Assembly (NCBI GenBank): GCA_016744415.1
Contig: JADGEL010000003.1
Coordinates: 62,001 to 126,000, forward strand
DNA length: 64,000 nt
Direction of reading: 5' to 3'
Origin: Flavobacteriaceae bacterium
GTDB taxonomy: Bacteria; Bacteroidota; Bacteroidia; Flavobacteriales; Flavobacteriaceae
The notes below the pieces were generated by a model that saw nothing but the letters and a program-made list of their open reading frames with translations, was not told where the DNA came from and made no database searches. This document shows positions 1 through 64,000 of this stretch, one piece after another (the first letter of the stretch is position 1; each line of letters opens with the position of its first letter). The position numbers were made by a program, and so were the translations under genes.

Positions 1-1
1 T

Positions 2-2773
2 AATAATAGTAGAACTGGTGCTGAAACAAGTGTAGGAAAACGAGAATTGACTCAGTTGCCTACAATTTCTAGATCCGCAGCTGATTTTACACGATTAGAC
101 CCAACAGCATCTGGTGGTTCTTTTGGTGGAGCAAACGATCAGTTTAACAACTTTACCTTAGATGGTTCTATTTTTAACAATCCTTTTGGGCTAGATGCTG
201 CAACTCCTGGAGGGCAAACTGATGCCCAACCAGTTTCATTAGACGCAATTGAACAAATTTCAGTTTCTAGAGCGCCGTATGATGTTAGCCTATCTGGATT
301 TACAGGAGCTTCTGTAAATGCTGTTACTAAAAGTGGAACGAATAAAATTTCAGGAACTGTTTATGGATATTTCAGAAATGAAGACTTAACAGGAGGTAAA
401 GTAAAAGGAGATGATATTTTTGTTCCTAAGTTAGAACAAACACAATATGGTGTGAGTGTTGGTGGACCAATCATCAAAAATAAATTGTTCTTCTTTGCCA
501 ATTTTGAAAAAGATGAGCGTACAGATTTAGGCCAAACTTGGGCACCAAATACTGGTACTGGGGCTATCAATGAATCTAGAGTTTTAGAATCTGATTTATT
601 ATCAGTTCAAAATATACTAAGTCAAGTAAGTATTGGAGGAGGAGAGTTTTATAACCCAGGTTTAATAGAAGGGTACACCCACGACTCAAACTCTACCAAA
701 GGGCTTTTTAAACTAGATTGGAATGTAAACGAGAATCATCGTTTAGCATTTATCTATAATTTCTTGGATGCATCTAAAGATAAAAACGCACACCCAACAG
801 CATTAGGGTTTAGAGGGCCAAATTCTCAAATTTTACAATTCGAAAATGCAGGATACCAAATCAATAATAAAATAAATTCATTTTTAGTAGAATTGAATTC
901 AACTTTTGCTGATAACGTAACTAATAAATTTCAAGTTGGATGGACACATTTTGAAGATTTTAGAACACCAAAATCTAGTCCAGCTCCAACAATTACTTTG
1001 TTAGATGAAAATGGAGCATCAAACTATATTATTGCTGGTCACGAACCATTTTCTATCAATAATACTTTAGATCAAAAAGTATTTCAGTTTTCTAATAATT
1101 TAAATATAAGCACTGGAGACCATAATTTAACATTTGGTATTTCTTTCGAAAAATTCCAATTTGATAATTCATTTAACTTAGGTTCTTATGGAGCACAAGG
1201 AGTGTTTTTCCCTACTGGGACAATCAATGATTTTAGAAATTTAGATGCTGCAGGTGAAGCTGCATTAGTTGCAACCTACCAAGGTTATTTTGACGGTGCA
1301 ATTGCAGCAAATAGCTCATTAGCAGCAAATGGAGAAGGCAACCCAGGAGGTTGGGCATTAGCAGAAACAAATGTTGGGCAAATGGCATTTTATATGCAAG
1401 ATGAATGGAGTGTAAATGATAATTTAAAGATAACAGCAGGGGTTCGTTTTGACAAACCATTGTTCTTTGATTCAAGTCAAAAAGCACAAGAAGTAATAGA
1501 CCGTTCTTGTTGCTATGTTCCTTCGATTCCTTATACAGACCCTGCTAATGGTGAAACTGTATTTTTTGATTCAACACAAATGCCAAATAGTGATGTTATT
1601 ATTTCGCCAAGAGTTGGATTTAACTGGGATGTTAAAGGGGATAAAACAAACCAATTACGTGGAGGTACAGGAATCTTTACTGGCCGTTTCCCATTTGTAT
1701 GGTTAGGAAATCAAATTGGGAATCCAAATGTTTTCTTTTACAATGTAGTAGATCCAGACTTTAAATTTCCAACAGTTTGGAGAACTAGTTTAGGATTTGA
1801 TAAGAAATTAGAAAGCGGTTTAGTTTTAACAGCTGATTTATCTTATACAAAAGATATCAATGGAGCACATGTTCAAAATTGGGGATTAAGTGCCCCATCA
1901 GGAACATTAAGTGGAGCAGGTGATAATAGAGAAATATATTTACCAAGTGATGTTGGTAATGCTGCTTATGTATTTACAAATTCTGATAAAGGTTGGGCAT
2001 TCAATGGTACTGTTAGTGCAAAGCAAACATTTAATAATGGCATCTATGCGAGTTTAGCATATAATTATATGGATTCTCAGAGTGTTAACTCAATTGAAGC
2101 AGAAATTACAGGAGATGCATTTGCATTTAACCCAGTTGTTGGTAACGCGAATGATGATGTTTTATCACATTCTAAATATGGTGATACACATCGTTTTATT
2201 GGTGTTGTTGGTAAAACTTGGAATTATGGTGCTAAAGACCAATGGTCTTCTACTTTATCCGGAGTATTAGAATTTGCTCAAGGAGGCAGATTTAATTATA
2301 CTTATGCAGGTGATATTAATGGTGATGGATCTGGCTTAAATGATTTAATCTATATTCCTACTGCTGCTGAAGTACAAGCAATGACTTTTGTATCTCCTGA
2401 TCAAAATGATTTATTCGAAACCTTTATTCAGCAAGATGATTATATGAGTGATAACAGAGGTGAGTATTTTGAGAGATATGGTGCATTAGCTCCATGGAGA
2501 GGTAAGATAGACATGAAGTTTATTCAAGAATTTACTTTAGGAAATGACAACGCTATTCAATTTAGTGCTGATATTTTAAATCTTGGTAACTTAATAAGCT
2601 CAGAATGGGGATTAATTCAGCAACCAGATGCTGTACAACCAATAGGTGTGTCTGTTGACGGGTCAGGAAACCCAACCTATAGTTTTGATGGTAATATCAA
2701 AGAAACATATGTTTATGATATTAGTTTAGCATCGAGATGGCAAGTGCAATTTGGATTGAGATATATCTTCTAA
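2..2773 (+). CDS. Oar-like TonB-dependent outer-membrane receptor, 5' end outside window
   Basis: The reading frame is open from base 2, so the gene starts upstream of the window; the TTG at 47 is only an internal codon. Visible residues start in the plug domain, with the family pattern R-T-G-A-E-T followed by LPTISRSAADFTRLDP, then an SFGGANDQFNNFTLDG stretch and SLDAIEQISVSRAPYDV, which are typical of Oar-like receptors. The remainder is a long beta-barrel rich in aromatic residues, ending in the outer-membrane-type C-terminus LRYIF. The signal peptide, carboxypeptidase-like domain and TonB box would lie upstream. Oar relatives import or export unknown substrates with TonB energy and in some bacteria affect adhesion or protein export; the substrate here is unknown. 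A strong terminator follows at once. Confidence 0.9.
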   Translation, partial: NNSRTGAETSVGKRELTQLPTISRSAADFTRLDPTASGGSFGGANDQFNNFTLDGSIFNNPFGLDAATPGGQTDAQPVSLDAIEQISVSRAPYDVSLSGFTGASVNAVTKSGTNKISGTVYGYFRNEDLTGGKVKGDDIFVPKLEQTQYGVSVGGPIIKNKLFFFANFEKDERTDLGQTWAPNTGTGAINESRVLESDLLSVQNILSQVSIGGGEFYNPGLIEGYTHDSNSTKGLFKLDWNVNENHRLAFIYNFLDASKDKNAHPTALGFRGPNSQILQFENAGYQINNKINSFLVELNSTFADNVTNKFQVGWTHFEDFRTPKSSPAPTITLLDENGASNYIIAGHEPFSINNTLDQKVFQFSNNLNISTGDHNLTFGISFEKFQFDNSFNLGSYGAQGVFFPTGTINDFRNLDAAGEAALVATYQGYFDGAIAANSSLAANGEGNPGGWALAETNVGQMAFYMQDEWSVNDNLKITAGVRFDKPLFFDSSQKAQEVIDRSCCYVPSIPYTDPANGETVFFDSTQMPNSDVIISPRVGFNWDVKGDKTNQLRGGTGIFTGRFPFVWLGNQIGNPNVFFYNVVDPDFKFPTVWRTSLGFDKKLESGLVLTADLSYTKDINGAHVQNWGLSAPSGTLSGAGDNREIYLPSDVGNAAYVFTNSDKGWAFNGTVSAKQTFNNGIYASLAYNYMDSQSVNSIEAEITGDAFAFNPVVGNANDDVLSHSKYGDTHRFIGVVGKTWNYGAKDQWSSTLSGVLEFAQGGRFNYTYAGDINGDGSGLNDLIYIPTAAEVQAMTFVSPDQNDLFETFIQQDDYMSDNRGEYFERYGALAPWRGKIDMKFIQEFTLGNDNAIQFSADILNLGNLISSEWGLIQQPDAVQPIGVSVDGSGNPTYSFDGNIKETYVYDISLASRWQVQFGLRYIF

Positions 2774-2794
2774 GAAATTTTTTAGCCAAAAAAG

Positions 2795-2828
2795 AAAAAC
2801 CGCAACAAATTTTGTTACGGTTTTTTTT
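2795..2828 (+). terminator. Intrinsic terminator after the Oar-like receptor
   Basis: Arms 2795-2809 and 2811-2825 pair over 15 bases with one mismatch and are followed by a T run to 2828. The hairpin lies 21 bases after the receptor stop and before the converging DoxX gene. The A-rich left flank means it could also work on the minus strand. Confidence 0.85.
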
Positions 2829-2849
2829 GTTTATAAGTTAATTTTTAGA

Positions 2850-3224
2850 TTAACTCAATAGTCCTTTGTATTCATTTTTATGTGCAAACATAACAACTAC
2901 GTTAAGCAGTAGCATTACTGCTGCCATCATTGTTGTTGCAGAATCAAATGCTAAATGATACAATACAGCATTGATTGATACACTTAATAAAATCAACATT
3001 GTTAAACCCACATACTTTTTTAGAAGTAAAGATAACCCTGCAACAATTTCGACAATTGCAACTAAGGTCATTGTGTGAGCCGTTCCTAAGGCTGTCCAAT
3101 AAGCAATTGCTTCTGGAGAAGGAGGTGGAGGAGGATCTATAAAACCAAAGATTTTGTTAGCACCAAAAAAGAGTAGAAATAAACCAAAGACAACTCTGAT
3201 AATAAGGGAAACTTTTGAATTCAT
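2850..3224 (-). CDS. DoxX-family small membrane protein
   Basis: A 124-aa protein with about four hydrophobic segments (near residues 5-27, 50-66, 72-88 and 92-112) and a proline-rich loop, DPPPPPSP, after the first helix. Length, helix pattern and the early RVVFGLFLLFFGANK motif fit the DoxX/DoxX-like family of inner-membrane proteins. Functions in this family are poorly defined; some members take part in redox or thiosulfate metabolism, and nothing here points to a particular partner. It converges on the Oar-like receptor and stands apart from uvrA by about 110 AT-rich bases, so it is probably a single-gene unit. Confidence 0.8.
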   Translation of the reverse strand: MNSKVSLIIRVVFGLFLLFFGANKIFGFIDPPPPPSPEAIAYWTALGTAHTMTLVAIVEIVAGLSLLLKKYVGLTMLILLSVSINAVLYHLAFDSATTMMAAVMLLLNVVVMFAHKNEYKGLLS

Positions 3225-3333
3225 AATAAATTAGATTTTAAGTTAATAGTTATAAAACTAATAAAAATATTATAAATCGATTTTAATAATATTAATTTAA
3301 AGCTAATAATGAGAGTTTTATTTAGAAAACATC

Positions 3334-6135
3334 TTACAATTTCTCAGCTAAATAGTTAGCAGTATAACTCTCTTTGCAATTCAACAATTCTTCTGGTGTA
3401 CCTTGAAATAATAAATCACCACCTTTTTTACCGCCTTCTTTTCCGAGGTCAATAATATAATCAGCGCATTTGATGAGCTCAATATTGTGTTCAATAACAA
3501 TAATAGAATGCCCGTTTTTAATTAAGGCATTAAATGAAGCTAATAATTTTTTAATATCATGAAAATGAAGACCGGTAGTAGGTTCATCAAAAATAAAAAG
3601 AGACTTACTTTGGCGGGTTCCTTTTACTAAAAAGGATGCTAGTTTAATACGCTGTGCCTCACCACCAGAGAGGGTAGAGGAAGATTGCCCTAAAGTGACA
3701 TATCCTAACCCAACATCTTGAAGAGGTTGTAATTTCTTTGCAATTTTAGTTTCATTATGATCTTTAAAAAAGGAAATAGCATCATCTATAGTCGATTCTA
3801 AAATATCGTTGATAGATTTATCTTGAAATTTTACTTCCAAAATTTCTTTTTTAAATCGCTTGCCATTGCAAACATCACACTCTAAATGCACATCTGCCAT
3901 AAATTGCATTTCGATGGTAACTTCTCCTTCACCTTTACAAGTTTCACAGCGACCACCTTCTACGTTAAACGAAAAATGTTTGGGTTTGTAATTACGAATA
4001 GTTGATAAGCGTTGAGCTGAAAATAAACTTCTAATATCGTCATACACTTTTATATATGTTACCGGATTAGAGCGACTTGAGCGTCCAATAGGATTCTGAT
4101 CAATGAACTCTAAATGTTCAAGTTTATCATAGTTTCCTCTGAGTTTGGTAAACTGCCCTACTTTTTCTCCATATCCATTTAACTGTTTTTGTAAAGCAGG
4201 AAATAATACCTTCTTTACTAATGTACTCTTTCCACTTCCAGAAACACCAGTAATAACGGTCAACATATTAAGTGGGAATTTTACATCGATATTTTGTAGG
4301 TTATTATGGCGAGCACCAATCACTTCAACAAAATCATTGATTGATTTTCTTTTAGCTGGTATTTCTATTTCTAGAGTACCATTTAAATATTGAGCAGTTA
4401 ATGAATCGGATTTAAGCAATTGTTTAAAAGAACCTTCAGCAACTACGTTACCACCAAGTGTTCCAGCTTCTGGACCAATATCTATAATTACATCAGCAGC
4501 TTTCATAATATCTTCATCATGTTCAACAACGATAACAGTATTTCCTAAATCACGTAAGTTTTTTAAAACTTTTATAAGTCGTTCTGTATCTTTTGGATGT
4601 AATCCAATACTTGGTTCGTCGAGAATATACATTGAGCCTACCAAACTACTTCCTAATGATGTTGCTAAATTTATTCGTTGACTTTCTCCTCCTGAAAGTG
4701 TGTTTGAGGTTCTATTTAAAGATAGATAGTTTAGGCCAACATCTGTTAAAAATAACAATCTATTTTTGATTTCTGTCAATAATCGCTTCGCAATATCTAA
4801 CTCTTGATTGTTGAGTTGAATATTTTTGAAAAAATCTGATAATTCATCCAAAGGTAAATCGACCAATTCAGAAATTGTTTTTCCATGTACTTTTACATAA
4901 TTGGTTTCTTTTCGTAATCTCTTCCCATCACAAACATCACATTTTGTTTTTCCACGATAGCGAGACAGCATTACTCTAAACTGAATTTTGTAGCTTTTAC
5001 TTTCTAAATATTTAAAGCATTTGTTGACACCTTCAAAATATTCATTCCCATCCCAAACCAATTGCTTTTGTTCATCACTTAACTCAAAATAGGGGCGGTG
5101 GATTGGGAAATCAAACTTATATGCATTATCAATTAACTCATTTTTATAAGCCTCCATAGAAGGCGATTTCCAAGGAACAATGGCATTTTCATAAATGGAC
5201 AAACCAGTATTAGGAATCACTAAGTCAGTATCTATACCAATAACATTTCCATAGCCTTCACATTTAGGACACGCTCCATAAGGATTGTTGAAACTGAATA
5301 AATGGGTATTAGGTTCTAAAAATTGAATGCCATCCAATTCAAATGAATTGCTAAAAGTAGTTTGAGAATTGTCAGTTAAATTTTGAAGTACACAAGTTCC
5401 CTTGCCTTCAAAAAAAGCAATTTGAACCGCATCTGATAGCCTGTTATAAAAATCTTCATTGTGTTGTACAACTACACGGTCAACCACCAATTCAAAGTTA
5501 TGCCCAAAATCTTCATTTTGAGATTCAACAGTTTTAGAAAAATCTTCAATCCTTAGTACTTCATTGTTAAATTTTACTCTTGCATATCCCTGCTGCGCCA
5601 GAATTGAGAGTGATTTAGAAACGCTTCTATCTTCATGAATATGAACTTTGGATAAAAGTAGTAATTTTGTTTTTACATCCAAACCTTTAACAAAACTAGT
5701 TACATCACTTACCGAATCTTTTTTTACTACTCTACCAGAAACAGGGGAGTGCGTTTTTCCTATTCTTGCAAATAGTAATTTTAAATAATCATAAATCTCT
5801 GTTGATGTACCTACTGTAGATCTAGGGTTTGTGCTATTTACTTTTTGTTCAATTGCGATAGCTGGAGCAATGCCTTTAATGTAATCTACTTTTGGTTTAT
5901 TTAATCGTCCTAAAAATTGACGCGCATAAGAAGATAGGCTTTCCACATATCTTCGTTGACCTTCGGCATATAAAGTGTCAAAGGCCAAACTTGATTTTCC
6001 AGAACCAGATAACCCTGTAATGACTACCAATTTATTTCTTGGGATAGCAACATCAATATTTTTTAAATTATGAAGTTTTGCTCCCTTAATTAAGATGTAT
6101 TCCTTCGGATTTAATACTGCTATATTTTTGGTCAT
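3334..6135 (-). CDS. uvrA: Excinuclease ABC subunit A
   Basis: UvrA is the damage-recognition ATPase of nucleotide excision repair; a dimer loads UvrB at lesions. The 933-aa product has both ABC cassettes: Walker A GLSGSGKS at residues 41-48 and a second GVSGSGKS; signature motifs LSGGESQR and LSGGEAQR; and zinc-finger pairs CPKC, CDVC, CETC and CDVC. Length is normal for a canonical UvrA. I chose ATG at 6135. An in-frame TTG at 6165 would add ten residues, but it lies inside a consensus -7 promoter box, so it would not be transcribed. The gene is monocistronic and divergent from the sigma factor. Confidence 0.97.
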   Translation of the reverse strand: MTKNIAVLNPKEYILIKGAKLHNLKNIDVAIPRNKLVVITGLSGSGKSSLAFDTLYAEGQRRYVESLSSYARQFLGRLNKPKVDYIKGIAPAIAIEQKVNSTNPRSTVGTSTEIYDYLKLLFARIGKTHSPVSGRVVKKDSVSDVTSFVKGLDVKTKLLLLSKVHIHEDRSVSKSLSILAQQGYARVKFNNEVLRIEDFSKTVESQNEDFGHNFELVVDRVVVQHNEDFYNRLSDAVQIAFFEGKGTCVLQNLTDNSQTTFSNSFELDGIQFLEPNTHLFSFNNPYGACPKCEGYGNVIGIDTDLVIPNTGLSIYENAIVPWKSPSMEAYKNELIDNAYKFDFPIHRPYFELSDEQKQLVWDGNEYFEGVNKCFKYLESKSYKIQFRVMLSRYRGKTKCDVCDGKRLRKETNYVKVHGKTISELVDLPLDELSDFFKNIQLNNQELDIAKRLLTEIKNRLLFLTDVGLNYLSLNRTSNTLSGGESQRINLATSLGSSLVGSMYILDEPSIGLHPKDTERLIKVLKNLRDLGNTVIVVEHDEDIMKAADVIIDIGPEAGTLGGNVVAEGSFKQLLKSDSLTAQYLNGTLEIEIPAKRKSINDFVEVIGARHNNLQNIDVKFPLNMLTVITGVSGSGKSTLVKKVLFPALQKQLNGYGEKVGQFTKLRGNYDKLEHLEFIDQNPIGRSSRSNPVTYIKVYDDIRSLFSAQRLSTIRNYKPKHFSFNVEGGRCETCKGEGEVTIEMQFMADVHLECDVCNGKRFKKEILEVKFQDKSINDILESTIDDAISFFKDHNETKIAKKLQPLQDVGLGYVTLGQSSSTLSGGEAQRIKLASFLVKGTRQSKSLFIFDEPTTGLHFHDIKKLLASFNALIKNGHSIIVIEHNIELIKCADYIIDLGKEGGKKGGDLLFQGTPEELLNCKESYTANYLAEKL

Positions 6136-6162
6136 TATGGTGGTGTATTTTTCAAATGAATG

Positions 6163-6170
6163 CAAAGATA
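6163..6170 (-). promoter_or_regulatory. Bacteroidetes -7 promoter box for uvrA
   Basis: Read on the minus strand the sequence is TATCTTTG, a perfect match to the Bacteroidetes -7 consensus TAnnTTTG. The predicted start of transcription is near 6159, giving a leader of about 24 bases to the uvrA ATG at 6135. No TTG was found at the -33 position. Confidence 0.55.
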
Positions 6171-6261
6171 AAATAAAGATTTTAGAATTTATTAAAGGTT
6201 AATTAATAATCAGTACTGACTTATAATCAACTAATAAAACAACAAAAAGATTGATGAATAT

Positions 6262-6292
6262 TTGGTTTTTAAATAAATATAATTCATATTTG
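6262..6292 (+). promoter_or_regulatory. Possible promoter for the ECF sigma factor
   Basis: TTG at 6262-6264 and CATATTTG at 6285-6292 are separated by 20 bases. This resembles the Bacteroidetes TTG-N19-TAnnTTTG promoter with one mismatch in the -7 box. The implied leader is long, about 105 bases, so this is tentative. Confidence 0.35.
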
Positions 6293-6401
6293 TGGCTTAC
6301 TTATAATACACATACCCTATTTACATACTATTACTTTAAAAAAAATTAACGCAGATTATTAGAACTTTAACTAAGTTTTAATTATTTTTTAATTGATAGT
6401 T

Positions 6402-6986
6402 ATGGATAAATTAAAAGTATTAGACAGTAGTCTTGTTTCAAACTACCTTAATGGAGATGAGAGATGTTTCGAAATTCTTATTAAGAGACACAAACAAAGA
6501 GTTTACAATTTTATTTTTTCGAAAGTATTGGATAAAGATATCGCTGAAGATGTTTTTCAGGATACCTTTATTAAGGTAATTAACACCTTGAAAAGAGGTA
6601 AGTATAATGAAGAAGGTAAATTTTTACCTTGGGTTATGCGAATTGCTCATAATTTGGTAATTGATCATTTTAGAAAAAGCAATAGAATGCCAAAGTTTAA
6701 GAATACGGATGAGTTTGATATTTTTTCGGTTCTAGGTGATGGAGAGCTTAATGCTGAAAAACAATTGATTAAAGAGCAAATTTTATCTGATGTGCGTCGT
6801 GTTATTGACGAATTGCCAGATGATCAAAAAGAAGTTTTGTTAATGCGTATGTATAAAGACATGAGTTTTAAAGAAATATCTGAATGTACGGGTGTGAGTA
6901 TAAATACAGCTTTAGGACGTATGCGCTATGCGCTTATTAATATGCGTAAATTAATAGATAAACATCATATTATTTTGGTTAACTAA
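6402..6986 (+). CDS. ECF-type RNA polymerase sigma factor
   Basis: A 194-aa sigma-70 family protein of ECF size. Region 2 spans about residues 5-90 (ISKVLDKD-like helix, DIAEDVFQDTFIKV, then FLPWVMRIAHNLVIDHFRK) and region 4 about 125-180 (IDELPDDQKEVLLMRMYKDMS followed by a helix-turn-helix). It would direct RNA polymerase to a dedicated promoter set. No anti-sigma gene is next to it, unlike many ECF loci; instead a 45-aa small ORF follows within 60 bases and shares its direction and terminator. Start: ATG at 6402 with an A/T-rich upstream; an in-frame TTG at 6393 adds only three residues and looks worse. The regulon cannot be told from this window. Confidence 0.9.
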   Translation: MDKLKVLDSSLVSNYLNGDERCFEILIKRHKQRVYNFIFSKVLDKDIAEDVFQDTFIKVINTLKRGKYNEEGKFLPWVMRIAHNLVIDHFRKSNRMPKFKNTDEFDIFSVLGDGELNAEKQLIKEQILSDVRRVIDELPDDQKEVLLMRMYKDMSFKEISECTGVSINTALGRMRYALINMRKLIDKHHIILVN

Positions 6987-7045
6987 CAATAAAGAAAAAT
7001 AAACACCGTTTATATATTAATTAGTTTAATAAATAACAGGGGTTT

Positions 7046-7183
7046 ATGATGAAACTTTACACAGAAAAGTCTTCTTTTAAGGAGCAACCAAAACAAGAAA
7101 CAATTCAATTTTTACTTAATTACTCCAAGGCACTGAGAATTGTGAAGGCCAAAAGTAAAACTTTTGAATTGCATTTGAATTAA
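7046..7183 (+). CDS. 45-aa small protein downstream of the sigma factor
   Basis: A short ORF beginning MMKLYTEKSSFKEQ and ending FELHLN. It is basic, has no membrane segment and no cysteine, and looks like one or two amphipathic helices (TIQFLLNYSKALRIVKAK). It follows the sigma factor by 59 bases on the same strand, and a perfect 17-bp terminator stem begins 4 bases after its stop, so it is very likely the last gene of the sigma-factor transcript. From memory, similar short proteins occur beside this sigma factor/nth pair in other Flavobacteriaceae, but I cannot verify that here. Function unknown; a small sigma-factor modulator or DNA/RNA-binding peptide is conceivable. Confidence 0.7.
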   Translation: MMKLYTEKSSFKEQPKQETIQFLLNYSKALRIVKAKSKTFELHLN

Positions 7184-7186
7184 GAG

Positions 7187-7221
7187 AAGAAAGACCCAAT
7201 TTTTAAAATTGGGTCTTTCTT
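7187..7221 (+). terminator. Bidirectional intrinsic terminator between the small ORF and nth
   Basis: Arms 7187-7203 and 7205-7221 are a perfect 17-bp inverted repeat with a GACCC/GGGTC core, flanked by A-rich and T-rich ends. It ends the sigma-factor/small-ORF transcript and, read the other way, nth, whose stop lies at 7226. Confidence 0.85.
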
Positions 7222-7225
7222 ATTA

Positions 7226-7855
7226 TTAGAGTTTTTTTCTTCCGATTGTTGAGAAAATGACATCATTTTCTATATTCCATCCTCTGGCAGGTGAATATTC
7301 TCTTCCATAAAAAATAATTTGGAGATGTAATTTGTTCCACAATTCTTTTGGGAATAAACGTTTGGCATCCTTTTCGGTTTGCACTACATTTTTTCCATTT
7401 GTTAACCCCCAACGATACATCAATCGATGGATATGAGTATCTACAGGAAATGCAGGAATACCAAATGCTTGACTCATTACAACACTCGCAGTTTTATGCC
7501 CAACAGCTGGTAACTCTTCTAAATACTCAAAACTTTGTGGAACTTTTCCTTCATGTTTATCAATCAATATTTTTGATAAGCCGTAAATTCCTTTTGATTT
7601 CATCGGAGATAATCCTACTGGACGAATAATCGCTTTAATTTCTTCTACTGATAACTTAATCATATCATACGGGTTGTCGGCTTTTGAAAATAGAATAGGA
7701 GTGATGGTGTTGACTCTGGCATCTGTGCTTTGAGCAGAAAGTAGGACTGCTATTAATAAAGTATAAGGATCTTTATGAATTAAGGGGATTGGAGTTGCTG
7801 GATAAAGTTGTTCTAACGTGTTAATTACAAACTGTACCTTTTCTTGTTTGGTCAT
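7226..7855 (-). CDS. nth: Endonuclease III-like DNA glycosylase/AP lyase without an iron-sulfur site
   Basis: Base-excision-repair enzyme that removes oxidised pyrimidines and cuts the abasic site. The helix-hairpin-helix (LPAVGHKTA, residues 115-123) carries the catalytic Lys121, and VDTH supplies catalytic Asp139. Endonuclease III normally ends with a [4Fe-4S] loop, C-x6-C-x2-C-x5-C. Here the C-terminal part reads FYGREYSPARGWNIEND and the whole 209-aa protein has no cysteine at all, so the cluster cannot form. The catalytic core is otherwise intact. Start ATG at 7855, about 25 bases after a predicted transcription start. It is divergent from bcp. Confidence 0.93.
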   Translation of the reverse strand: MTKQEKVQFVINTLEQLYPATPIPLIHKDPYTLLIAVLLSAQSTDARVNTITPILFSKADNPYDMIKLSVEEIKAIIRPVGLSPMKSKGIYGLSKILIDKHEGKVPQSFEYLEELPAVGHKTASVVMSQAFGIPAFPVDTHIHRLMYRWGLTNGKNVVQTEKDAKRLFPKELWNKLHLQIIFYGREYSPARGWNIENDVIFSTIGRKKL

Positions 7856-7883
7856 ATTTTAAATATCAAAATTGAAAGAGACA

Positions 7884-7891
7884 CAAAGATA
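7884..7891 (-). promoter_or_regulatory. -7 promoter box for nth
   Basis: Minus-strand TATCTTTG, a perfect TAnnTTTG match. The predicted transcription start is near 7880, 25 bases before the nth ATG. No clear -33 TTG. Confidence 0.5.
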
Positions 7892-7945
7892 CAAAGGTTT
7901 GTAGTTGTTATTTTTATTAATGTAGAATTTATAAAATGTAACTGC

Positions 7946-7953
7946 TATCTTTG
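7946..7953 (+). promoter_or_regulatory. -7 promoter box for bcp
   Basis: TATCTTTG matches TAnnTTTG exactly. The predicted start near 7957 leaves a 17-base leader before the bcp ATG at 7974. No clear -33 TTG. Confidence 0.5.
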
Positions 7954-7973
7954 TGTTTTAAAATAGATTTAAA

Positions 7974-8426
7974 ATGACGACATTAAAAATTGGTGATGTA
8001 GCACCAAACTTTAGTTGTAATGACCAAAACGGAAATACAATTAAATTATCAGATTATAAAGGTAAAAAATTGGTATTGTTCTTTTATCCAAAGGCAAGTA
8101 CCCCAGGTTGCATTATGGAAGGTTGTAATTTGAGAGATAATTATCATACTTTTTTAGCAAAAGGATATGATGTATTAGGTGTGAGTGCAGATTCTCAAAA
8201 GAGACAGCAGAATTTTATAAATAAATATGATTTCCCTTTTCCATTATTAGCAGATGAAAATAAAGAGGTGTTAAATGCTTATCAGGTTTGGGGACCAAAG
8301 AAATTTATGGGACGTACTTTTGACGGTATTCATCGTACAACATTCGTAATAGGTGAAAATGGAGTGATTGAAGATGTGATTTTAAAGGTAAAAACTAAAG
8401 CACATACAGATCAGATTTTGAAATAA
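7974..8426 (+). CDS. bcp: Thioredoxin-dependent peroxiredoxin (Bcp/PrxQ type)
   Basis: A cytoplasmic peroxidase that reduces hydrogen peroxide and organic peroxides with electrons from thioredoxin. At 150 aa it has the family length. The active site is STPGCIMEGCNLRD: peroxidatic Cys46 and resolving Cys51, four residues apart as in the Bcp/PrxQ 2-Cys group. The usual text after the first cysteine is T-A-E/Q; here it is I-M-E, a small deviation. The conserved WGPKKFMGR motif and a late THIRTTFVI-like strand (HRTTFVIGENG) are present. It is divergent from nth and converges on a small membrane-protein gene 7 bases beyond its stop. Confidence 0.95.
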   Translation: MTTLKIGDVAPNFSCNDQNGNTIKLSDYKGKKLVLFFYPKASTPGCIMEGCNLRDNYHTFLAKGYDVLGVSADSQKRQQNFINKYDFPFPLLADENKEVLNAYQVWGPKKFMGRTFDGIHRTTFVIGENGVIEDVILKVKTKAHTDQILK

Positions 8427-8433
8427 AATATAC

Positions 8434-8787
8434 TTATTCTAATTCATCCAATTCATCATCTAACTCTTCCAACTCTTTTACTGCATCTACTTCAGATTGT
8501 TTTTCTTTTTGAATAAATTCGGTATCGGCTTTGACTTCATCTTCGGTAAATAATTGTTTACCCATTGATATGATAATGGCTAACAAAGCAAGAAGCACTA
8601 CAATTCTAGCAAAAGAAAAATTTAATTTCTGTTTTTTGGCAGATAAATAGGCAATGAGCCCAAGTATTAACCCAAGTACAGCAGGGAATATTGCCAAATT
8701 AGAAATTGGTAAAAAAGAAAATAATAATCCGAGAATTGCACCTATGATTCCGAATATGCTTAGGATTGTAATGAGAGTTTTATTCAT
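8434..8787 (-). CDS. Small membrane protein with acidic C-terminus, unknown function
   Basis: A 117-aa protein with three hydrophobic segments (about residues 5-26, 30-48 and 58-76) and a charged cytoplasmic-type tail that ends in a run of Glu, Asp and Leu (ELEELDDELDELE). I do not recognise a named family; the glycine-rich helices resemble small DUF4190-like membrane proteins. It lies 73 bases downstream of the large sensor-NTPase gene on the same strand, so read-through from that unit is possible, but the gap and the different character of the protein make a functional link unproven. Confidence 0.7.
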   Translation of the reverse strand: MNKTLITILSIFGIIGAILGLLFSFLPISNLAIFPAVLGLILGLIAYLSAKKQKLNFSFARIVVLLALLAIIISMGKQLFTEDEVKADTEFIQKEKQSEVDAVKELEELDDELDELE

Positions 8788-8860
8788 TTGTCTTAAAATT
8801 TTAAAAGGTAAATTTAATGTATTATAATTATTCTAATACCTTAACGTGCATAATTTAAAA

Positions 8861-11800
8861 TTATTTTATTTTTTGTGTTAGCGTAAAAGCTCTTGTTAAT
8901 GTTGGAATCACTGTCATAACTCCTGCTATTGCAATTAATATTTTGTTCATGCTTTTAAAGAAATCAGGTTTGCCAAATCCAATTAATATAACTAAAGCAA
9001 CAATGATGAGAATTATAGCTGTTTTTATATTATTCCATTTTCCTTTTTTACGAACTTCTGAATTCATCATTTTCATTTCTTCACCAGAAAGAACAGACAA
9101 TACAAAGTTTTTAAAGCTTTGATTCATAATGTCAATTCTATTATTTTCAATAATAAACAGCCCCTTTTTTAGAAGAGAATTTATGATAGGTATATTTTTA
9201 GTGTTTATAAAACCATCATTTGACATATCATAAACTGCAAATTTTTCTTTTCTAGTCAAGGCATTCCATAAGGCAAAATAATATGATTTTACATAGTCTT
9301 GAATTAATAACACAATTTCATCATTTGAAATTCCTTGAACCTTTTGTTCTAAAATTAAAAATTGTTTTTGCAAAAAAGATCCATGCTTTAACTCACGCAT
9401 CAACAGTAATATTTTTTCTTCATGGGGTGACAATGTATTGTCAATTTCTTTAGAAATTAATTTGGTAAAATCCTTTTTAAAGGGCAAATTTGTTTGATTT
9501 AATGGTTTATATATTTCGATAAAGTTACTAAGAATGTGTCGCCAAATCTCTAATTCATGCTCCAATCCTTTTTTAATAGTTGGATCTTGATTTTTTTCAT
9601 AAATAGCTCTAGTGTACATATCTAAAATTTCTGAAGGTTCAATTTCAGAAGTAAGAATAATTTGTTTGCCAGTGTTTTGAAGATATTCTAAAATCTCCAT
9701 CTTTTTGGCATTAATATCATGATCGTCATTTTTATATTCAAAATTATCAAGAACAACAATATCTTGATTCTTATATTGATCATAAAAAGTTGTATTACTT
9801 TCAAAAACACTATGATTTATTGTGGTACAATTTATAACCATCACCTTTTTATTTTCTTTATAAAGCTCATTTATAAAAGTTGTTTTACCGGAGGATGGCA
9901 AGCCAATAATAATAGTATTGTTATTTTTTAATGTTTCAATAGTAAGTTGTTCATCATATTTTATTCTTTTCAAATCCAATCCATAAATTTTAGTAATACA
10001 AAACGAGATAATAGCATATAAGCTACCTGTAAACAAGCTTGCTATGCCTAGAAATAATATTAAAATAAAGAGTTTTTTACTTCTGCTCAACCCCTTAAAA
10101 TAGTTTAGGTGTACCTTTGTTTGTAATGTGTTTACGGTATTATTAATGTAAATTTGACTATCAATATTAGCTGTGTCTTTAACTTTTTGAACACTAACCT
10201 TATAAGAAAGTAAGTTAGATTTTTTATTCATTTTCCAAGTATAGAGTCCATCATCAGAAGAGGATTTTGCTAGATTGCTATTCTTAATAATATCATTGTT
10301 ATAACTTGGCCTGAATGCTAGCATTACTTTGCTAAAACTGTCTTCGGACGGTAGGGTGTTTTTTAATGAATCATCTTTTTTGAATTTAATTCCTAAAAAA
10401 TCATAATATAATCCATCCAATTTTTTATTAGAAGAATGTAAATTAGTCAATGATTCTGAGGGATTGTTCATTTTTCTATCTTTTTGATTTTTGATTTTTT
10501 TTGTAAAATCAAGCAGTGTATATCTATCCCATATTCTTGTTTCAAATTTGTATGATGTATAATAGAAAATTGACATTGGAATTATTGCCGTAGTAACTAA
10601 CCATGACAAAAGGAAAAAGCAATAGACCCTTTTGAAAGTAACATTGTATTCTGAGTTTGAGTTTTTATTTCTATTAAGCTTGAAATTAGATCTAAAAATA
10701 AATATGTAGATAAGGACAATGAGTAATTGATAAACTAAAAATAAAGAAGCTTCAATTATTCCAGACCTTGTAATAGTAAAGAATACAAGATTGATGATTA
10801 CAAAGATCCCTAAAGAACAAGATTTAAAGAGGAGTTTTTCATTTTTTGAAAAGAAGACACCAAGTTTATTGAAAATAAGTATGAATACTGTTAGTGGTAG
10901 AATGAGTAAAATAAAGACAACATCAACATTTGTATTGGCAACAAATAGAACAAAAATCAAAGTAATAACCCCAATGATACAATTAAATAGAGTAAGTTTT
11001 CTGTAAACGTGTTTTAATCTTTTTTTAGGAGACATCCAATCAAAGAAAAATTGCTTAGTTAATAATTTCCTATTTCTTTTTTTAAAAATATTCATCAAAA
11101 TCATAATTGTACCTACAATGATAAATGAGAACGAAATTAAAAATAAAGACATGGTCCAAATTTCTGAAATTTTTGATTTTAGGTAACCAATATCATAATG
11201 CACAATTAAAAAGAGTGGAGTACCTTTTAACGGCGATATTTTTGCAGCATGTGTTTTATCTAAATAGTCAATGTTAGTTTTTAAACTTGTTCTACTATAG
11301 ATTGCAGATCTTAATTTTGAATTGTTTTTACTTTCTTCAATAAAGTTTTCTTGTAGGTTTTTTGAATTGTTTGAGTGAATAATAACATCGCCATTTGAGT
11401 TTATAATACTAAAACCATAACCTAAGGGTAATATAGGCTCAATGACTGATTTAAACTTAGAAGCCATGGCAATGATGGGGTTGTATAAGGTATCTTTTCC
11501 TTTTTTTGAGACTACTATTTCATGCTCATTTCTAGTCCATGAAGTAATAGATTCTAAATAATATTGCTCTTTAAAGTTGGGGTGGCTCCACAAAGAATCT
11601 CCCTGAACTGCTTTTATATAATCGCGATTGTGTAAATCAATAGGGTCATTAACATTTTTGTAAGTAGGAAAAATTTGTAAGCTTTGAAAACCATCAGGAT
11701 AGGTCCAAAAAGTTGTTGTAAAATTTGAATAGATATTTGGGTAGAAATGTGTTTTATAATCTTTTGAAGCCGCATTCAAAATTTGTGTACTATATGCACC

Positions 11801-13123
11801 ATCATAATATAGGATTGAATCATAAGCAGTAAGTTGTTTTAAAACTAGGTTTATTTCTTCTGTAAGATTCTCCTCAACTTCATTTGATAGCTCATCTAGA
11901 TTGTGATGTGTTCGTTCAATTTCATAGCTGTAATTGAAACTGATAAGGCCGAGCAATACTAAAAATAATGTTCCCATAATTATTGAGGTACCTGTCATTA
12001 ACACATTTGTTCTATGAAGTCGCTCAATAGAATTCATGAGTGCTAATTTTAGTGTTGGCATTAAGAAAATTAATAGAATAATAAAAAGAGTAGAGTTTAT
12101 TATCACCCAAAAGCTGATGCTCCTAACTTTTGTTGTGTAATTATTTTGTTCTACACACCCTGCCAATATCCATTCTTGTTTTTCGCTTTTATCAAAATAG
12201 AGGTTATGAGTAAAAACTTTATATTCTGTTTCTCCTACATTTATTGTTCTTTTTAGAGCTGGATTTTGAGCACTATAAGTATAAAACAAACTATCTTTTG
12301 AGCTAATAGTAATCTTGTTTTCATAGGTTTGAAAAATAATTTTCTTAGTATTTTTATTTATAATAATAAACTCATCAAAAACATCAGTCCTCAAAATAGA
12401 GCTCATAAAACCGGAAAGTGGTTTTTTAAATGTGGCATACCAACCTTCTTTACAAAAATTTCCTGTTGTAGTTTTACAGATTACATTTTTATAAATAATA
12501 GAATTCATATTTGTTGCCACAGCAACAGGTAAATTCAAGGCAATAGAATCTTTAACGCTTATAATAAAATCTGAAGTAAAAAAATTAAGAGACTCCTTTA
12601 TTTCACCAAATGACACTGTATCTTTATTTGTTTGAACATAATAGGAAGTTGTTAGGTTATTATATTCAATTTCTAATTGAGAGATAAATTTATCTATTTC
12701 GTTAATTTTTTTTTTTAATTTACTAGATTTTGAGTACCCTTTTTTTCTTTGTTCATTTGATTTTTCTGATTTTAAATCTATTTCGACTGCATCTCGTATT
12801 ACAATTATTGAGTCATACTTGTCAAGTATTTGCTGAGTTTTGAATTCGTTTTCATCATAGTCTGGAGAATAATAGTCAGAAGGGGATGAGCTATTCTCTT
12901 TAAGATGCTTTATTACAGTAAAAATATTTTTTTTATTCGTTTCGTTTTTCTTTTCTATATTATTTCCTATTTGCGCTAAAACACGATATGCTTTTTGTTG
13001 ATAATCAGCTTCATTACTCTTAACAAAACCTAAAAAATAAAATGAATAACCAGCACCAATCATAATAAGTACAGAAAGAACAGTTATTGCTTTTTTCGAA
13101 AATCCAGGTACTTTAATAGCCAT
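8861..13123 (-). CDS. Giant membrane sensor with Cache-like domains and a cytoplasmic P-loop NTPase
   Basis: A 1420-aa multidomain protein. An N-terminal helix (about 11-31) leads to a first extracytoplasmic region (32-335) whose end looks Cache-like (DVFDEFIIINKNTKK...WILAGCVE). Two helices (about 337-357, 375-398) precede a second region (400-665) with the dCache hallmark DLHNRDYIKAV near residues 493-503. About six more helices and a roughly 200-aa extracytoplasmic insertion follow, then a helix near 1016-1040. The cytoplasmic part has Walker A GLPSSGKT (about 1073-1080) and Walker B DIVVLDNFEY (about 1118-1127), a winged-helix-like segment near 1281-1320 (LTRKEKFAVYDMSNDGFIN), and a C-terminal pair of helices. 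I infer a STAND/AAA-like NTPase gated by an extracellular ligand. It starts 5 bases after the patatin gene, so the two are surely co-transcribed. The gene is very rich in Asn, Lys, Ile and Ser codons. Confidence 0.8.
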   Translation of the reverse strand: MAIKVPGFSKKAITVLSVLIMIGAGYSFYFLGFVKSNEADYQQKAYRVLAQIGNNIEKKNETNKKNIFTVIKHLKENSSSPSDYYSPDYDENEFKTQQILDKYDSIIVIRDAVEIDLKSEKSNEQRKKGYSKSSKLKKKINEIDKFISQLEIEYNNLTTSYYVQTNKDTVSFGEIKESLNFFTSDFIISVKDSIALNLPVAVATNMNSIIYKNVICKTTTGNFCKEGWYATFKKPLSGFMSSILRTDVFDEFIIINKNTKKIIFQTYENKITISSKDSLFYTYSAQNPALKRTINVGETEYKVFTHNLYFDKSEKQEWILAGCVEQNNYTTKVRSISFWVIINSTLFIILLIFLMPTLKLALMNSIERLHRTNVLMTGTSIIMGTLFLVLLGLISFNYSYEIERTHHNLDELSNEVEENLTEEINLVLKQLTAYDSILYYDGAYSTQILNAASKDYKTHFYPNIYSNFTTTFWTYPDGFQSLQIFPTYKNVNDPIDLHNRDYIKAVQGDSLWSHPNFKEQYYLESITSWTRNEHEIVVSKKGKDTLYNPIIAMASKFKSVIEPILPLGYGFSIINSNGDVIIHSNNSKNLQENFIEESKNNSKLRSAIYSRTSLKTNIDYLDKTHAAKISPLKGTPLFLIVHYDIGYLKSKISEIWTMSLFLISFSFIIVGTIMILMNIFKKRNRKLLTKQFFFDWMSPKKRLKHVYRKLTLFNCIIGVITLIFVLFVANTNVDVVFILLILPLTVFILIFNKLGVFFSKNEKLLFKSCSLGIFVIINLVFFTITRSGIIEASLFLVYQLLIVLIYIFIFRSNFKLNRNKNSNSEYNVTFKRVYCFFLLSWLVTTAIIPMSIFYYTSYKFETRIWDRYTLLDFTKKIKNQKDRKMNNPSESLTNLHSSNKKLDGLYYDFLGIKFKKDDSLKNTLPSEDSFSKVMLAFRPSYNNDIIKNSNLAKSSSDDGLYTWKMNKKSNLLSYKVSVQKVKDTANIDSQIYINNTVNTLQTKVHLNYFKGLSRSKKLFILILFLGIASLFTGSLYAIISFCITKIYGLDLKRIKYDEQLTIETLKNNNTIIIGLPSSGKTTFINELYKENKKVMVINCTTINHSVFESNTTFYDQYKNQDIVVLDNFEYKNDDHDINAKKMEILEYLQNTGKQIILTSEIEPSEILDMYTRAIYEKNQDPTIKKGLEHELEIWRHILSNFIEIYKPLNQTNLPFKKDFTKLISKEIDNTLSPHEEKILLLMRELKHGSFLQKQFLILEQKVQGISNDEIVLLIQDYVKSYYFALWNALTRKEKFAVYDMSNDGFINTKNIPIINSLLKKGLFIIENNRIDIMNQSFKNFVLSVLSGEEMKMMNSEVRKKGKWNNIKTAIILIIVALVILIGFGKPDFFKSMNKILIAIAGVMTVIPTLTRAFTLTQKIK

Positions 13124-13128
13124 AGTAA

Positions 13129-14406
13129 TTAATTTTTAGATCTTAAATTTTTGTAAGCTTCCCAGTCAAATCCTTCTAAAAATTCAATTGCTTTTTTGGC
13201 ACCTAATACAAATAATGCTATTTGTGTAGTATCACTCATATTAAAATCAAGCCAATTAAACTTTTCATCGGCATCAATGCGACAAATGAGTTTGCTATAG
13301 TCAGGGTTTTTCAATAAAAAGTCATAATCATGTATTTGTCGCATTGTACTCACCATAGCTCCGCTAATCCCTAATATTTTATCGGATTTACTATAGGTTT
13401 CTCTATAAACACTTAAACGAGCACCAAAAGTGGGCATTCTTGGAGCTCCACCATCTGGTCTATGAAAAACGTTGATAGGAAAGTTAGAGAGCATTCCGCC
13501 ATCAACAAACTTTACACTTTTTGGAACAGGCCCAGAATAGCGAGCAAATTTATACCATGATGGGTCATTTTCGGTATCTGCATTTGGAATATTTCCAATT
13601 TCATACGGCTCAAAAAAAAATGGAATAGACATTGACGCCCTTACCAATTCGGATGGTTTTACTTTATCAGTATTTGACCAATAAAGTGATGACATTCTTG
13701 GAAATTCTGCTTTTGTATGTGTAGTTATATCAGAGGTAATGATGGCTAACTTCGGGACTAGATTGTGAATCGGCTCATTTAATTGAACATTTACAAGGCT
13801 GTCTGGTGTATGCTCTCTTAATTGTAACAGATCTTTCATAGAACCAATACCAGTATTTTCTAGTGACGTATCAATCCAATTTTTAAAAACACTGCCAGGG
13901 TTTAACCCCAATTTTCTTTTTAGGATTCCTAAAATTTTTCGACCATATCGAAGAAAGAAAAAAAACCACCCTTTTTCTTTCTTTACATATTTTGTTATCA
14001 TCTTTTTCACAGCACTATCTCCATCTACAAAATCAAAAAAAGCTTGTTCAGAAATTAACTTCAAAATCTTTTCTGATTTATTTTCATCAATCCTCCCAAG
14101 TCCAGCCATCATCATAGTGTTGATAGCCCCTGCAGATGTCCCTGCTAAACTGCAAAACCGTAAACCTGTATTTTCTAATACGTATGTGTATCCAACTAAG
14201 GCAATTCCGAGAACACCACCACCTTCTTGAACCAAATCTATATATTGATTTCCGTCACCATCTTCAATATCCGAAAAACGGTGGTTGTCTTTTTTGAGCT
14301 TTTGAGCTCTTTTAATAATTTTTAAAACTTCTGAATTTTGAGTAAACTTTTCCATAGCTATTGAATATAGTTTGTGATTGACTATTCTTTCTGTAAAGAA
14401 TAGCAT
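13129..14406 (-). CDS. Patatin-like phospholipase, first gene of the sensor-NTPase operon
   Basis: A 425-aa patatin-family serine lipase with a Ser-Asp dyad: oxyanion loop GGGVLG (62-67), nucleophile elbow GTSAG with Ser91, and VDGG with Asp302. The catalytic residues are intact, so it is predicted to hydrolyse membrane lipids or acyl esters. No signal peptide is seen, so it should be cytosolic; a basic, aromatic patch (WFFFFLRYGRKILGILKRK, about 147-165) could hold it at the inner membrane. The next gene encodes a membrane sensor with a P-loop NTPase, which suggests regulated lipase activity. I chose ATG 14406 because a perfect -7 box lies 31 bases upstream; ATG 14355 (residue 18) is the alternative. 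Patatins serve as effectors in several bacterial immune systems, but no nucleotide cyclase is nearby. Confidence 0.9.
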   Translation of the reverse strand: MLFFTERIVNHKLYSIAMEKFTQNSEVLKIIKRAQKLKKDNHRFSDIEDGDGNQYIDLVQEGGGVLGIALVGYTYVLENTGLRFCSLAGTSAGAINTMMMAGLGRIDENKSEKILKLISEQAFFDFVDGDSAVKKMITKYVKKEKGWFFFFLRYGRKILGILKRKLGLNPGSVFKNWIDTSLENTGIGSMKDLLQLREHTPDSLVNVQLNEPIHNLVPKLAIITSDITTHTKAEFPRMSSLYWSNTDKVKPSELVRASMSIPFFFEPYEIGNIPNADTENDPSWYKFARYSGPVPKSVKFVDGGMLSNFPINVFHRPDGGAPRMPTFGARLSVYRETYSKSDKILGISGAMVSTMRQIHDYDFLLKNPDYSKLICRIDADEKFNWLDFNMSDTTQIALFVLGAKKAIEFLEGFDWEAYKNLRSKN

Positions 14407-14436
14407 TAGCTATAATAAAAAGTGTTTGGAGGAACC

Positions 14437-14444
14437 CAAATATA
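14437..14444 (-). promoter_or_regulatory. -7 promoter box for the patatin/sensor operon
   Basis: Minus-strand TATATTTG, a perfect TAnnTTTG match. The predicted start is near 14433, giving a 27-base leader to ATG 14406, in line with the other promoters in this window. No clear -33 TTG. Confidence 0.5.
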
Positions 14445-14530
14445 CTAAAAAAATATTAACTAATAGTTAACTTTTTGATTAGCAATGAGTTTGTGAAGTG
14501 CAGGGTGTGGGTTTGAAATGAAAAATATTT

Positions 14531-15310
14531 TTATTTAGTATAATTACTTAACCTAATTTGAACTCTACCAACAGGAATATTCGCTTCAATCAAAGCCGGC
14601 AAGCGATCGTCATCAGCAGTAATGTAAATATATTTTCCGCCTTTAATATTTTCAATTTCACTCCCCCCAAACCCAATGGAGAGTTTATAGCATTCCTTTT
14701 TGCCATAGTTTACCATAGAAACAGTTTCTTTGCCTAGATATTCAATAGTGATTGTTTGTACTTCAGAATCGACAATTAATTTTTTTATGACTCTTTTTCC
14801 GACAGAAAAATTTTCGTAGTCTAAAATTCTAGCATTGTATATTGCAGAAACAATATCTAAGGTAGTATCAGTAATTGGCACTTCAGTTTTATAATCTTTG
14901 TAACCTTTTTTATTTAAAGTAGAAATGGCAATTTTTGATTTACGCTTAAACAAATATTTCAACTCTTTTTTATAAGTACCTTCTTCAATGTTTCTTTTGT
15001 ATAACACAGGAAGTAAGGTTTCAATATCTACATAGCTTTCATACAAGTCTCTTACTTTAAAAAATTTATCCCAACTAGAATAGGTAGAAGCAGTACATTT
15101 TAACCGTAATAATTCGCGTGATTTTGTTTTTACTGTTGATGTTTCCATTTTTACTTCGGCAATATCTGTCATAACTCCAGATATATTGAATGATGCAATG
15201 AATGTTAACTTTTCGCCACTTTTGATATGTTGATTTTCTACTAAAGTTGAGCTAGTATTGAATGCAAAAACTATAAATAGGACTGCGATAAATGAAACTT
15301 TTTTAAACAT
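14531..15310 (-). CDS. DUF3108 domain-containing exported protein
   Basis: A 259-aa protein with an N-terminal signal peptide (about residues 1-20) and then a beta-rich domain of the DUF3108 type: an early SGEKLTFIASFN strand, alternating charged/hydrophobic strands through the middle, and a late ADDDRLPALIEANIPVGRVQIRL segment typical of the family. DUF3108 proteins are periplasmic or envelope proteins of unknown function with a predicted lipocalin-like or LolA-like barrel. It lies downstream of the TonB-dependent receptor and M23 peptidase genes on the same strand with an 89-base gap, so it may belong to an envelope transcription unit. Confidence 0.8.
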   Translation of the reverse strand: MFKKVSFIAVLFIVFAFNTSSTLVENQHIKSGEKLTFIASFNISGVMTDIAEVKMETSTVKTKSRELLRLKCTASTYSSWDKFFKVRDLYESYVDIETLLPVLYKRNIEEGTYKKELKYLFKRKSKIAISTLNKKGYKDYKTEVPITDTTLDIVSAIYNARILDYENFSVGKRVIKKLIVDSEVQTITIEYLGKETVSMVNYGKKECYKLSIGFGGSEIENIKGGKYIYITADDDRLPALIEANIPVGRVQIRLSNYTK

Positions 15311-15399
15311 ATTTTTTATTCTTTTTTTAAATATTTTTACTAAGTATTACTTTAAAAAAAACGTTGACTTTGAATTTTTATTGACTATCTCTTTGAAAT

Positions 15400-17856
15400 T
15401 TAAAACTTCATATTAAGTTTTACATTAAACACACGGCTTGTCATATAATTAGGAATTCCGTATGAATTTTTTGAATATACATCTCGAACCCAAATATTGG
15501 TGATTGAATTTTGTACATCAAACATGTTATAAATTTCTATACCAAATGTTAACTCTTTAAAACTTTTAAACATTCCAGAAGTTCTTAATTTATTAGCATC
15601 TACCAATACATAAGATATCCCAATATCGGCTCTTTTATAAGAATCTAGTCTGCTTTGGTATTCATAAGGGTCAGCATAAGATGGAGAACCTCCTGGTAAT
15701 CCGGTATTAAAAACCAAATTTAAATACATTTTTAACTCCGGTATATTAGGTACATAATCTTGAAATAGAATTGCCAATTTAAAACGCTGATCTGTAGGGC
15801 GTGGAATATATCCTCTATCGTCAATATTCTCTTTAGTAGTCATAAAACCCATAGATACCCAGCTTTCTGTACCTGGAACAAACTCACCATTTAATCGCAT
15901 ATCAAAACCCGCAGCATAAGCGACAGCATTGTTTTTTGCAGCATATCTAATTCTAACATTATCTACTGTATAAGGGTTTACATCCCACATGTGTTTGTAA
16001 TAGGCTTCAGTTACCAATTTAAAAGGACGATTCCACATGTTAAAACTATAATCGTTACCTAACACAAAGTGTAATGATTTCTGTGCCTTTACATTTGGTT
16101 TAACAGTTCCTGTTGAATCTCGTAACTCTTTATAAAAAGGAGGTTGACTGTACAGACCAGTTGAGAATCTGAACAACATATCTTTGTCCCAATTAGGTTT
16201 AAGAGCAATTTTACCTCTTGGACTAATGATTGTTTGGCTACCGTCAGAATCAATACCATCGCCTTTTACAGTCCAATTTTGAGCTCTTACGCCTAAATTA
16301 TACCAAACTTCATTTTCGCCCAATTCACCTTTTTTACTCCATTGAGCAAATCCAGAAATGCGATGTATCTGTGCATTATTTTTTGCTCTTACACTTGTAA
16401 ACGGAACAATAGGCCCTTCGAATGGTTCGTAAGGTTGTTCGTTAGGAATGTGATTTGGAGGGCGAATGGAAAATCCAGCAGAATCAATTACTTCCCACTC
16501 TATCAATCTATCTCTAATATCTTCTGTTTGATATTTTGCACCAAATTCAAATTGATGTCCATTTTTAAAATAGTTTGCTTTTAGCTGAACTGTGCTGATT
16601 AATGCATCTAAGTTATTTCTTGCATGACTTAATTGTGAGCCAATTCCTTCTGAGAATTCAACTTCACCAAAATCTTCAGAGCCAAAGTTAGAATCAACTT
16701 CTCCCAAGTTGTAAGAGGCCAAAATATCGTAATGTTCAGACTCTTGCGTATTATAAACTGATGTCGTTAAATCCATCTGTAAATTTTCATTGACTTGGTA
16801 CGTTCCTTTTAAGGCACCAAAAGCTGTTTGGTAATAATCTTTTTCTTGTCCTTGATAAAAGACAATCAATTCTAAAGGGTTGGCTACTGTTCCAAATTTT
16901 GTTCTTCTAGTAATAGGAGTATAGTTATAATTGTTTACTGAATAACTTCCTAAAAAATCAATTTTTAAATGCTCATTAATTTCATAGGATAAAAATGTTT
17001 GCACATCAGTAAACTTTGGTTTGTAGTTTACATCAGTATCTTTACTGTTTACCAAAAGACTATTATCTCTATAGCGCACACCAACCAAGGCAGATAATTT
17101 ATCTTTAAATAATTTTCCCTCAACGGTAGCACTTCCACCTAATAAGCTCAAGTTAACTGCCGCAGCTAATTCTTGCGGTGTCCTATAGGTAATGTCTAAT
17201 ACCGAAGACATTTTATCGCCATATTTAGCTTGAAACCCTCCAGCAGAAAATTCAACTTTCTGAGTCATATCAGCATTTACAAAACTTAACCCTTCTTGTT
17301 GACCTGAGCGCACCAAAAATGGGCGATACACTTCAATACCATTTACATAGACTAAGTTTTCATCAAAATTCCCACCACGTACATTGTATTGAGTACTCAA
17401 CTCATTGTTGTTATTAACCCCTGCAAATGTCATAATCAAATTTTCAACCCCAGCATTTGCTCCTGGAATATTCTTTAATTCAGTTACATCAATCTTGGTA
17501 ACTCCTTCTGCATCCTTAGTTCTGTTTTCAACATCAACCTCTTGTAACTCTTCTGTCACCAGATACATTCTTGGAGAATAGCGAACCGTTTTACCAGCTC
17601 TCACATTAAATTTTTTAGTTTTGGTTGCAAAGGTAAGATGGCTAAAAGTAACCGCAACTTCTTTGTTTGCTGTAATGGTGATTTGATAATTACCCTGAGC
17701 ATCACTAGATACCCCTGTATTTTCAAAACTGACGGAAACATTTTCAATTGGCTTACCGTTTTCGTCTTTAATAACTCCTTGTAAGGTGGCTGTTTGAGCA
17801 AAAATACCTATTGAAATAAGTAAGAATAAAAGGGCAAGGTTTAATTTTGATTTCAA
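15400..17856 (-). CDS. TonB-dependent receptor with carboxypeptidase-regulatory-like domain
   Basis: An 818-aa outer-membrane receptor. A signal peptide (1-20, ending FAQ) is followed by a CarboxypepD_reg-like domain (about 22-100, beginning ATLQGVIKDENGKPI) and a plug domain (about 105-225) with the motifs DVTELKNIPGA, YNVRGGNFDENLVYVNGIEVY and FSAGGFQAKYGDKMSSVLDI. A beta-barrel makes up the rest, ending in NVKLNMKF with a terminal aromatic residue. It imports an unknown ligand with TonB energy. The gene starts 19 bases after the M23 peptidase stop, so the two are probably one operon; this pairing suggests an envelope role but does not reveal the substrate. No SusD partner is present. Confidence 0.92.
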   Translation of the reverse strand: MKSKLNLALLFLLISIGIFAQTATLQGVIKDENGKPIENVSVSFENTGVSSDAQGNYQITITANKEVAVTFSHLTFATKTKKFNVRAGKTVRYSPRMYLVTEELQEVDVENRTKDAEGVTKIDVTELKNIPGANAGVENLIMTFAGVNNNNELSTQYNVRGGNFDENLVYVNGIEVYRPFLVRSGQQEGLSFVNADMTQKVEFSAGGFQAKYGDKMSSVLDITYRTPQELAAAVNLSLLGGSATVEGKLFKDKLSALVGVRYRDNSLLVNSKDTDVNYKPKFTDVQTFLSYEINEHLKIDFLGSYSVNNYNYTPITRRTKFGTVANPLELIVFYQGQEKDYYQTAFGALKGTYQVNENLQMDLTTSVYNTQESEHYDILASYNLGEVDSNFGSEDFGEVEFSEGIGSQLSHARNNLDALISTVQLKANYFKNGHQFEFGAKYQTEDIRDRLIEWEVIDSAGFSIRPPNHIPNEQPYEPFEGPIVPFTSVRAKNNAQIHRISGFAQWSKKGELGENEVWYNLGVRAQNWTVKGDGIDSDGSQTIISPRGKIALKPNWDKDMLFRFSTGLYSQPPFYKELRDSTGTVKPNVKAQKSLHFVLGNDYSFNMWNRPFKLVTEAYYKHMWDVNPYTVDNVRIRYAAKNNAVAYAAGFDMRLNGEFVPGTESWVSMGFMTTKENIDDRGYIPRPTDQRFKLAILFQDYVPNIPELKMYLNLVFNTGLPGGSPSYADPYEYQSRLDSYKRADIGISYVLVDANKLRTSGMFKSFKELTFGIEIYNMFDVQNSITNIWVRDVYSKNSYGIPNYMTSRVFNVKLNMKF

Positions 17857-17875
17857 ATTGATTGCTTATTATAAG

Positions 17876-19567
17876 TTATTTTTTTCTATAAAACGTAGCT
17901 TCTAGAAGTTTCGTATTTCCAACATTATCAATTGCAATAACTTTTAATTGATGTTTGGCATTTGTAAATTTTTTATCTCTAAAATCATAAGTCAGAGTTC
18001 CATGTTTTGGACTATATTCTAGTAAAATCCATTTACCATCAATTTCTCCTCTATATGACTTTAATCCTGATAATTTATCTGACACTTTTAATTTTAAATA
18101 ATTGTAATGTGTCAACCATTGTTGATCTTTTATGTTTGCTAATTTTAGCGACGGCTCTTCTGTATCAGTTAACAAGGTAAATGTACCCAAATCTTTTGTT
18201 GTAGTGTAAAAAGTATGTTCTTTTTTTGTTGTCTCTTTGTAGGAAACTCTCCCTTTGTCACTCAATTTTGCAATAAATAATTGATCTCTATCTTTATGTG
18301 GATATTTAGAAACATCAAAAGTTAAAGTATAGTTTTTATGTAGCGGAACTGTTTTGTTATGGATAGTTGCAATACTATCGATTACTTTAAAATCTAAATA
18401 AAAATCATCATAAAAAGTGTTTTTAGGGAAAGCAATGGTAACTCCACCTTTTTGATATTTATTAAATTCATTTGCTTTGATTGGATATTGAGTACTCTTA
18501 TCTTTTTTATAAATAGTAATACTGTCTTTTTTTCCTTGTATCGGAATGGTGAGTGATTTTTTATTCCCTTCAAAATCTTTTACTACAATTATAACATTGT
18601 AGGTGAGACTATCTACAATACTGAGAACACCATTATTAATAATATTTTTATAAACACTCAATTTATTTGACGGATGTACAAAACAGCGTTGAACACGTTG
18701 CTTTAAATTAGCATATCTATCATAGTCAATCAGCAGGTTAAGGTATTTAGATTCAGCAAATGAAAAAGTTTCCACTTCATGCTCATATACTTTTTGACCA
18801 TTGGCAGTCATTGACATATTGTAAATTCCATTTTTATTCATGGCACCATTTAATCTGTCATAGGTGTTGATTCCAAATCCAATTTCACCCGTAGCTGTAA
18901 TTTTATCAGCCAATAGATTACCATCGGCTAGAGATTTAAAATTAATCTGCAAAGGAGCGTTTGATTGATTTACTTGTGATGAATCATTTTGTGGATACAC
19001 CATCAACACATTTATATTGGGTCTTTTAGTATCTTTAATATCAATACCAAAAAGCATTGGGTTGATGGGTTTTGAATTATGATCTCTAATTTCGAAATGT
19101 AAATGTGGACCCACAAACCCACCGGTGCTGCCAGAGTAAGCAATAACTTCTCCTTTCTCAATTGTTAATTCATTTGGTTTTGGAAAAAGCTGAATCTCAT
19201 AACTTTCTTTTTCATATTGTTTTGTTTTTAGAAAAGCTTCTATTTTTTTATTGAACTTTTTTAAATGGGCATAGACCGTAGTATATCCATTGGGGTGTGT
19301 TATGTATAAAGCTTTTCCATACCCCCAAGCCGAAATTTTAATACGCGATACATATCCCTCAGCAGAGGCAAAGACCTTTAATCCTTCTATCTGATTTGTC
19401 TTAATATCTAACCCTGCATGAAAGTGGTTGGTTCGCAACTCACCAAAAGTTCCAGATAAATAAAGTGGGATATTTAACGGGTTTTGAAAATAATCAGTTG
19501 GGTATTTCTCTTGCGAGTATACTGAAATGATAGTAAAAAAAAGGATGCCAAAAATTCGGAATTTCAA
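17876..19567 (-). CDS. M23 (LytM-type) metallopeptidase, exported
   Basis: A 563-aa exported protein: signal peptide 1-19, then a LytM/M23 domain at about 35-175 with zinc ligands in HAGLD (His50, Asp54) and HLHFE (His155, His157); all catalytic residues are present. M23 enzymes cut peptidoglycan cross-bridges. The remaining 380 residues are beta-rich, Ig-like (several TFDVS/LKVSDKLSG-type strands) and may bind substrate or the outer membrane. Signs of a lipobox are absent, so it is probably periplasmic or secreted. It heads a unit with the TonB-dependent receptor 19 bases downstream and diverges from the zapB/zapA unit, which fits a cell-wall remodelling role. Confidence 0.92.
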   Translation of the reverse strand: MKFRIFGILFFTIISVYSQEKYPTDYFQNPLNIPLYLSGTFGELRTNHFHAGLDIKTNQIEGLKVFASAEGYVSRIKISAWGYGKALYITHPNGYTTVYAHLKKFNKKIEAFLKTKQYEKESYEIQLFPKPNELTIEKGEVIAYSGSTGGFVGPHLHFEIRDHNSKPINPMLFGIDIKDTKRPNINVLMVYPQNDSSQVNQSNAPLQINFKSLADGNLLADKITATGEIGFGINTYDRLNGAMNKNGIYNMSMTANGQKVYEHEVETFSFAESKYLNLLIDYDRYANLKQRVQRCFVHPSNKLSVYKNIINNGVLSIVDSLTYNVIIVVKDFEGNKKSLTIPIQGKKDSITIYKKDKSTQYPIKANEFNKYQKGGVTIAFPKNTFYDDFYLDFKVIDSIATIHNKTVPLHKNYTLTFDVSKYPHKDRDQLFIAKLSDKGRVSYKETTKKEHTFYTTTKDLGTFTLLTDTEEPSLKLANIKDQQWLTHYNYLKLKVSDKLSGLKSYRGEIDGKWILLEYSPKHGTLTYDFRDKKFTNAKHQLKVIAIDNVGNTKLLEATFYRKK

Positions 19568-19675
19568 TCTTTATTTTTTTGCTAAAATAACAAATAAAAC
19601 AGCTATTAAACAATAATAGGATAAGCATTTACATCAGAGTATCTTAAAAATATTTCATCAAAAAAGCCAAAACAG

Positions 19676-19706
19676 TTGTTAAATTCGGATAAGTATGGTA
19701 CATTTG
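19676..19706 (+). promoter_or_regulatory. Bacteroidetes-type promoter for zapB-like/zapA
   Basis: TTG at 19676-19678, a 20-base spacer and TACATTTG at 19699-19706 match the consensus -33 TTG / -7 TAnnTTTG. The start would be near 19710. This is downstream of the first possible ATG (19695), so translation must begin at the next ATG, 19737. Confidence 0.65.
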
Positions 19707-19736
19707 AAACATAGTTTTGGTATCTTAGATAAAGAG

Positions 19737-20027
19737 ATGAGTAATATAACACAAGCCGCTAATTTACTAGAAGATAAGCTCGATAGACTCCTAGAAGTTT
19801 ACACTTTTTTAAAGGAAGAAAATGAGTTTTTACATCAACGAATAGCGACTTTAGAAAATCAACTTACTGAGAGATCACAGCAATTAGGAGAAAAAGAAAA
19901 TTCTTATAATATGCTAAAAATTGCCAAGACTATTGAAGGCAGTAATAATAATACAAGAGAAACAAAACTCAAAATAAACGCTTTAATTCGCGATATTGAT
20001 AAATGTATAGTTCAGTTGAGCGAATAA
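19737..20027 (+). CDS. ZapB-like coiled-coil protein upstream of zapA
   Basis: A 96-aa protein that is almost wholly coiled coil (about residues 8-65, heptads LLEDKLDRLLEVYTFLKEEN), followed by a basic C-terminal helix. It precedes zapA by 15 bases, the usual flavobacterial arrangement of a short coiled-coil protein with zapA. By position and structure it may be a ZapB-type cell-division protein that bundles FtsZ through ZapA; sequence similarity to E. coli ZapB cannot be judged by eye. Start: the ATG at 19695 would add 14 residues but lies upstream of the predicted transcription start, so ATG 19737 is preferred. Confidence 0.75.
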   Translation: MSNITQAANLLEDKLDRLLEVYTFLKEENEFLHQRIATLENQLTERSQQLGEKENSYNMLKIAKTIEGSNNNTRETKLKINALIRDIDKCIVQLSE

Positions 20028-20042
20028 GTTCTTTTTAACTTT

Positions 20043-20336
20043 ATGGAAAAGAAACTTCGAATTAAAATTACCATCGCGGGTAGAGTTTACCCTTTAAGCA
20101 TTAACAATGCAACCGAAGAAGAAGGTATGCGTAAGGCCGCTAATAGAATTAATGAAATGGTGGCTAAGTTCGAAAAAAACTATGCTGTAAGTGATAAACA
20201 AGATGTTTTAGCCATGAGTGCTTTACAATTTGCATCGCAGGTAGAAATTCATAATTTGAGTAAAGAGAATAATTTAGAAAAAGCTACAGAAAGACTAAAT
20301 GAACTTAGCCAAAAGCTAGATGTACATTTAGAGTAA
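20043..20336 (+). CDS. zapA: Cell division protein ZapA
   Basis: A 97-aa ZapA-family protein, normal length. The N-terminal half has the family pattern KLRIKITIAGRVYPLSIN followed by EEGMRKAANRINEMV, and the C-terminal half is a coiled coil (residues 55-95) that mediates dimerisation and tetramerisation. ZapA binds FtsZ and cross-links protofilaments at the division ring. It lies 15 bases after the zapB-like gene. A 6S RNA lies just downstream; a link between ssrS and zapA is also known from other bacterial groups. Confidence 0.92.
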   Translation: MEKKLRIKITIAGRVYPLSINNATEEEGMRKAANRINEMVAKFEKNYAVSDKQDVLAMSALQFASQVEIHNLSKENNLEKATERLNELSQKLDVHLE

Positions 20337-20360
20337 GTTCATTAAAATAAATAATAATAC

Positions 20361-20543
20361 TGCCCACATTAGTTATTGTTCGTCAAACTCAACAGGAATA
20401 AATTCTGAAGGATGAGTCATAATTGCTAAAGCATGCCGTGAGTACTAATTTATTTAGTGCCCTAGCGGATCCTTGATCAATTAGTTAGTCCTATTTATGT
20501 CATTATGGAGTTTGCAGAAACTTCACTGATGTGGGTTTTTTTT
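20361..20543 (+). ncRNA. ssrS: 6S RNA, flavobacterial type
   Basis: The 254 bases between zapA and rny hold a structured RNA of about 183 nt rather than a protein. Its ends close on each other: CCCACATTAGT at 20363-20373 pairs with ACTGATGTGGG at 20525-20535 (one G-T wobble), then AAACTC at 20385-20390 pairs with GAGTTT at 20508-20513. The 3' side runs straight into eight T residues (20536-20543), a terminator. The central part has the long interrupted duplex expected of 6S RNA, which mimics an open promoter and sequesters RNA polymerase in stationary phase. Size, end structure and position next to zapA support the call; a covariance-model search for the 6S-Flavo family would settle it. Confidence 0.8.
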
Positions 20544-20590
20544 ATGCAGAATGAATTTTATTTTGCATCGACCTAAAAAATTAATTAAAA

Positions 20591-22159
20591 ATGGAAACTA
20601 TGATAATGCCAATTGCAATTGGCTTAATAATAGGTTTGGTAATAGGATATTTAATTGCCAAATCACTAGAAAAAAAACAAGCATCAGCTACTATTAAAAG
20701 AGCTAATAAAAGTGCAACAGGCATTTTGAAACAAGCTAAAATTGATGCTGAAACTTTAAAGAAAGATAAGATACTTCAAGCTAAAGAAAAGTTTCTCGAA
20801 TTAAAATCAGAACATGAAAAAGTGATTTTAAATAGAGAAAAAAAGAGTCATGAGGCTGAAAAAAGAATTCGCGACAAAGAATCTCAAGTTTCGCAATTGG
20901 TAGATAAAAATAAAAAATTATCAACAGATTTAGAAAAGAAAACTTCTGACTTTGATTACAAATTAGAGTTTGTTGAACGTAAAGAAAATGAGCTAGAAAA
21001 AGTCCACAAAAAACAAGTAGAAAATTTAGAGGTTATTTCTGGACTTTCAGCTGAGGATGCAAAATTAGAACTAGTAACTTCCTTAAAAGATGAGGCTAAA
21101 TCTGATGCGATGTCATTTATTCAAGATACATTAGAAGAAGCTAAATTAACAGCAGAACAAGATGCTCGTAAAATCATATTAAATACAATTCAAAGAGTAG
21201 GTGTAGAGCAAACAGTTGAGAATTGTGTGTCTGTATTCAATCTTGAATCTGATGATGTTAAGGGTAGGATTATTGGTAGAGAGGGTAGAAATATCCGTGC
21301 CATTGAAGCTGCCACAGGAGTGGAGATTATTGTAGATGACACTCCAGAGGCAATTATACTTTCTTGTTTTGATCCGGTAAGGAGAGAGGTTGCAAGATTA
21401 TCGCTACACAATTTGGTAACTGATGGTAGAATTCATCCAGCACGAATTGAAGAAGTTGTTAAAAAGACTGAGAATAAAATTAATCAAGAAATTATTGAAG
21501 TTGGTAAGCGTACTGTTATAGAATTAGGAATTCATGGATTGCATCCAGAATTGATTAAAGTTGTTGGTCGTATGAAATTCCGTTCTTCTTACGGACAAAA
21601 CTTATTACAACACTCGCGTGAAGTTGCCAACCTTTGTGGTTTAATGGCTGCTGAACTTGGACTAAATGCCAAGGTTGCAAAAAGAGCAGGATTATTACAC
21701 GATATTGGTAAAGTTCCAGATACAGAAAGTGAATTACCTCACGCAGTTTTAGGAATGGAATGGGCACAGAAATACGGTGAAAAGCCAGATGTATGTAACG
21801 CCATTGGTGCGCATCATGACGAGGTAGAAATGAAATCTTTGATTGCTCCAATTGTACAAGTTTGTGATGCTATTTCAGGAGCAAGACCAGGAGCAAGACG
21901 TCAAGTGTTAGATTCTTATATTCAACGATTAAAAGACTTAGAAGACGTTGCTTTTGGATTTTCTGGAGTTCAAAAAGCCTATGCAATACAAGCCGGTAGA
22001 GAATTACGTGTGATTGTTGAAAGTGAAAAAGTAAATGATTTAAAAGCCGCGGAATTATCTTTTAGTATTTCTCAAAAAATACAAAATGATATGACCTATC
22101 CAGGACAAGTTAGAGTTACCGTAATTCGTGAGACTCGTGCTGTGAATGTTGCGAAATAA
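20591..22159 (+). CDS. rny: Ribonuclease Y
   Basis: A membrane-anchored endoribonuclease that starts mRNA decay. The 522-aa protein has an N-terminal transmembrane helix (about residues 4-22, then KSLEKK), a long charged coiled coil (25-150), a KH RNA-binding domain (about 205-270, with [15 protein letters not shown]) and an HD domain (LLHDIGK, His370-Asp371) followed by a conserved C-terminal domain ending in [14 protein letters not shown]. All expected domains are intact and length is normal. It follows the 6S RNA and precedes two small conserved genes on the same strand. Confidence 0.96.
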
Positions 22160-22186
22160 TATTCATTAGTTATCAACTAAATTTTG

Positions 22187-22657
22187 ATGAAATACAGACA
22201 ACTCACCAAAGAACAGTTTGAAGAATTGCATGAGGAGTTTGCAAAATTCTTAGCAACGCAACAGATTGATGTAGCAGAGTGGAATGAGATTAAAAAATCA
22301 AAGCCCGAAGTAGCTGAGGAAGAAATGAATTTGTTTAGTGATTTGGTTTGGGAGGGTGTTTTAAAAAAAGTTAATTACTTAGAACATTTTTCTACTGACA
22401 ATTTAAACCTCTTTAGATGTGATACTGAGCATATTCAACGAATCGTTGTAACTGTTAGTAAAGATGGATTTAATTTTTTAAAAGAAGCAGACTACAAATG
22501 GTTTGTAGAGAATTCAAAAGATGATTCCATTGAGTATTTTAAAGGTCAAAAACCGTATCTAAAAGAACGCAACTCAGAAATTTTTGATTTGATTGAAAAA
22601 GGAAGTGTTATTTCTAAAGGCAATCTTTTTGAAGGAGTTTTAAAATTGATTTCTTAG
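22187..22657 (+). CDS. DUF6495-like flavobacterial protein
   Basis: A 156-aa soluble, acidic protein with no signal peptide or membrane segment. It resembles the DUF6495 family as I remember it (start KYRQLTKEQ, then EELHEEFAKFLATQ and VAEEEMNLFSDLVWEGVL). Function unknown; predicted mainly alpha-helical in the first half. It follows rny by 27 bases on the same strand, so it may share the rny transcript. The start is ATG at 22187; the TTG at 22184 is just one codon earlier and is unlikely to be used. Confidence 0.75.
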   Translation: MKYRQLTKEQFEELHEEFAKFLATQQIDVAEWNEIKKSKPEVAEEEMNLFSDLVWEGVLKKVNYLEHFSTDNLNLFRCDTEHIQRIVVTVSKDGFNFLKEADYKWFVENSKDDSIEYFKGQKPYLKERNSEIFDLIEKGSVISKGNLFEGVLKLIS

Positions 22658-22690
22658 TATTTGTACTATATCTAGCCTTTCGAAATTTAT

Positions 22691-22698
22691 TATCTTTG
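22691..22698 (+). promoter_or_regulatory. -7 promoter box for trmH, implying a leaderless mRNA
   Basis: TATCTTTG matches TAnnTTTG exactly, but it ends only 4 bases before the trmH ATG (22703). Transcription would start at or next to the ATG, giving essentially no 5' leader. Confidence 0.45.
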
Positions 22699-22702
22699 TT
22701 GA

Positions 22703-23383
22703 ATGAAAGCCAAACTAGACCAAGACTATTCCGATCATATTTCTCAATTTCTAACTGATAAACGAAAAGATACTTTTGATAGAATATTAGAGCAACGCTC
22801 TAGGCACTTTACAGTAATTTTAGAAGACTTATATCAAAAGCATAATACAAGTGCCATTGTTAGAAGTTGCGATATATTTGGGATTCAAGATGTCCACATC
22901 ATCGAGAATAAGTATAAGAGTTATATGTCTAACCAAGTAGGGAAGGGCTCACAAAAATGGATAGATTTTCATCGGTATCAAGATAAACAAATTAATACTC
23001 AAGACTGTATTGATACTATTAAAAGTCAAGGATATCAACTCATTGCAACGACACCACATAATGATTCTTGTTTGTTACAAGATTTTGATATCACTAAAAA
23101 ATCAGCCTTTGTATTTGGAGTAGAAAAAGCAGGAGTATCAGATATGATGTTTGAGCAAGCAGATGGTTTTTTAAAAATTCCGATGGTTGGTTTTACTGAA
23201 AGTTTAAATGTGTCTGTGGCTGCAGCAATCGTATTGCAATCTGTGTCAACGCGTCTGAGAGATTCTGAAATAGAATGGCAATTGACAGAGGAGGAGAAAT
23301 TTCTTAAAAAAATAGATTGGATGGAGAAGACCATTAGGAGTATTAAAAAGATTCAGGAACGTTATCTTGAGGAGTTAAAATAA
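22703..23383 (+). CDS. trmH: tRNA (guanosine-2'-O-)-methyltransferase, SpoU/TrmH family
   Basis: A 226-aa SPOUT methyltransferase. Motif 1 is HNTSAIVRSCDIFGI (about 47-61), motif 2 is FVFGVEKAGVS, and motif 3 is IPMVGFTESLNVSVAAAI, which together form the knotted SAM-binding site. The length and C-terminal helical extension fit TrmH, which methylates G18 of tRNA; a close rRNA methyltransferase cannot be wholly excluded. The upstream TATCTTTG box puts the transcription start at the ATG, and no other Met lies near, so the message may be leaderless. Confidence 0.88.
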   Translation: MKAKLDQDYSDHISQFLTDKRKDTFDRILEQRSRHFTVILEDLYQKHNTSAIVRSCDIFGIQDVHIIENKYKSYMSNQVGKGSQKWIDFHRYQDKQINTQDCIDTIKSQGYQLIATTPHNDSCLLQDFDITKKSAFVFGVEKAGVSDMMFEQADGFLKIPMVGFTESLNVSVAAAIVLQSVSTRLRDSEIEWQLTEEEKFLKKIDWMEKTIRSIKKIQERYLEELK

Positions 23384-23391
23384 AAGCTGTT

Positions 23392-23418
23392 GTCATTTTG
23401 AACGTAGAGAATAATCTC
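23392..23418. repeat. Degenerate copy of an intergenic repeat
   Basis: Between trmH and the converging gene lies a GTCATTTTGAACG segment followed by TAGAGAATAATCTC. It resembles the dispersed intergenic repeat seen again at 45642-45723 (TCATTTCGAAC, then GAGAAATC). Only one arm is recognisable here. Confidence 0.45.
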
Positions 23419-23434
23419 GATTTTATTAATTGAA

Positions 23435-23815
23435 TTAGTTATTCACTTCCAACAAAATCTTATCAATCGTAGAAATTGTATCACACTTTTTTACAATCAA
23501 TGTAATTTCTTTATCTTTTGGATTGCCATGAATTACATAGGTCTTGCATGGTTTTGTTCTTGGGCTACTTTCCCCAAAATCAACATCACCATCTAGTAAA
23601 ATTGTAGCAATGTCAACAGAATCTAATTCTATAACTCTCATGCTTTCTTTAGCATCGTCAGAAAAGAGTCGTACATCAGTTCTAATAGTTTTTAAAACGC
23701 GAGCATTAGGACCATAATCAAAATGAACATCTTTTTTCTCCCAAATAAAATACACGAAAATGCTACCGATGATTAAGCCAATTCCGTAAAATAAAAAACG
23801 TTTAAGAAGTTTCAT
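23435..23815 (-). CDS. Membrane-anchored protein, DUF4258-like
   Basis: A 126-aa protein with one N-terminal transmembrane segment (about residues 6-24) and a small extracytoplasmic domain that contains the patterns DYGPNARVLKTIRT and a late CKTYVIHG...KKCDTIST. Two cysteines in that domain could form a disulfide. It resembles the flavobacterial proteins annotated as DUF4258, which I recall only loosely; function unknown. It lies 57 bases after serA on the same strand. I chose ATG 23815 over a TTG at 23866, which would put 17 polar residues before the membrane segment. Confidence 0.7.
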   Translation of the reverse strand: MKLLKRFLFYGIGLIIGSIFVYFIWEKKDVHFDYGPNARVLKTIRTDVRLFSDDAKESMRVIELDSVDIATILLDGDVDFGESSPRTKPCKTYVIHGNPKDKEITLIVKKCDTISTIDKILLEVNN

Positions 23816-23872
23816 AAAACTTGAAATAGTAAATTTTTGTCCCTGAATACGAATATTTAGGGACAAAATAAT

Positions 23873-24823
23873 TTAATGCAATATAGAAATAATTTGACTA
23901 GCTAATTCGGTTCCAATTCTATCTTGTGCTTCACCTGTTGCTGCACCAATATGAGGAGATAATGATATGTTAGGATTCATTAATAGTTGCATTTCTGGAG
24001 TTGGTTCGTTTTCAAAAACATCTAAAGCAGCTTGAGCAACTTTTTCAGATTTCAGCGCATTAACAAGTGCAACTTCATCAACTACACCACCACGAGCGGC
24101 ATTGACCATAATAACTCCTTCCTTCATAATATCAAATTCGGGTTTACCAATAACATACTCTTTTTGAGCTGGAACGTGTAAGGTGATAAAATCAGCTTGT
24201 TTTAAAACATCTTCTTTAGAAATTGTATCGATGTCAAAATATATAGTTTGACCATCAAAAAAATCTAATTCTAAATTCACATGGTCAATAAACGGATCAA
24301 AAGCTACCACTTTCATTCCAGCACCTAAAGCAACTTTTGCTGTTGCTTGCCCAATACGCCCAATTCCTAATATGCCTAAAGTCTTGCCTTTTAATTCAAC
24401 TCCTTTAGCGCAAGCTTTTTTAAGACCTTTAAAGTTTGTATCTCCCTCTAATGGCATATCTCGGTTTGTATTATGTAAAAAACGCGCCATGCCATATAAA
24501 TGACCAAATACTAATTCTGCAACAGAATGCGATGAAGCTGCAGGTGTGTTAATTACTTTCAAGCCTTTTTCGCGAGCGTATGTAACATCGATATTATCCA
24601 TACCAACACCACCACGTCCAATAATTTTTAGAGACGGACAGTCATCAATAATATCAGTTCTTACTGTTGTGGCGCTTCTAACAAGCAGTACGGTAATTTC
24701 ATTTTCATTGATATAATTTACCAATTGGTTTTGTGCTACGGTGGTTAAGATTACTTCAAAACCTTCAGCTACTAAAGCGTCAACTCCGCTTTGTGCTATA
24801 CCGTCGTTTGCTAATACTTTCAT
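23873..24823 (-). CDS. serA: D-3-phosphoglycerate dehydrogenase, short form
   Basis: First enzyme of serine biosynthesis: oxidises 3-phosphoglycerate to 3-phosphohydroxypyruvate with NAD. The 316-aa protein has the 2-hydroxyacid dehydrogenase fold with the NAD-binding motif GILGIGRIGQATA (about 148-160), a catalytic Arg in VNAARGGVVDE, and His in SPHIGAAT. It lacks the C-terminal ACT domain found in long SerA forms, so classic serine feedback inhibition through ACT is not expected. It is the third gene of serC-thioesterase-serA, starting 13 bases after the thioesterase stop, which fixes the pathway role. Confidence 0.92.
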   Translation of the reverse strand: MKVLANDGIAQSGVDALVAEGFEVILTTVAQNQLVNYINENEITVLLVRSATTVRTDIIDDCPSLKIIGRGGVGMDNIDVTYAREKGLKVINTPAASSHSVAELVFGHLYGMARFLHNTNRDMPLEGDTNFKGLKKACAKGVELKGKTLGILGIGRIGQATAKVALGAGMKVVAFDPFIDHVNLELDFFDGQTIYFDIDTISKEDVLKQADFITLHVPAQKEYVIGKPEFDIMKEGVIMVNAARGGVVDEVALVNALKSEKVAQAALDVFENEPTPEMQLLMNPNISLSPHIGAATGEAQDRIGTELASQIISILH

Positions 24824-24836
24824 TATATAACTTTAA

Positions 24837-25274
24837 TTAATGTTTAATTCTTAAAATGCTAAAAGCACATCGTGCAATTGCAATTATTTTTTCTTTTTGA
24901 TGATACAGTTTAACATCAACTTTTACAATCCTACTGCCATTTTTTATAATTTCTGCTTCAGCAAATAAATCTTTAGGTTCAGTTCCATTAAGATAATCTA
25001 CACGAATATCAATTGTACTAACCTTTTCTTTTATATTGTTAACTGCTGTTAGGGCAACAATTCCACCAGCAGAATCAGCTATACTTGCCTGTATGCCACC
25101 ATGCCAACGTTTTTGAATAAAGTCGCCAATAAACTCTTCTTTAAACGGAATATGAATTTTAGTGAACCCATCTCTTAATTCAATTATTTTAAGTCCCAAA
25201 TACTTATTTGCTGGCATTTGGTTTTCAAAAACATTTTTTAAAAGATCAAATTTTGATAGATTTTCAATATTCAT
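24837..25274 (-). CDS. Hotdog-fold thioesterase inside the serine operon
   Basis: A 145-aa PaaI/DUF4442-type hotdog protein. The central helix region reads KRWHGGIQASIADSAGGIVAL (about residues 55-75), the usual H-G-G plus small-residue pattern of the family, and then STIDIRVDYLNGTEP. These enzymes hydrolyse acyl-CoA thioesters; the substrate is unknown. It begins one base after the serC stop and ends 13 bases before serA, so translation is tightly linked to serine synthesis. Whether it has a role in that pathway (for example clearing a toxic acyl-CoA) is inference. Confidence 0.85.
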   Translation of the reverse strand: MNIENLSKFDLLKNVFENQMPANKYLGLKIIELRDGFTKIHIPFKEEFIGDFIQKRWHGGIQASIADSAGGIVALTAVNNIKEKVSTIDIRVDYLNGTEPKDLFAEAEIIKNGSRIVKVDVKLYHQKEKIIAIARCAFSILRIKH

Positions 25275-25275
25275 T

Positions 25276-26331
25276 TTATAATTTTTTCATTACATCAACT
25301 AAAACTTGTACGCTTTCAATTGGCATTGCATTGTAAATACTTGCTCTATAACCACCAACAGATCTATGCCCATTAATTCCGCTCAATCCAGCATCTTTTG
25401 CTAAAGAATCAAAACGAGCCTTGTTATTCTCATTTGTTAGGGTAAAAGTAACATTCATCAAAGATCTATCTTCTCTGGCGGCTACTCCGTTGAATTTTGG
25501 ATTACTATCTATCTCATTATACAAGATTGCAGCTTTCGCTTCATTTTGTTTTTCAACTGCTTTGATACCGCCTAAACTTTTAATCCATTTTAAAGTCAAC
25601 AAAGAGGTGTAAATTGCAAAGACAGGGGGCGTGTTAAACATACTACCTTTTGATGCGTGGATTTGATAATCTAACATCGATGGAATCTGACGTTCAGATT
25701 TTCCTAAAACTTCATCTTTTACAATTACCAAAACGGTACCTGCTGGCCCCATATTTTTTTGAGCACCTGCATAGACGATATCAAATTTTGAAAAATCTAA
25801 TTCTCGAGAAAAAATATCAGAACTCATATCACATACTAATGGGATATTTGTTTCAGGAAACTTTTTAAATTGTGTCCCAAAAATGGTATTATTACTTGTT
25901 AAGTGTAAATAACTTGCATCTGAAGGAATTGAATATTCTTTAGGAATATAAGTATGATTTTTATCTTTTGATGAAGCAACTACTTCAACATTGCCAAATA
26001 GCCTTGCTTCTTTTAAAGCTTTGGAACTCCAAGCACCTGTATCTATATAAGCTGCTTTACCATCTTTTTTTAGTAAGTTTTGTGCAACTGCCAAAAATTG
26101 TGAGCTTGCACCTCCTTGCAAGAAAAGAACGGAATATCCTTTAGGAAGATTTAATAATTCTTTTACTAAGTTTTGAGCTTCATCCATTATTGAAATGAAT
26201 GCTGAGCTGCGATGAGAAATTTCGATTAAAGAAAGACCTGAATTGTCCAAATTTAAAACAGCTTCAGCTGATTTTTTAATTACTTCTTGAGGAAGAATAC
26301 TGGGACCTGCACTAAAATTATGTATTTTCAT
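25276..26331 (-). CDS. serC: Phosphoserine aminotransferase
   Basis: Converts 3-phosphohydroxypyruvate and glutamate to phosphoserine, the second step of serine synthesis; it also acts in pyridoxine synthesis in some bacteria. The 351-aa class V aminotransferase begins with the family signature KIHNFSAGPSILP. It has SHRSSAF near residue 39, the phosphate-binding LQGGASSQF (71-79) and the PLP lysine in AGAQKNMGP (Lys192). ATG 26331 is chosen because it gives this signature as the N-terminus; the longer TTG start at 26346 adds five poorly fitting residues. It heads serC-thioesterase-serA. Confidence 0.95.
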   Translation of the reverse strand: MKIHNFSAGPSILPQEVIKKSAEAVLNLDNSGLSLIEISHRSSAFISIMDEAQNLVKELLNLPKGYSVLFLQGGASSQFLAVAQNLLKKDGKAAYIDTGAWSSKALKEARLFGNVEVVASSKDKNHTYIPKEYSIPSDASYLHLTSNNTIFGTQFKKFPETNIPLVCDMSSDIFSRELDFSKFDIVYAGAQKNMGPAGTVLVIVKDEVLGKSERQIPSMLDYQIHASKGSMFNTPPVFAIYTSLLTLKWIKSLGGIKAVEKQNEAKAAILYNEIDSNPKFNGVAAREDRSLMNVTFTLTNENNKARFDSLAKDAGLSGINGHRSVGGYRASIYNAMPIESVQVLVDVMKKL

Positions 26332-26500
26332 TAGTTTGATATTCAATAAAAATTAAGAAGCAAATTTCAAGAATATATTGCAATTAACCACTAATAAAAT
26401 GATAAATAAAACAGGAAGTTTTTAACATAAAAACAAAATAATCATCTAAATATTAAAAGTATTTTTTAGTCAATTTAATGAGTGTCGTAAAAGTTTAAAA

Positions 26501-27559
26501 CTATAGCGAATTTAAAAAATGTAAAGTATCTACACCGTCAGCATAGTCTGATAAAGATGGGTGCTGTGTCTCTCCAAATTTAATCGCATTTTTGAAGGGT
26601 AATTTGGTCACTAGACATTGTATTTTTTCTGAATCTTGATTTAGCTTATTTTGAATTGAATCTTCTGATTCGTAATATTCATAAAACAAGGTTGCGATAG
26701 GAGAGGAGTAACTTTCATCTTCCTTTAACATTAAAAATCCATTTTCTTGTAATTTGAATAAACTCATTAAATATACAGCTTTGTTATAATCGTAGTTGTT
26801 TTGATATTTGTTGTAGTTAATGATATCTCCGTATTTAAAAATAGCTTTAAAAAATTTATCAAAATCATAACCTCTTGGAACAAATAATTTAGAAACAGAT
26901 CTACACCCTAATCCATAATATCTAAAAATGTCTTCACCCAATCCAGCCAATTCTTCATCTGATTCATCGCCTATTAAAATGGCAGCTGAATTTCTGTTTT
27001 GGCGTATGATACTTGGATATTTACCAAAGTAATATTCAAAATAGCGAGCTGTATTGTCACTGCCAGTAGCAATGACAGCATCAAAATCATTTAATTCATC
27101 ACTTGTAAAATTGATAAGTCCTTTAAATTCAGGTTCAACATGTTCTAAATATTTTGCTATAAGTGGTAAAAAGTATTTATCGTTTGACGATAATTTTGCT
27201 AAGACTTTATTGCCTGAAATTAATACCGATAAAAAATCATGGAATCCTACCAGCGGAATATTTCCTGCCATGATAATGGCAATCGCTTTTGGGTTGCTGT
27301 CAGTAAAAGAATATTGAGACGCCCACTGGGTTAAATTATCTTCGGTTAAGCTATTTGCCCAACTAGATAAAGCAAACAATACATTGCCTTCATCAAACCA
27401 ACCGTTGTACTCTTTGGCTCTTTTTATTAGCATATTTAAGCTATCAAAAAACAACTCATTGTGTGCTATATCTTCTTTTCTTTTTATGCCATCAATAGAA
27501 AATTGACTTAAAAATTTGCCTAAATCAATAAATGCGTTTATTCGATTTTCTAATGTCAT
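26501..27559 (-). CDS. LuxC-like acyl-CoA reductase
   Basis: A 352-aa protein of the LuxC/acyl-CoA reductase family (aldehyde-dehydrogenase superfamily). Motifs include IAIIMAGNIPLVGFHDFL (about 93-110, nucleotide-binding loop), VLAKLSSND, AVIATGSDNTARYFEYYF, RQNRNSAAIL, and a region around the catalytic cysteine, YGLGCRSVSKLFVP (Cys about 218). It is expected to reduce acyl-CoA to aldehyde with NADPH; its physiological role in Flavobacteriaceae is unclear. It is divergent from the ferredoxin gene, with interleaved promoters, and upstream of serC on the same strand, a neighbourhood common in this family. Confidence 0.88.
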   Translation of the reverse strand: MTLENRINAFIDLGKFLSQFSIDGIKRKEDIAHNELFFDSLNMLIKRAKEYNGWFDEGNVLFALSSWANSLTEDNLTQWASQYSFTDSNPKAIAIIMAGNIPLVGFHDFLSVLISGNKVLAKLSSNDKYFLPLIAKYLEHVEPEFKGLINFTSDELNDFDAVIATGSDNTARYFEYYFGKYPSIIRQNRNSAAILIGDESDEELAGLGEDIFRYYGLGCRSVSKLFVPRGYDFDKFFKAIFKYGDIINYNKYQNNYDYNKAVYLMSLFKLQENGFLMLKEDESYSSPIATLFYEYYESEDSIQNKLNQDSEKIQCLVTKLPFKNAIKFGETQHPSLSDYADGVDTLHFLNSL

Positions 27560-27565
27560 ATTTAA

Positions 27566-27961
<396 letters not shown>

Positions 27962-27984
27962 TTCTTTATAAATTATTAGGATAT

Positions 27985-28025
27985 AAATCTCACTATATTA
28001 TAATTATTATGTAGTGGGATTTTTT
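27985..28025. terminator. Bidirectional terminator between ferredoxin and sirtuin genes
   Basis: AAATCTCACTA (27985-27995) pairs with TAGTGGGATTT (28012-28022) with one G-T wobble, followed by T residues. The right arm overlaps the last codons of the sirtuin gene, so it can serve both converging genes. Confidence 0.7.
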
Positions 28026-28720
28026 CGTTCCAAATTTAAAAGTTGATATAATTCAGTCATTCCAATAGTTGCGGGCTTAGCTATAACAGTTAGGTTTTTA
28101 AAATGACCTTCGCCTAAGTTCGGTTTAGGATCAATAAAATAAATAGGAGTATCTGATTTTACAGAATAAATTAAATTCGCTGCAGGATATACTTGCATAG
28201 AAGTGCCAATAATAATTAAGATATCTGCTGTTTGTGTAATTTCTTCAGCAAGAGATAAATTAGGAACTGCCTCACCAAACCAAACTATATGAGGTCTTAA
28301 TTGAGCTCCTTTTATACAAACATCACCCAAATGTAAATCAGCATCCCAATCGTAAATGAGTGTTTCGTCAATAGTACTTTTAACTTTTCTTAACTCTCCA
28401 TGTAAGTGAAGCACATTTCTGCTATCAGCTCTTTCATGTAAATCATCCACATTTTGAGTGATAATATTCACATTATATTTGTCTTCTAAAGAATGGAGTA
28501 GTAGATGGGCATTATTTGGTTGAACAGATAATAATTGTTTTCTCCGTTGATTGTAAAAATCTAACACCAATGCTGGATTCCGCTGCCATCCTTGAGGTGT
28601 AGCTACTTCTTCTATACTGTGTCCTTCCCAAAGTCCACCGGCATCTCTAAATGTTTTAATCCCAGATTCAGCACTTATTCCAGCACCGGTTAAAACAACA
28701 ATTCTTTTTTTAGCACTCAT
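28007..28720 (-). CDS. cobB: Class III (SIRT5-like) NAD-dependent protein deacylase
   Basis: A 237-aa sirtuin. The NAD-binding GAGISAESGIKTFRD (12-26), TQNVDDLH (88-95) and catalytic His107 in HLHGEL are intact, as is GTSMQVYPAA. Tyr56 and Arg59 (FYNQRR) match the Y-x-x-R pair that in SIRT5 and E. coli CobB lets the enzyme remove succinyl and malonyl groups. The zinc-binding cysteine tetrad is missing: where CobB has C-x-S and C-x-C-C, this protein has only Cys135 in the region, so no structural zinc is expected. It ends in a terminator shared with the ferredoxin gene and diverges from ychF. Confidence 0.92.
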   Translation of the reverse strand: MSAKKRIVVLTGAGISAESGIKTFRDAGGLWEGHSIEEVATPQGWQRNPALVLDFYNQRRKQLLSVQPNNAHLLLHSLEDKYNVNIITQNVDDLHERADSRNVLHLHGELRKVKSTIDETLIYDWDADLHLGDVCIKGAQLRPHIVWFGEAVPNLSLAEEITQTADILIIIGTSMQVYPAANLIYSVKSDTPIYFIDPKPNLGEGHFKNLTVIAKPATIGMTELYQLLNLERKNPTT

Positions 28721-28812
28721 ACGCTTTTTTTAAGTCCCATTTCATTGAGAACGGATTTAGGAGAGGTAAATATTTACTCTCTAAAATTACATCAAATTCT
28801 AAAACGAACCCC

Positions 28813-28820
28813 TATATTTG
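28813..28820 (+). promoter_or_regulatory. -7 promoter box for ychF
   Basis: TATATTTG matches TAnnTTTG exactly; the predicted start near 28824 leaves a 19-base leader before ATG 28843. No clear -33 TTG. Confidence 0.5.
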
Positions 28821-28842
28821 CATCTCTAAAAAAGTATCAATA

Positions 28843-29934
28843 ATGAAGGCAGGAATTGTAGGATTACCAAACGTAGGAAAATCAACCTTATTCAATTGTT
28901 TATCAAACGCAAAAGCGCAAAGTGCTAACTTTCCATTTTGTACAATTGAACCTAATATTGGAGTCGTAAATGTACCAGATTCTCGATTAGAAAAATTAGA
29001 AGAATTGGTAAATCCTGAGCGAGTACTTCCTGCAACTGTTGAGATTGTTGATATTGCTGGCTTGGTAAAAGGAGCGAGTAAAGGTGAAGGGTTGGGCAAT
29101 AAATTCTTATCTAATATTCGCGAAACAGATGCCATCATTCATGTATTGCGTTGTTTTGATAATGACAATATTGTACATGTTGATGAAGGTATAGATCCTG
29201 TTCGTGATAAAGGAACGATTGATGTAGAATTGCAATTAAAAGATTTGGAAGCGGTTGAAAAGCGTTTAGAAAAATCAAAAAAGGCTTCTAGAACTGGAGA
29301 TAAAGTTGCACAAAAAGAGGTGGATACTTTAACCAAAGTGATTGCTGGTTTGGAAGGATTCCATTCTGTTAGAGAAATTGAATTGACTGAGGATGAACGT
29401 GAGTTTTTACAGCCATTACAATTGTTGACAGACAAACCAATCTTATATGTTTGTAATGTTGATGATGAATCTGCAGTAAACGGAAATGCGTATGTTGATG
29501 CTGTTAAAGAAGCCGTTAAAGGTGAAGATGCTGAAGTAATTATTTTAGCCGTAGGTACCGAAGCAGATATTAATGAATTAGAAGATTATGAAGAGCGTCA
29601 ACTATTTTTAGAAGATATGGGCTTGGATGAACCAGGAGCTTCAAAATTGATTCGTGCCGCTTATAAATTATTAAACCTACAAACTTACTTTACGGCTGGG
29701 GTTAAGGAAGTTAGAGCTTGGACAATAAATATAGGTGATACTGCTCCGCAAGCTGCTGGTGTAATTCATACTGATTTCGAAAAAGGATTTATTCGTGCAG
29801 AAGTAATAAAGTATGAAGATTATGTACATTACGGTACTGAAGCAAAAGTAAGAGATGCGGGTAAATTAGGCGTTGAAGGAAAAGAATATATTGTACAAGA
29901 TGGCGATATGATGAATTTTAGATTCAACGTTTAA
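28843..29934 (+). CDS. ychF: Ribosome-binding ATPase YchF
   Basis: An Obg-family P-loop protein that in other bacteria prefers ATP and binds ribosomes and the proteasome-like machinery, with roles in stress and oxidative responses. The 363-aa product has Walker A GLPNVGKST (6-14), switch region CTIEPNIGVV, DIAGLVKGASKGEGLG, the altered G4 motif NVDDE (in place of NKxD, hence ATP preference) and a C-terminal TGS domain (about 278-361) ending in DGDMMNFRFNV. Length is normal. It stands alone with its own promoter, 207 bases before parE. Confidence 0.95.
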   Translation: MKAGIVGLPNVGKSTLFNCLSNAKAQSANFPFCTIEPNIGVVNVPDSRLEKLEELVNPERVLPATVEIVDIAGLVKGASKGEGLGNKFLSNIRETDAIIHVLRCFDNDNIVHVDEGIDPVRDKGTIDVELQLKDLEAVEKRLEKSKKASRTGDKVAQKEVDTLTKVIAGLEGFHSVREIELTEDEREFLQPLQLLTDKPILYVCNVDDESAVNGNAYVDAVKEAVKGEDAEVIILAVGTEADINELEDYEERQLFLEDMGLDEPGASKLIRAAYKLLNLQTYFTAGVKEVRAWTINIGDTAPQAAGVIHTDFEKGFIRAEVIKYEDYVHYGTEAKVRDAGKLGVEGKEYIVQDGDMMNFRFNV

Positions 29935-30141
29935 AATAAGAACTATCTCTAGCATGCTAATTTGTCTTTCCTGTGCAAGCAAGAACCTATAAACTGTATT
30001 AAACAAATAATTTTGTTCAACCTGTACAATCCCATTTTGTATAATTCTCCCTGTTCAATATCTGTTAATAACTATTAAACCCCCTACTTTTATTTTTTAA
30101 GTTGAAAGTGTATTTTAGCCTTCCCTCAACTCTCAAAGGCA

Positions 30142-31998
30142 ATGGCAGCAGAAAGTAAGTATACCGAAGACAATATTCGTTCACTCGACTGGAAAGAGCA
30201 TATCCGTATGCGTCCTGGAATGTATATTGGCAAGCTTGGTGATGGTTCATCACCAGATGATGGTATCTATATATTAATCAAAGAAGTTCTCGATAATTGT
30301 ATTGATGAATTTGTGATGGGTGCTGGTAAAACCATCGAAATATCTGTAAAAGACACTTCTGTTACTGTTCGAGATTATGGACGTGGAATTCCATTAGGCA
30401 AAGTAGTAGATGTGGTGTCTAAAATGAACACTGGTGGTAAGTATGACTCCAAAGCCTTTAAAAAATCTGTAGGACTTAATGGTGTTGGTACAAAAGCGGT
30501 CAATGCCTTGTCAAACTATTTCAAGGTACAATCGATTCGTGATAACCAAATGACCTTTGCAGAATTTGAGCGTGGTGAATTGACTCACAAATCAGATATA
30601 GAGACATCTTCACTTAGAAAAGGAACAAAAGTTACTTTTACACCAGATCACGAAATTTTTCTCAAATATAAATTTAGAAGTGAGTACATTATTAAAATGA
30701 TTAAAAACTATGTGTATCTAAACACAGGTTTAACAATCATTTATAATGGTGAAAAATATTTTTCAGAAAATGGATTGAAAGATTTATTGGAAGAAAACAT
30801 TGCTGATGAATCAATGCTATTTCCAATTATTCATTTGATGGAAGATGATATTGAAATTGCTTTAACCTATAGTAAAGCTCAATATAGTGAGGAATTTCAT
30901 TCTTTTGTAAATGGGCAACATACTACGCAAGGAGGAACGCATCAAAACGCATATAGAGAAGCTGTTGTAAAAACCATTCGAGATTATTTTGGCAAGAACT
31001 ACGATGCATCTGATGTCCGGAAATCTATTGTAACTGCAGTTAGTATTAAAGTAATGGAACCTATTTTTGAAAGTCAAACAAAGACAAAGTTGGGTTCTAC
31101 CGAAATGGGTGGTGGTTTGCCAACGGTACGGACTTTTATCAATGATTTTGTAAAAAGACGATTTGATAATTACCTACATCGTAATCCTGATGTAGCAGAA
31201 AAAATCCAGAAGAAAATAGTTCAGGCTGAAAAAGAACGTAAAGAATTATCGGGTATCCGAAAATTAGCAAGAGATAGAGCAAAAAAAGCAAATCTTCACA
31301 ATAAAAAATTAAGAGATTGTCGTGTGCATTTAGGCGATATGAAAAAAGACAATCGTTTAGATACTACATTATTCATAACTGAGGGAGACTCTGCAAGTGG
31401 GTCTATCACAAAATCTAGAAATGTAAATACACAAGCAGTTTTTAGTTTAAAAGGGAAACCTCTGAATTCATATGGATTGAGTAAAAAAATTGTGTACGAA
31501 AATGAGGAATTTAACCTATTGCAATCAGCTTTAAATATTGAAGATGGTATTGAAAACTTGCGTTATAACAATATTGTAATTGCTACGGATGCCGATGTTG
31601 ATGGTATGCACATTCGTCTTTTATTGATTACTTTTTTCTTGCAATTTTTTCCAGAATTAATCAAAGAAGGACATCTTTATATTTTAGAAACACCACTATT
31701 TAGAGTCCGCGATAAAAAAGAAACTTTTTATTGTTATTCAGAAGAAGAACGGAGAGAGGCAATCAAAAAAATAAGGGGTAAACCAGAAATAACCCGATTT
31801 AAAGGTTTAGGTGAAATCAGTCCAGATGAATTTGTACATTTTATAGGAAATGACATTCGTTTAGATCCGGTGATGTTAGATAAAGAAATGCCAATTGAAA
31901 AATTATTGGAATTTTATATGGGGAAAAACACTCCGGATAGACAAAAATTTATCATCCAAAACTTAAAAGTAGAATTAGATTTAGCTGAAGAATTATAA
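30142..31998 (+). CDS. parE: DNA topoisomerase IV subunit B
   Basis: The ATPase subunit of topoisomerase IV, which unlinks daughter chromosomes. The 618-aa protein has the GHKL ATPase ([31 protein letters not shown]), the transducer domain and the Toprim domain with EGDSASG (about 414-420) and [10 protein letters not shown] (about 483-492). GyrB is also possible by motif alone, but the partner gene parC overlaps it by one base (TAATG), and this pairing is the topoisomerase IV arrangement in Bacteroidetes. The start context is A-rich; no perfect promoter was found close upstream. Confidence 0.93.
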
Positions 31999-34691
31999 TG
32001 CAAGAAGAACATTCAGAAGAAATAGAACATCACGACGATTCTGCACAAGAAACGATTACGCGTGTTACAGGTATGTACAAAGAGTGGTTTTTAGACTACG
32101 CATCGTATGTGATATTAGAACGTGCAGTACCTTCTATTGGCGACGGATTTAAACCTGTACAGCGTCGTATCATGCAATCGATGAAAGATTTGGATGATGG
32201 ACGTTACAATAAAGTTGCAAACATAGTAGGCCACACCATGCAATATCACCCACATGGTGATGCAAGTATTGGTGATGCTATGGTGCAGATTGGGCAAAAA
32301 GAACTGCTAATTGACATGCAAGGAAACTGGGGTAATACTCTCACTGGTGACCGTGCAGCAGCACCGAGATATATTGAAGCTCGATTGTCTAAGTTTGCGT
32401 TGGATGTGGTTTTTAATCCAAAGACAACTAAGTGGAAAATGTCGTATGATGGACGTAGAAAAGAACCAATTGACTTACCAGTAAAATTCCCTATGTTATT
32501 AGCACAAGGTGCTGAAGGAATAGCAGTAGGGCTTTCTACCAAAATATTACCACACAATTTTAATGAGCTGATTGATGCCTCAATTAAAATATTAAAAGGG
32601 AAAAGTTTTAAAATAGTTCCTGACTTTTTAAATGGTGGCATTGCAGATGTTTCCAATTATAATGATGGTTTACGTGGAGGTAAAATTAGAGTACGAGCAA
32701 AAATTTCACAACTCGACAAAAAGACTTTGGTGATTACAGAAATCCCTTTTGGAACGACTACTACTTCATTGATTGATTCTGTCTTAAAGGCAAATGACAA
32801 GGGTAAGATTAAGATCAAAAAAATAGAGGATAATACCGCAGCAAAAGTTGAAATTCTGGTGCATCTACCACCAGGAATATCTCCAGACAAAAGTATCGAT
32901 GCATTATACGCTTTTACTAATTGTGAGAATTCTATTTCACCTCTAGGCTGTATCATTGAAGAGAATACCCCTGTTTTTATAGGAGTGAGCGATATACTAA
33001 AACATTCTACACAACATACAGTAGATTTATTAAAACGTGAGTTAGAGATTCAATTAGATGAGTTAGAGTCTCAATGGCATTTTGCATCATTAGAACGAAT
33101 TTTTATTGAAAACAGAATCTACCGAGATATTGAAGAGGTTGCTACTTGGGAAGGTGTTATCAAAGCAATTGATGACGGATTAAAACCATTTACCAAAAAT
33201 TTAAAACGTGCTGTTGTTGAAGAGGATATTGTTAGATTGACCGAAATTAGAATCAAGAAAATTTCAAAGTTCGATATAGATAAAGCCAAACAGCATATTG
33301 AATCTTTAGAAGATAAGATTGAAGTTGTAAAACATCATTTAGACAACCTGATAGATTTTGCTGTTGACTATTTTAAAAGCCTAAAAGCTAAATACGGTAA
33401 GGGGCGAGAACGTAAAACAGAACTCAGAGCCTTTGATGATATTGTAGCGAGTAAAGTGGTAATGCGAAACTCAAAACTGTATGTAAATCGTGAAGAAGGC
33501 TTTATAGGCACTTCATTAAGACGAGATGAATTTGTAAGTGATTGCTCGGATATTGATGATATCATCGTTTTTAGGAAAGATGGAAAAATGATGATTACTA
33601 AAGTGGATGCAAAAACATTTGTTGGTAAAGATGTTATCCATGTAGCAGTCTTTAAAAAAGGAGACAAAAGGACTGTTTATAATTTGATGTATCGAGATGG
33701 TAGAAGTGGGCCAACCTTGATGAAACGATTCCATGTAACTGGTGTTACCAGAGGTAAGGAGTATGATTTAACAGCAGGTAATAAAGCTTCAATTGTCCAC
33801 TATTTTACAGCAAATCCAAATGGTGAAGCAGAAACTGTAACGGTTAATTTGCGTGCGATTGGTAATGTGAAAAAGATAAAATGGGATATAGATTTTTCTG
33901 ATTTATTGATAAAAGGTCGAGGATCAAAAGGTAACATTCTTTCAAAATATGCAGTAAAAAAAATAGAACTCAAAGAAAAAGGAATTTCAACATTAAAGCC
34001 TCGTAAAGTTTGGTTTGATGATACCGTACAACGTTTAAATGTTGATGAACGGGGTGATTTATTAGGTGAGTTTACCGCAGAAGATAGACTACTCATCATT
34101 ACACAAAAAGGAGTTGTAAAAACAACTTCTCCAGATTTATCTACCCATTTTGAAGATGATATGATTGTCTTAGAAAAATGGGTTCCGAACAAACCAATTT
34201 CGGCTATTTATTTTGATGGAGATAAAGAAAAAACCTATGTAAAGCGTTTTATGATTGACAATCCTAATAAGGAAGAAGTCTTTATTTCTGAGCACTCAAA
34301 ATCGCAATTAGAAATGGTGACTACTGATTTTAGACCGATGGCTGAAGTAGTGTTTTCAAAAAGAAGTTTAGAAAATATTGAAGTAAATTTAGAAGAATTC
34401 ATCGCTATAAAAGGCATAAAATCTTTGGGAAATCAATTGACTGCAGAGAAAATAAAACAAGTTAACTTGTTAGAATCTTTAGAATATATTGCCCCAGAAA
34501 TTGAAGATGTAGAAGTTGTGGAAGAAGAAATTATTGAAACTTTAGAATTAAATGTTCCTGAAATAGCAAAGGAAATTCTAGAAGAAAAAGAAATTGATAC
34601 TCCATCAATTATTGATGGTAATAAAAAGAAACCAACAATAAAATCACCTAAAAAAGCAAAGGATGATGAAGATCAAACTTCATTGTTTTAG
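31998..34691 (+). CDS. parC: DNA topoisomerase IV subunit A
   Basis: The DNA-cutting subunit of topoisomerase IV. The 897-aa protein has the winged-helix active site with catalytic Tyr125 in APRYIEARL, the preceding YHPHGDASIGDA motif (quinolone region), a coiled-coil gate, and a C-terminal beta-pinwheel from about residue 500. The GyrA box is degenerate (RGSKGNIL), as expected for ParC rather than GyrA. A tail of about 60 acidic then lysine-rich residues ends in DDEDQTSLF, whose last five residues fit the beta-clamp-binding consensus Q-x-x-L-F. The start codon overlaps the parE stop. Confidence 0.93.
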   Translation: MQEEHSEEIEHHDDSAQETITRVTGMYKEWFLDYASYVILERAVPSIGDGFKPVQRRIMQSMKDLDDGRYNKVANIVGHTMQYHPHGDASIGDAMVQIGQKELLIDMQGNWGNTLTGDRAAAPRYIEARLSKFALDVVFNPKTTKWKMSYDGRRKEPIDLPVKFPMLLAQGAEGIAVGLSTKILPHNFNELIDASIKILKGKSFKIVPDFLNGGIADVSNYNDGLRGGKIRVRAKISQLDKKTLVITEIPFGTTTTSLIDSVLKANDKGKIKIKKIEDNTAAKVEILVHLPPGISPDKSIDALYAFTNCENSISPLGCIIEENTPVFIGVSDILKHSTQHTVDLLKRELEIQLDELESQWHFASLERIFIENRIYRDIEEVATWEGVIKAIDDGLKPFTKNLKRAVVEEDIVRLTEIRIKKISKFDIDKAKQHIESLEDKIEVVKHHLDNLIDFAVDYFKSLKAKYGKGRERKTELRAFDDIVASKVVMRNSKLYVNREEGFIGTSLRRDEFVSDCSDIDDIIVFRKDGKMMITKVDAKTFVGKDVIHVAVFKKGDKRTVYNLMYRDGRSGPTLMKRFHVTGVTRGKEYDLTAGNKASIVHYFTANPNGEAETVTVNLRAIGNVKKIKWDIDFSDLLIKGRGSKGNILSKYAVKKIELKEKGISTLKPRKVWFDDTVQRLNVDERGDLLGEFTAEDRLLIITQKGVVKTTSPDLSTHFEDDMIVLEKWVPNKPISAIYFDGDKEKTYVKRFMIDNPNKEEVFISEHSKSQLEMVTTDFRPMAEVVFSKRSLENIEVNLEEFIAIKGIKSLGNQLTAEKIKQVNLLESLEYIAPEIEDVEVVEEEIIETLELNVPEIAKEILEEKEIDTPSIIDGNKKKPTIKSPKKAKDDEDQTSLF

Positions 34692-34712
34692 GATTAAAAA
34701 TTAAACATACTA

Positions 34713-34740
34713 TGTCTTTCTCGCGTATGCGGGAATCCAC
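34713..34740. repeat. REP-like intergenic repeat, copy 1
   Basis: TGTCTTTCTCGCG, then TATGCGGGAATCCAC. It matches the left half of the repeat at 44259-44327 with two base changes. The core CGCGtatGCGGGA can form a short hairpin. It lies between parC and the S9 peptidase start. Confidence 0.65.
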
Positions 34741-34759
34741 TTATCAAAAGCAATATTTC

Positions 34760-37123
34760 ATGAAAAAAATCATATCAATAGTAATCCTTTTTATTGGATT
34801 ATCTGCTTACTCTCAAGAAAATAATCAATCAGAATTATCGATTGAGCAGATAATGCAAGCCGAAAATTTTATAGGTGTTTCACCTACTAATATTTTTTGG
34901 AGTGAAGACAGTAAAACAATTTATTTTACTTGGAATCCAGAGTTAGAAAAAATAAAGTCATTGTATAAATATGAGTTGGCTAATAAAAAAATAAGTAAGG
35001 TTTCTGCTGATGAAGAAAAATCTTTGATGGATGTTTATGATTTTGATTACACTTTAGATAAATCAAAAAAATTGTATGTAAAAGGAGGAGACGTCTATTT
35101 GTATGACTTAGCATTTAACAGTTCAAAAAAAATAATCACCACTTTTGATGATCGAGAATCGAATGTTTCTTTTACTTCAGATGAAAATGCTATTATTTTT
35201 AAGCGAAACGACAACATATTTCAATTTGATTTAAAAAATGGAACTGTTGCACAATTGACTAATTTTAAATCGGGCTCAAAAAAAGTAGACAAAAATGTTT
35301 CAGAGCAAGATGAGTGGTTAGAAAATCAACAACAAGAATTATTTGAGGTTTTAAGAGATCGCAAAGAAAAAAAGGAACTGTCTAAAGAACATTCTGAATT
35401 ATTAAAAGAGGATAAACCAGCAGAAATTTACTTAAATGGAAAATATATTTCTAACATCACATTGGGTGAGAACGGGAAATTTATTACGTATAAATTATCA
35501 GAATATCCAGATAATACTGTTGCAGAAATTCCTCATTTTGTAAATGAATATGGTTATACAAGTTCACAAAAAACATATCAATTAACAGGTGCAAAGCAAG
35601 CGATCCACGAGTTGTGGGTGTTTGATTTTAAACAAGATTCAGCTTATCAAGTTACAACAAAATCATTGGCAGGAATTTATGCTAAGCCATTGTATTTAAA
35701 AGAATATGATGATGATTTTAATCCTAAATATGAAGCGCCTAAATCGGTTAACTTTTTTAATCCAAAGAATTCATTTGATGGAAAAAACACAGTTATAGAA
35801 ATTCGTTCTACAGACAATAAAGACCGTTGGTTTGCTAAAATTGATTATGTAAACGGAAGTTTAATAGAACTCAATCACCAACATGATGAATCGTGGATTG
35901 CTGGCCCTGGAATTCCTTGGCAACAATCTGGTGGTAATTGGAATTGGATAAATAATGAATCTATTTTCTTTCATTCTGAAAAAACAGGTTTTTCACATTT
36001 ATACCAAATTAATGTCAACTCAAAAAAAGAGAAAACCTTAACAAAAGGAAATTGGGAAGTATATGAAGCTGAAGTTTCAAAAGATGAGAAATCGATGTAC
36101 ATAACAACTAATGAAATTCATCCAGGTGAACGCCAGTTGTACAAATTAAATTTAAAGAATTTAAAGCGCGACCTTTTGACCAACCAAACTGGTAATAATG
36201 AAGTAACTATTTCTCCAGACGAAAAGTATTTTGCGATTCGCCAATCCTTTAGCAATGTGCCTTGGGAGTTATTTTTACTAGAGAATGAAAGTGAAAAGCA
36301 AGAAGAACAAATTACAAAATCAACAACTTCTGCGTTTGATTCATATTCTTGGAAAACCCCAGAAAACATTACTTTTAAAGCATCAGATGGAGTAGAAGTG
36401 CATGCGAGATTATATGAGCCAGATGGAGGAGCAAAAGATAAGCCAATGGTAGTTTTTGTTCATGGTGCTGGTTATTTGCAAAACGCACACAAATGGTGGA
36501 GCGGCTATTTTAGAGAATATATGTTTCACAATATTTTGGTAGATAATGGGTTTGTGGTGTTGGATGTAGATTACAGAGCCAGTAAAGGTTATGGTCGTGA
36601 TTTTAGAACTGGAATTTATCGCCACATGGGAGGTAAAGATTTATCGGATCAGGTAGATGCTGTAAATTATATGATAGATGATTATGGCATTGATGAAAAT
36701 AATGTGGGTATTTATGGAGGCTCTTATGGCGGGTTTATTACACTTATGGGAATGTTCAATGCTCCAGATACTTTTAAAAGTGGTGCAGGAATTAGATCGG
36801 TAACTGATTGGGCGCATTATCATCATGCATATACTGCGAATATTTTGAATACTCCAGTATTAGATCCTAAATCGTATGAATTGAGCTCTCCTATTAATTT
36901 TGCTGAAGGCTTACAAGGCAACTTACTTATTCTTCATGGCATGATTGATGACAACGTTCATTTTCAAGATGTTGTACGTTTAAATCAACGCTTGATAGAG
37001 TTAGGCAAAGAAAACTGGCAAATGGCTTTGTATCCATTAGAGCGCCACGGATTTGTGGAGCCTAGTTCTTGGACGGATGAATACAAACGAATTTATAAGT
37101 TGTTTGCAGAGACATTGAAGTAA
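34760..37123 (+). CDS. Prolyl oligopeptidase family (S9) serine peptidase, exported
   Basis: A 787-aa exported peptidase of the DPP-IV/S9B type: signal peptide of about 20 residues (KKIISIVILFIGLSAYSQ), a long beta-propeller (about 30-530) and a C-terminal alpha/beta-hydrolase with nucleophile Ser in YGGSYGGF, Asp in HGMIDDNVHF and His in ERHGF, all intact. Such enzymes cut dipeptides from peptide N-termini in the periplasm and help use protein as food. ATG 34760 is chosen because it begins the signal peptide; an earlier in-frame ATG at 34712 would translate the REP-like repeat. The next gene starts 10 bases after the stop. Confidence 0.93.
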   Translation: MKKIISIVILFIGLSAYSQENNQSELSIEQIMQAENFIGVSPTNIFWSEDSKTIYFTWNPELEKIKSLYKYELANKKISKVSADEEKSLMDVYDFDYTLDKSKKLYVKGGDVYLYDLAFNSSKKIITTFDDRESNVSFTSDENAIIFKRNDNIFQFDLKNGTVAQLTNFKSGSKKVDKNVSEQDEWLENQQQELFEVLRDRKEKKELSKEHSELLKEDKPAEIYLNGKYISNITLGENGKFITYKLSEYPDNTVAEIPHFVNEYGYTSSQKTYQLTGAKQAIHELWVFDFKQDSAYQVTTKSLAGIYAKPLYLKEYDDDFNPKYEAPKSVNFFNPKNSFDGKNTVIEIRSTDNKDRWFAKIDYVNGSLIELNHQHDESWIAGPGIPWQQSGGNWNWINNESIFFHSEKTGFSHLYQINVNSKKEKTLTKGNWEVYEAEVSKDEKSMYITTNEIHPGERQLYKLNLKNLKRDLLTNQTGNNEVTISPDEKYFAIRQSFSNVPWELFLLENESEKQEEQITKSTTSAFDSYSWKTPENITFKASDGVEVHARLYEPDGGAKDKPMVVFVHGAGYLQNAHKWWSGYFREYMFHNILVDNGFVVLDVDYRASKGYGRDFRTGIYRHMGGKDLSDQVDAVNYMIDDYGIDENNVGIYGGSYGGFITLMGMFNAPDTFKSGAGIRSVTDWAHYHHAYTANILNTPVLDPKSYELSSPINFAEGLQGNLLILHGMIDDNVHFQDVVRLNQRLIELGKENWQMALYPLERHGFVEPSSWTDEYKRIYKLFAETLK

Positions 37124-37133
37124 TAAATTTTTA

Positions 37134-38090
37134 ATGAGTTCAACTATTAAATACCCAATAGCATTAAAAAAAGACACTAATTTATTAGTAAATATATCAG
37201 ATGTTGAAAGTGGATTAAAATGTAATTGTTATTGCTTTGAGTGCAAAGAAGATTTAATAGCAATTAATAAAGTAGAAAATATACAAGCAGCACATTTTAG
37301 ACATTTAAAAGATTCAAATTGCAAAGGAAGCTTTGAATCGTATATACATTGGCTAACAAAAGAAATTTTTAAAGAAATAGACTGTATTCAAATCCCCCAA
37401 ATTACACCTTCCCATGTTGAATGTCAACGAATAAAACAATTTGAAAAAGTTGATTTGAATCAACTTTTTGACAGATACAATATTCCAAAGGAATTGAGAA
37501 AAATTTGTTTATCAGACTTTATACTTCAAGAAGAGTATGAACTAAATTTTGATCAATGTTTGATTGAGAAAACTTTTAAAACTCCTAATGGCAATATAAA
37601 AGTTGATATAGTCTTAAAAGATGATGGAGTTATAATGCTGATAGAACCTTTTTTAACACATAAGATTGATTGCGAAAAGAAAAAGAAAATTGAATTAGCT
37701 GATTTTACTACTTTGGAAATAGACTTAAACCCTTTTTATAAAATATATGGTTCAAATTTTTCAAAAGAGCAGTTAATAAAATATCTGAAGGTAGACCCAT
37801 TCACTAAATATTGGGTCCATTTTAGTGGTGAAAAAGTTGATTCTCTTTTGAAACGAATATATAATGAAATTGAAAATGACTTTAGATCCTATTTTCTTGA
37901 GTTTGAAAAATACAGAACCCAAAATTCCAAAATAGAATTAGAAAAAGGTAAAGAAGAAAAATTGCTACAAAAGATTCACATTTTAAGTGAAGAGTTAAAT
38001 ACTGTTAGAAGAGAGAAGCATTCAAAAACAGTTGAATTAAGCAGTTTAAAAAAGGAAATAAGAAATAGCTGTAAGTTTCTTGATATTTAA
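37134..38090 (+). CDS. CoiA-like protein with zinc-finger and PD-(D/E)XK-type nuclease features
   Basis: A 318-aa soluble protein I recognise only in outline. Residues 28-75 hold a Cys/His cluster (Cys30, Cys32, Cys34, Cys37, His54, His57, Cys63, then ESYIHW) as in competence protein CoiA-like N-termini. Residues 145-180 look like a PD-(D/E)XK core: Glu145, VDIVL with Asp158, then LIEPFLTHK with Glu171, His176 and Lys177. The rest (about 245-315) is coiled coil. Predicted activity is metal-dependent DNA cleavage or binding, but the canonical E-x-K/Q is E-P-F here. It follows the S9 peptidase by 10 bases and ends before the btuF gene, with no restriction partner visible. It may be a competence or defence gene. 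Confidence 0.65.
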   Translation: MSSTIKYPIALKKDTNLLVNISDVESGLKCNCYCFECKEDLIAINKVENIQAAHFRHLKDSNCKGSFESYIHWLTKEIFKEIDCIQIPQITPSHVECQRIKQFEKVDLNQLFDRYNIPKELRKICLSDFILQEEYELNFDQCLIEKTFKTPNGNIKVDIVLKDDGVIMLIEPFLTHKIDCEKKKKIELADFTTLEIDLNPFYKIYGSNFSKEQLIKYLKVDPFTKYWVHFSGEKVDSLLKRIYNEIENDFRSYFLEFEKYRTQNSKIELEKGKEEKLLQKIHILSEELNTVRREKHSKTVELSSLKKEIRNSCKFLDI

Positions 38091-38125
38091 AAATCTCCTT
38101 AATATATTTATAAATCCTGTTATTT

Positions 38126-39250
38126 CTATTCCATCTTCTCAAAAAAGGTCATCTGGTAATCACCCATTAATTCTGGATGTGCAATTTTGATGATGTCTTT
38201 TAAAACCAAATCTGGTCGGGTAGGAGCGAGTTCATAGTAGATAACACCTCCAGTTGCTCCTTTTTTATTAGCAAAAGTGTAGATGCTCTTTTTGTTAAAA
38301 GCATCAAATTCAATATAATGGCTACTTGAATTGAGCAATTGTTCTTTTGATGTATAATGTCCAGGAGCAATCCAAATTTCTGCATATTTTCCTTTGTCTA
38401 ATATATTTTCAAAATTGAGTTGCAAACTTCCAGTTCCTTTAGTATCACTCCACAAGTAACCAGTGTTTGCGTCTTTTAAAAATTGAGCGACAAAACTTTC
38501 ACCTGCTGGTAAATTCCACACATCTTTAAACATGACACCCGATAAGACCGTGGGTATGTTTTTAGAGTTATTCGCTAACTTTTTAGCATTAGCATATTGT
38601 ATTTCTATATTTTTAAAAATGGAATCTGCTTTTTTGTCTAAATTGTATAAAGCTCCAAAAACTCGAATCCATTCGGCTCTACCAAGTGGAGTCTTTTCTA
38701 ACCAATCACCATTGTATATTACTGGGATTCCTGATTTTTCAATTGTAGCTAGGGATTTATTACCAGCACTCATTGCAAATGCCATGACAAGATTTGGTTG
38801 TAAATCAATCAAAATTTCTGTGTTGATGTTACTATCTATTCCTAATTCTTGAATTTTGTTTTTATCAATCAGTATTCTTGTCTTTTCTGATGATACATAT
38901 TTGGTATTTGGGAAACCAACTAATGTATTTTGAACATCAAGTAACTCTAACATAGGAATATGAGTAGTACTCGTTACTACAATTTGTTGAATAGGAATTT
39001 GTATTAGGCTATCTGTAGATTTAAATTGAGACAAGTCAGTTTTTTCATTAACTAAAAAATAATTCAAATCGTATCCTGAATTAGGATAAGGAGATTTAAT
39101 AGTGATTTTTTTATAATTATTAAATTGCTTTATTTCAAAACCTTGTGCGTATTTATTTAAAGTATTAATTTCTTTGTTTATGAGTTTTGTTTCACAAGAA
39201 AAAAATATTATAATTAATAAAAGTAATCCAATATGTTTTGAGATATTCAT
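38126..39250 (-). CDS. btuF: Cobalamin-binding lipoprotein of the BtuF type
   Basis: A 374-aa substrate-binding protein (periplasmic-binding fold of the helical-backbone type used for cobalamin and iron siderophores). The signal peptide ends in a lipobox FFSC with Cys19, so it should be anchored to a membrane. Family features include QQIVVTSTTHIPMLELLDV, a middle GIPVIYNGDWLEKTPLGRAEWI, and WNLPAGESFVAQFLKDA. The B12 assignment rests on its divergence from a cobalamin-riboswitch-controlled btuB; the siderophore alternative cannot be excluded by sequence alone. The riboswitch is on the opposite strand and does not act on this gene. No btuCD genes lie in the window. Confidence 0.82.
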   Translation of the reverse strand: MNISKHIGLLLLIIIFFSCETKLINKEINTLNKYAQGFEIKQFNNYKKITIKSPYPNSGYDLNYFLVNEKTDLSQFKSTDSLIQIPIQQIVVTSTTHIPMLELLDVQNTLVGFPNTKYVSSEKTRILIDKNKIQELGIDSNINTEILIDLQPNLVMAFAMSAGNKSLATIEKSGIPVIYNGDWLEKTPLGRAEWIRVFGALYNLDKKADSIFKNIEIQYANAKKLANNSKNIPTVLSGVMFKDVWNLPAGESFVAQFLKDANTGYLWSDTKGTGSLQLNFENILDKGKYAEIWIAPGHYTSKEQLLNSSSHYIEFDAFNKKSIYTFANKKGATGGVIYYELAPTRPDLVLKDIIKIAHPELMGDYQMTFFEKME

Positions 39251-39275
39251 TTTATGAGTCCATTTTTTTAAAGTT

Positions 39276-39283
39276 CAAAAATA
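39276..39283 (-). promoter_or_regulatory. -7 promoter box for btuF
   Basis: Minus-strand TATTTTTG matches TAnnTTTG. The predicted start near 39272 gives a 22-base leader to ATG 39250, so btuF has its own promoter without a riboswitch. Confidence 0.45.
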
Positions 39284-39339
39284 ATATTATTTGGCAAACA
39301 AATGCGATTTAAATGTTAGTAGTTCATTGTTATGTTAAC

Positions 39340-39347
39340 TATATTTG
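39340..39347 (+). promoter_or_regulatory. -7 promoter box for the riboswitch-btuB transcript
   Basis: TATATTTG matches TAnnTTTG exactly. The predicted start near 39351 lies about 40 bases before the riboswitch core, so the whole element would be in the 5' leader. Confidence 0.5.
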
Positions 39348-39389
39348 CAACGATTATGGTTTTCAATTCTATTTAACTAGAAGCGAAAT

Positions 39390-39540
39390 TAAAAGGGAAT
39401 TCGGTGAAACTCCGAGACTGTTCCCGCAACTGTAAGTTTAGTCCACTTTATGTGGATGTTTATTGTTACTCTTTAAACCACTGTCTTTTTGTAGATGGGA
39501 AGGTCAGCAATAAAACACGAGTCAGGAGACCTGCCACAAT
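39390..39540 (+). promoter_or_regulatory. Cobalamin riboswitch upstream of btuB
   Basis: A 150-nt element with the classic parts of an adenosylcobalamin riboswitch: GGGAATTCGGTGAAACTCCG (39395-39414), CCCGCAACTGTAA (39423-39435), CCACTG (39478-39483), GATGGGAAGG (39494-39503) and the B12 box GAGTCAGGAGACCTGCC (39519-39535). Cobalamin binding should lower btuB expression. The following 100 bases form the likely expression platform, with a CAAACTT/AAGTTTG hairpin near 39551-39577. The short ORF that crosses it (39404-39613) is a by-product of this RNA. Confidence 0.95.
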
Positions 39541-39638
39541 TACTGAATTACAAACTTTCGGGAGAAAAAAGTTTGGGTTAGTAAAACTATTCCCAATTTT
39601 TTACCTGATTTAAAATTAATTATTTAAATCATTTTAAA

Positions 39639-41582
39639 ATGAAGCGAAACACTTTAAAATTAAGCGTTTTAACATTATTGCTATCTACTCAAATTGCAGT
39701 AGCACAAGAAGAACAAAAAGAGAAAGTAGAACAGCTAGATGAAGTTGTACTCTCTGACACCAAATTTGAATTGAAAAAAGAGAATTCTGGAAAAATAATC
39801 TACAAAATCACAAAAAAACAATTAGAGCAAAGCGCCGGAAAAACAATTACTGATTTATTAGATCAAGGAGCAGGAGTAGAAATTAGTGGTAACAATAATG
39901 CTACTGGCTATCCTATCGGAATCTATATTAGAGGTGGTAGAAACAGACAAGTAGCAATTGCTATTGATGGAGTATTAGTTAGTGATCCAACAGGGATAGC
40001 ATCTACTTACAATCTAAATTTGTTAGATTTAAATGAAGTAGAATCCATCGAAATTTTAAAAGGATCATCGAGTACTCTGTATGGTTCAGGTGCAGCAACT
40101 GGCGTGATAAACATCAAACTTAAAAAAGCATCAGAAGCACCAATAGCTTTTAATTACACAGCAAGTGTAGGTACAAATAGCACACAGAAAAATCGAGATT
40201 CTAAATTAAACAACCTAAATCAGAGTGTTGGATTAAGGGGGACTTTAAATAAATTTACTTATTTGGCAAACTATAGTCTTTCTAAAAGTGATGGAATTTC
40301 ATCAGCAAATGATAAAGATGCTGCAGAGCCTTTTGAAACGGATGCTTATAACAGTGATGCAGCTTTGGTGAAATTTGGTTTTGAAGCCTCAGAAAAATTA
40401 AATTTTGGAGTGTTTGGAAATTACAGTAAGTACAAATATGACTATGATGCAGGAGCTTATTTGGATTCTGAAGTAAACAATGGTTACGAAGAACAATTTC
40501 AATACGGACTAAAGTCAGGTTACAAATACAAAAAAGGAGAATTACTAGTAACTTTATCTATAACTAATTTAGAACGTGGATTTGATAGTTTTAACTCTTT
40601 CACTAATACTTTAGATAGCTATCTCTATAAAGGAACAAGTTTTTTTGCTGAGGCAATTAACAAATATGGTTTATCAGAAAAATCTCATTTTATTTTAGGA
40701 TTGAATTATCAAAATTTTGACAATCAAACCAACACGCCATTTGGTAATATTGACAAAGACAAGGCAAACTATAATACCATTGACCCTTTTGTGAGTTATA
40801 TATTTACTGGCGATAAAGGCTTGAATGTAAATGCCGGAGTTCGTTTAAACAATCATTCAGAATATGGTAGTCATTTTGTGTATCATATCAATCCGTCTTA
40901 TAATATTATAAAATCTGAAGATTTAAACTTTAAAGCATTGACCTCATATTCTACCGCATTTATTGCACCTAGTACCTATCAATTGTTTTCACAATATGGA
41001 AATTTAGATTTAGATCCAGAAGAAAACGCAACGTTTGAACTTGGTTTTGATTCATCTTATAAAAAATGGCTAGATTTAAGTTCAGTATTCTTTTATAGAG
41101 AAGAAAAAAACACCATCATTTTTGTTTCTGACCCTATAACATTTGTAGGTGGATATGAAAACGCTATTAATGATCAAAATGCAAAAGGAGTAGAAACTGA
41201 TTTGAATTTAAAACCATTGAAAAATTTGCAATTAAATCTTTCACATACATATACGCATAAAAGTACAGATTTAGATTATATCCCGTCACACAAAATCTCT
41301 GCGAGTGTAGATTATCAACCAATAAAACGCATGAATATTTCTGTTGCATATAATGGAGTAGGAGAGCGTACTTATTTTGACCAATGGGGAAGTTTTGGGC
41401 CTGCTGGTGAAGATGTAATTTTAGATGCTTACAATTTGGTTGATTTTAGTATCAACTACGGAATTGAAAATGTTACTGCTTGGGTAAATCTAAGTAATGT
41501 TTTTAATGAAGGCTATGAAGATGTATTAGGCTACTCAACTAGAGGGCGTAATTTCTTGGTTGGATTAAAATTTAAGTTTTAA
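39639..41582 (+). CDS. btuB: Cobalamin TonB-dependent receptor BtuB
   Basis: A 647-aa outer-membrane receptor that brings vitamin B12 into the periplasm with TonB energy. Signal peptide 1-22 (ending VAQ), TonB box region EQLDEVVLSDT (about 31-41), plug domain to about 165 with YIRGGRNRQVAIAIDGV and EILKGSSSTLYGSGAATGVINI, then a beta-barrel ending in VGLKFKF. B12 as ligand is inferred from the cobalamin riboswitch directly upstream and from the divergent BtuF gene. A strong terminator follows the stop. Confidence 0.93.
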   Translation: MKRNTLKLSVLTLLLSTQIAVAQEEQKEKVEQLDEVVLSDTKFELKKENSGKIIYKITKKQLEQSAGKTITDLLDQGAGVEISGNNNATGYPIGIYIRGGRNRQVAIAIDGVLVSDPTGIASTYNLNLLDLNEVESIEILKGSSSTLYGSGAATGVINIKLKKASEAPIAFNYTASVGTNSTQKNRDSKLNNLNQSVGLRGTLNKFTYLANYSLSKSDGISSANDKDAAEPFETDAYNSDAALVKFGFEASEKLNFGVFGNYSKYKYDYDAGAYLDSEVNNGYEEQFQYGLKSGYKYKKGELLVTLSITNLERGFDSFNSFTNTLDSYLYKGTSFFAEAINKYGLSEKSHFILGLNYQNFDNQTNTPFGNIDKDKANYNTIDPFVSYIFTGDKGLNVNAGVRLNNHSEYGSHFVYHINPSYNIIKSEDLNFKALTSYSTAFIAPSTYQLFSQYGNLDLDPEENATFELGFDSSYKKWLDLSSVFFYREEKNTIIFVSDPITFVGGYENAINDQNAKGVETDLNLKPLKNLQLNLSHTYTHKSTDLDYIPSHKISASVDYQPIKRMNISVAYNGVGERTYFDQWGSFGPAGEDVILDAYNLVDFSINYGIENVTAWVNLSNVFNEGYEDVLGYSTRGRNFLVGLKFKF

Positions 41583-41610
41583 TTCTGCATACAAACAGAA
41601 AACAATATGT

Positions 41611-41650
41611 TTTAACAAAAAAGGAGCCAATTGGCTCCTTTTTTGTTAAA
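41611..41650. terminator. Bidirectional terminator between btuB and the M1 peptidase
   Basis: A perfect 20-bp inverted repeat (41611-41630 and 41631-41650) with core GGAGCC/GGCTCC and long A and T flanks. It can stop transcripts from both converging genes. Confidence 0.9.
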
Positions 41651-41661
41651 GTAATAAACAG

Positions 41662-43302
41662 TTATTTATAAGTATTATTAAATACAGCAATATAAAAGTT
41701 ACTGTCAATTTTAAAAGATGATATATCCTCTTCTAAGTCCAATTTAGAATACTTTGTTTTAGGTGTAATCCAACTTTCTTTGCCATTTATAAATACTTTA
41801 ATTGGCATTGTAAAATCACTATTGCAATTCGTCCATCTGAATGAAACTTTTTTATCACCAATAACGTATTCTAAAGTTGGGATTCTAAAATCTCTTAAGT
41901 ATTGATTGAAGAAAGGTTTTAAATCAACTCCCATTTTGTCACCAATAAACTCTTCGATTTGTTTCGTAGTAACTGTTTTATGGTAGAATTTTTCGTTTAG
42001 TCCTCTTAAAATAGAACGCCATTTTTCATCGTTATTGGCAATTTGTCTTAATGTATGTAATAAAGCGGCACCTTTCATATAAACATCAGAACCGGGTGTA
42101 TTGACATCATATGGTCCAATCATCGGTTTTTTATTACCAATACCGCTACGTTGGCTTAACACATATTTTGTTCCCAATTCTTTTCCAAAATGATAGTCTA
42201 AATATAAATTTTCAGAATAGCAAGTAAATCCTTCATGTACCCACATGTCCGCCATGTCTTTGTAAGTGATGTTATTCGCAAACCATTCATGCCCTGTTTC
42301 ATGAATTATGATGTAATCAAACTTCATTCCTCCAGGAGAGCGAGATCTACCGTAAAAACCATTTTTATAACCATTGCCATAAGTCACAGAACTTTGATGT
42401 TCCATTCCTGGATAAGACACTTCAACCAGTTTATAACTATCTTCATAAAAAGGATATGGCCCAAACCAATGCTCAAATGCCTCAAGCGTCATACTCGCTT
42501 GCTTAAAGTGTTCTTTGGCTTTTTCTAAATTGTAAGAAAGAACATAATAGTTACAATCTAATTCACCTTTCTCTCCATCAAATTTTTCAGAGAAATGTGT
42601 ATAATCACCAATATTAATATTTACACCATAATTATTAATAGGGTTAATAACCTTCCATACAAATGTTTTGGTGTTGTTATCATTTTCGACAGTGTTAACT
42701 AATCTACCATTTGCCACAGCAGTCAAATTACTTGGACAAGTTGCGCTAATTGTCATTCCATTGTCAGGTTCATCATACATATGATCTTTACATGGCCACC
42801 AAATACTAGCGCCTCCACCTTGACTAGCTTGTGATACAAAATCATTTCCATTTTCATCTTTTTCCCAAACAAAACCATCATCCCATGGCGGACGTTTAGA
42901 TATTTTTGGAGCACCCTCATAGAAAACTTTAATGCTATTTTCATCACCAATATTTTGTTTGTCACTTAGCGTAATATAAAAAGCATTTCCATTTCTTATA
43001 TAAGATAATGATTTCCCATTTTGAGTTACGGAAGTAATTTCCAAAGGTGGTTGTAAATCAATTTGCATGATAAAATTTGATTCTAAAACTTCATACGTAA
43101 TTATGTTACTTCCATTTAAGCTTTTATTCTCTATGTCAATAGCGATGTCTAAATCATAATGTTTTAAATCCCACCAAATTCTTTCGGATGTTATTGAGCC
43201 TCTAATGGAATCTTGATGTGTAAACTGCTTTTCTTGTGAAAATGCAAATACTGTTAAAAATAGAAACAGTAAAATAGCTGTTTTTTTGAAGGATTTTATC
43301 AT
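41662..43302 (-). CDS. M1-family aminopeptidase, exported
   Basis: A 546-aa exported zinc metallopeptidase. The signal peptide is residues 1-22 (FAFSQ); the N-terminal beta domain is followed by the zinc motif HETGH (His334, Glu335, His338) and, 18 residues later, the third ligand Glu357 (VHEGF), so the site is complete. The exopeptidase motif is GMEHQ in place of GAMEN, a variant I associate with the short bacteroidetal M1 group. The C-terminal helical domain of long M1 enzymes is absent; the protein ends in a short beta-rich segment. It is likely a periplasmic enzyme for peptide use. It stands alone between two terminators. Confidence 0.92.
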   Translation of the reverse strand: MIKSFKKTAILLFLFLTVFAFSQEKQFTHQDSIRGSITSERIWWDLKHYDLDIAIDIENKSLNGSNIITYEVLESNFIMQIDLQPPLEITSVTQNGKSLSYIRNGNAFYITLSDKQNIGDENSIKVFYEGAPKISKRPPWDDGFVWEKDENGNDFVSQASQGGGASIWWPCKDHMYDEPDNGMTISATCPSNLTAVANGRLVNTVENDNNTKTFVWKVINPINNYGVNINIGDYTHFSEKFDGEKGELDCNYYVLSYNLEKAKEHFKQASMTLEAFEHWFGPYPFYEDSYKLVEVSYPGMEHQSSVTYGNGYKNGFYGRSRSPGGMKFDYIIIHETGHEWFANNITYKDMADMWVHEGFTCYSENLYLDYHFGKELGTKYVLSQRSGIGNKKPMIGPYDVNTPGSDVYMKGAALLHTLRQIANNDEKWRSILRGLNEKFYHKTVTTKQIEEFIGDKMGVDLKPFFNQYLRDFRIPTLEYVIGDKKVSFRWTNCNSDFTMPIKVFINGKESWITPKTKYSKLDLEEDISSFKIDSNFYIAVFNNTYK

Positions 43303-43350
43303 TGATTTTAGTTATAATTTTTTAAACAAACTTTAAAATTAATTTTATCA

Positions 43351-43385
43351 AAAAAAAAAAGAAGAGAGTGAATTTCACTCTCTTC
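43351..43385 (-). terminator. Intrinsic terminator of the aquaporin gene
   Basis: Arms 43361-43372 and 43374-43385 pair perfectly over 12 bases; on the minus strand they are followed by ten T residues. It begins 18 bases after the aqpZ stop. Confidence 0.9.
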
Positions 43386-43402
43386 TTCCATATTTATTCA
43401 AT

Positions 43403-44104
43403 CTATTTATTGGGAGCTATAAATTTATATACAATTCCAGCTAAAATAGCACCAACAATAGGAGCAACCCAAAACAGCCATAATTGTCCCATTGCATTTG
43501 CTTCTGCAAATATTGCAACTGCAGTACTTCTTGCAGGATTTACTGATGTATTGGTAACAGGAATACTAATTAAGTGTATTAATGTTAAAGCCAATCCAAT
43601 TGCCATTCCTCCAAACCCTGGAGAAGCATTTTTGTGCGTAGCTCCTAATATTACAATCAAGAACATAAATGTCATCACAATTTCAGTAACTAATGCTCCT
43701 ACCATCCCAAAGTTTACACCGTAAACATTAGCATCATAAAAGTTAGTTGCAAAAGCACCCATAGCTGTCCCAACTCCTGTAAAATCTGCAGAACTACTTA
43801 CAATTAAGTATAAGATTCCAGCACCAGCAGCACCTCCTAATAATTGAGCTCCTATATAAGGCAATAGGTCTTTGGCTTCAAATCTTCCTCCAGCCCATAA
43901 TCCTATTGAAACTGCTGGATTAAAATGCCCTCCAGAAATATGACTCAAGGCATATGCTCCAGTTAATACTGTAAGACCAAAAGCTAAGGAAACTCCAACA
44001 AGTCCAATTCCTACTCCTGGAACTCCTGCTGCTAAGACTGCTGCCCCACAACCACCAAGAACAAGCCACGCTGTTCCAATAAATTCTGCTACTAATTTTT
44101 TCAT
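43403..44104 (-). CDS. aqpZ: Aquaporin Z
   Basis: A 233-aa major intrinsic protein with six membrane helices and the two pore-lining NPA loops: [12 protein letters not shown] (about 60-71) and [11 protein letters not shown] (about 187-197). The His, Arg and small residues around the NPA motifs fit a water-selective channel of the AqpZ type rather than a glycerol facilitator. It helps the cell follow rapid osmotic change. A perfect 10-bp inverted repeat lies 36-60 bases upstream of the ATG in the probable 5' leader or promoter. It is followed by a strong terminator. Confidence 0.95.
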
Positions 44105-44139
44105 TGTTTTTTAAGTTTTAGTTAGTAATAAATTAAGTG

Positions 44140-44164
44140 TGACTAATAGCTTGACTATTAGTCA
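44140..44164. promoter_or_regulatory. Perfect inverted repeat upstream of aqpZ
   Basis: TGACTAATAG (44140-44149), a 5-base spacer, CTATTAGTCA (44155-44164). A near-consensus -7 box (minus-strand TATATTTA, 44177-44184) lies just upstream, putting the repeat at about +9 to +33 of the transcript. It could be a repressor site for a dimeric regulator or a leader hairpin. Confidence 0.6.
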
Positions 44165-44258
44165 TTTTTCGATTTTTAAATATAGGAAAAAAAATTATTG
44201 GATTTGTAAGGCGAGTAAAAAGTTATAAATGGGTTGCTAATGATTAATAAAATAATCT

Positions 44259-44327
44259 GTCTTTCCCGCGCATGCGGGAATCCAAGTTTAATTGGGCTAA
44301 ATAGATTCCCGCTTTCGCGGGAAAGAC
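44259..44327. repeat. REP-like inverted repeat, full copy
   Basis: GTCTTTCCCGCG (44259-44270) is mirrored by CGCGGGAAAGAC at the right end (44316-44327). Each half is itself a hairpin (CCCGCGCATGCGGG; TCCCGCTTTCGCGGGA). The left half recurs at 34713-34740. It has a higher G+C content than its surroundings and lies just beyond the thrC stop, a typical place for REP-type elements. Confidence 0.75.
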
Positions 44328-44331
44328 ATAA

Positions 44332-45624
44332 TTATTTTAACAAAAAATCTTTTAATTCCTTATAAGTCTCAATCTTAGTGGCCTCTTTTTCTTTATCAAT
44401 TACAGATTTAATTTGAGATGGAATTTCAATTTGATTTGCAATAACCTCATCCAAAACAGGTAAAAATTTAACAGGATGGGCAGTTTCTAAAAACACACAT
44501 TGTGTGTTGTCATTATTTTTTAAATGTTCTTTGACACCCAAATATCCAATGGCACCATGAGGATCCGCCGTGTAATTACATTCTTTAAATAAATGTAACA
44601 TAGCTTCACGCGTTTCATTATCAGTAAAGGAATAGGAGTGAAGGTTGTTTTTTAGTTTGTCAAAATCATTGTCATGTAATTTTTCAATTCTGATAAAATT
44701 ACTTGGATCACCAACATCCATTGCATTTGAGATGGTTTGAATTGATGGCTTTGGTTGATAATTACCTGATTCTAAATAATCAGTAACTACTTTATTAGCA
44801 TTAGTTGCTGCAATAAATAAATCAATTGGCAAGCCTAATTTCTGTGCCATCATGCCTGCACAAATATTTCCATAATTTCCTGATGGAATTGAAAACACTA
44901 ATTTTTTACTTTTGTCTTTTAATTGTTTATAAGCAAAAGCAAAATAAAACATTTGGGGTAACCACCGTGCGATGTTGATTGAATTGGCTGATGTTAATTG
45001 CATTTTGGAAGTAATAGAAGTATCCAAAAATGCTTTTTTCACCATAGCTTGACAGTCATCAAAAACACCATCAACTTCCAAAGCTTTGATGTTTTGACCT
45101 AAAGTTGTCAATTGTTTTTCTTGGATATCACTCACTTTACCGCTAGGGTATAAAATTACCACATTTACACCTTCAACTCCTAAAAATCCACTTGCTACAG
45201 CGCCACCAGTATCACCTGATGTTGCTACTAATACAGTCACTTCATTAGGATTTTTATTATTAAAATAGGACAAACAGCGCGCCATAAATCGAGCGCCAAC
45301 ATCTTTAAATGCCATGGTAGGTCCGTGGAATAATTCTAATGAATAAATATTTTTTTCAACTTCAATTAGTGGGAAATTAAATTGCAAAACATCAGCAATG
45401 ATCTCTTTTAAATCTTTTACTGGAATTTCATCACCAACAAATTGTTTGATGAGTTTATAGGCAATTTCATTATTAGAATATGCTTCGATATTCTCAAAAA
45501 AAGATGTAGGCAAAGGAGTTCTTGATTCAGGAAAATATAATCCCTTATCTGATGCTAATCCTTTGATAACCGCTTCGCAAAATGATACTTGTGGGGCTTT
45601 GTTGTTTAGGCTGTAATACTTCAT
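44332..45624 (-). CDS. thrC: Threonine synthase
   Basis: Last step of threonine synthesis: converts O-phosphohomoserine to threonine with PLP. The 430-aa protein has the PLP lysine in HGPTMAFKDVGARF (Lys107), the phosphate-binding SGDTGGAVASGF and the FSIPSGNYGN motif. Length is normal. It is the third gene of thrA-thrB-thrC; the gap from thrB is 118 bases and holds a dispersed repeat, so its level could differ from the upstream genes. Confidence 0.96.
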   Translation of the reverse strand: MKYYSLNNKAPQVSFCEAVIKGLASDKGLYFPESRTPLPTSFFENIEAYSNNEIAYKLIKQFVGDEIPVKDLKEIIADVLQFNFPLIEVEKNIYSLELFHGPTMAFKDVGARFMARCLSYFNNKNPNEVTVLVATSGDTGGAVASGFLGVEGVNVVILYPSGKVSDIQEKQLTTLGQNIKALEVDGVFDDCQAMVKKAFLDTSITSKMQLTSANSINIARWLPQMFYFAFAYKQLKDKSKKLVFSIPSGNYGNICAGMMAQKLGLPIDLFIAATNANKVVTDYLESGNYQPKPSIQTISNAMDVGDPSNFIRIEKLHDNDFDKLKNNLHSYSFTDNETREAMLHLFKECNYTADPHGAIGYLGVKEHLKNNDNTQCVFLETAHPVKFLPVLDEVIANQIEIPSQIKSVIDKEKEATKIETYKELKDFLLK

Positions 45625-45641
45625 ATTTATTCTTCAAAGTA

Positions 45642-45723
45642 TCATTTCGAACAAAGAGAGAAATCCCATGATTTATTTAAAAGATTTCTCGTAGATAATT
45701 AAAAATTATCTCTGTTGAAATGA
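45642..45723. repeat. Dispersed intergenic repeat between thrB and thrC
   Basis: TCATTTCGAACA (45642-45653) and TGTTGAAATGA (45713-45723) are imperfect inverted arms, enclosing GAGAAATC (45658-45665) and GATTTCTC (45683-45690), which also pair. The pattern matches a repeat family common between genes in this group. A one-arm relative lies at 23392-23418. Confidence 0.6.
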
Positions 45724-45742
45724 CAATAATTAATTATTCATA

Positions 45743-46663
45743 TTAAATTATCTTAATTCCTTCAGCATTAATTTTTGATACATACACATCAAATACAATT
45801 CCTGTAGGTTGATAAACTTTTTTAATTGCGGATGCTACTTTCTCAGCAACTTCTTTTCCTTTGCATAATGAAAATACAGAAGGTCCAGATCCAGAGATCC
45901 CTCCACCTAAAGCACCAGCATCTAACATTGCTTTTTTAACTTCGTCAAAATGTGGAATTAATTGTGAACGATGAGGTTCTACAATAAAATCCTCTAGTGA
46001 ATCAGCAATTAAATCATAATCACAATCGTATAATGCGCTCACCAAACTCCCCACATTTGCCCATTGTTTAATTGCCTTATTTAGAGGAATCACTTTTGGT
46101 AAAATACTTCTTGCTTCCGAGGTCTTGATTTCTATTTGAGGATGAATAATTGTAGCATACAACTTTGATGGAGTCGGAAGTTGCACCACTTTTAATGGAT
46201 TTACCTCTTTTACTAGAGTAAACCCACCAAATATTCCTGGGGCAACATTATCAGCATGTTCAGCACCGCTGGCTATGGCCTCACCTTTCATTCCAAAAGC
46301 AGTTAATTGTTGCTTGTTAAAAGGGCTTCCTAACAATTCATTAATTGCAAAAACGGTACCTGAGGCACTTGCCGATGAGCTACCTACACCGCTTCCTGGT
46401 TTGATATTTTTATAGATTTCTATTTCTACACCAAAGTCTGCATTCGCAGCTTTTAAGATGGCTAATGCCGCAACTCCAGCCACATTTTTTTCAGCTTCAA
46501 ATGGTAAATCAGCTCCAATAATTTTGGTGATTTTTACACCTTTCTCTTTTGTTTTTCGGATAATCATTTCATCTCCAACAGTCTCAAGGCAAAATCCAAG
46601 TACGTCGAATCCGCAAGAAACGTTTGCAACAGTGGCTGGTGAAAATATTTTTATTTCATTCAT
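45743..46663 (-). CDS. thrB: Homoserine kinase
   Basis: GHMP-family kinase that phosphorylates homoserine with ATP. The 306-aa protein has the ATP-binding glycine-serine motif KPGSGVGSSSASA (88-100), an N-terminal FSPATVANVSCGFDVLGF, and the C-terminal GALGGGISGSGPSVFSL motif. Length is normal. It follows thrA by 64 bases and precedes thrC in the threonine operon. Confidence 0.96.
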   Translation of the reverse strand: MNEIKIFSPATVANVSCGFDVLGFCLETVGDEMIIRKTKEKGVKITKIIGADLPFEAEKNVAGVAALAILKAANADFGVEIEIYKNIKPGSGVGSSSASASGTVFAINELLGSPFNKQQLTAFGMKGEAIASGAEHADNVAPGIFGGFTLVKEVNPLKVVQLPTPSKLYATIIHPQIEIKTSEARSILPKVIPLNKAIKQWANVGSLVSALYDCDYDLIADSLEDFIVEPHRSQLIPHFDEVKKAMLDAGALGGGISGSGPSVFSLCKGKEVAEKVASAIKKVYQPTGIVFDVYVSKINAEGIKII

Positions 46664-46727
46664 GAAATAGTTATTAGTTGTTTGACAAATTCATGAGTTT
46701 TACTCATTATTCACTTTTAATTAATCA

Positions 46728-49178
46728 TTATTTGTTTCCAATTCTAATAATATCTGCAAACAAACCAGAGGCAGTGACTGCTGCACCTGCACCTGCACCT
46801 TTAATAATCAGAGGTTGCTCACTATAACGCTCTGTAAAGAACAACACAATATTGTCGGAACCATCTAAATTATAAAATGGATGATCTGACGGAATATGTT
46901 GCAATCCAACTTTAGCTTTACCGTTATCATATTCAGCTACATATTTTAAACGACATCCTTCTTTTTCAGCAGCATCTCTAATTGAATTGAAATGTGCTGC
47001 TTCGGGCTCTAACGTACTTAAGAAATCATCAACAGAATTTGCATTAACACTCGCTCCTGGTAAGAATGAATCATTTTCAATATCATTCAATTCCAAAATG
47101 TTTCCACTTTCACGAGCTAAAATTAAAATCTTACGCATTACATCCACACCGCTTAAATCGATCCTTGGATCTGGCTCAGTGAATCCTTGAATACCGGCTT
47201 CTTTTACTACATCATAAAATGAAGCATCACCCACAAAGTTATTGAAAATAAAATTCAAACTACCAGAAAGTACTGCTTGGATTTTCGTGACTTTATCTCC
47301 AGACATTATCAAATTTTTTAAAGTGTCAATGACTGGTAATCCAGCGCCTACATTGGTTTCGAATAAGAAAGGCGCGTTGTATTTCTTTGCTAAAAATTTT
47401 AAGTTTTGATAACTGTTATAATCTGATGAGCACGCAATTTTATTGCATGCTACTACGGCAATACTATTTTTTAAATAATCAGCATAACGTAAAGAAACAG
47501 CTTCGTTAGCAGTATTGTCAACAAAAATAGAGTTGCGATAATTTAATTCGTTAACCTTGTTTAAGAAGATATCCATATCCAAAGATTCACCTTCATTTAA
47601 TAGCGTTTCATTCCAAGATTCTAAATTAATTCCTTCTGGATTGAAATGCAATTTTTTAGAATTGGCAACAGCAATTACACGTACTTCTAAGTGCTGTTCT
47701 TCTATCAAGAATTTTTTCTGCTGATGAATTTGCTCTAGCAATTTTCCGCCAACATTTCCAACACCAACTACAAACAAATTTAACTGTTTTGTATTGCCTT
47801 CAAAAAAGGCATTATGCAATGTGTTCAATGCTTTTTTAATATCTTTATGCTCAATAACAGCAGTGATATTTTTTTCAGATGCTCCTTGAGCAATTGCTCT
47901 AATATTTACATTATTACTTCCTAAAGTCGAAAACATTTTACCACTAATTCCTTGGTGATTTTTCATATTATCTCCTACCAAAGCGATGATTGCTAAATTA
48001 TCTTCAATAATCAATGGGTCAACAACTCCTTGAGATATCTCATAGGCAAAGGCTTCTTCAAAAAGTATTTTTGCTTGTGCTACATCTTTGCTATCAATCC
48101 CCATACAAAGAAAATGTTCTGAGGATGCTTGTGTTACCAATGAAACGTTGATACTTGCGTTTGATAAAACCTCTAAAATACGTTTGGTAAATCCTGGAAT
48201 ACCAATCATACCACTACCTTCTAAAGTCAATAAGGCAATATTCTCAATATGGCTAATCCCTTTTGCTGGTGAAGCCTCTCTATTTGTATTTTGAGTTATT
48301 AAAGTACCAGGAGAATCTGGATAAAAAGTATTTTTAATTCGGATAGGAATTTGCTTTTCAAGTACAGGTTGAATTGTAGGAGGGAAGAGTACCTTAGCAC
48401 CAAAGTGCGATAATTCCATAGCCTCTTGATACGAAATATGGGCAATAGGTTTAGCTTGTTTTACTAGTTTAGGGTTTGCTGTAAACATACCACTCACGTC
48501 TGTCCATATTTCCAATTCGTTAGCTCCTAAAATTTTTGTTAAAAGAGAAGCTGTAAAATCAGAGCCACCCCGACCTAAAGTAGAAGTTTCTCCATTAATT
48601 GTTGAAGCAACAAAGCCAGGTAAAACAACAATTGGGCTTTTGTTGATAGCAAAAAATTGTACAATGTTTGGCTCAGTTAAAGCGTAATTAACCTTTGCAT
48701 TGGTATATGTTGCATCTGTAATAATCAGCTCTTGAGAGTTTTTATGCATGGCATCAATCCCTTGACTTTTCATTGCTTCAGCAATAATATAAGAAGACAT
48801 CAGTTCACCAAAACTTGCAATCTTGTCTTTGGTTTTGTTCGAAAATTCGTTGATTAAATAAATACCTTCTAAAATACTAGCCAATTGATTAAAGTAACTA
48901 TGAATTTCAGAAATTACTTCTTCTTGATGACTATCAACAATCAATTCTTTGATAGTTGTGATATGTCTTTTTTCTAGTAAATCAATTGCTGCTAGATAAG
49001 AGCTATCCTTTTGTTCGGCTTTAAAACCTGCTTGTAAAAGTATATCAGTGGCTCCACCCAAAGCAGAAACTACAACTGCTATTGGAGTTTGTTTTGAATT
49101 GTTTTTTGCAATAGAGATGACTTGTTTTATATTAGTTGCATTTGCAACGGAAGTACCTCCAAATTTTAATATTTTCAT
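46728..49178 (-). CDS. thrA: Bifunctional aspartate kinase / homoserine dehydrogenase
   Basis: Carries out the first and third steps from aspartate to threonine. The 816-aa protein has an N-terminal aspartate kinase (KFGGTSVANA at 4-13; GRGGSDFTASLL near 200), two ACT regulatory domains (about 310-460; GSGMIGIPGF and VGDNMKNHQGISGKMF), and a C-terminal homoserine dehydrogenase with the NAD(P) motif VGVGNVGGKL near 467-476 and a later SGSLNFIFN. The ACT domains suggest feedback by threonine. Upstream is a leader peptide rich in Thr, Met and Ile codons, which points to attenuation as a second control. It is the first gene of thrABC. Confidence 0.97.
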   Translation of the reverse strand: MKILKFGGTSVANATNIKQVISIAKNNSKQTPIAVVVSALGGATDILLQAGFKAEQKDSSYLAAIDLLEKRHITTIKELIVDSHQEEVISEIHSYFNQLASILEGIYLINEFSNKTKDKIASFGELMSSYIIAEAMKSQGIDAMHKNSQELIITDATYTNAKVNYALTEPNIVQFFAINKSPIVVLPGFVASTINGETSTLGRGGSDFTASLLTKILGANELEIWTDVSGMFTANPKLVKQAKPIAHISYQEAMELSHFGAKVLFPPTIQPVLEKQIPIRIKNTFYPDSPGTLITQNTNREASPAKGISHIENIALLTLEGSGMIGIPGFTKRILEVLSNASINVSLVTQASSEHFLCMGIDSKDVAQAKILFEEAFAYEISQGVVDPLIIEDNLAIIALVGDNMKNHQGISGKMFSTLGSNNVNIRAIAQGASEKNITAVIEHKDIKKALNTLHNAFFEGNTKQLNLFVVGVGNVGGKLLEQIHQQKKFLIEEQHLEVRVIAVANSKKLHFNPEGINLESWNETLLNEGESLDMDIFLNKVNELNYRNSIFVDNTANEAVSLRYADYLKNSIAVVACNKIACSSDYNSYQNLKFLAKKYNAPFLFETNVGAGLPVIDTLKNLIMSGDKVTKIQAVLSGSLNFIFNNFVGDASFYDVVKEAGIQGFTEPDPRIDLSGVDVMRKILILARESGNILELNDIENDSFLPGASVNANSVDDFLSTLEPEAAHFNSIRDAAEKEGCRLKYVAEYDNGKAKVGLQHIPSDHPFYNLDGSDNIVLFFTERYSEQPLIIKGAGAGAAVTASGLFADIIRIGNK

Positions 49179-49274
49179 GATAATGATGTGTTGTTGTATT
49201 TTTTATAAATGCCGTTGTGACTTTACCTTGTAAAAACGGAATGTGTATGCGATGATATGTAAAAGAATATAACC

Positions 49275-49361
49275 CTAAAGGGTCATCATTGTCATCATAG
49301 AAATAGTACCCAAAGTGCGGGTCTCAAATGTAGTGGTGATATTTCCTTTTATGCTTGACAT
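49275..49361 (-). CDS. thrL: thr operon leader peptide (attenuator)
   Basis: A 28-aa ORF read toward thrA, ending 97 bases before its start. It contains eight Thr, five Met and three Ile: the middle reads NITTTFETRTLGTI and the end SMMTMMTL before a TAG stop. Such a high density of Thr, Met and Ile, the end products of the pathway, is the mark of an attenuation leader in which stalled ribosomes sense charged tRNA. A perfect Bacteroidetes promoter sits directly upstream and puts the transcription start about 3 bases before this ATG. After the stop, a stem-loop at 49212-49239 (CCGTT with AACGG plus an inner TTTAC/GTAAA) may be part of the switch, though no T-run follows it. Confidence 0.75.
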   Translation of the reverse strand: MSSIKGNITTTFETRTLGTISMMTMMTL

Positions 49362-49367
49362 TGGCAA

Positions 49368-49397
49368 CAAATGTAAATCACTTTTTTAAATCGGCAA
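49368..49397 (-). promoter_or_regulatory. Consensus promoter of the thr operon
   Basis: On the minus strand: TTG (49397-49395), a spacer of exactly 19 bases and TACATTTG (49375-49368). This is a full match to the Bacteroidetes TTG-N19-TAnnTTTG promoter and the best one found in the window. Confidence 0.8.
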
Positions 49398-49629
49398 TAT
49401 TATTTTTAAATTATTATTGGATAAATAATTCCTTGGATTTCTGAATGAAGAATAGTTGATTTCACATCAAATATTTATAGAAATGATAATGCTGTGCGCG
49501 AGGTGTATTTGAATGTTAATCTTCCTACCTATTGCCAAATGTTTAAAGTAAAGATTACAGCAAATTATTCTCATTTATTATTTATAATAAATTGATATAG
49601 AGTGTGGATTTTAGCTACACTTTTTTGGT
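49398..49629. other. AT-rich intergenic region without a recognised gene
   Basis: Between the thr promoter and the TlpA promoter I see no ORF, RNA gene or repeat with support. It separates two divergent units. Confidence 0.6.
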
Positions 49630-49637
49630 TATTTTTG
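49630..49637 (+). promoter_or_regulatory. -7 promoter box for the TlpA-like gene
   Basis: TATTTTTG matches TAnnTTTG. The predicted start near 49641 leaves a 43-base leader. No clear -33 TTG. Confidence 0.4.
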
Positions 49638-49683
49638 TAAGTAATTTTTATGGAACCCAACTAAGCAAATAAATTTATAAATC

Positions 49684-50244
49684 ATGAAAATAAGTAAATC
49701 ACAACGCTCTAATATTATTTTTGTAATTGTTATTGCAGTTATATTTTTTACACCAGTAAAAGGATATATACAGGTGTTTATATCTAAAGCGAAAATGGTA
49801 ATCATGCCACCTTCTATTGATGAGGATGGTGCTATTGTAGCTAGTTTTGAATGGAGTTTAAAAGGAATAAATACTGAAGATTATAATTTTGAATCTGCAA
49901 AAGGAAAGGTGGTCTTCGTTAATTTTTGGGCTACTTGGTGTCCGCCATGTAGAGCTGAAATGCCTAGTATTCAAAAGCTATATGATGATTATAGAGATAG
50001 AATTGAGTTTGTTTTTCACACCAATGAATTAGAGTCGGATAAAGTCAACGCATTTCTAAATCAGAATAATTACACATTGCCTTCATTTAATAGTTATAAT
50101 AATCAACCAAAAGAATTTAAAGTATCAACAATTCCTGCTACTTTTATTCTCGATAAAAGCGGAAAGATTGTAATTCATGAAGTGGGTGCTGTAGATTGGA
50201 ATAGTGATAAATTTCGTAAACTCTTAGATGAGTTATTAGAATAA
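49684..50244 (+). CDS. TlpA-like membrane-anchored thiol-disulfide oxidoreductase
   Basis: A 186-aa protein with one N-terminal membrane anchor (about residues 10-24) and an extracytoplasmic thioredoxin domain of the TlpA/ResA type. The active site is WATWCPPC (Cys86, Cys89) and the cis-proline loop is STIPATF. It would reduce or rearrange disulfides in the periplasm, for instance during cytochrome c maturation or under oxidative stress; no cytochrome gene is near. It has its own promoter and converges on a 37-aa small ORF with a shared terminator. Confidence 0.9.
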   Translation: MKISKSQRSNIIFVIVIAVIFFTPVKGYIQVFISKAKMVIMPPSIDEDGAIVASFEWSLKGINTEDYNFESAKGKVVFVNFWATWCPPCRAEMPSIQKLYDDYRDRIEFVFHTNELESDKVNAFLNQNNYTLPSFNSYNNQPKEFKVSTIPATFILDKSGKIVIHEVGAVDWNSDKFRKLLDELLE

Positions 50245-50247
50245 AAA

Positions 50248-50277
50248 AAGCCTTTCAATTATTTTGAAAGGCTTCTT
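50248..50277 (-). terminator. Intrinsic terminator, best oriented for the minus-strand small ORF
   Basis: AAGCCTTTCAA (50248-50258) pairs perfectly with TTGAAAGGCTT (50264-50274). Read on the minus strand the stem is followed by seven T residues; on the plus strand the T tail is interrupted. It therefore ends a minus-strand transcript that covers the small ORF (stop at 50294) and can also stop the TlpA-like gene. Confidence 0.8.
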
Positions 50278-50293
50278 ATTTAAATGGTTTTAT

Positions 50294-50407
50294 TTATTGG
50301 CGAAAATTTCTTCGCTCTGTCCAACTTACTCTTTTGCTATTTTTAAAATTTGAAAAAACTACAAATTTCCTTGCTTGTGTCGGTGTATTTAAAATTGCTG
50401 TACTCAT
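50294..50407 (-). CDS. 37-aa basic small protein
   Basis: A short ORF with ATG at 50407, preceded by an A-rich stretch typical of flavobacterial starts. The peptide begins MSTAILNTPTQARKF and ends with KRVSWTERRNFRQ; it is strongly basic, has no cysteine and no membrane segment. It lies 130 bases downstream of the aminotransferase gene on the same strand, and a strong minus-strand terminator with a T7 tail starts 17 bases after its stop. That placement is hard to explain unless a transcript covering this ORF ends here. Function unknown; a nucleic-acid- or ribosome-binding peptide would fit the charge. Confidence 0.55.
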   Translation of the reverse strand: MSTAILNTPTQARKFVVFSNFKNSKRVSWTERRNFRQ

Positions 50408-50537
50408 AATATTTTTTTTAAGTTTTTTGTTTCTTGATTTCATATAATAGACGTCAACAAAACAAAAAAGTAACAGCAGCCTAATTGTATTAACTAAACT
50501 TTAACAAATTGACAAATAAGTAATTAATTGGAAGGTG

Positions 50538-51716
50538 TCAAGAAATTTCATCAATGGCTTCTAGCAAAATTTCACACCCTTTGGTTATCTCTTCATTTGA
50601 GGTGGTAAGTGGAGGTGTAATGCGTACAGCTTTACCTTCAAATAATAACCAAAAGAGTAATAGTCCTTTTTCTAAACACTTAAGAATTACGTTTGATGCG
50701 GTTTCTTCATCTTTAAACAGCAATGCTAATAACAATCCTTTTCCTCTTATTTCAAGAATCTCTTTATGAACTAAAAGTTGGCGCAGGAGTTGTTCTTTTT
50801 CTAAGGTTTGAGATATTAAATTAGTTTCAGTAATTTCTTTTACAGTTGCTAAAGCAGCTGATGCAATAACTGGATGCCCACCAAAAGTAGTAATATGTCC
50901 TAGCTTGGGATTGTCTTTTAAGCTGCTCATAATTTTATGTGATGAAATAAATGCTCCTATTGGCATTCCGCCTCCCAACCCTTTTCCTGCAATGATAATA
51001 TCAGGAATGCAATTGTAATTTTCAAAACCGAAGAATGTACCCGTTCTGCCAATTCCTGTTTGTATTTCATCTAATATCAATAAAGCACCAACTTCATTGC
51101 ATTGTTGTTGCACCTTTTTTAAATAGTTATCTTTTGGAACAATAAAACCAGCGCCTCCTTGAATAGTTTCTAAAATAACTGCTGCAGTTTTATTGGTTAT
51201 TTGTGCTAAATCAATTTCACTATTAAATTCAATAAATCTAATTCCCGGAATCAAAGGTCTAAAAGCTCTATTTTGTTTTTCTACACCACAAACACTCATG
51301 GCACCTTGTGTATTGCCGTGATAGGCATTATTAGCTGCAATTATTTCTGACCGCCCAGTAAATCGTTTTGCCAATTTTAGAGCACCTTCAGTAGCCTCAG
51401 TTCCAGAATTGGTAAGGTAAACAGTTTCTAATGATTTTGGAAGTTGAGCAGCAAGTAACGTAGTAAGTTTTACTTGTGGCTGCTGAATAAATTCACCATA
51501 CACCATTACATGCGAATATTTTGACATTTGACTTGTGATTGCCTCTGTAACTTTTGGGTGACTGTGTCCAAGACTGTTGGCAGAAACACCTGCAATAAAA
51601 TCTAAATAACCTTTTCCAGAGGTATCAAATATATAAGAGCCTTTTGCATGAGATACTTCAATAGCGAGTGGGTGAGGAGATGTTTGTGCTTGGTATTTTA
51701 AAAAGTCTGCTTTCAT
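50538..51716 (-). CDS. Class III PLP-dependent aminotransferase (acetylornithine/aspartate type)
   Basis: A 392-aa aminotransferase. It has the cofactor motif LILDEIQTGIGRTGTFFG (about 210-227), the PLP lysine in IIAGKGLGGGMPIGAF, and YHGNTQGAMSVCG. Class III enzymes of this size include acetylornithine and 4-aminobutyrate transaminases; the amino donor cannot be assigned by eye, and no arginine-pathway genes are near. Its start overlaps the OstA-like gene's stop by 4 bases (ATGA), so the two are translationally coupled, an arrangement that joins amino-acid metabolism with envelope assembly for no obvious reason. Confidence 0.88.
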   Translation of the reverse strand: MKADFLKYQAQTSPHPLAIEVSHAKGSYIFDTSGKGYLDFIAGVSANSLGHSHPKVTEAITSQMSKYSHVMVYGEFIQQPQVKLTTLLAAQLPKSLETVYLTNSGTEATEGALKLAKRFTGRSEIIAANNAYHGNTQGAMSVCGVEKQNRAFRPLIPGIRFIEFNSEIDLAQITNKTAAVILETIQGGAGFIVPKDNYLKKVQQQCNEVGALLILDEIQTGIGRTGTFFGFENYNCIPDIIIAGKGLGGGMPIGAFISSHKIMSSLKDNPKLGHITTFGGHPVIASAALATVKEITETNLISQTLEKEQLLRQLLVHKEILEIRGKGLLLALLFKDEETASNVILKCLEKGLLLFWLLFEGKAVRITPPLTTSNEEITKGCEILLEAIDEIS

Positions 51717-53446
51717 TTTTTTTTCTTAGCAGTCTTTCTTTCTTCTTTTGCCGCTTTCTTTTTTTCGTCTACATCTTGCATTTCTTTTTCAGATAAGACA
51801 GGAAGAGGGTTTGCAGCTGAAATACTATCTTGAACCCGTTGTAATTCTTTCGTAGCAAGTTCACGTATTCTTTTTTCTTCAGCGTCTTTAATTGCTTGAG
51901 CTCTTGCCTCACGTTCTTTAATACGCTCTTGAATCATGATAGCTTCATCTTTTGGATCATGTCTAAAAATATCATCTTTGTCAACCGGCTTTTCATCTTC
52001 ACGCCAAACAAAACCTTTTATTTTTCTATCGTTTACATGAATTTCTTCTTCTGGATAGGTTTTTCCATCAGGGTCTACTAAAAAGGCAATGGTTTGTATA
52101 ATTGAATTTTCTAACTCAACTTGAATATTACTGCAATATATTTTTGTAATTCCGATTAAATCTTGTTCCTCATTTCTAACATAATGCAATACTTCTCCAT
52201 TACCCATTACATCAACTACTTGCAAATCATTATCTATAAATTTACCATAGAGATTCCTTCCTTTTGTTTGATTATATCCTGCAGAATCTTTTTGGATTAA
52301 AAAGGCATTATTTAGCACTTTAAGAGAGTCTAACTTCTGTGTAATAGAATCTGATAAAAAATGAATTACATCTCCAGTGATTTGGTTTCCTTCGGACCAC
52401 AAAACAGGTTTTCTAAACATTTTTGTCAATCCAGTTTTTTCGACACTCACTAAAGAATCACATTTACCTCTGAGATCAATTTTGTAAAATTTGACATGAT
52501 GATAAGCTCGTATAATTCTATTGTTAACCTTTCCGGTAACCAACAAGGTGTCTCCATGAATATACATAGAATCCTTTTCTACTAACGAAATTGCGACCGC
52601 TTTATCAACAACAAAAGCAGAATCTTTATCTTTAAAAACCTCAGCATATCCACCTTTTAATGTACTGTCATTAATGGTGTCAGTCAATTTGATATTCCCT
52701 GTTGCAGATGAAAAGTTAGAATTTCCATTGTGATATAAACTATCACCTTCAATCAATCTATCTTCATATTGAATCCAAGAGTTTTTGGTAAGGTGAGATA
52801 TTTTATTTTTAGTATCGCTAAATCCTTTTTCGGTAAATACAACACTTTCGGCACTTGTAATAGTTGATGGTCCATAAAGGAAAGCTCTACCAGAATCAGT
52901 ATAATAATCAAGATGATTAGATTCAATTACATGATCTGGGTTTGTTACTATTACATCATCCTTAGCTTGAAATTTTTTGGTCGTTAAAAAATAATTGCCA
53001 GTATTACTTACTAACACATTAACACTATCTTTTATGGTGCCTTTTTCATTGTAATATAAATGTTGATTATCTCTATCAAAATATAACTTCTCAGTAGATA
53101 AGGTCATTGAAGGGTCTTTTAAAACGACATTACCCCATGCTCTTGCCAAATTTTTATTAGCATCATAATCGGCAAATTTGCTAGTTTGTATTACAGTATC
53201 ACCTTGGTTCATCACGACATCACCTAGGGCTTTCATATAATTTTTCTTAGAATATAATTCTATTTGCTTACAGCGAATTGTAGCTCCATCTATTTCGGCA
53301 TATACATTACCAATAGATATCATAGCTTCAGGATTGTCAGGATCTGTATAAGTAATATCAGCATTTATGACTTTTATTTTTTTCTTTTGCTGCCCAAAAG
53401 AAACTATTGAAATACTGATAAATAGGAAGAAAAAAATTCTTTTCAT
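51713..53446 (-). CDS. OstA-like (LptA/LptD N-terminal-type) envelope protein
   Basis: A 577-aa exported protein: signal peptide of about 18 residues (KRIFFFLFISISIVSFGQ), then repeated beta-jellyroll motifs of the OstA/LptA type (for example YTDPDNPEAMISIGNVYAEI, YADYD-like ANKNLARAWGNVVL, and later DSLYHNGNSNFSSATGNIKL), and a charged, alanine-rich coiled C-terminal tail from about 505. OstA-like domains form the bridge for lipopolysaccharide transport to the outer membrane. The LptD barrel is absent, so this is likely a periplasmic bridge-type protein. ATG 53446 gives the signal peptide; the TTG at 53470 is rejected. It overlaps the aminotransferase gene by 4 bases. Confidence 0.87.
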   Translation of the reverse strand: MKRIFFFLFISISIVSFGQQKKKIKVINADITYTDPDNPEAMISIGNVYAEIDGATIRCKQIELYSKKNYMKALGDVVMNQGDTVIQTSKFADYDANKNLARAWGNVVLKDPSMTLSTEKLYFDRDNQHLYYNEKGTIKDSVNVLVSNTGNYFLTTKKFQAKDDVIVTNPDHVIESNHLDYYTDSGRAFLYGPSTITSAESVVFTEKGFSDTKNKISHLTKNSWIQYEDRLIEGDSLYHNGNSNFSSATGNIKLTDTINDSTLKGGYAEVFKDKDSAFVVDKAVAISLVEKDSMYIHGDTLLVTGKVNNRIIRAYHHVKFYKIDLRGKCDSLVSVEKTGLTKMFRKPVLWSEGNQITGDVIHFLSDSITQKLDSLKVLNNAFLIQKDSAGYNQTKGRNLYGKFIDNDLQVVDVMGNGEVLHYVRNEEQDLIGITKIYCSNIQVELENSIIQTIAFLVDPDGKTYPEEEIHVNDRKIKGFVWREDEKPVDKDDIFRHDPKDEAIMIQERIKEREARAQAIKDAEEKRIRELATKELQRVQDSISAANPLPVLSEKEMQDVDEKKKAAKEERKTAKKKK

Positions 53447-53514
53447 TCTTGATTTTTTGTTCAGATACAAATCTAATTATTAAATGTTGATTATAGAATT
53501 TTATTGTTCAAATT

Positions 53515-53548
53515 AAAAAGGTTTCTAACTTTTGTTAAAAACCTTTTT
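53515..53548. terminator. Bidirectional terminator downstream of purA
   Basis: AAAAAGGTTT (53515-53524) and AAACCTTTTT (53539-53548) are perfect 10-bp arms. Oriented for the minus strand, it lies 55 bases after the purA stop and ahead of the OstA-like gene. Confidence 0.7.
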
Positions 53549-53602
53549 AATTATTTTAAATATTCAGATTTTCTGAAGTAAGTTCTTCAGAATGATATTT
53601 TA

Positions 53603-54874
53603 TTACCTCAATATAGTCTGCTTTCTATCAGGACCTACTGATACAATTTTAATAGGCACATTAACTTCTTTTTCTATAAATGCGATATAATCTAATAGGT
53701 TTTGTGGTAACTCATCTGCAGATGTCATTGCAGTTAAATCTTCACTCCATCCTTTAAATTTAGAATAAATTGGAGTTACATTTTCTGGTTCAATATTATA
53801 AGGAAAATGAGAAATTTCATTACCATTATAATTATAAGAAGTACACACTTTCAAAGTGTCAAAACCAGAAAGCACATCGCCTTTCATCATCATTAATTGT
53901 GTAACACCATTTACTTGTACGGCATATTTTAAAGCTACAATATCTAACCATCCGCAACGTCTCGGGCGCCCTGTAGTAGCACCAAACTCATGACCCACTT
54001 TTGCCATTCTTTCGCCATCTTCATCAAACAATTCGGTAGGGAAAGGTCCAGATCCTACACGTGTAGTGTAAGCTTTAAATATTCCAAATACTTCACCAAT
54101 TTTGTTAGGAGCAACTCCCAAACCTGTACAAGCACCAGCGGCGGTTGTGGTAGATGAAGTTACAAAAGGATAGGTGCCAAAATCGACATCTAATAAAGAT
54201 CCTTGTGCGCCCTCGGCCAAGACAGTTTCACCATTTTTCATAGCGTTGTTTAAATATTCTTCGCTATCAATAAAAGTTAATTGCTTTAATCGCTCTATTC
54301 CTTTTTCAAAATTATCTTGTAATTCTTTTAAGTCAAAGTTTAACTCAACACCATAAAATTCAATCATTTTAAGATGTTTTTTTGTTAATTTTTCATAGCG
54401 CTCTTGCCAATCGTTCATTTCTAAATCACCAACGCGTAAACCATTTCTACCAGTTTTATCCATATAAGTTGGACCAATACCTTTTAAAGTAGAGCCTATT
54501 TTTTCTTTTCCCTTTGCTTTTTCTGAAGCCGAATCTAGCAAACGGTGAGTTGGTAAAATTAAATGAGCTTTACGTGAGATTAATAATTTAGATTTAAAGT
54601 CAATATTAAATTGCCCTAAATTATCCAATTCATTTTTAAAAATAACGGGGTCAATGACTACACCGTTACCAACAACATTTATAGCCGTTTTATGAAATAT
54701 CCCTGAGGGAATGGTATGCAATACGTGTTTGTAACCGTCAAAAATTAAGGTGTGTCCTGCATTTGGACCTCCTTGAAAACGAGCGATAATATCGTAGTCT
54801 CCAGTTAGTACATCAACAATTTTTCCTTTTCCTTCATCGCCCCATTGCAATCCTAATAATAAATTTACAGCCAT
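53603..54874 (-). CDS. purA: Adenylosuccinate synthetase
   Basis: First committed step to AMP: joins IMP and aspartate using GTP. The 423-aa protein has the GTP-binding GLQWGDEGKGKIVD (about 8-21), GGPNAGHTL, the IMP loop GPTYMDKTGRNGLRVGDL, and TTGRPRRCGWLD. Length is normal. It starts 19 bases after fur on the same strand, the conserved flavobacterial fur-purA pair, so it may be read from the fur promoter. Confidence 0.97.
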   Translation of the reverse strand: MAVNLLLGLQWGDEGKGKIVDVLTGDYDIIARFQGGPNAGHTLIFDGYKHVLHTIPSGIFHKTAINVVGNGVVIDPVIFKNELDNLGQFNIDFKSKLLISRKAHLILPTHRLLDSASEKAKGKEKIGSTLKGIGPTYMDKTGRNGLRVGDLEMNDWQERYEKLTKKHLKMIEFYGVELNFDLKELQDNFEKGIERLKQLTFIDSEEYLNNAMKNGETVLAEGAQGSLLDVDFGTYPFVTSSTTTAAGACTGLGVAPNKIGEVFGIFKAYTTRVGSGPFPTELFDEDGERMAKVGHEFGATTGRPRRCGWLDIVALKYAVQVNGVTQLMMMKGDVLSGFDTLKVCTSYNYNGNEISHFPYNIEPENVTPIYSKFKGWSEDLTAMTSADELPQNLLDYIAFIEKEVNVPIKIVSVGPDRKQTILR

Positions 54875-54893
54875 TGTGTGTTGTTAAAAAATG

Positions 54894-55340
54894 TTAGCTA
54901 TCCTCTTTTTTGGTTCCGTAGAAATAAAGAGAATGAGAATGAATATTTATATTAAATGTTTCTTCAATTGTTTTTTTGATAAAGTGTATTCTAGGGTCAC
55001 AAAATTCCATTACTTCATCACTATCTGTCAAAATCACATGATCGTGTTGCTTGTCAAAATATGATTTTTCGTAATGTGCTTGACTTTGTCCAAATTGATG
55101 CTTACGTACTAAACCGCACTCCAATAATAATTCTATTGTATTGTAAAGAGTAGCTCTAGAAACACGATACTTTTTATTTTTCATGTTGATATACAAAGAT
55201 TCTATGTCGAAATGATCATTTTCATCATAAATTTCTTGAAGTATAGCGTATCGCTCGGGCGTTTTTCGATGGTTGTTTGCCTCTAAGTATTTAATAAATA
55301 CTTCACGAACGATTGCTTGATTTTCTTTGTTATCAGTCAT
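54894..55340 (-). CDS. fur: Fur-family transcriptional regulator
   Basis: A 148-aa metal-dependent regulator. The N-terminal winged helix spans about residues 8-85 ([29 protein letters not shown], then [18 protein letters not shown]), and the C-terminal metal/dimer domain has [18 protein letters not shown]. The CxxC pairs of structural zinc in many Fur proteins are missing, so it could be Fur, Zur or PerR by function. It precedes purA, with which it forms a likely operon, and has one or two -7 boxes upstream. Confidence 0.9.
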
Positions 55341-55351
55341 TTAATTTATTT

Positions 55352-55373
55352 CAAAATTAAAGAAGCAAAATTA
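55352..55373 (-). promoter_or_regulatory. Two tandem -7 boxes for fur
   Basis: Minus-strand TAATTTTG occurs twice, at 55359-55352 and at 55373-55366, both matching TAnnTTTG. Leaders would be about 8 or 22 bases. The more distant one gives the more usual leader length. No -33 TTG matches exactly. Confidence 0.4.
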
Positions 55374-55436
55374 AGGTTAATTTTGGTATTCTGCTTCTTA
55401 TAAAATAGATTTTATCAACTTTAAATGTGAATAAAA

Positions 55437-57659
55437 TTAGTGCTTATGAATACGCTCTACTTTTTCTATTCCATCTATTTTTTTAATGCTTTTAATTAGT
55501 TGTTGAAGCTGTTTGTTGTTTTTAACACCTAAACTCATTTTACCATCAAAAATTCCTTGGTTTCCACTAATATTTAAACTTCTAATATTTACATGCATGC
55601 TGTTTGAAATAGTTCTGGTTAACTCATTGACTAGTCCAAAATTATCAGTGCCACTTATGCTCAAAAACACAATAAACTCTTGTTGAGAAGAATCTATCCA
55701 TTTTGCTTGAATAATGCGATAGGCATAATTAGCTCTTAAACTTACTGCATTTGGACAATCTTTTTTGTGTAGTTTGATACCTTCATTAATCGTTAAAAAC
55801 CCAAATACTTTATCACCAGGAATTGGATTGCAGCATTGCGCTAATTTATAATCTAACTTTTCTTCATCCTGCCCAAACACCAACATGTCAAATTTCTTGT
55901 TGACTTCGTCTTTTAATAAATTTTCATCTTTATTAGGTGCACGTCGTTTTGTACGGTTTTTAAAGAAATTCATAAACGCATTACTTCGTTGTGCTACAAA
56001 GTCTTTAAGCTGTTTGTTTTCTATAGATCCATTTCCCATCCTATAAAACAAATCAAAACTTGTTTTTAATTTTAAATAGGATGTTAACTCATTGACAATA
56101 TTTTCATTAAAGGTTAATTTTAATGAACGAAGTTTACGTGCTAAAATTTCCTTTCCTTCATTTGCAATTTCTTTATTTTCTTCTTTTAATGCAGCTTTAA
56201 TTCTGGTTCTAGCTCTTGCAGTAACAACAAAATCTAACCAGCGTATGTTGGGTTTTTGATGACTTGCCGTAACTATCTCTACTTGATCTCCACTTTTTAA
56301 AATATGACTTATTGGGCGTAATTTTCCATTTACTTTGGCGCCTCTACATCGCATTCCAACTTCTGTGTGAATTGAAAAAGCAAAATCGAGAGCAGACGCA
56401 TCTTTTGGAATTGCTTTTAAATCACCTTTTGGGGTAAAGACAAAAATTTCATCGGCATATAGGTTGAGTTTAAAATTCTCTACAAAATCTACAGCATCAT
56501 CATCGGGGTTTTCTAGAGTGTCCTTTAAACGATTAAGCCAATTGTCTAGTCCGCTATCTTTTTCACTAGCATTTTTGTATTTGTAATGAGCAGCATATCC
56601 TTTTTCAGCGATTTCATTCATTCTATCAGATCTAATCTGGACCTCTACCCAACGTCCGCGTGGTCCCATTACTGTAATATGAAGCGATTCATACCCAGTT
56701 GTTTTGGGCTGCGTAATCCAATCTCTAAGGCGAACAGGGTTAGGTTGGAAGTGGTCTGTTACAATGGAGTAAATTTTCCACGCATCAAATTTCTCGTGTT
56801 GTGAATTTGATTTATAAACAATTCTAATAGCAAACTTATCATATATTTCATCATAAGTCACTTGCTGTACCAACATTTTTCTGCGAATAGAATAGATAGA
56901 TTTACTGCGACCTTTAATGGTATATTTAAATCCTTCCTGATTTAAAGAATCTTTAATCACTTTAGCAAAAGCTCGAATGTATTTGTCTTGTTCTTCTTTA
57001 CTATCTTTAACTTTACTCTGAATCTCTTCAAATATTTCTGGTTCTGTATATTTTAGACCAAGATCTTCTAATTCGGTTTTAATATTGTACAGACCCAACC
57101 GATGAGCAAGAGGGGCATAGATATATAAAGTTTCAGAGGCAATTTTTAATTGTTTGTATCCTGGCATTGCATCCATAGTTTGCATGTTGTGCAACCTATC
57201 AGCAATTTTTATAAGAATTACGCGTACATCATCATTGAGTGTCAAGAGCATTTTTCTAAAATTCTCTGCTTGTATAGAAGCATCTTGCTCTTTGTTTAAG
57301 CGCGAAATTTTTGTCAATCCATTTACAATTCGTGCAATGGTTTCTCCAAACTCTTGTTCAATATCATCTAAGGTATAATGAGTATCTTCAACAACATCAT
57401 GTAATAAAGCAGCAATGATAGAGGTTGTACCCAAACCAATTTCATAAGCAACAATTTTGGCTACTGCAATTGGGTGATAAATATATGGCTCACCAGTTTT
57501 TCTGCGTTGGTCGCTATGTGCTTCAACAGCTAAATCAAATGCCTTACGGATATTCTTTTTATCTGTAGCAGTTAGGCGTTGATAAGTTCCCTTTAAAAGG
57601 TCTTTATAGCGTCTAGCGATTTCTTTGTTTTCTTCTTCTAAGCTCACGGTGTATGTCAT
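55437..57659 (-). CDS. relA: Bifunctional (p)ppGpp synthetase/hydrolase
   Basis: Controls the stringent response by making and degrading (p)ppGpp. The 740-aa protein has an intact HD hydrolase domain (HDVVED, His87-Asp92), a synthetase domain with GYESLHITVMGPRGRWVEVQIR, a TGS domain (about 395-460, FVFTPKGDLKAIPKDA) and a C-terminal zinc-finger-like/ACT region with QCCNPIPGD and a final ACT domain (residues 665-737). Both catalytic halves look active, so it is a Rel/SpoT-type enzyme and probably the main one. It is on its own transcript, 96 bases upstream of fur. Confidence 0.95.
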   Translation of the reverse strand: MTYTVSLEEENKEIARRYKDLLKGTYQRLTATDKKNIRKAFDLAVEAHSDQRRKTGEPYIYHPIAVAKIVAYEIGLGTTSIIAALLHDVVEDTHYTLDDIEQEFGETIARIVNGLTKISRLNKEQDASIQAENFRKMLLTLNDDVRVILIKIADRLHNMQTMDAMPGYKQLKIASETLYIYAPLAHRLGLYNIKTELEDLGLKYTEPEIFEEIQSKVKDSKEEQDKYIRAFAKVIKDSLNQEGFKYTIKGRSKSIYSIRRKMLVQQVTYDEIYDKFAIRIVYKSNSQHEKFDAWKIYSIVTDHFQPNPVRLRDWITQPKTTGYESLHITVMGPRGRWVEVQIRSDRMNEIAEKGYAAHYKYKNASEKDSGLDNWLNRLKDTLENPDDDAVDFVENFKLNLYADEIFVFTPKGDLKAIPKDASALDFAFSIHTEVGMRCRGAKVNGKLRPISHILKSGDQVEIVTASHQKPNIRWLDFVVTARARTRIKAALKEENKEIANEGKEILARKLRSLKLTFNENIVNELTSYLKLKTSFDLFYRMGNGSIENKQLKDFVAQRSNAFMNFFKNRTKRRAPNKDENLLKDEVNKKFDMLVFGQDEEKLDYKLAQCCNPIPGDKVFGFLTINEGIKLHKKDCPNAVSLRANYAYRIIQAKWIDSSQQEFIVFLSISGTDNFGLVNELTRTISNSMHVNIRSLNISGNQGIFDGKMSLGVKNNKQLQQLIKSIKKIDGIEKVERIHKH

Positions 57660-57890
57660 AGAATAAAAGTAGTAGATTTATTTTAATTGGCAAGAAGTAT
57701 TTTATTTTTCTTCAGTTCTATTTAAATACCTTTTCTTAAGAAGAAAGAAGCTCTTCAGATATAGAAATCTAAATAGCTCCTTTTAAATTGGATTTAAAAA
57801 TAAAACAAATTACAACTTTTTAAATATGATGAAATTAATTCTTGAAATTTATGAATTGTTATTTATTTTTAAGCATTAATTCAATTAGGT

Positions 57891-58496
57891 ATGAAAATAG
57901 AAGATACTAATAAATTAAGAGAGGTATATGGTTTTCCATCAGGAAGAGCAAAGAAAAAAGTTTTAAATTCTTTAGAGAAACATTCAAAACACTTTATAAA
58001 ATGCGCTCCTTTTATTGTGCTGTCAACGGTAAATAATCAAAATAAGATGGATGCTTCACCAAGAGGAGGGAACTCAGGATTTGTTAAAATTTTGAATGGC
58101 AATCAATTGATTATACCTGATTTTAAAGGAAATAATCGAATAGATAGTTTGATAAATGTCATTGAAACTAAAACAATTGGATTGCTTTTTATGATTCCAG
58201 GAATTGATGAAACCTTAAGAATTAATGGCTCAGCAATAATAGAGACTTCTGAAAAATATATTGAGTTATTTAAAGAAGAACCTAAAATGCCTATTACATG
58301 TATAAAAGTTACTATTGATGAACTCTTTTTGCATTGTGCAAAGGCTTTTATGCGATCAAAACTTTGGGACATTTCTAAACATACAAGTCCAAATGATTTT
58401 CCAACGATGGGAATGATGCTTAAAGATCAGTTAAATACACCTCAAGAGGCAGAATCTAGAGAGCAAATGATAAAACGATATCGTAAAGATATTTAG
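57891..58496 (+). CDS. Pyridoxamine 5'-phosphate oxidase-family flavoprotein (MSMEG_1061-like)
   Basis: A 201-aa split-barrel FMN-binding protein. Family motifs are APFIVLSTVNNQNKMDASPRG (about 40-60), IPDFKGNNRIDSLIN (about 75-89) and GLLFMIPGIDETLRINGSA (about 98-116). Such proteins bind FMN or F420 and reduce or degrade small molecules; the substrate is unknown and it is not the PdxH enzyme. It has a 231-base upstream region with no clear promoter box and ends one base before the converging M48 stop. Confidence 0.83.
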   Translation: MKIEDTNKLREVYGFPSGRAKKKVLNSLEKHSKHFIKCAPFIVLSTVNNQNKMDASPRGGNSGFVKILNGNQLIIPDFKGNNRIDSLINVIETKTIGLLFMIPGIDETLRINGSAIIETSEKYIELFKEEPKMPITCIKVTIDELFLHCAKAFMRSKLWDISKHTSPNDFPTMGMMLKDQLNTPQEAESREQMIKRYRKDI

Positions 58497-59726
58497 TTAT
58501 TTCATTAAATTCACAATTCGTTCTCTTAGAGTTGGATGAGAATAATGCATAAATACATAAGCTTTATGTGGGGTTAAATTGCTTAAGCTATTCTTAGATA
58601 ATTTCTTAAGTGATGAAACTAAAGGGGTTGCACCATAATTTATTTTGGCAAAATCATCTGCTTGGTATTCGAATTTTCTGGATATTATATTCATTAATAA
58701 CCCTGTAATTTCTGAAATGGGAGAATAGAGAATTCCGAAAGCAATTAAACCAATATGAAAACTTTGCTGAGTACCTAAAGCTTCAGACAATAAAGGGTTG
58801 CTGATTAAAAGAGATAAAATATACAATGTTAACCCAGTGAGTAAGATGGATGCAATCAAATTAAAAATAGTGTGCTTGCGTTTGTAATGCCCAACTTCAT
58901 GAGCCAAAACAGCAACAATTTCTTTGGTTGTTAAATCATTGATAAGGGTGTCGTATAATACAATCCTTTTTGTTTTACCAAATCCTGCAAAATAAGCATT
59001 AGCCTTACTTGAACGCTTAGAACCATCAATTACAAAAATATTGTCGAGTTTAAAATTGACTTTTTTGGCAAACTGTTCAATCTCAGTTTTCAATGCTCCT
59101 TCCTTTAAGGGAGTTTGCTTATTGAATAGTGGTACAATCAAAGTTGAGTAGAACATGTTCATAAATAAGGTAAATAGAGCAACCAGTCCCCAAGCATAGA
59201 TCCAAAACAGATTTCTTGCAAATTCATAAAACCATACGATTAGGGATAAAATGAGTCCACCAATAACAATAGTCATTAACCAACCTTTCAATTTATCAAT
59301 CCAAAATAATTTTTTAGTAGATTTATTGAAACCAAATTTATCTTCAATTACAAAAGTTTTATAATATGAAAAAGGAGTTGTTAGAATATCACTTCCTAAC
59401 ATGATAATTCCGAAAAAAATGAGGGCTATTACAATATTGTCATCACTTATATTTCTTGCGTAATCATCTACAATTTTAAATCCGTCTAAAAAGAAAAATA
59501 ATAAAGTTAATATTATTGAAAATGTGGATGTTATGGTGTTGAATCTAAAGTTTATCTTTTTGTAATTTTGTGATTTTATATATTCAGTTTTATCATATAC
59601 ATCAGCGACTTCTTTTGGTAAGACATCCCCAAAATGTTTTGCATTTATAAAGTCAAGAATTTTATCGAAAATAAAGTTAATAATTAGGATTGCAATGATA
59701 ATATAAAAGAGGATTGTTGGAGTCAT
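58497..59726 (-). CDS. M48-family membrane metallopeptidase (Ste24/CAAX-type)
   Basis: A 409-aa integral membrane zinc peptidase with about seven hydrophobic segments. The zinc motif is LAHEVGHYKRKH (His276, Glu277, His280) and the third ligand is likely in EYQADDFA. Early PFSYYKTFVIEDKFGFNKST and LDNIFVIDGSKRSSKANAYFAGFG are typical of the Ste24/CAAX-prenyl-protease group. In bacteria such enzymes degrade misfolded membrane proteins or process unknown substrates; there are no prenylated CAAX proteins known to be their targets here. It converges directly on the PPOX-family gene. Confidence 0.92.
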   Translation of the reverse strand: MTPTILFYIIIAILIINFIFDKILDFINAKHFGDVLPKEVADVYDKTEYIKSQNYKKINFRFNTITSTFSIILTLLFFFLDGFKIVDDYARNISDDNIVIALIFFGIIMLGSDILTTPFSYYKTFVIEDKFGFNKSTKKLFWIDKLKGWLMTIVIGGLILSLIVWFYEFARNLFWIYAWGLVALFTLFMNMFYSTLIVPLFNKQTPLKEGALKTEIEQFAKKVNFKLDNIFVIDGSKRSSKANAYFAGFGKTKRIVLYDTLINDLTTKEIVAVLAHEVGHYKRKHTIFNLIASILLTGLTLYILSLLISNPLLSEALGTQQSFHIGLIAFGILYSPISEITGLLMNIISRKFEYQADDFAKINYGATPLVSSLKKLSKNSLSNLTPHKAYVFMHYSHPTLRERIVNLMK

Positions 59727-59847
59727 AAGTGTATGGTCTTTGCTTGACTTTTTAAAAGTCGTGGCAATTTGTTTGTATTTATTTAATCAATTTAAAATTA
59801 TAATGAGATCGCTTTATCATTCGCACCTCACTTTTCTCGAAGACAGG

Positions 59848-60654
59848 TTATTTAAAATTTCGCTGTCTTTTCGCTTCAAAAATAAGAATTCCCGCAGCAA
59901 CAGAAACATTCATAGAGTCAATTTCACCTTGCATGGGTATAATAATATTTTTGGTAGAATTCTCTAGCCATTCATCTGTTAGTCCTGTTGCTTCTGTACC
60001 AACAACAATAGCAGTGGCTCTTGTAAAATCTTGTAGGTGATAATTTTCAGAATCTTCTTTTAATACAGCACAAAAATTATTGATTTTATTTTTATTTAAA
60101 AATTCAATTATTTCAGAAGTAGTTCCTGTAGCAATCTGATTGGTAAAGACACAGCCTACACTAGAACGAATAATATTGGGGTTGTATATATCTGTTTTTG
60201 GGTTTGCAATAATAACAGCGTCCACATTAGCGGCATCGGCGGTTCTTAAAAAGGCACCAATATTTCCAGGTTTTTCAGGAGCTTCAGCAATAAGGATTAG
60301 TGGAGTAGTAGTGCTGAATTCAATTTGTTCTAAAGATAAATTTTTAAATTTTGCTAATGCAACAATTCCTTCAGTAGTAGAACGATATGCTAGTTTTTGA
60401 TATATTTCATTAGAAACTTCTAAAACTTCGACGTTTATTGCATCTGTGATTTCTTCTACATCAGAAATAGAAGTGATAGAACAGTCAAATAGTACTTTTT
60501 CTATTTCGTATCCTCCTTTAATAGCTAATTCGAGTTCTCTTTTTCCTTCAATTAAAAAACGATCTGTTTTCTTTCGAGCCCGCGATTTTTCTTTTAATTG
60601 AAAAATTTGTTTGATAAAAGGGTTTTGTAAACTGCTAATTTTTTTAAGAAACAT
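59848..60654 (-). CDS. RNA 2'-O-methyltransferase, SpoU family
   Basis: A 268-aa SPOUT methyltransferase with an N-terminal substrate-binding domain (about 1-100; SSLQNPFIKQIFQLKEKSRAR, RFLIEGKRELELAI) and a C-terminal knotted SAM domain: EKPGNIGAFLRTADAA, VVGTEATGLT and IPMQGEIDSMNVSVAAGILIFEA. It most resembles the RlmB/TsnR-type rRNA methylases; the modified nucleotide is not known. It is the second SpoU enzyme in the window and is less like TrmH. It diverges from the T9SS-type gene with facing promoters. Confidence 0.88.
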   Translation of the reverse strand: MFLKKISSLQNPFIKQIFQLKEKSRARKKTDRFLIEGKRELELAIKGGYEIEKVLFDCSITSISDVEEITDAINVEVLEVSNEIYQKLAYRSTTEGIVALAKFKNLSLEQIEFSTTTPLILIAEAPEKPGNIGAFLRTADAANVDAVIIANPKTDIYNPNIIRSSVGCVFTNQIATGTTSEIIEFLNKNKINNFCAVLKEDSENYHLQDFTRATAIVVGTEATGLTDEWLENSTKNIIIPMQGEIDSMNVSVAAGILIFEAKRQRNFK

Positions 60655-60662
60655 TTAATGAT

Positions 60663-60670
60663 TAGTTTTG
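60663..60670 (+). promoter_or_regulatory. -7 promoter box for the T9SS-type gene
   Basis: TAGTTTTG matches TAnnTTTG; the predicted start near 60674 gives a 19-base leader to ATG 60693. It lies 7 bases from a minus-strand box, so the pair is divergent and close-packed. Confidence 0.45.
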
Positions 60671-60677
60671 AACATAG

Positions 60678-60685
60678 CAAATTTA
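60678..60685 (-). promoter_or_regulatory. -7 promoter box for the SpoU methyltransferase
   Basis: Minus-strand TAAATTTG matches TAnnTTTG; the predicted start near 60674 leaves a 20-base leader to ATG 60654. Confidence 0.5.
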
Positions 60686-60692
60686 CTGCATT

Positions 60693-62240
60693 ATGAAGCA
60701 AAGATTACTTTTTTCTTTAATGATTTTATTTACGTATACTATTTGGGCTCAAGTCCAGCCTCCACCGCCTTGTGGTTTTTGGGTTTCATATGCATGTGAT
60801 GTAAATGGAGATGGTTTTGAAGAATTTAATCTAGATGTTTTATATCCGTTCAGTTTTTGTCTTGCATCTACTCTTAATCAAGAAGATTATCATCCAACAA
60901 CCTATTATGAAAGTGAGGAAGATGCTCAAAATGCTGAAAATGCTATAGCAAACTCTTCAATGTTTTTAAGTAACAGTTATTCTCAAATTATTTATTTTAG
61001 GGCTGAAAAAATAGTGCCTGATGGTTCATATGATGTTCTAACTGGACATGGTTCTCTAGATATTATACCCATAACGACTCCAAATACACCAACACCATTG
61101 ACAAATTGTGATACAAATGGTAATGGAATAAGTATATTCAATTTGATGTATAAAAATGAAGAAATTTTAGCAGGCCTTGATAATAACGAATATATGATTT
61201 CATATTTTGAATCATACGCTGACGCTGAAACTAGCATGAATGAAATCAATGACGAATTGTATACAAACACCACACCTTATTTGCAAACGATTTATGCGAA
61301 GGTTCAATATCAAAATTTGTCAGCATGTGATGCGATAGTAGAGTTAGACTTGATAGTGCTTGATGTTTGTGACAACCTTGGAGTTTATTTAACCTATTAT
61401 GGAGTGCCTCCAAGACCAGGTTTTAATTTTATTAATAGATTGTATTTAAAAAATGAAGGCACCTTGACTATTAATTCTGGTAGTGTTGAGTATATTTATG
61501 ATGGGTTGCTTGAGTTTAATAACACATTAAATGTAAACCCTAATTACACAATTACACAAACTTCAAATGGGTTTACTGTAGACTTTGTTAATCTTTTGCC
61601 AAATGAAACTGAAGTAATTGATATATCCATGTATTGCCCAGTATCAGTAAATATTGGTGAACTAACAACTAATTCTGTAGTTTATACGACGAATTCTGAT
61701 GATATTTTAGAACAAAATGACGAATCATCTTTAACCCAAACTGTTGTTGGCTCCTACGACCCTAATGATGTTATTGAATCTCATGGCCCTACAATTTTAT
61801 TCGAAGATTTCACATCTGATGATTATTTGTTTTATACTGTTAGATTTCAGAATATAGGTACAGCTGAAGCTATTGATGTTAGAATAGAAAATGTTTTAGA
61901 TAGTAAATTAGATGAATCTACTTTTCAAATTTTGGGCTCTAGTCATAGTAATAGCTTAAATAGGATTGGTAACAAACTGGTTTGGACATTTAATAATATA
62001 GATTTACCAAGCGAAAGTATGGATGAACCTAATAGTCACGGATTTGTATATTATAAAATTAAACCTACTGCGGGTTATGGTGTAGAAAATATTATACCTA
62101 ATGCGGCTGATATTTATTTTGATTTTAATTCAGCAGTTGAGACCAATACTTTTGAAACCGAATTTGTGATAACAATTGTGCTTTCTGAAGAGAGTAATAG
62201 TATTTCTAAATTTTCTATTTTTTCCAAACCCAGCAAGTAA
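60693..62240 (+). CDS. Secreted surface protein of the T9SS cargo type, main reading frame
   Basis: A 515-aa exported protein: signal peptide 1-19 (ending IWAQ), cysteine-containing repeats in the first half (two units with a C-D-x-N-G-x-G-F-x-x-F-N-L-like pattern near 30-50 and 139-150), a beta-sandwich region, and a DUF7619-like stretch (SYDPNDVIESHGP, FQNIGTAEAIDVRIENVLD, then SSHS). In homologues this stretch is followed by a T9SS sorting domain. Here the frame ends early in FSIFSKPSK because of one extra T in a six-T run (62218-62223). The proper sorting domain continues in the next frame. It would otherwise be a surface-attached or secreted adhesin-like protein. Confidence 0.85.
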   Translation: MKQRLLFSLMILFTYTIWAQVQPPPPCGFWVSYACDVNGDGFEEFNLDVLYPFSFCLASTLNQEDYHPTTYYESEEDAQNAENAIANSSMFLSNSYSQIIYFRAEKIVPDGSYDVLTGHGSLDIIPITTPNTPTPLTNCDTNGNGISIFNLMYKNEEILAGLDNNEYMISYFESYADAETSMNEINDELYTNTTPYLQTIYAKVQYQNLSACDAIVELDLIVLDVCDNLGVYLTYYGVPPRPGFNFINRLYLKNEGTLTINSGSVEYIYDGLLEFNNTLNVNPNYTITQTSNGFTVDFVNLLPNETEVIDISMYCPVSVNIGELTTNSVVYTTNSDDILEQNDESSLTQTVVGSYDPNDVIESHGPTILFEDFTSDDYLFYTVRFQNIGTAEAIDVRIENVLDSKLDESTFQILGSSHSNSLNRIGNKLVWTFNNIDLPSESMDEPNSHGFVYYKIKPTAGYGVENIIPNAADIYFDFNSAVETNTFETEFVITIVLSEESNSISKFSIFSKPSK

Positions 62241-62454
62241 TATTGTTAATATTAAATTTAATAATACTTTAGGAGAAGATTTAACTGTTATTATTTATGA
62301 TATTCAAGGCAAATTAGTTTTAACTAAAAAAATACATGATTCTAATGAAAATCAGTTAGATATATCACATTTAGAAGAAGGATTCTATTTTGTAAAACTG
62401 AAAAAAAGACAAGGAGAAATAATAAAAAAACTAATCCTAAAAAGAGTTCATTAA
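62176..62454 (+). pseudogene. Out-of-frame T9SS C-terminal sorting domain of the preceding gene
   Basis: In the +1 frame relative to the upstream gene, after the T run at 62218-62223, the translation reads FPNPASNIVNIKF, then VIIYDIQGKLVLTKKI and ISHLEEGFYFVKL before ending in KKLILKRVH. This is a complete T9SS type A sorting domain (about 77 residues), which directs proteins through the type IX secretion channel and is then removed. Without it the upstream product cannot be exported by T9SS. Codons before 62224 in this frame are out of phase with the real protein and should be ignored. Confidence 0.85.
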
Positions 62455-62563
62455 CAGTTTTTACAAAAGGTTTTTGCTAAAACATTTGTTTCTATAGAAT
62501 TCTTTTAAGCGGGTTTTGAAAACTTGATATCTTTTTTAACATGCGGTAAAAGTACAGTTAAAA

Positions 62564-63988
62564 TTAAAACAATCTATTATCTATTCCGAATTTACCAAGC
62601 TTGCTACTATCCAAAAAAAGCACTTCAATTCCAATTACAAAACGCCATCTACTTATATGTATTTTAGAAAACGCATCTTGATTAATTGTAGAGTCTATAG
62701 GTAAACTATTGGGCTTATTGGTCTTAGAACTTCCACGTGAATAAATTGCCCCTCCAATAAAGTTAGCCCATTTATGAGATACGTTTACCCCAAAACCGAC
62801 ATGAAGATAATCAGTTTCAAAATTAATATCTTTTGATGTTGCCGCTGGAGAAACTTCTGAAGATTGGTTTTGTACAAACGGAGAGTAATCTGACGAAAAA
62901 CTACCATATCCACTAATGGCTTTAGAGAAATATACTTCTGCACCTAATCCAAAATTTAAAACAGGTTTTAATTCTTCATTGAATTTTATGGGTGGAATGT
63001 CTTGTTCTGTTTCGCTATTTAACTCAGGAATTTCAATTCTTTCATATTCGTTTATTTTAGCATTATAGCTTAAGCCTACATGTAATTTATGTTTTTTTAT
63101 AGGTATTCCTGCTCCTGCTGATAATCCTATTGGGTATTTTCTCTTAGCATTTAAATCATCAAAGTCATTAAATGTAAAAATATCTTCTCCGCTGCCTAAC
63201 CCAGAGAGATACTCTTTGTATTTAAATTTCCCTTTATTTAAAACCTCTAGATAAGGTAAATCAATATTTAGCCCTAATTCTATTTTTGGCAGTACCCAAG
63301 CAACCGCAATTTTAGCGAAAAGACCATAAGATTTCTGTTCAAAATGGACATTACTACTATAACTTATTACTTCATCTATTGGACTAATAGTATTTAAAGA
63401 CTCTGAATACCCATTTTCAAAAGTATAGGTAGAAAAAAATAATGATGCACCAACACTAAAATTAGGAGCAACTGTTTTTGCCCAAGAGCCACCAACCCAA
63501 TTTTCTCTAAGTTTATTTTCTATTCTAGTAGCATTCACATATTTTTCTATATCAGCAGTGTTTTCAAAAATATCATTTTGCTCGATCTGGCTGTTGTATC
63601 CAACAGAAAGGTCAGATCTGTTTCTTGAAAACACTGCATACGCAAATTGATGGCCTTCAAGCTTTTTTATTTTAAAAGTACCAGCTACCATGCTTGGAAT
63701 CCCATTAAAATTTGAAGATGATATATCATGCCCATCTAAAGTTATATTGCCTAATTTAATATTAGTGAGTTGGTACATTTTGGCATTAATCAAAAAAACA
63801 GGTTCTTCAACCAAAGCCAATCTTGCAGGATTGTAATAGGTAGCTCCCAAATCATCAACACTCCCAGTAACGTTTCCATTTAGTAGAACTGACCTGTTAC
63901 CGAAATTTTCAAACTTGTAATTCCGCTGTGCAACTATTTGTAAGTTACAGCTACTAATTACTAATAAAAGAAATACAAGTTTTCTCAC
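62564..63988 (-). CDS. Outer-membrane beta-barrel protein, FadL/DUF5723-like
   Basis: A 474-aa exported protein with a signal peptide (about 1-20, ending IVAQ) and then a barrel-like pattern of short amphipathic strands. The N-terminal GNRSVLLNGNVTGSVDDLGATYYNPARLALVE stretch, with its Asn-Pro-Ala, is like the hatch start of FadL/OMPP1 transporters for hydrophobic compounds. The C-terminus does not end in the usual F, so it could instead belong to a DUF5723-type barrel. Function is unproven. The gene is complete within the window and converges on the T9SS-type gene. Confidence 0.75.
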   Translation of the reverse strand: MRKLVFLLLVISSCNLQIVAQRNYKFENFGNRSVLLNGNVTGSVDDLGATYYNPARLALVEEPVFLINAKMYQLTNIKLGNITLDGHDISSSNFNGIPSMVAGTFKIKKLEGHQFAYAVFSRNRSDLSVGYNSQIEQNDIFENTADIEKYVNATRIENKLRENWVGGSWAKTVAPNFSVGASLFFSTYTFENGYSESLNTISPIDEVISYSSNVHFEQKSYGLFAKIAVAWVLPKIELGLNIDLPYLEVLNKGKFKYKEYLSGLGSGEDIFTFNDFDDLNAKRKYPIGLSAGAGIPIKKHKLHVGLSYNAKINEYERIEIPELNSETEQDIPPIKFNEELKPVLNFGLGAEVYFSKAISGYGSFSSDYSPFVQNQSSEVSPAATSKDINFETDYLHVGFGVNVSHKWANFIGGAIYSRGSSKTNKPNSLPIDSTINQDAFSKIHISRWRFVIGIEVLFLDSSKLGKFGIDNRLF

Positions 63989-64000
63989 TTAAATAAAATT

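Follow-up and report, generated by a model that had tools for sequence, protein, structure and literature searches.

Our analysis of a 64,000-nucleotide stretch of DNA from a member of the Flavobacteriaceae (here called the window) points to a gene pair in which a patatin-like phospholipase would be partnered by a polytopic inner-membrane protein of 1420 amino acids, which we call BIG. We propose that BIG serves in the inner membrane as a receptor or scaffold by which exchangeable hydrolases, here a phospholipase, are held, positioned or switched, and we put the probability of this reading at roughly 0.45. BIG has a Cache domain outside the membrane and a platform inside it, a lipase is encoded by the next gene, and sister BIG proteins have differing lipases; together these features suggest that BIG holds or governs the lipase. 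The sequences thus suggest a sensor-and-lipase switch, built on a membrane protein with swappable lipases.

The two genes lie on the minus strand, and their open reading frames are separated by just five bases. The patatin frame (13129..14406, 425 amino acids) is followed by that of BIG (8861..13123), an open reading frame with 12 hydrophobic segments, and these coordinates agree with the original prediction. The patatin matches PF01734 (E = 1.7e-24) and was aligned with homologues from 14 out of 23 homologue loci, making 15 sequences with the window copy. It has a glycine-rich oxyanion motif EGGGVLG, the nucleophile Ser91 within GTSAG (14134..14136, minus strand) and the catalytic Asp302 within DGG (13501..13503, minus strand). 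Both residues had been predicted to be intact; they are invariant in 15/15 aligned patatins, and no loss of a catalytic residue was seen. By its motifs and the PF01734 match the protein is a member of the patatin-like phospholipase family. Translation probably starts at Met18 (position 14355), giving a protein of 408 amino acids, because the homologues at L008 and L009 start near the residue aligned with Met18. Upstream, TATATTTG (14437..14444, minus strand) is a candidate -7 promoter element of what we take to be the Bacteroidota consensus. No signal peptide was seen by eye in the window patatin, nor in those of two BIG loci discussed below (L056 and L131). The same-strand neighbours of the pair encode a DUF3108 protein and a protein of 117 amino acids (Pfam). 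The GC content is 27.3% for BIG, 34.0% for the patatin and 31.8% for the window. A foreign origin by base composition was considered and set aside, as there is no clear signature and the third-position GC resembles that of the neighbouring genes.

Simple hydropathy predicts 12 transmembrane helices in BIG, and the alternation of the segments would place residues 32–335, 397–657 and 854–1017 outside and residues 1037–1365 inside. The first two extracytoplasmic regions had been noted in the original prediction, which overlooked the third (10073..10564, minus strand), assigned here by topology. The family was compared using 28 long members, namely 26 of the 27 loci found by searching with BIG together with the window copy and L027 from Hymenobacter; the interrupted L059 and truncated L008 copies were excluded. 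Within ectodomain 2 (residues 397–657; 11153..11935, minus strand) dCache_1 matches 17/28 members, and the family profile matches the PDB entries 9hvj (E = 2.4e-5) and 4jgo, the sporulation kinase D KinD (E = 0.0012). R500 is invariant in the 28 sequences, and Y502 is at least 90% conserved. By family homology, ectodomain 2 is an extracytoplasmic Cache domain between transmembrane helices; the window sequence scanned alone has no Cache match in Pfam. Ectodomain 1 (residues 32–335; 12119..13030, minus strand) is defined by topology and its fold is without assignment. A profile made from 24 of the 28 members found no match in the PDB, leaving a Cache fold for this region unsupported, so that of the two or more Cache regions originally predicted the second is supported and the first is not. 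The C-terminal pair of transmembrane helices (residues 1366–1413; 8885..9028, minus strand) is predicted by hydropathy and is recognisable across an alignment of 16 sequences. No family in Pfam, NCBIfam or PADLOC spans the whole of BIG, and AlphaFold models of its two halves, made with 3 and 2 sequences, were uninterpretable (mean pLDDT 39 and 41, respectively).

The cytoplasmic region includes a P-loop NTPase-like core at approximately residues 1060–1180 (9584..9946, minus strand), with a Walker A motif GLPSSGKT (residues 1074–1081) and a Walker B-like DNFE (residues 1126–1129). The Pfam matches to the core are RNA_helicase, DnaA, AAA_14 and nSTAND3, some of them under cut-off, and the P-loop region is the only part that Pfam detects in the single BIG sequence. 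No PDB match to a profile of this region is better than E = 0.25. Profile searches had been proposed for residues 32–335, 400–665 and 1050–1340; the second region proved to be the Cache domain, and the first and third have no convincing PDB match. The window copy has the Walker A motif of the predicted cytoplasmic P-loop, but a canonical GK[ST] loop is present in just 3/28 members, the window copy among them. Some form of GxPxx[GN]K loop is found in 12/28; the 16 members in which it is absent include the Hymenobacter copy L027, itself paired with a patatin. Judged from the alignment, the NTPase-like part of BIG is often degenerate. The most recognisable part of the family is a winged-helix-like segment at approximately residues 1270–1345 (9089..9316, minus strand), named by its pattern and without a database match, which persists where the P-loop has been lost. 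W1286, D1299 and N1307 are invariant in 16 sequences, and W1286 is present in 27/28. With a degenerate P-loop and a persistent winged-helix-like segment and transmembrane pair, BIG is better called a membrane receptor or platform. The prediction of a Cache sensor and a cytoplasmic NTPase-like region on one polypeptide, beside an intact patatin, is nevertheless supported.

How often is BIG found next to a lipase? We took the 27 loci found through BIG alone (L052–L066 and L122–L133), in 26 genomes; L008 and L027 were found via the patatin and stand outside the count. A patatin is immediately upstream of BIG in 3/27, at L056, L131 and L132 (Pfam E-values of 3.7e-13, 8.3e-27 and 4.4e-27, respectively), and the three gaps are -25, 9 and 15 bp; the L132 patatin is 69% identical to that of L131. 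A Tle1-like lipase (PF09994) adjoins BIG in 2/27, upstream at L124 (E = 1.8e-88) and downstream at L130 (E = 1.2e-91). The 26 genomes hold 74 patatin and 6 PF09994 matches (E ≤ 1e-5). In a calculation set up after the pattern was noticed, which assumes 1.1 kb per gene and ignores relatedness, 0.018 upstream patatins and 0.003 adjacent Tle1-like genes are expected by chance (Poisson tails 9e-7 and 4e-6), and for either lipase on either side five are seen against 0.038 expected (tail 6e-10); dropping one event from each for relatedness gives tails of 1.5e-4 for patatin and 2.9e-3 for Tle1. Lipases adjoin some BIG relatives more often than background. Neither lipase is immediately adjacent in 22/27 loci; among these another hydrolase is next door at L063 and L058, and several have ordinary neighbour genes. 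The count excludes the upstream alpha/beta hydrolase of L127, which is 742 bp from BIG, the hydrolase 29 bp upstream at L063, which falls under Pfam cut-offs, and a Tle1-like gene about 6.5 kb from BIG in genome G836. In genome G1042 an L131-type patatin and BIG are on separate contigs. At L126, L128 and L129 BIG comes after three genes of one family, which are proton-antiporter-type subunits according to Pfam scans of two L126 members. On a BIG tree, a quick one with a long-branch warning, the patatin-associated L056 and the Tle1-associated L130 are sisters (SH-aLRT 100) whose lipases are of unrelated fold, which suggests that a lipase was swapped for one from another Pfam family. The BIG proteins of the window and of L027 do not group on this tree.

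The association may extend to other hydrolases. An unnamed family with three transmembrane helices (fam4) occurs in the patatin loci L009, L012, L016 and L017 and in the BIG loci L056, L058, L062 and L130. An M19-like family is found at patatin locus L009 and BIG loci L058, L065, L066 and L132, and a subtilase/trypsin-type family (fam15) at patatin locus L015 and BIG loci L063, L065 and L066, with L062 added by profile search only. Peptidoglycan amidase or CHAP-type proteins recur in patatin or BIG loci, and papain-type proteins are also present. On a Hymenobacter plasmid the fam4, amidase, S8 and M19-like genes are consecutive. The window has the two-gene form only. These accompanying amidases, M19 and S8 proteins, with fam4, resemble a modular system without prior description.

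BIG itself is sporadic. It is present in 3/149 genomes of the family sample, and in 14/395 of the class sample and 7/395 of the phylum sample, which overlap; in three other families, picked because they already had a match, it is found in 2/35, 6/92 and 6/131. The window-type patatin is present in 1/149 genomes of the family sample (E ≤ 1e-20) and 12/395 of the class sample (E ≤ 1e-30). The class sample comprised 395 genomes of 197 genera and was assumed to be the same for both proteins; thresholds were 1e-8 for BIG and 1e-30 for the patatin, and scoring was restricted to the top candidates of a first look, for which reason the class counts may be low. BIG and the window-type patatin co-occur in 2/395 genomes (G000 and G222) and are adjacent in the window genome only; in G222 they share a contig, with some 135 kb between them. 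Among 34 other loci with a window-type patatin, some ending at contig ends, BIG is present only in L008, a Urechidicola MAG, and in L027 of Hymenobacter, where the gap is 2 bp. The two families are mostly apart, which the original prediction had named as a refuting outcome, and we discard the idea of a conserved two-gene system. In G113, a genome of the same genus, gene order is preserved across the flanks (3334 to 22159), the cassette is absent and a thioredoxin-like gene occupies its position. The near relative L008 keeps the pair with a 5-bp gap, and beyond its patatin the flanking genes are those of the window. Since the whole cassette is missing from the syntenic G113 and present beside the same genes in L008, the pair looks like an accessory unit that is gained or lost as a whole. 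Carriage of BIG by plasmids or viruses was considered and not upheld: there is no plasmid match for the window BIG, the L131 BIG or a 3-kb stretch of L126 DNA, and no confirmed BIG match in viral contigs. The window patatin has two distant plasmid matches.

Defence models match the window pair weakly. The two PADLOC matches of the pair (E = 0.012 and 0.0015, the latter between the patatin and the phospholipase-effector model) are weak, with no strong match to any PADLOC defence model, and the window patatin has no match to the NCBIfam model CBASS_lipase at E ≤ 10. The L056 patatin matches the phospholipase-effector model with E = 1.1e-24. CBASS_lipase matches the patatins of L131 (E = 2.3e-37) and L056 (E = 2.7e-15), both under its 200-bit cut-off, and that of L131 matches the solved CapV (E = 2.2e-18). 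No CD-NTase cyclase was found in the operon of the window pair from Pfam on its neighbours and a motif pattern. Applied to reading frames of under 500 amino acids, this pattern gave zero cyclase-like motifs in the first 26 kb of the window; in seven other loci there were three matches by pattern only, none in a gene adjoining the pair. The earlier statement that no cyclase or other immune gene is near holds for what was covered (five window proteins in Pfam, the pair in PADLOC and, for the motif, the first 26 kb of the 64 kb). Clustering with defence genes, which had also been raised, is not borne out, given the weak PADLOC matches and neighbours that are conserved in G113 without the pair; no defence-island context was seen among the genes scanned. 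A defence role is possible, because CapV-like lipases lie beside BIG proteins and the distribution is sporadic; the phospholipase-effector match of the L056 patatin also speaks for it.

The lipases and envelope hydrolases could alternatively be antagonistic effectors, serving offence or self-protection, with BIG as anchor, loader or immunity partner and not as sensor. The Tle1-like family is by name a T6SS phospholipase family, and the peptidoglycan amidase/CHAP, M19, S8 and papain-type proteins share loci. We nevertheless regard this as unlikely: the three patatins inspected have no discernible signal peptide, BIG has a Cache domain, and neither secretion-system genes nor a cognate immunity protein were recognised among the selected neighbours scanned. 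Moreover, BIG far exceeds in size the lipase immunity proteins known to us. Ordinary physiology, in which BIG would sense envelope stress or nutrients and adjust phospholipid turnover, would suit the Cache domain, since such domains mostly sense small ligands, and retention of the pair beside the same genes in L008 indicates stability within a lineage. It is made distinctly improbable by a presence too sporadic for housekeeping, by absence of the pair from a genome of the same genus, and by sister BIG proteins with different lipases.

The original prediction had NTP hydrolysis by BIG releasing the lipase, as the canonical Walker A motif of the window copy would allow. Most relatives, the patatin-paired L027 among them, have a degenerate P-loop, and NTP hydrolysis is therefore not a general release step; we consider this mechanism very unlikely, though NTP may have a lineage-specific role in the window BIG. 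There is likewise only a slim chance that the genes are two accessory neighbours without functional coupling. That the families are mostly apart would fit, but the 5-bp spacing, the recurrence of the pair in L027 and L008 and the excess of adjacent lipases over background argue otherwise.

We therefore favour BIG as a receptor or scaffold for exchangeable hydrolases. Its Cache ectodomain would sense an extracytoplasmic or envelope cue, and the NTPase-like/winged-helix region and last transmembrane pair would hold, position or switch the cytosolic hydrolase of the adjacent gene. Once released or activated, the window patatin would cut inner-membrane phospholipids. The partners would be exchangeable, other BIG genes lying beside CapV-like patatins or Tle1-like lipases, and some of these loci also encode subtilases, dipeptidase-like M19 proteins and peptidoglycan amidases. 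We infer that the coupling would be physical and responsive to a ligand, with restraint followed by release, and that the outcome would be growth arrest or lysis and not lipid maintenance; the switch could serve defence, antagonism or lipid turnover. A more specific proposal, which we regard as rather doubtful, is a new class of cyclase-free immune or lysis switch at the membrane, where an extracytoplasmic Cache receptor directly activates cytosolic lipases via a membrane-embedded winged-helix/pseudo-NTPase platform. Across Bacteroidota, lipases that are not homologous to one another, and further envelope hydrolases, would have been fitted to this one scaffold. To our knowledge the bacterial immune patatins found so far, CapV and its relatives, are under the control of nucleotide messengers produced intracellularly. 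An outward-looking receptor over a lipase would link envelope perturbation to membrane attack in another way, and one receptor family with different lipases would constitute a concrete and testable receptor-effector code.

Several known systems share elements with the pair. CapV of CBASS is a cyclic-dinucleotide-activated lipase and a cytosolic patatin effector, and the patatins beside BIG at L131 and L056 resemble it. The BIG loci differ in that no cyclase-like motif is present in the neighbouring genes by pattern; the gene beside the patatin encodes a membrane protein with a Cache domain, and the window patatin is unrecognised by CBASS_lipase. A lipase like the T6SS phospholipase effector Tle1 (PF09994) adjoins BIG at L124 and L130, although this Pfam family is unrelated to the window patatin and the neighbours scanned had no secretion-system genes. 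The profile of ectodomain 2 matches the dCache receptors KinD (4jgo) and 9hvj, whereas the output of BIG is NTPase-like/winged-helix, and Pfam scans gave neither a kinase nor a methyl-accepting or cyclase domain. Likeness to STAND and AAA-type proteins (nSTAND, NB-ARC, AAA_14 and DnaA) comprises weak matches and the combination of a P-loop with a winged-helix-like segment, but in BIG the region lies between transmembrane helices and the P-loop is degenerate in most members. The NTP-dependent conflict systems of Kaur et al. 2020 (PMC7159879) similarly appear to join one core to varied effectors; the main text has neither 'patatin' nor 'Cache'. In the literature searched, at the level of abstracts, no account was found of patatins partnering a membrane protein that has a Cache domain. 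The parts are of known kinds, and their combination, with the exchange of lipases, is apparently new to us.

The patatin-bearing BIG locus L131 carries a lipoprotein-like ORF of 161 aa followed by a protein of ~110 aa (L131:3388-4209), and the BIG-less patatin locus L009 has an ORF of 167 aa, likewise followed by a ~110-aa protein (L009:8162-9008). The ~110-aa proteins of the two loci are homologous; the ORFs preceding them, judged lipoprotein-like by eye, gave no match to each other in the same comparison.

Upstream of the window-type patatin in L011, L013 and L019, where BIG is absent, genes for a ~105-aa and a ~415-aa protein lie in conserved order (e.g. L013:7408-8988), and the latter has an apparent signal peptide. 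A different family of similar size is common to L012, L018 and L130.

An unnamed family of membrane proteins with three TM segments, fam4, is found in a BIG-less patatin locus (L012:3844-4923), in BIG loci with a Tle1-like lipase (L130:3159-4343) or a patatin (L056:1828-3072), and at L139:6950-8194. Those of its members that were scanned gave nothing above the Pfam cut-off and no NCBIfam or PADLOC match. The surroundings comprise lipases together with genes for amidases, M19-like, S8 or metallophosphoesterase proteins, in Bacteroidota and also on plasmids of Rhizobium, Caballeronia and Hymenobacter.

In the same-genus genome G113 the site of the patatin–BIG cassette is taken up by a gene with two thioredoxin-like regions (L136:7722-8918).

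At L126, L128 and L129 a divergent BIG directly follows three genes of one proton-antiporter-type membrane subunit family, an association that differs from the lipase–BIG pairs.
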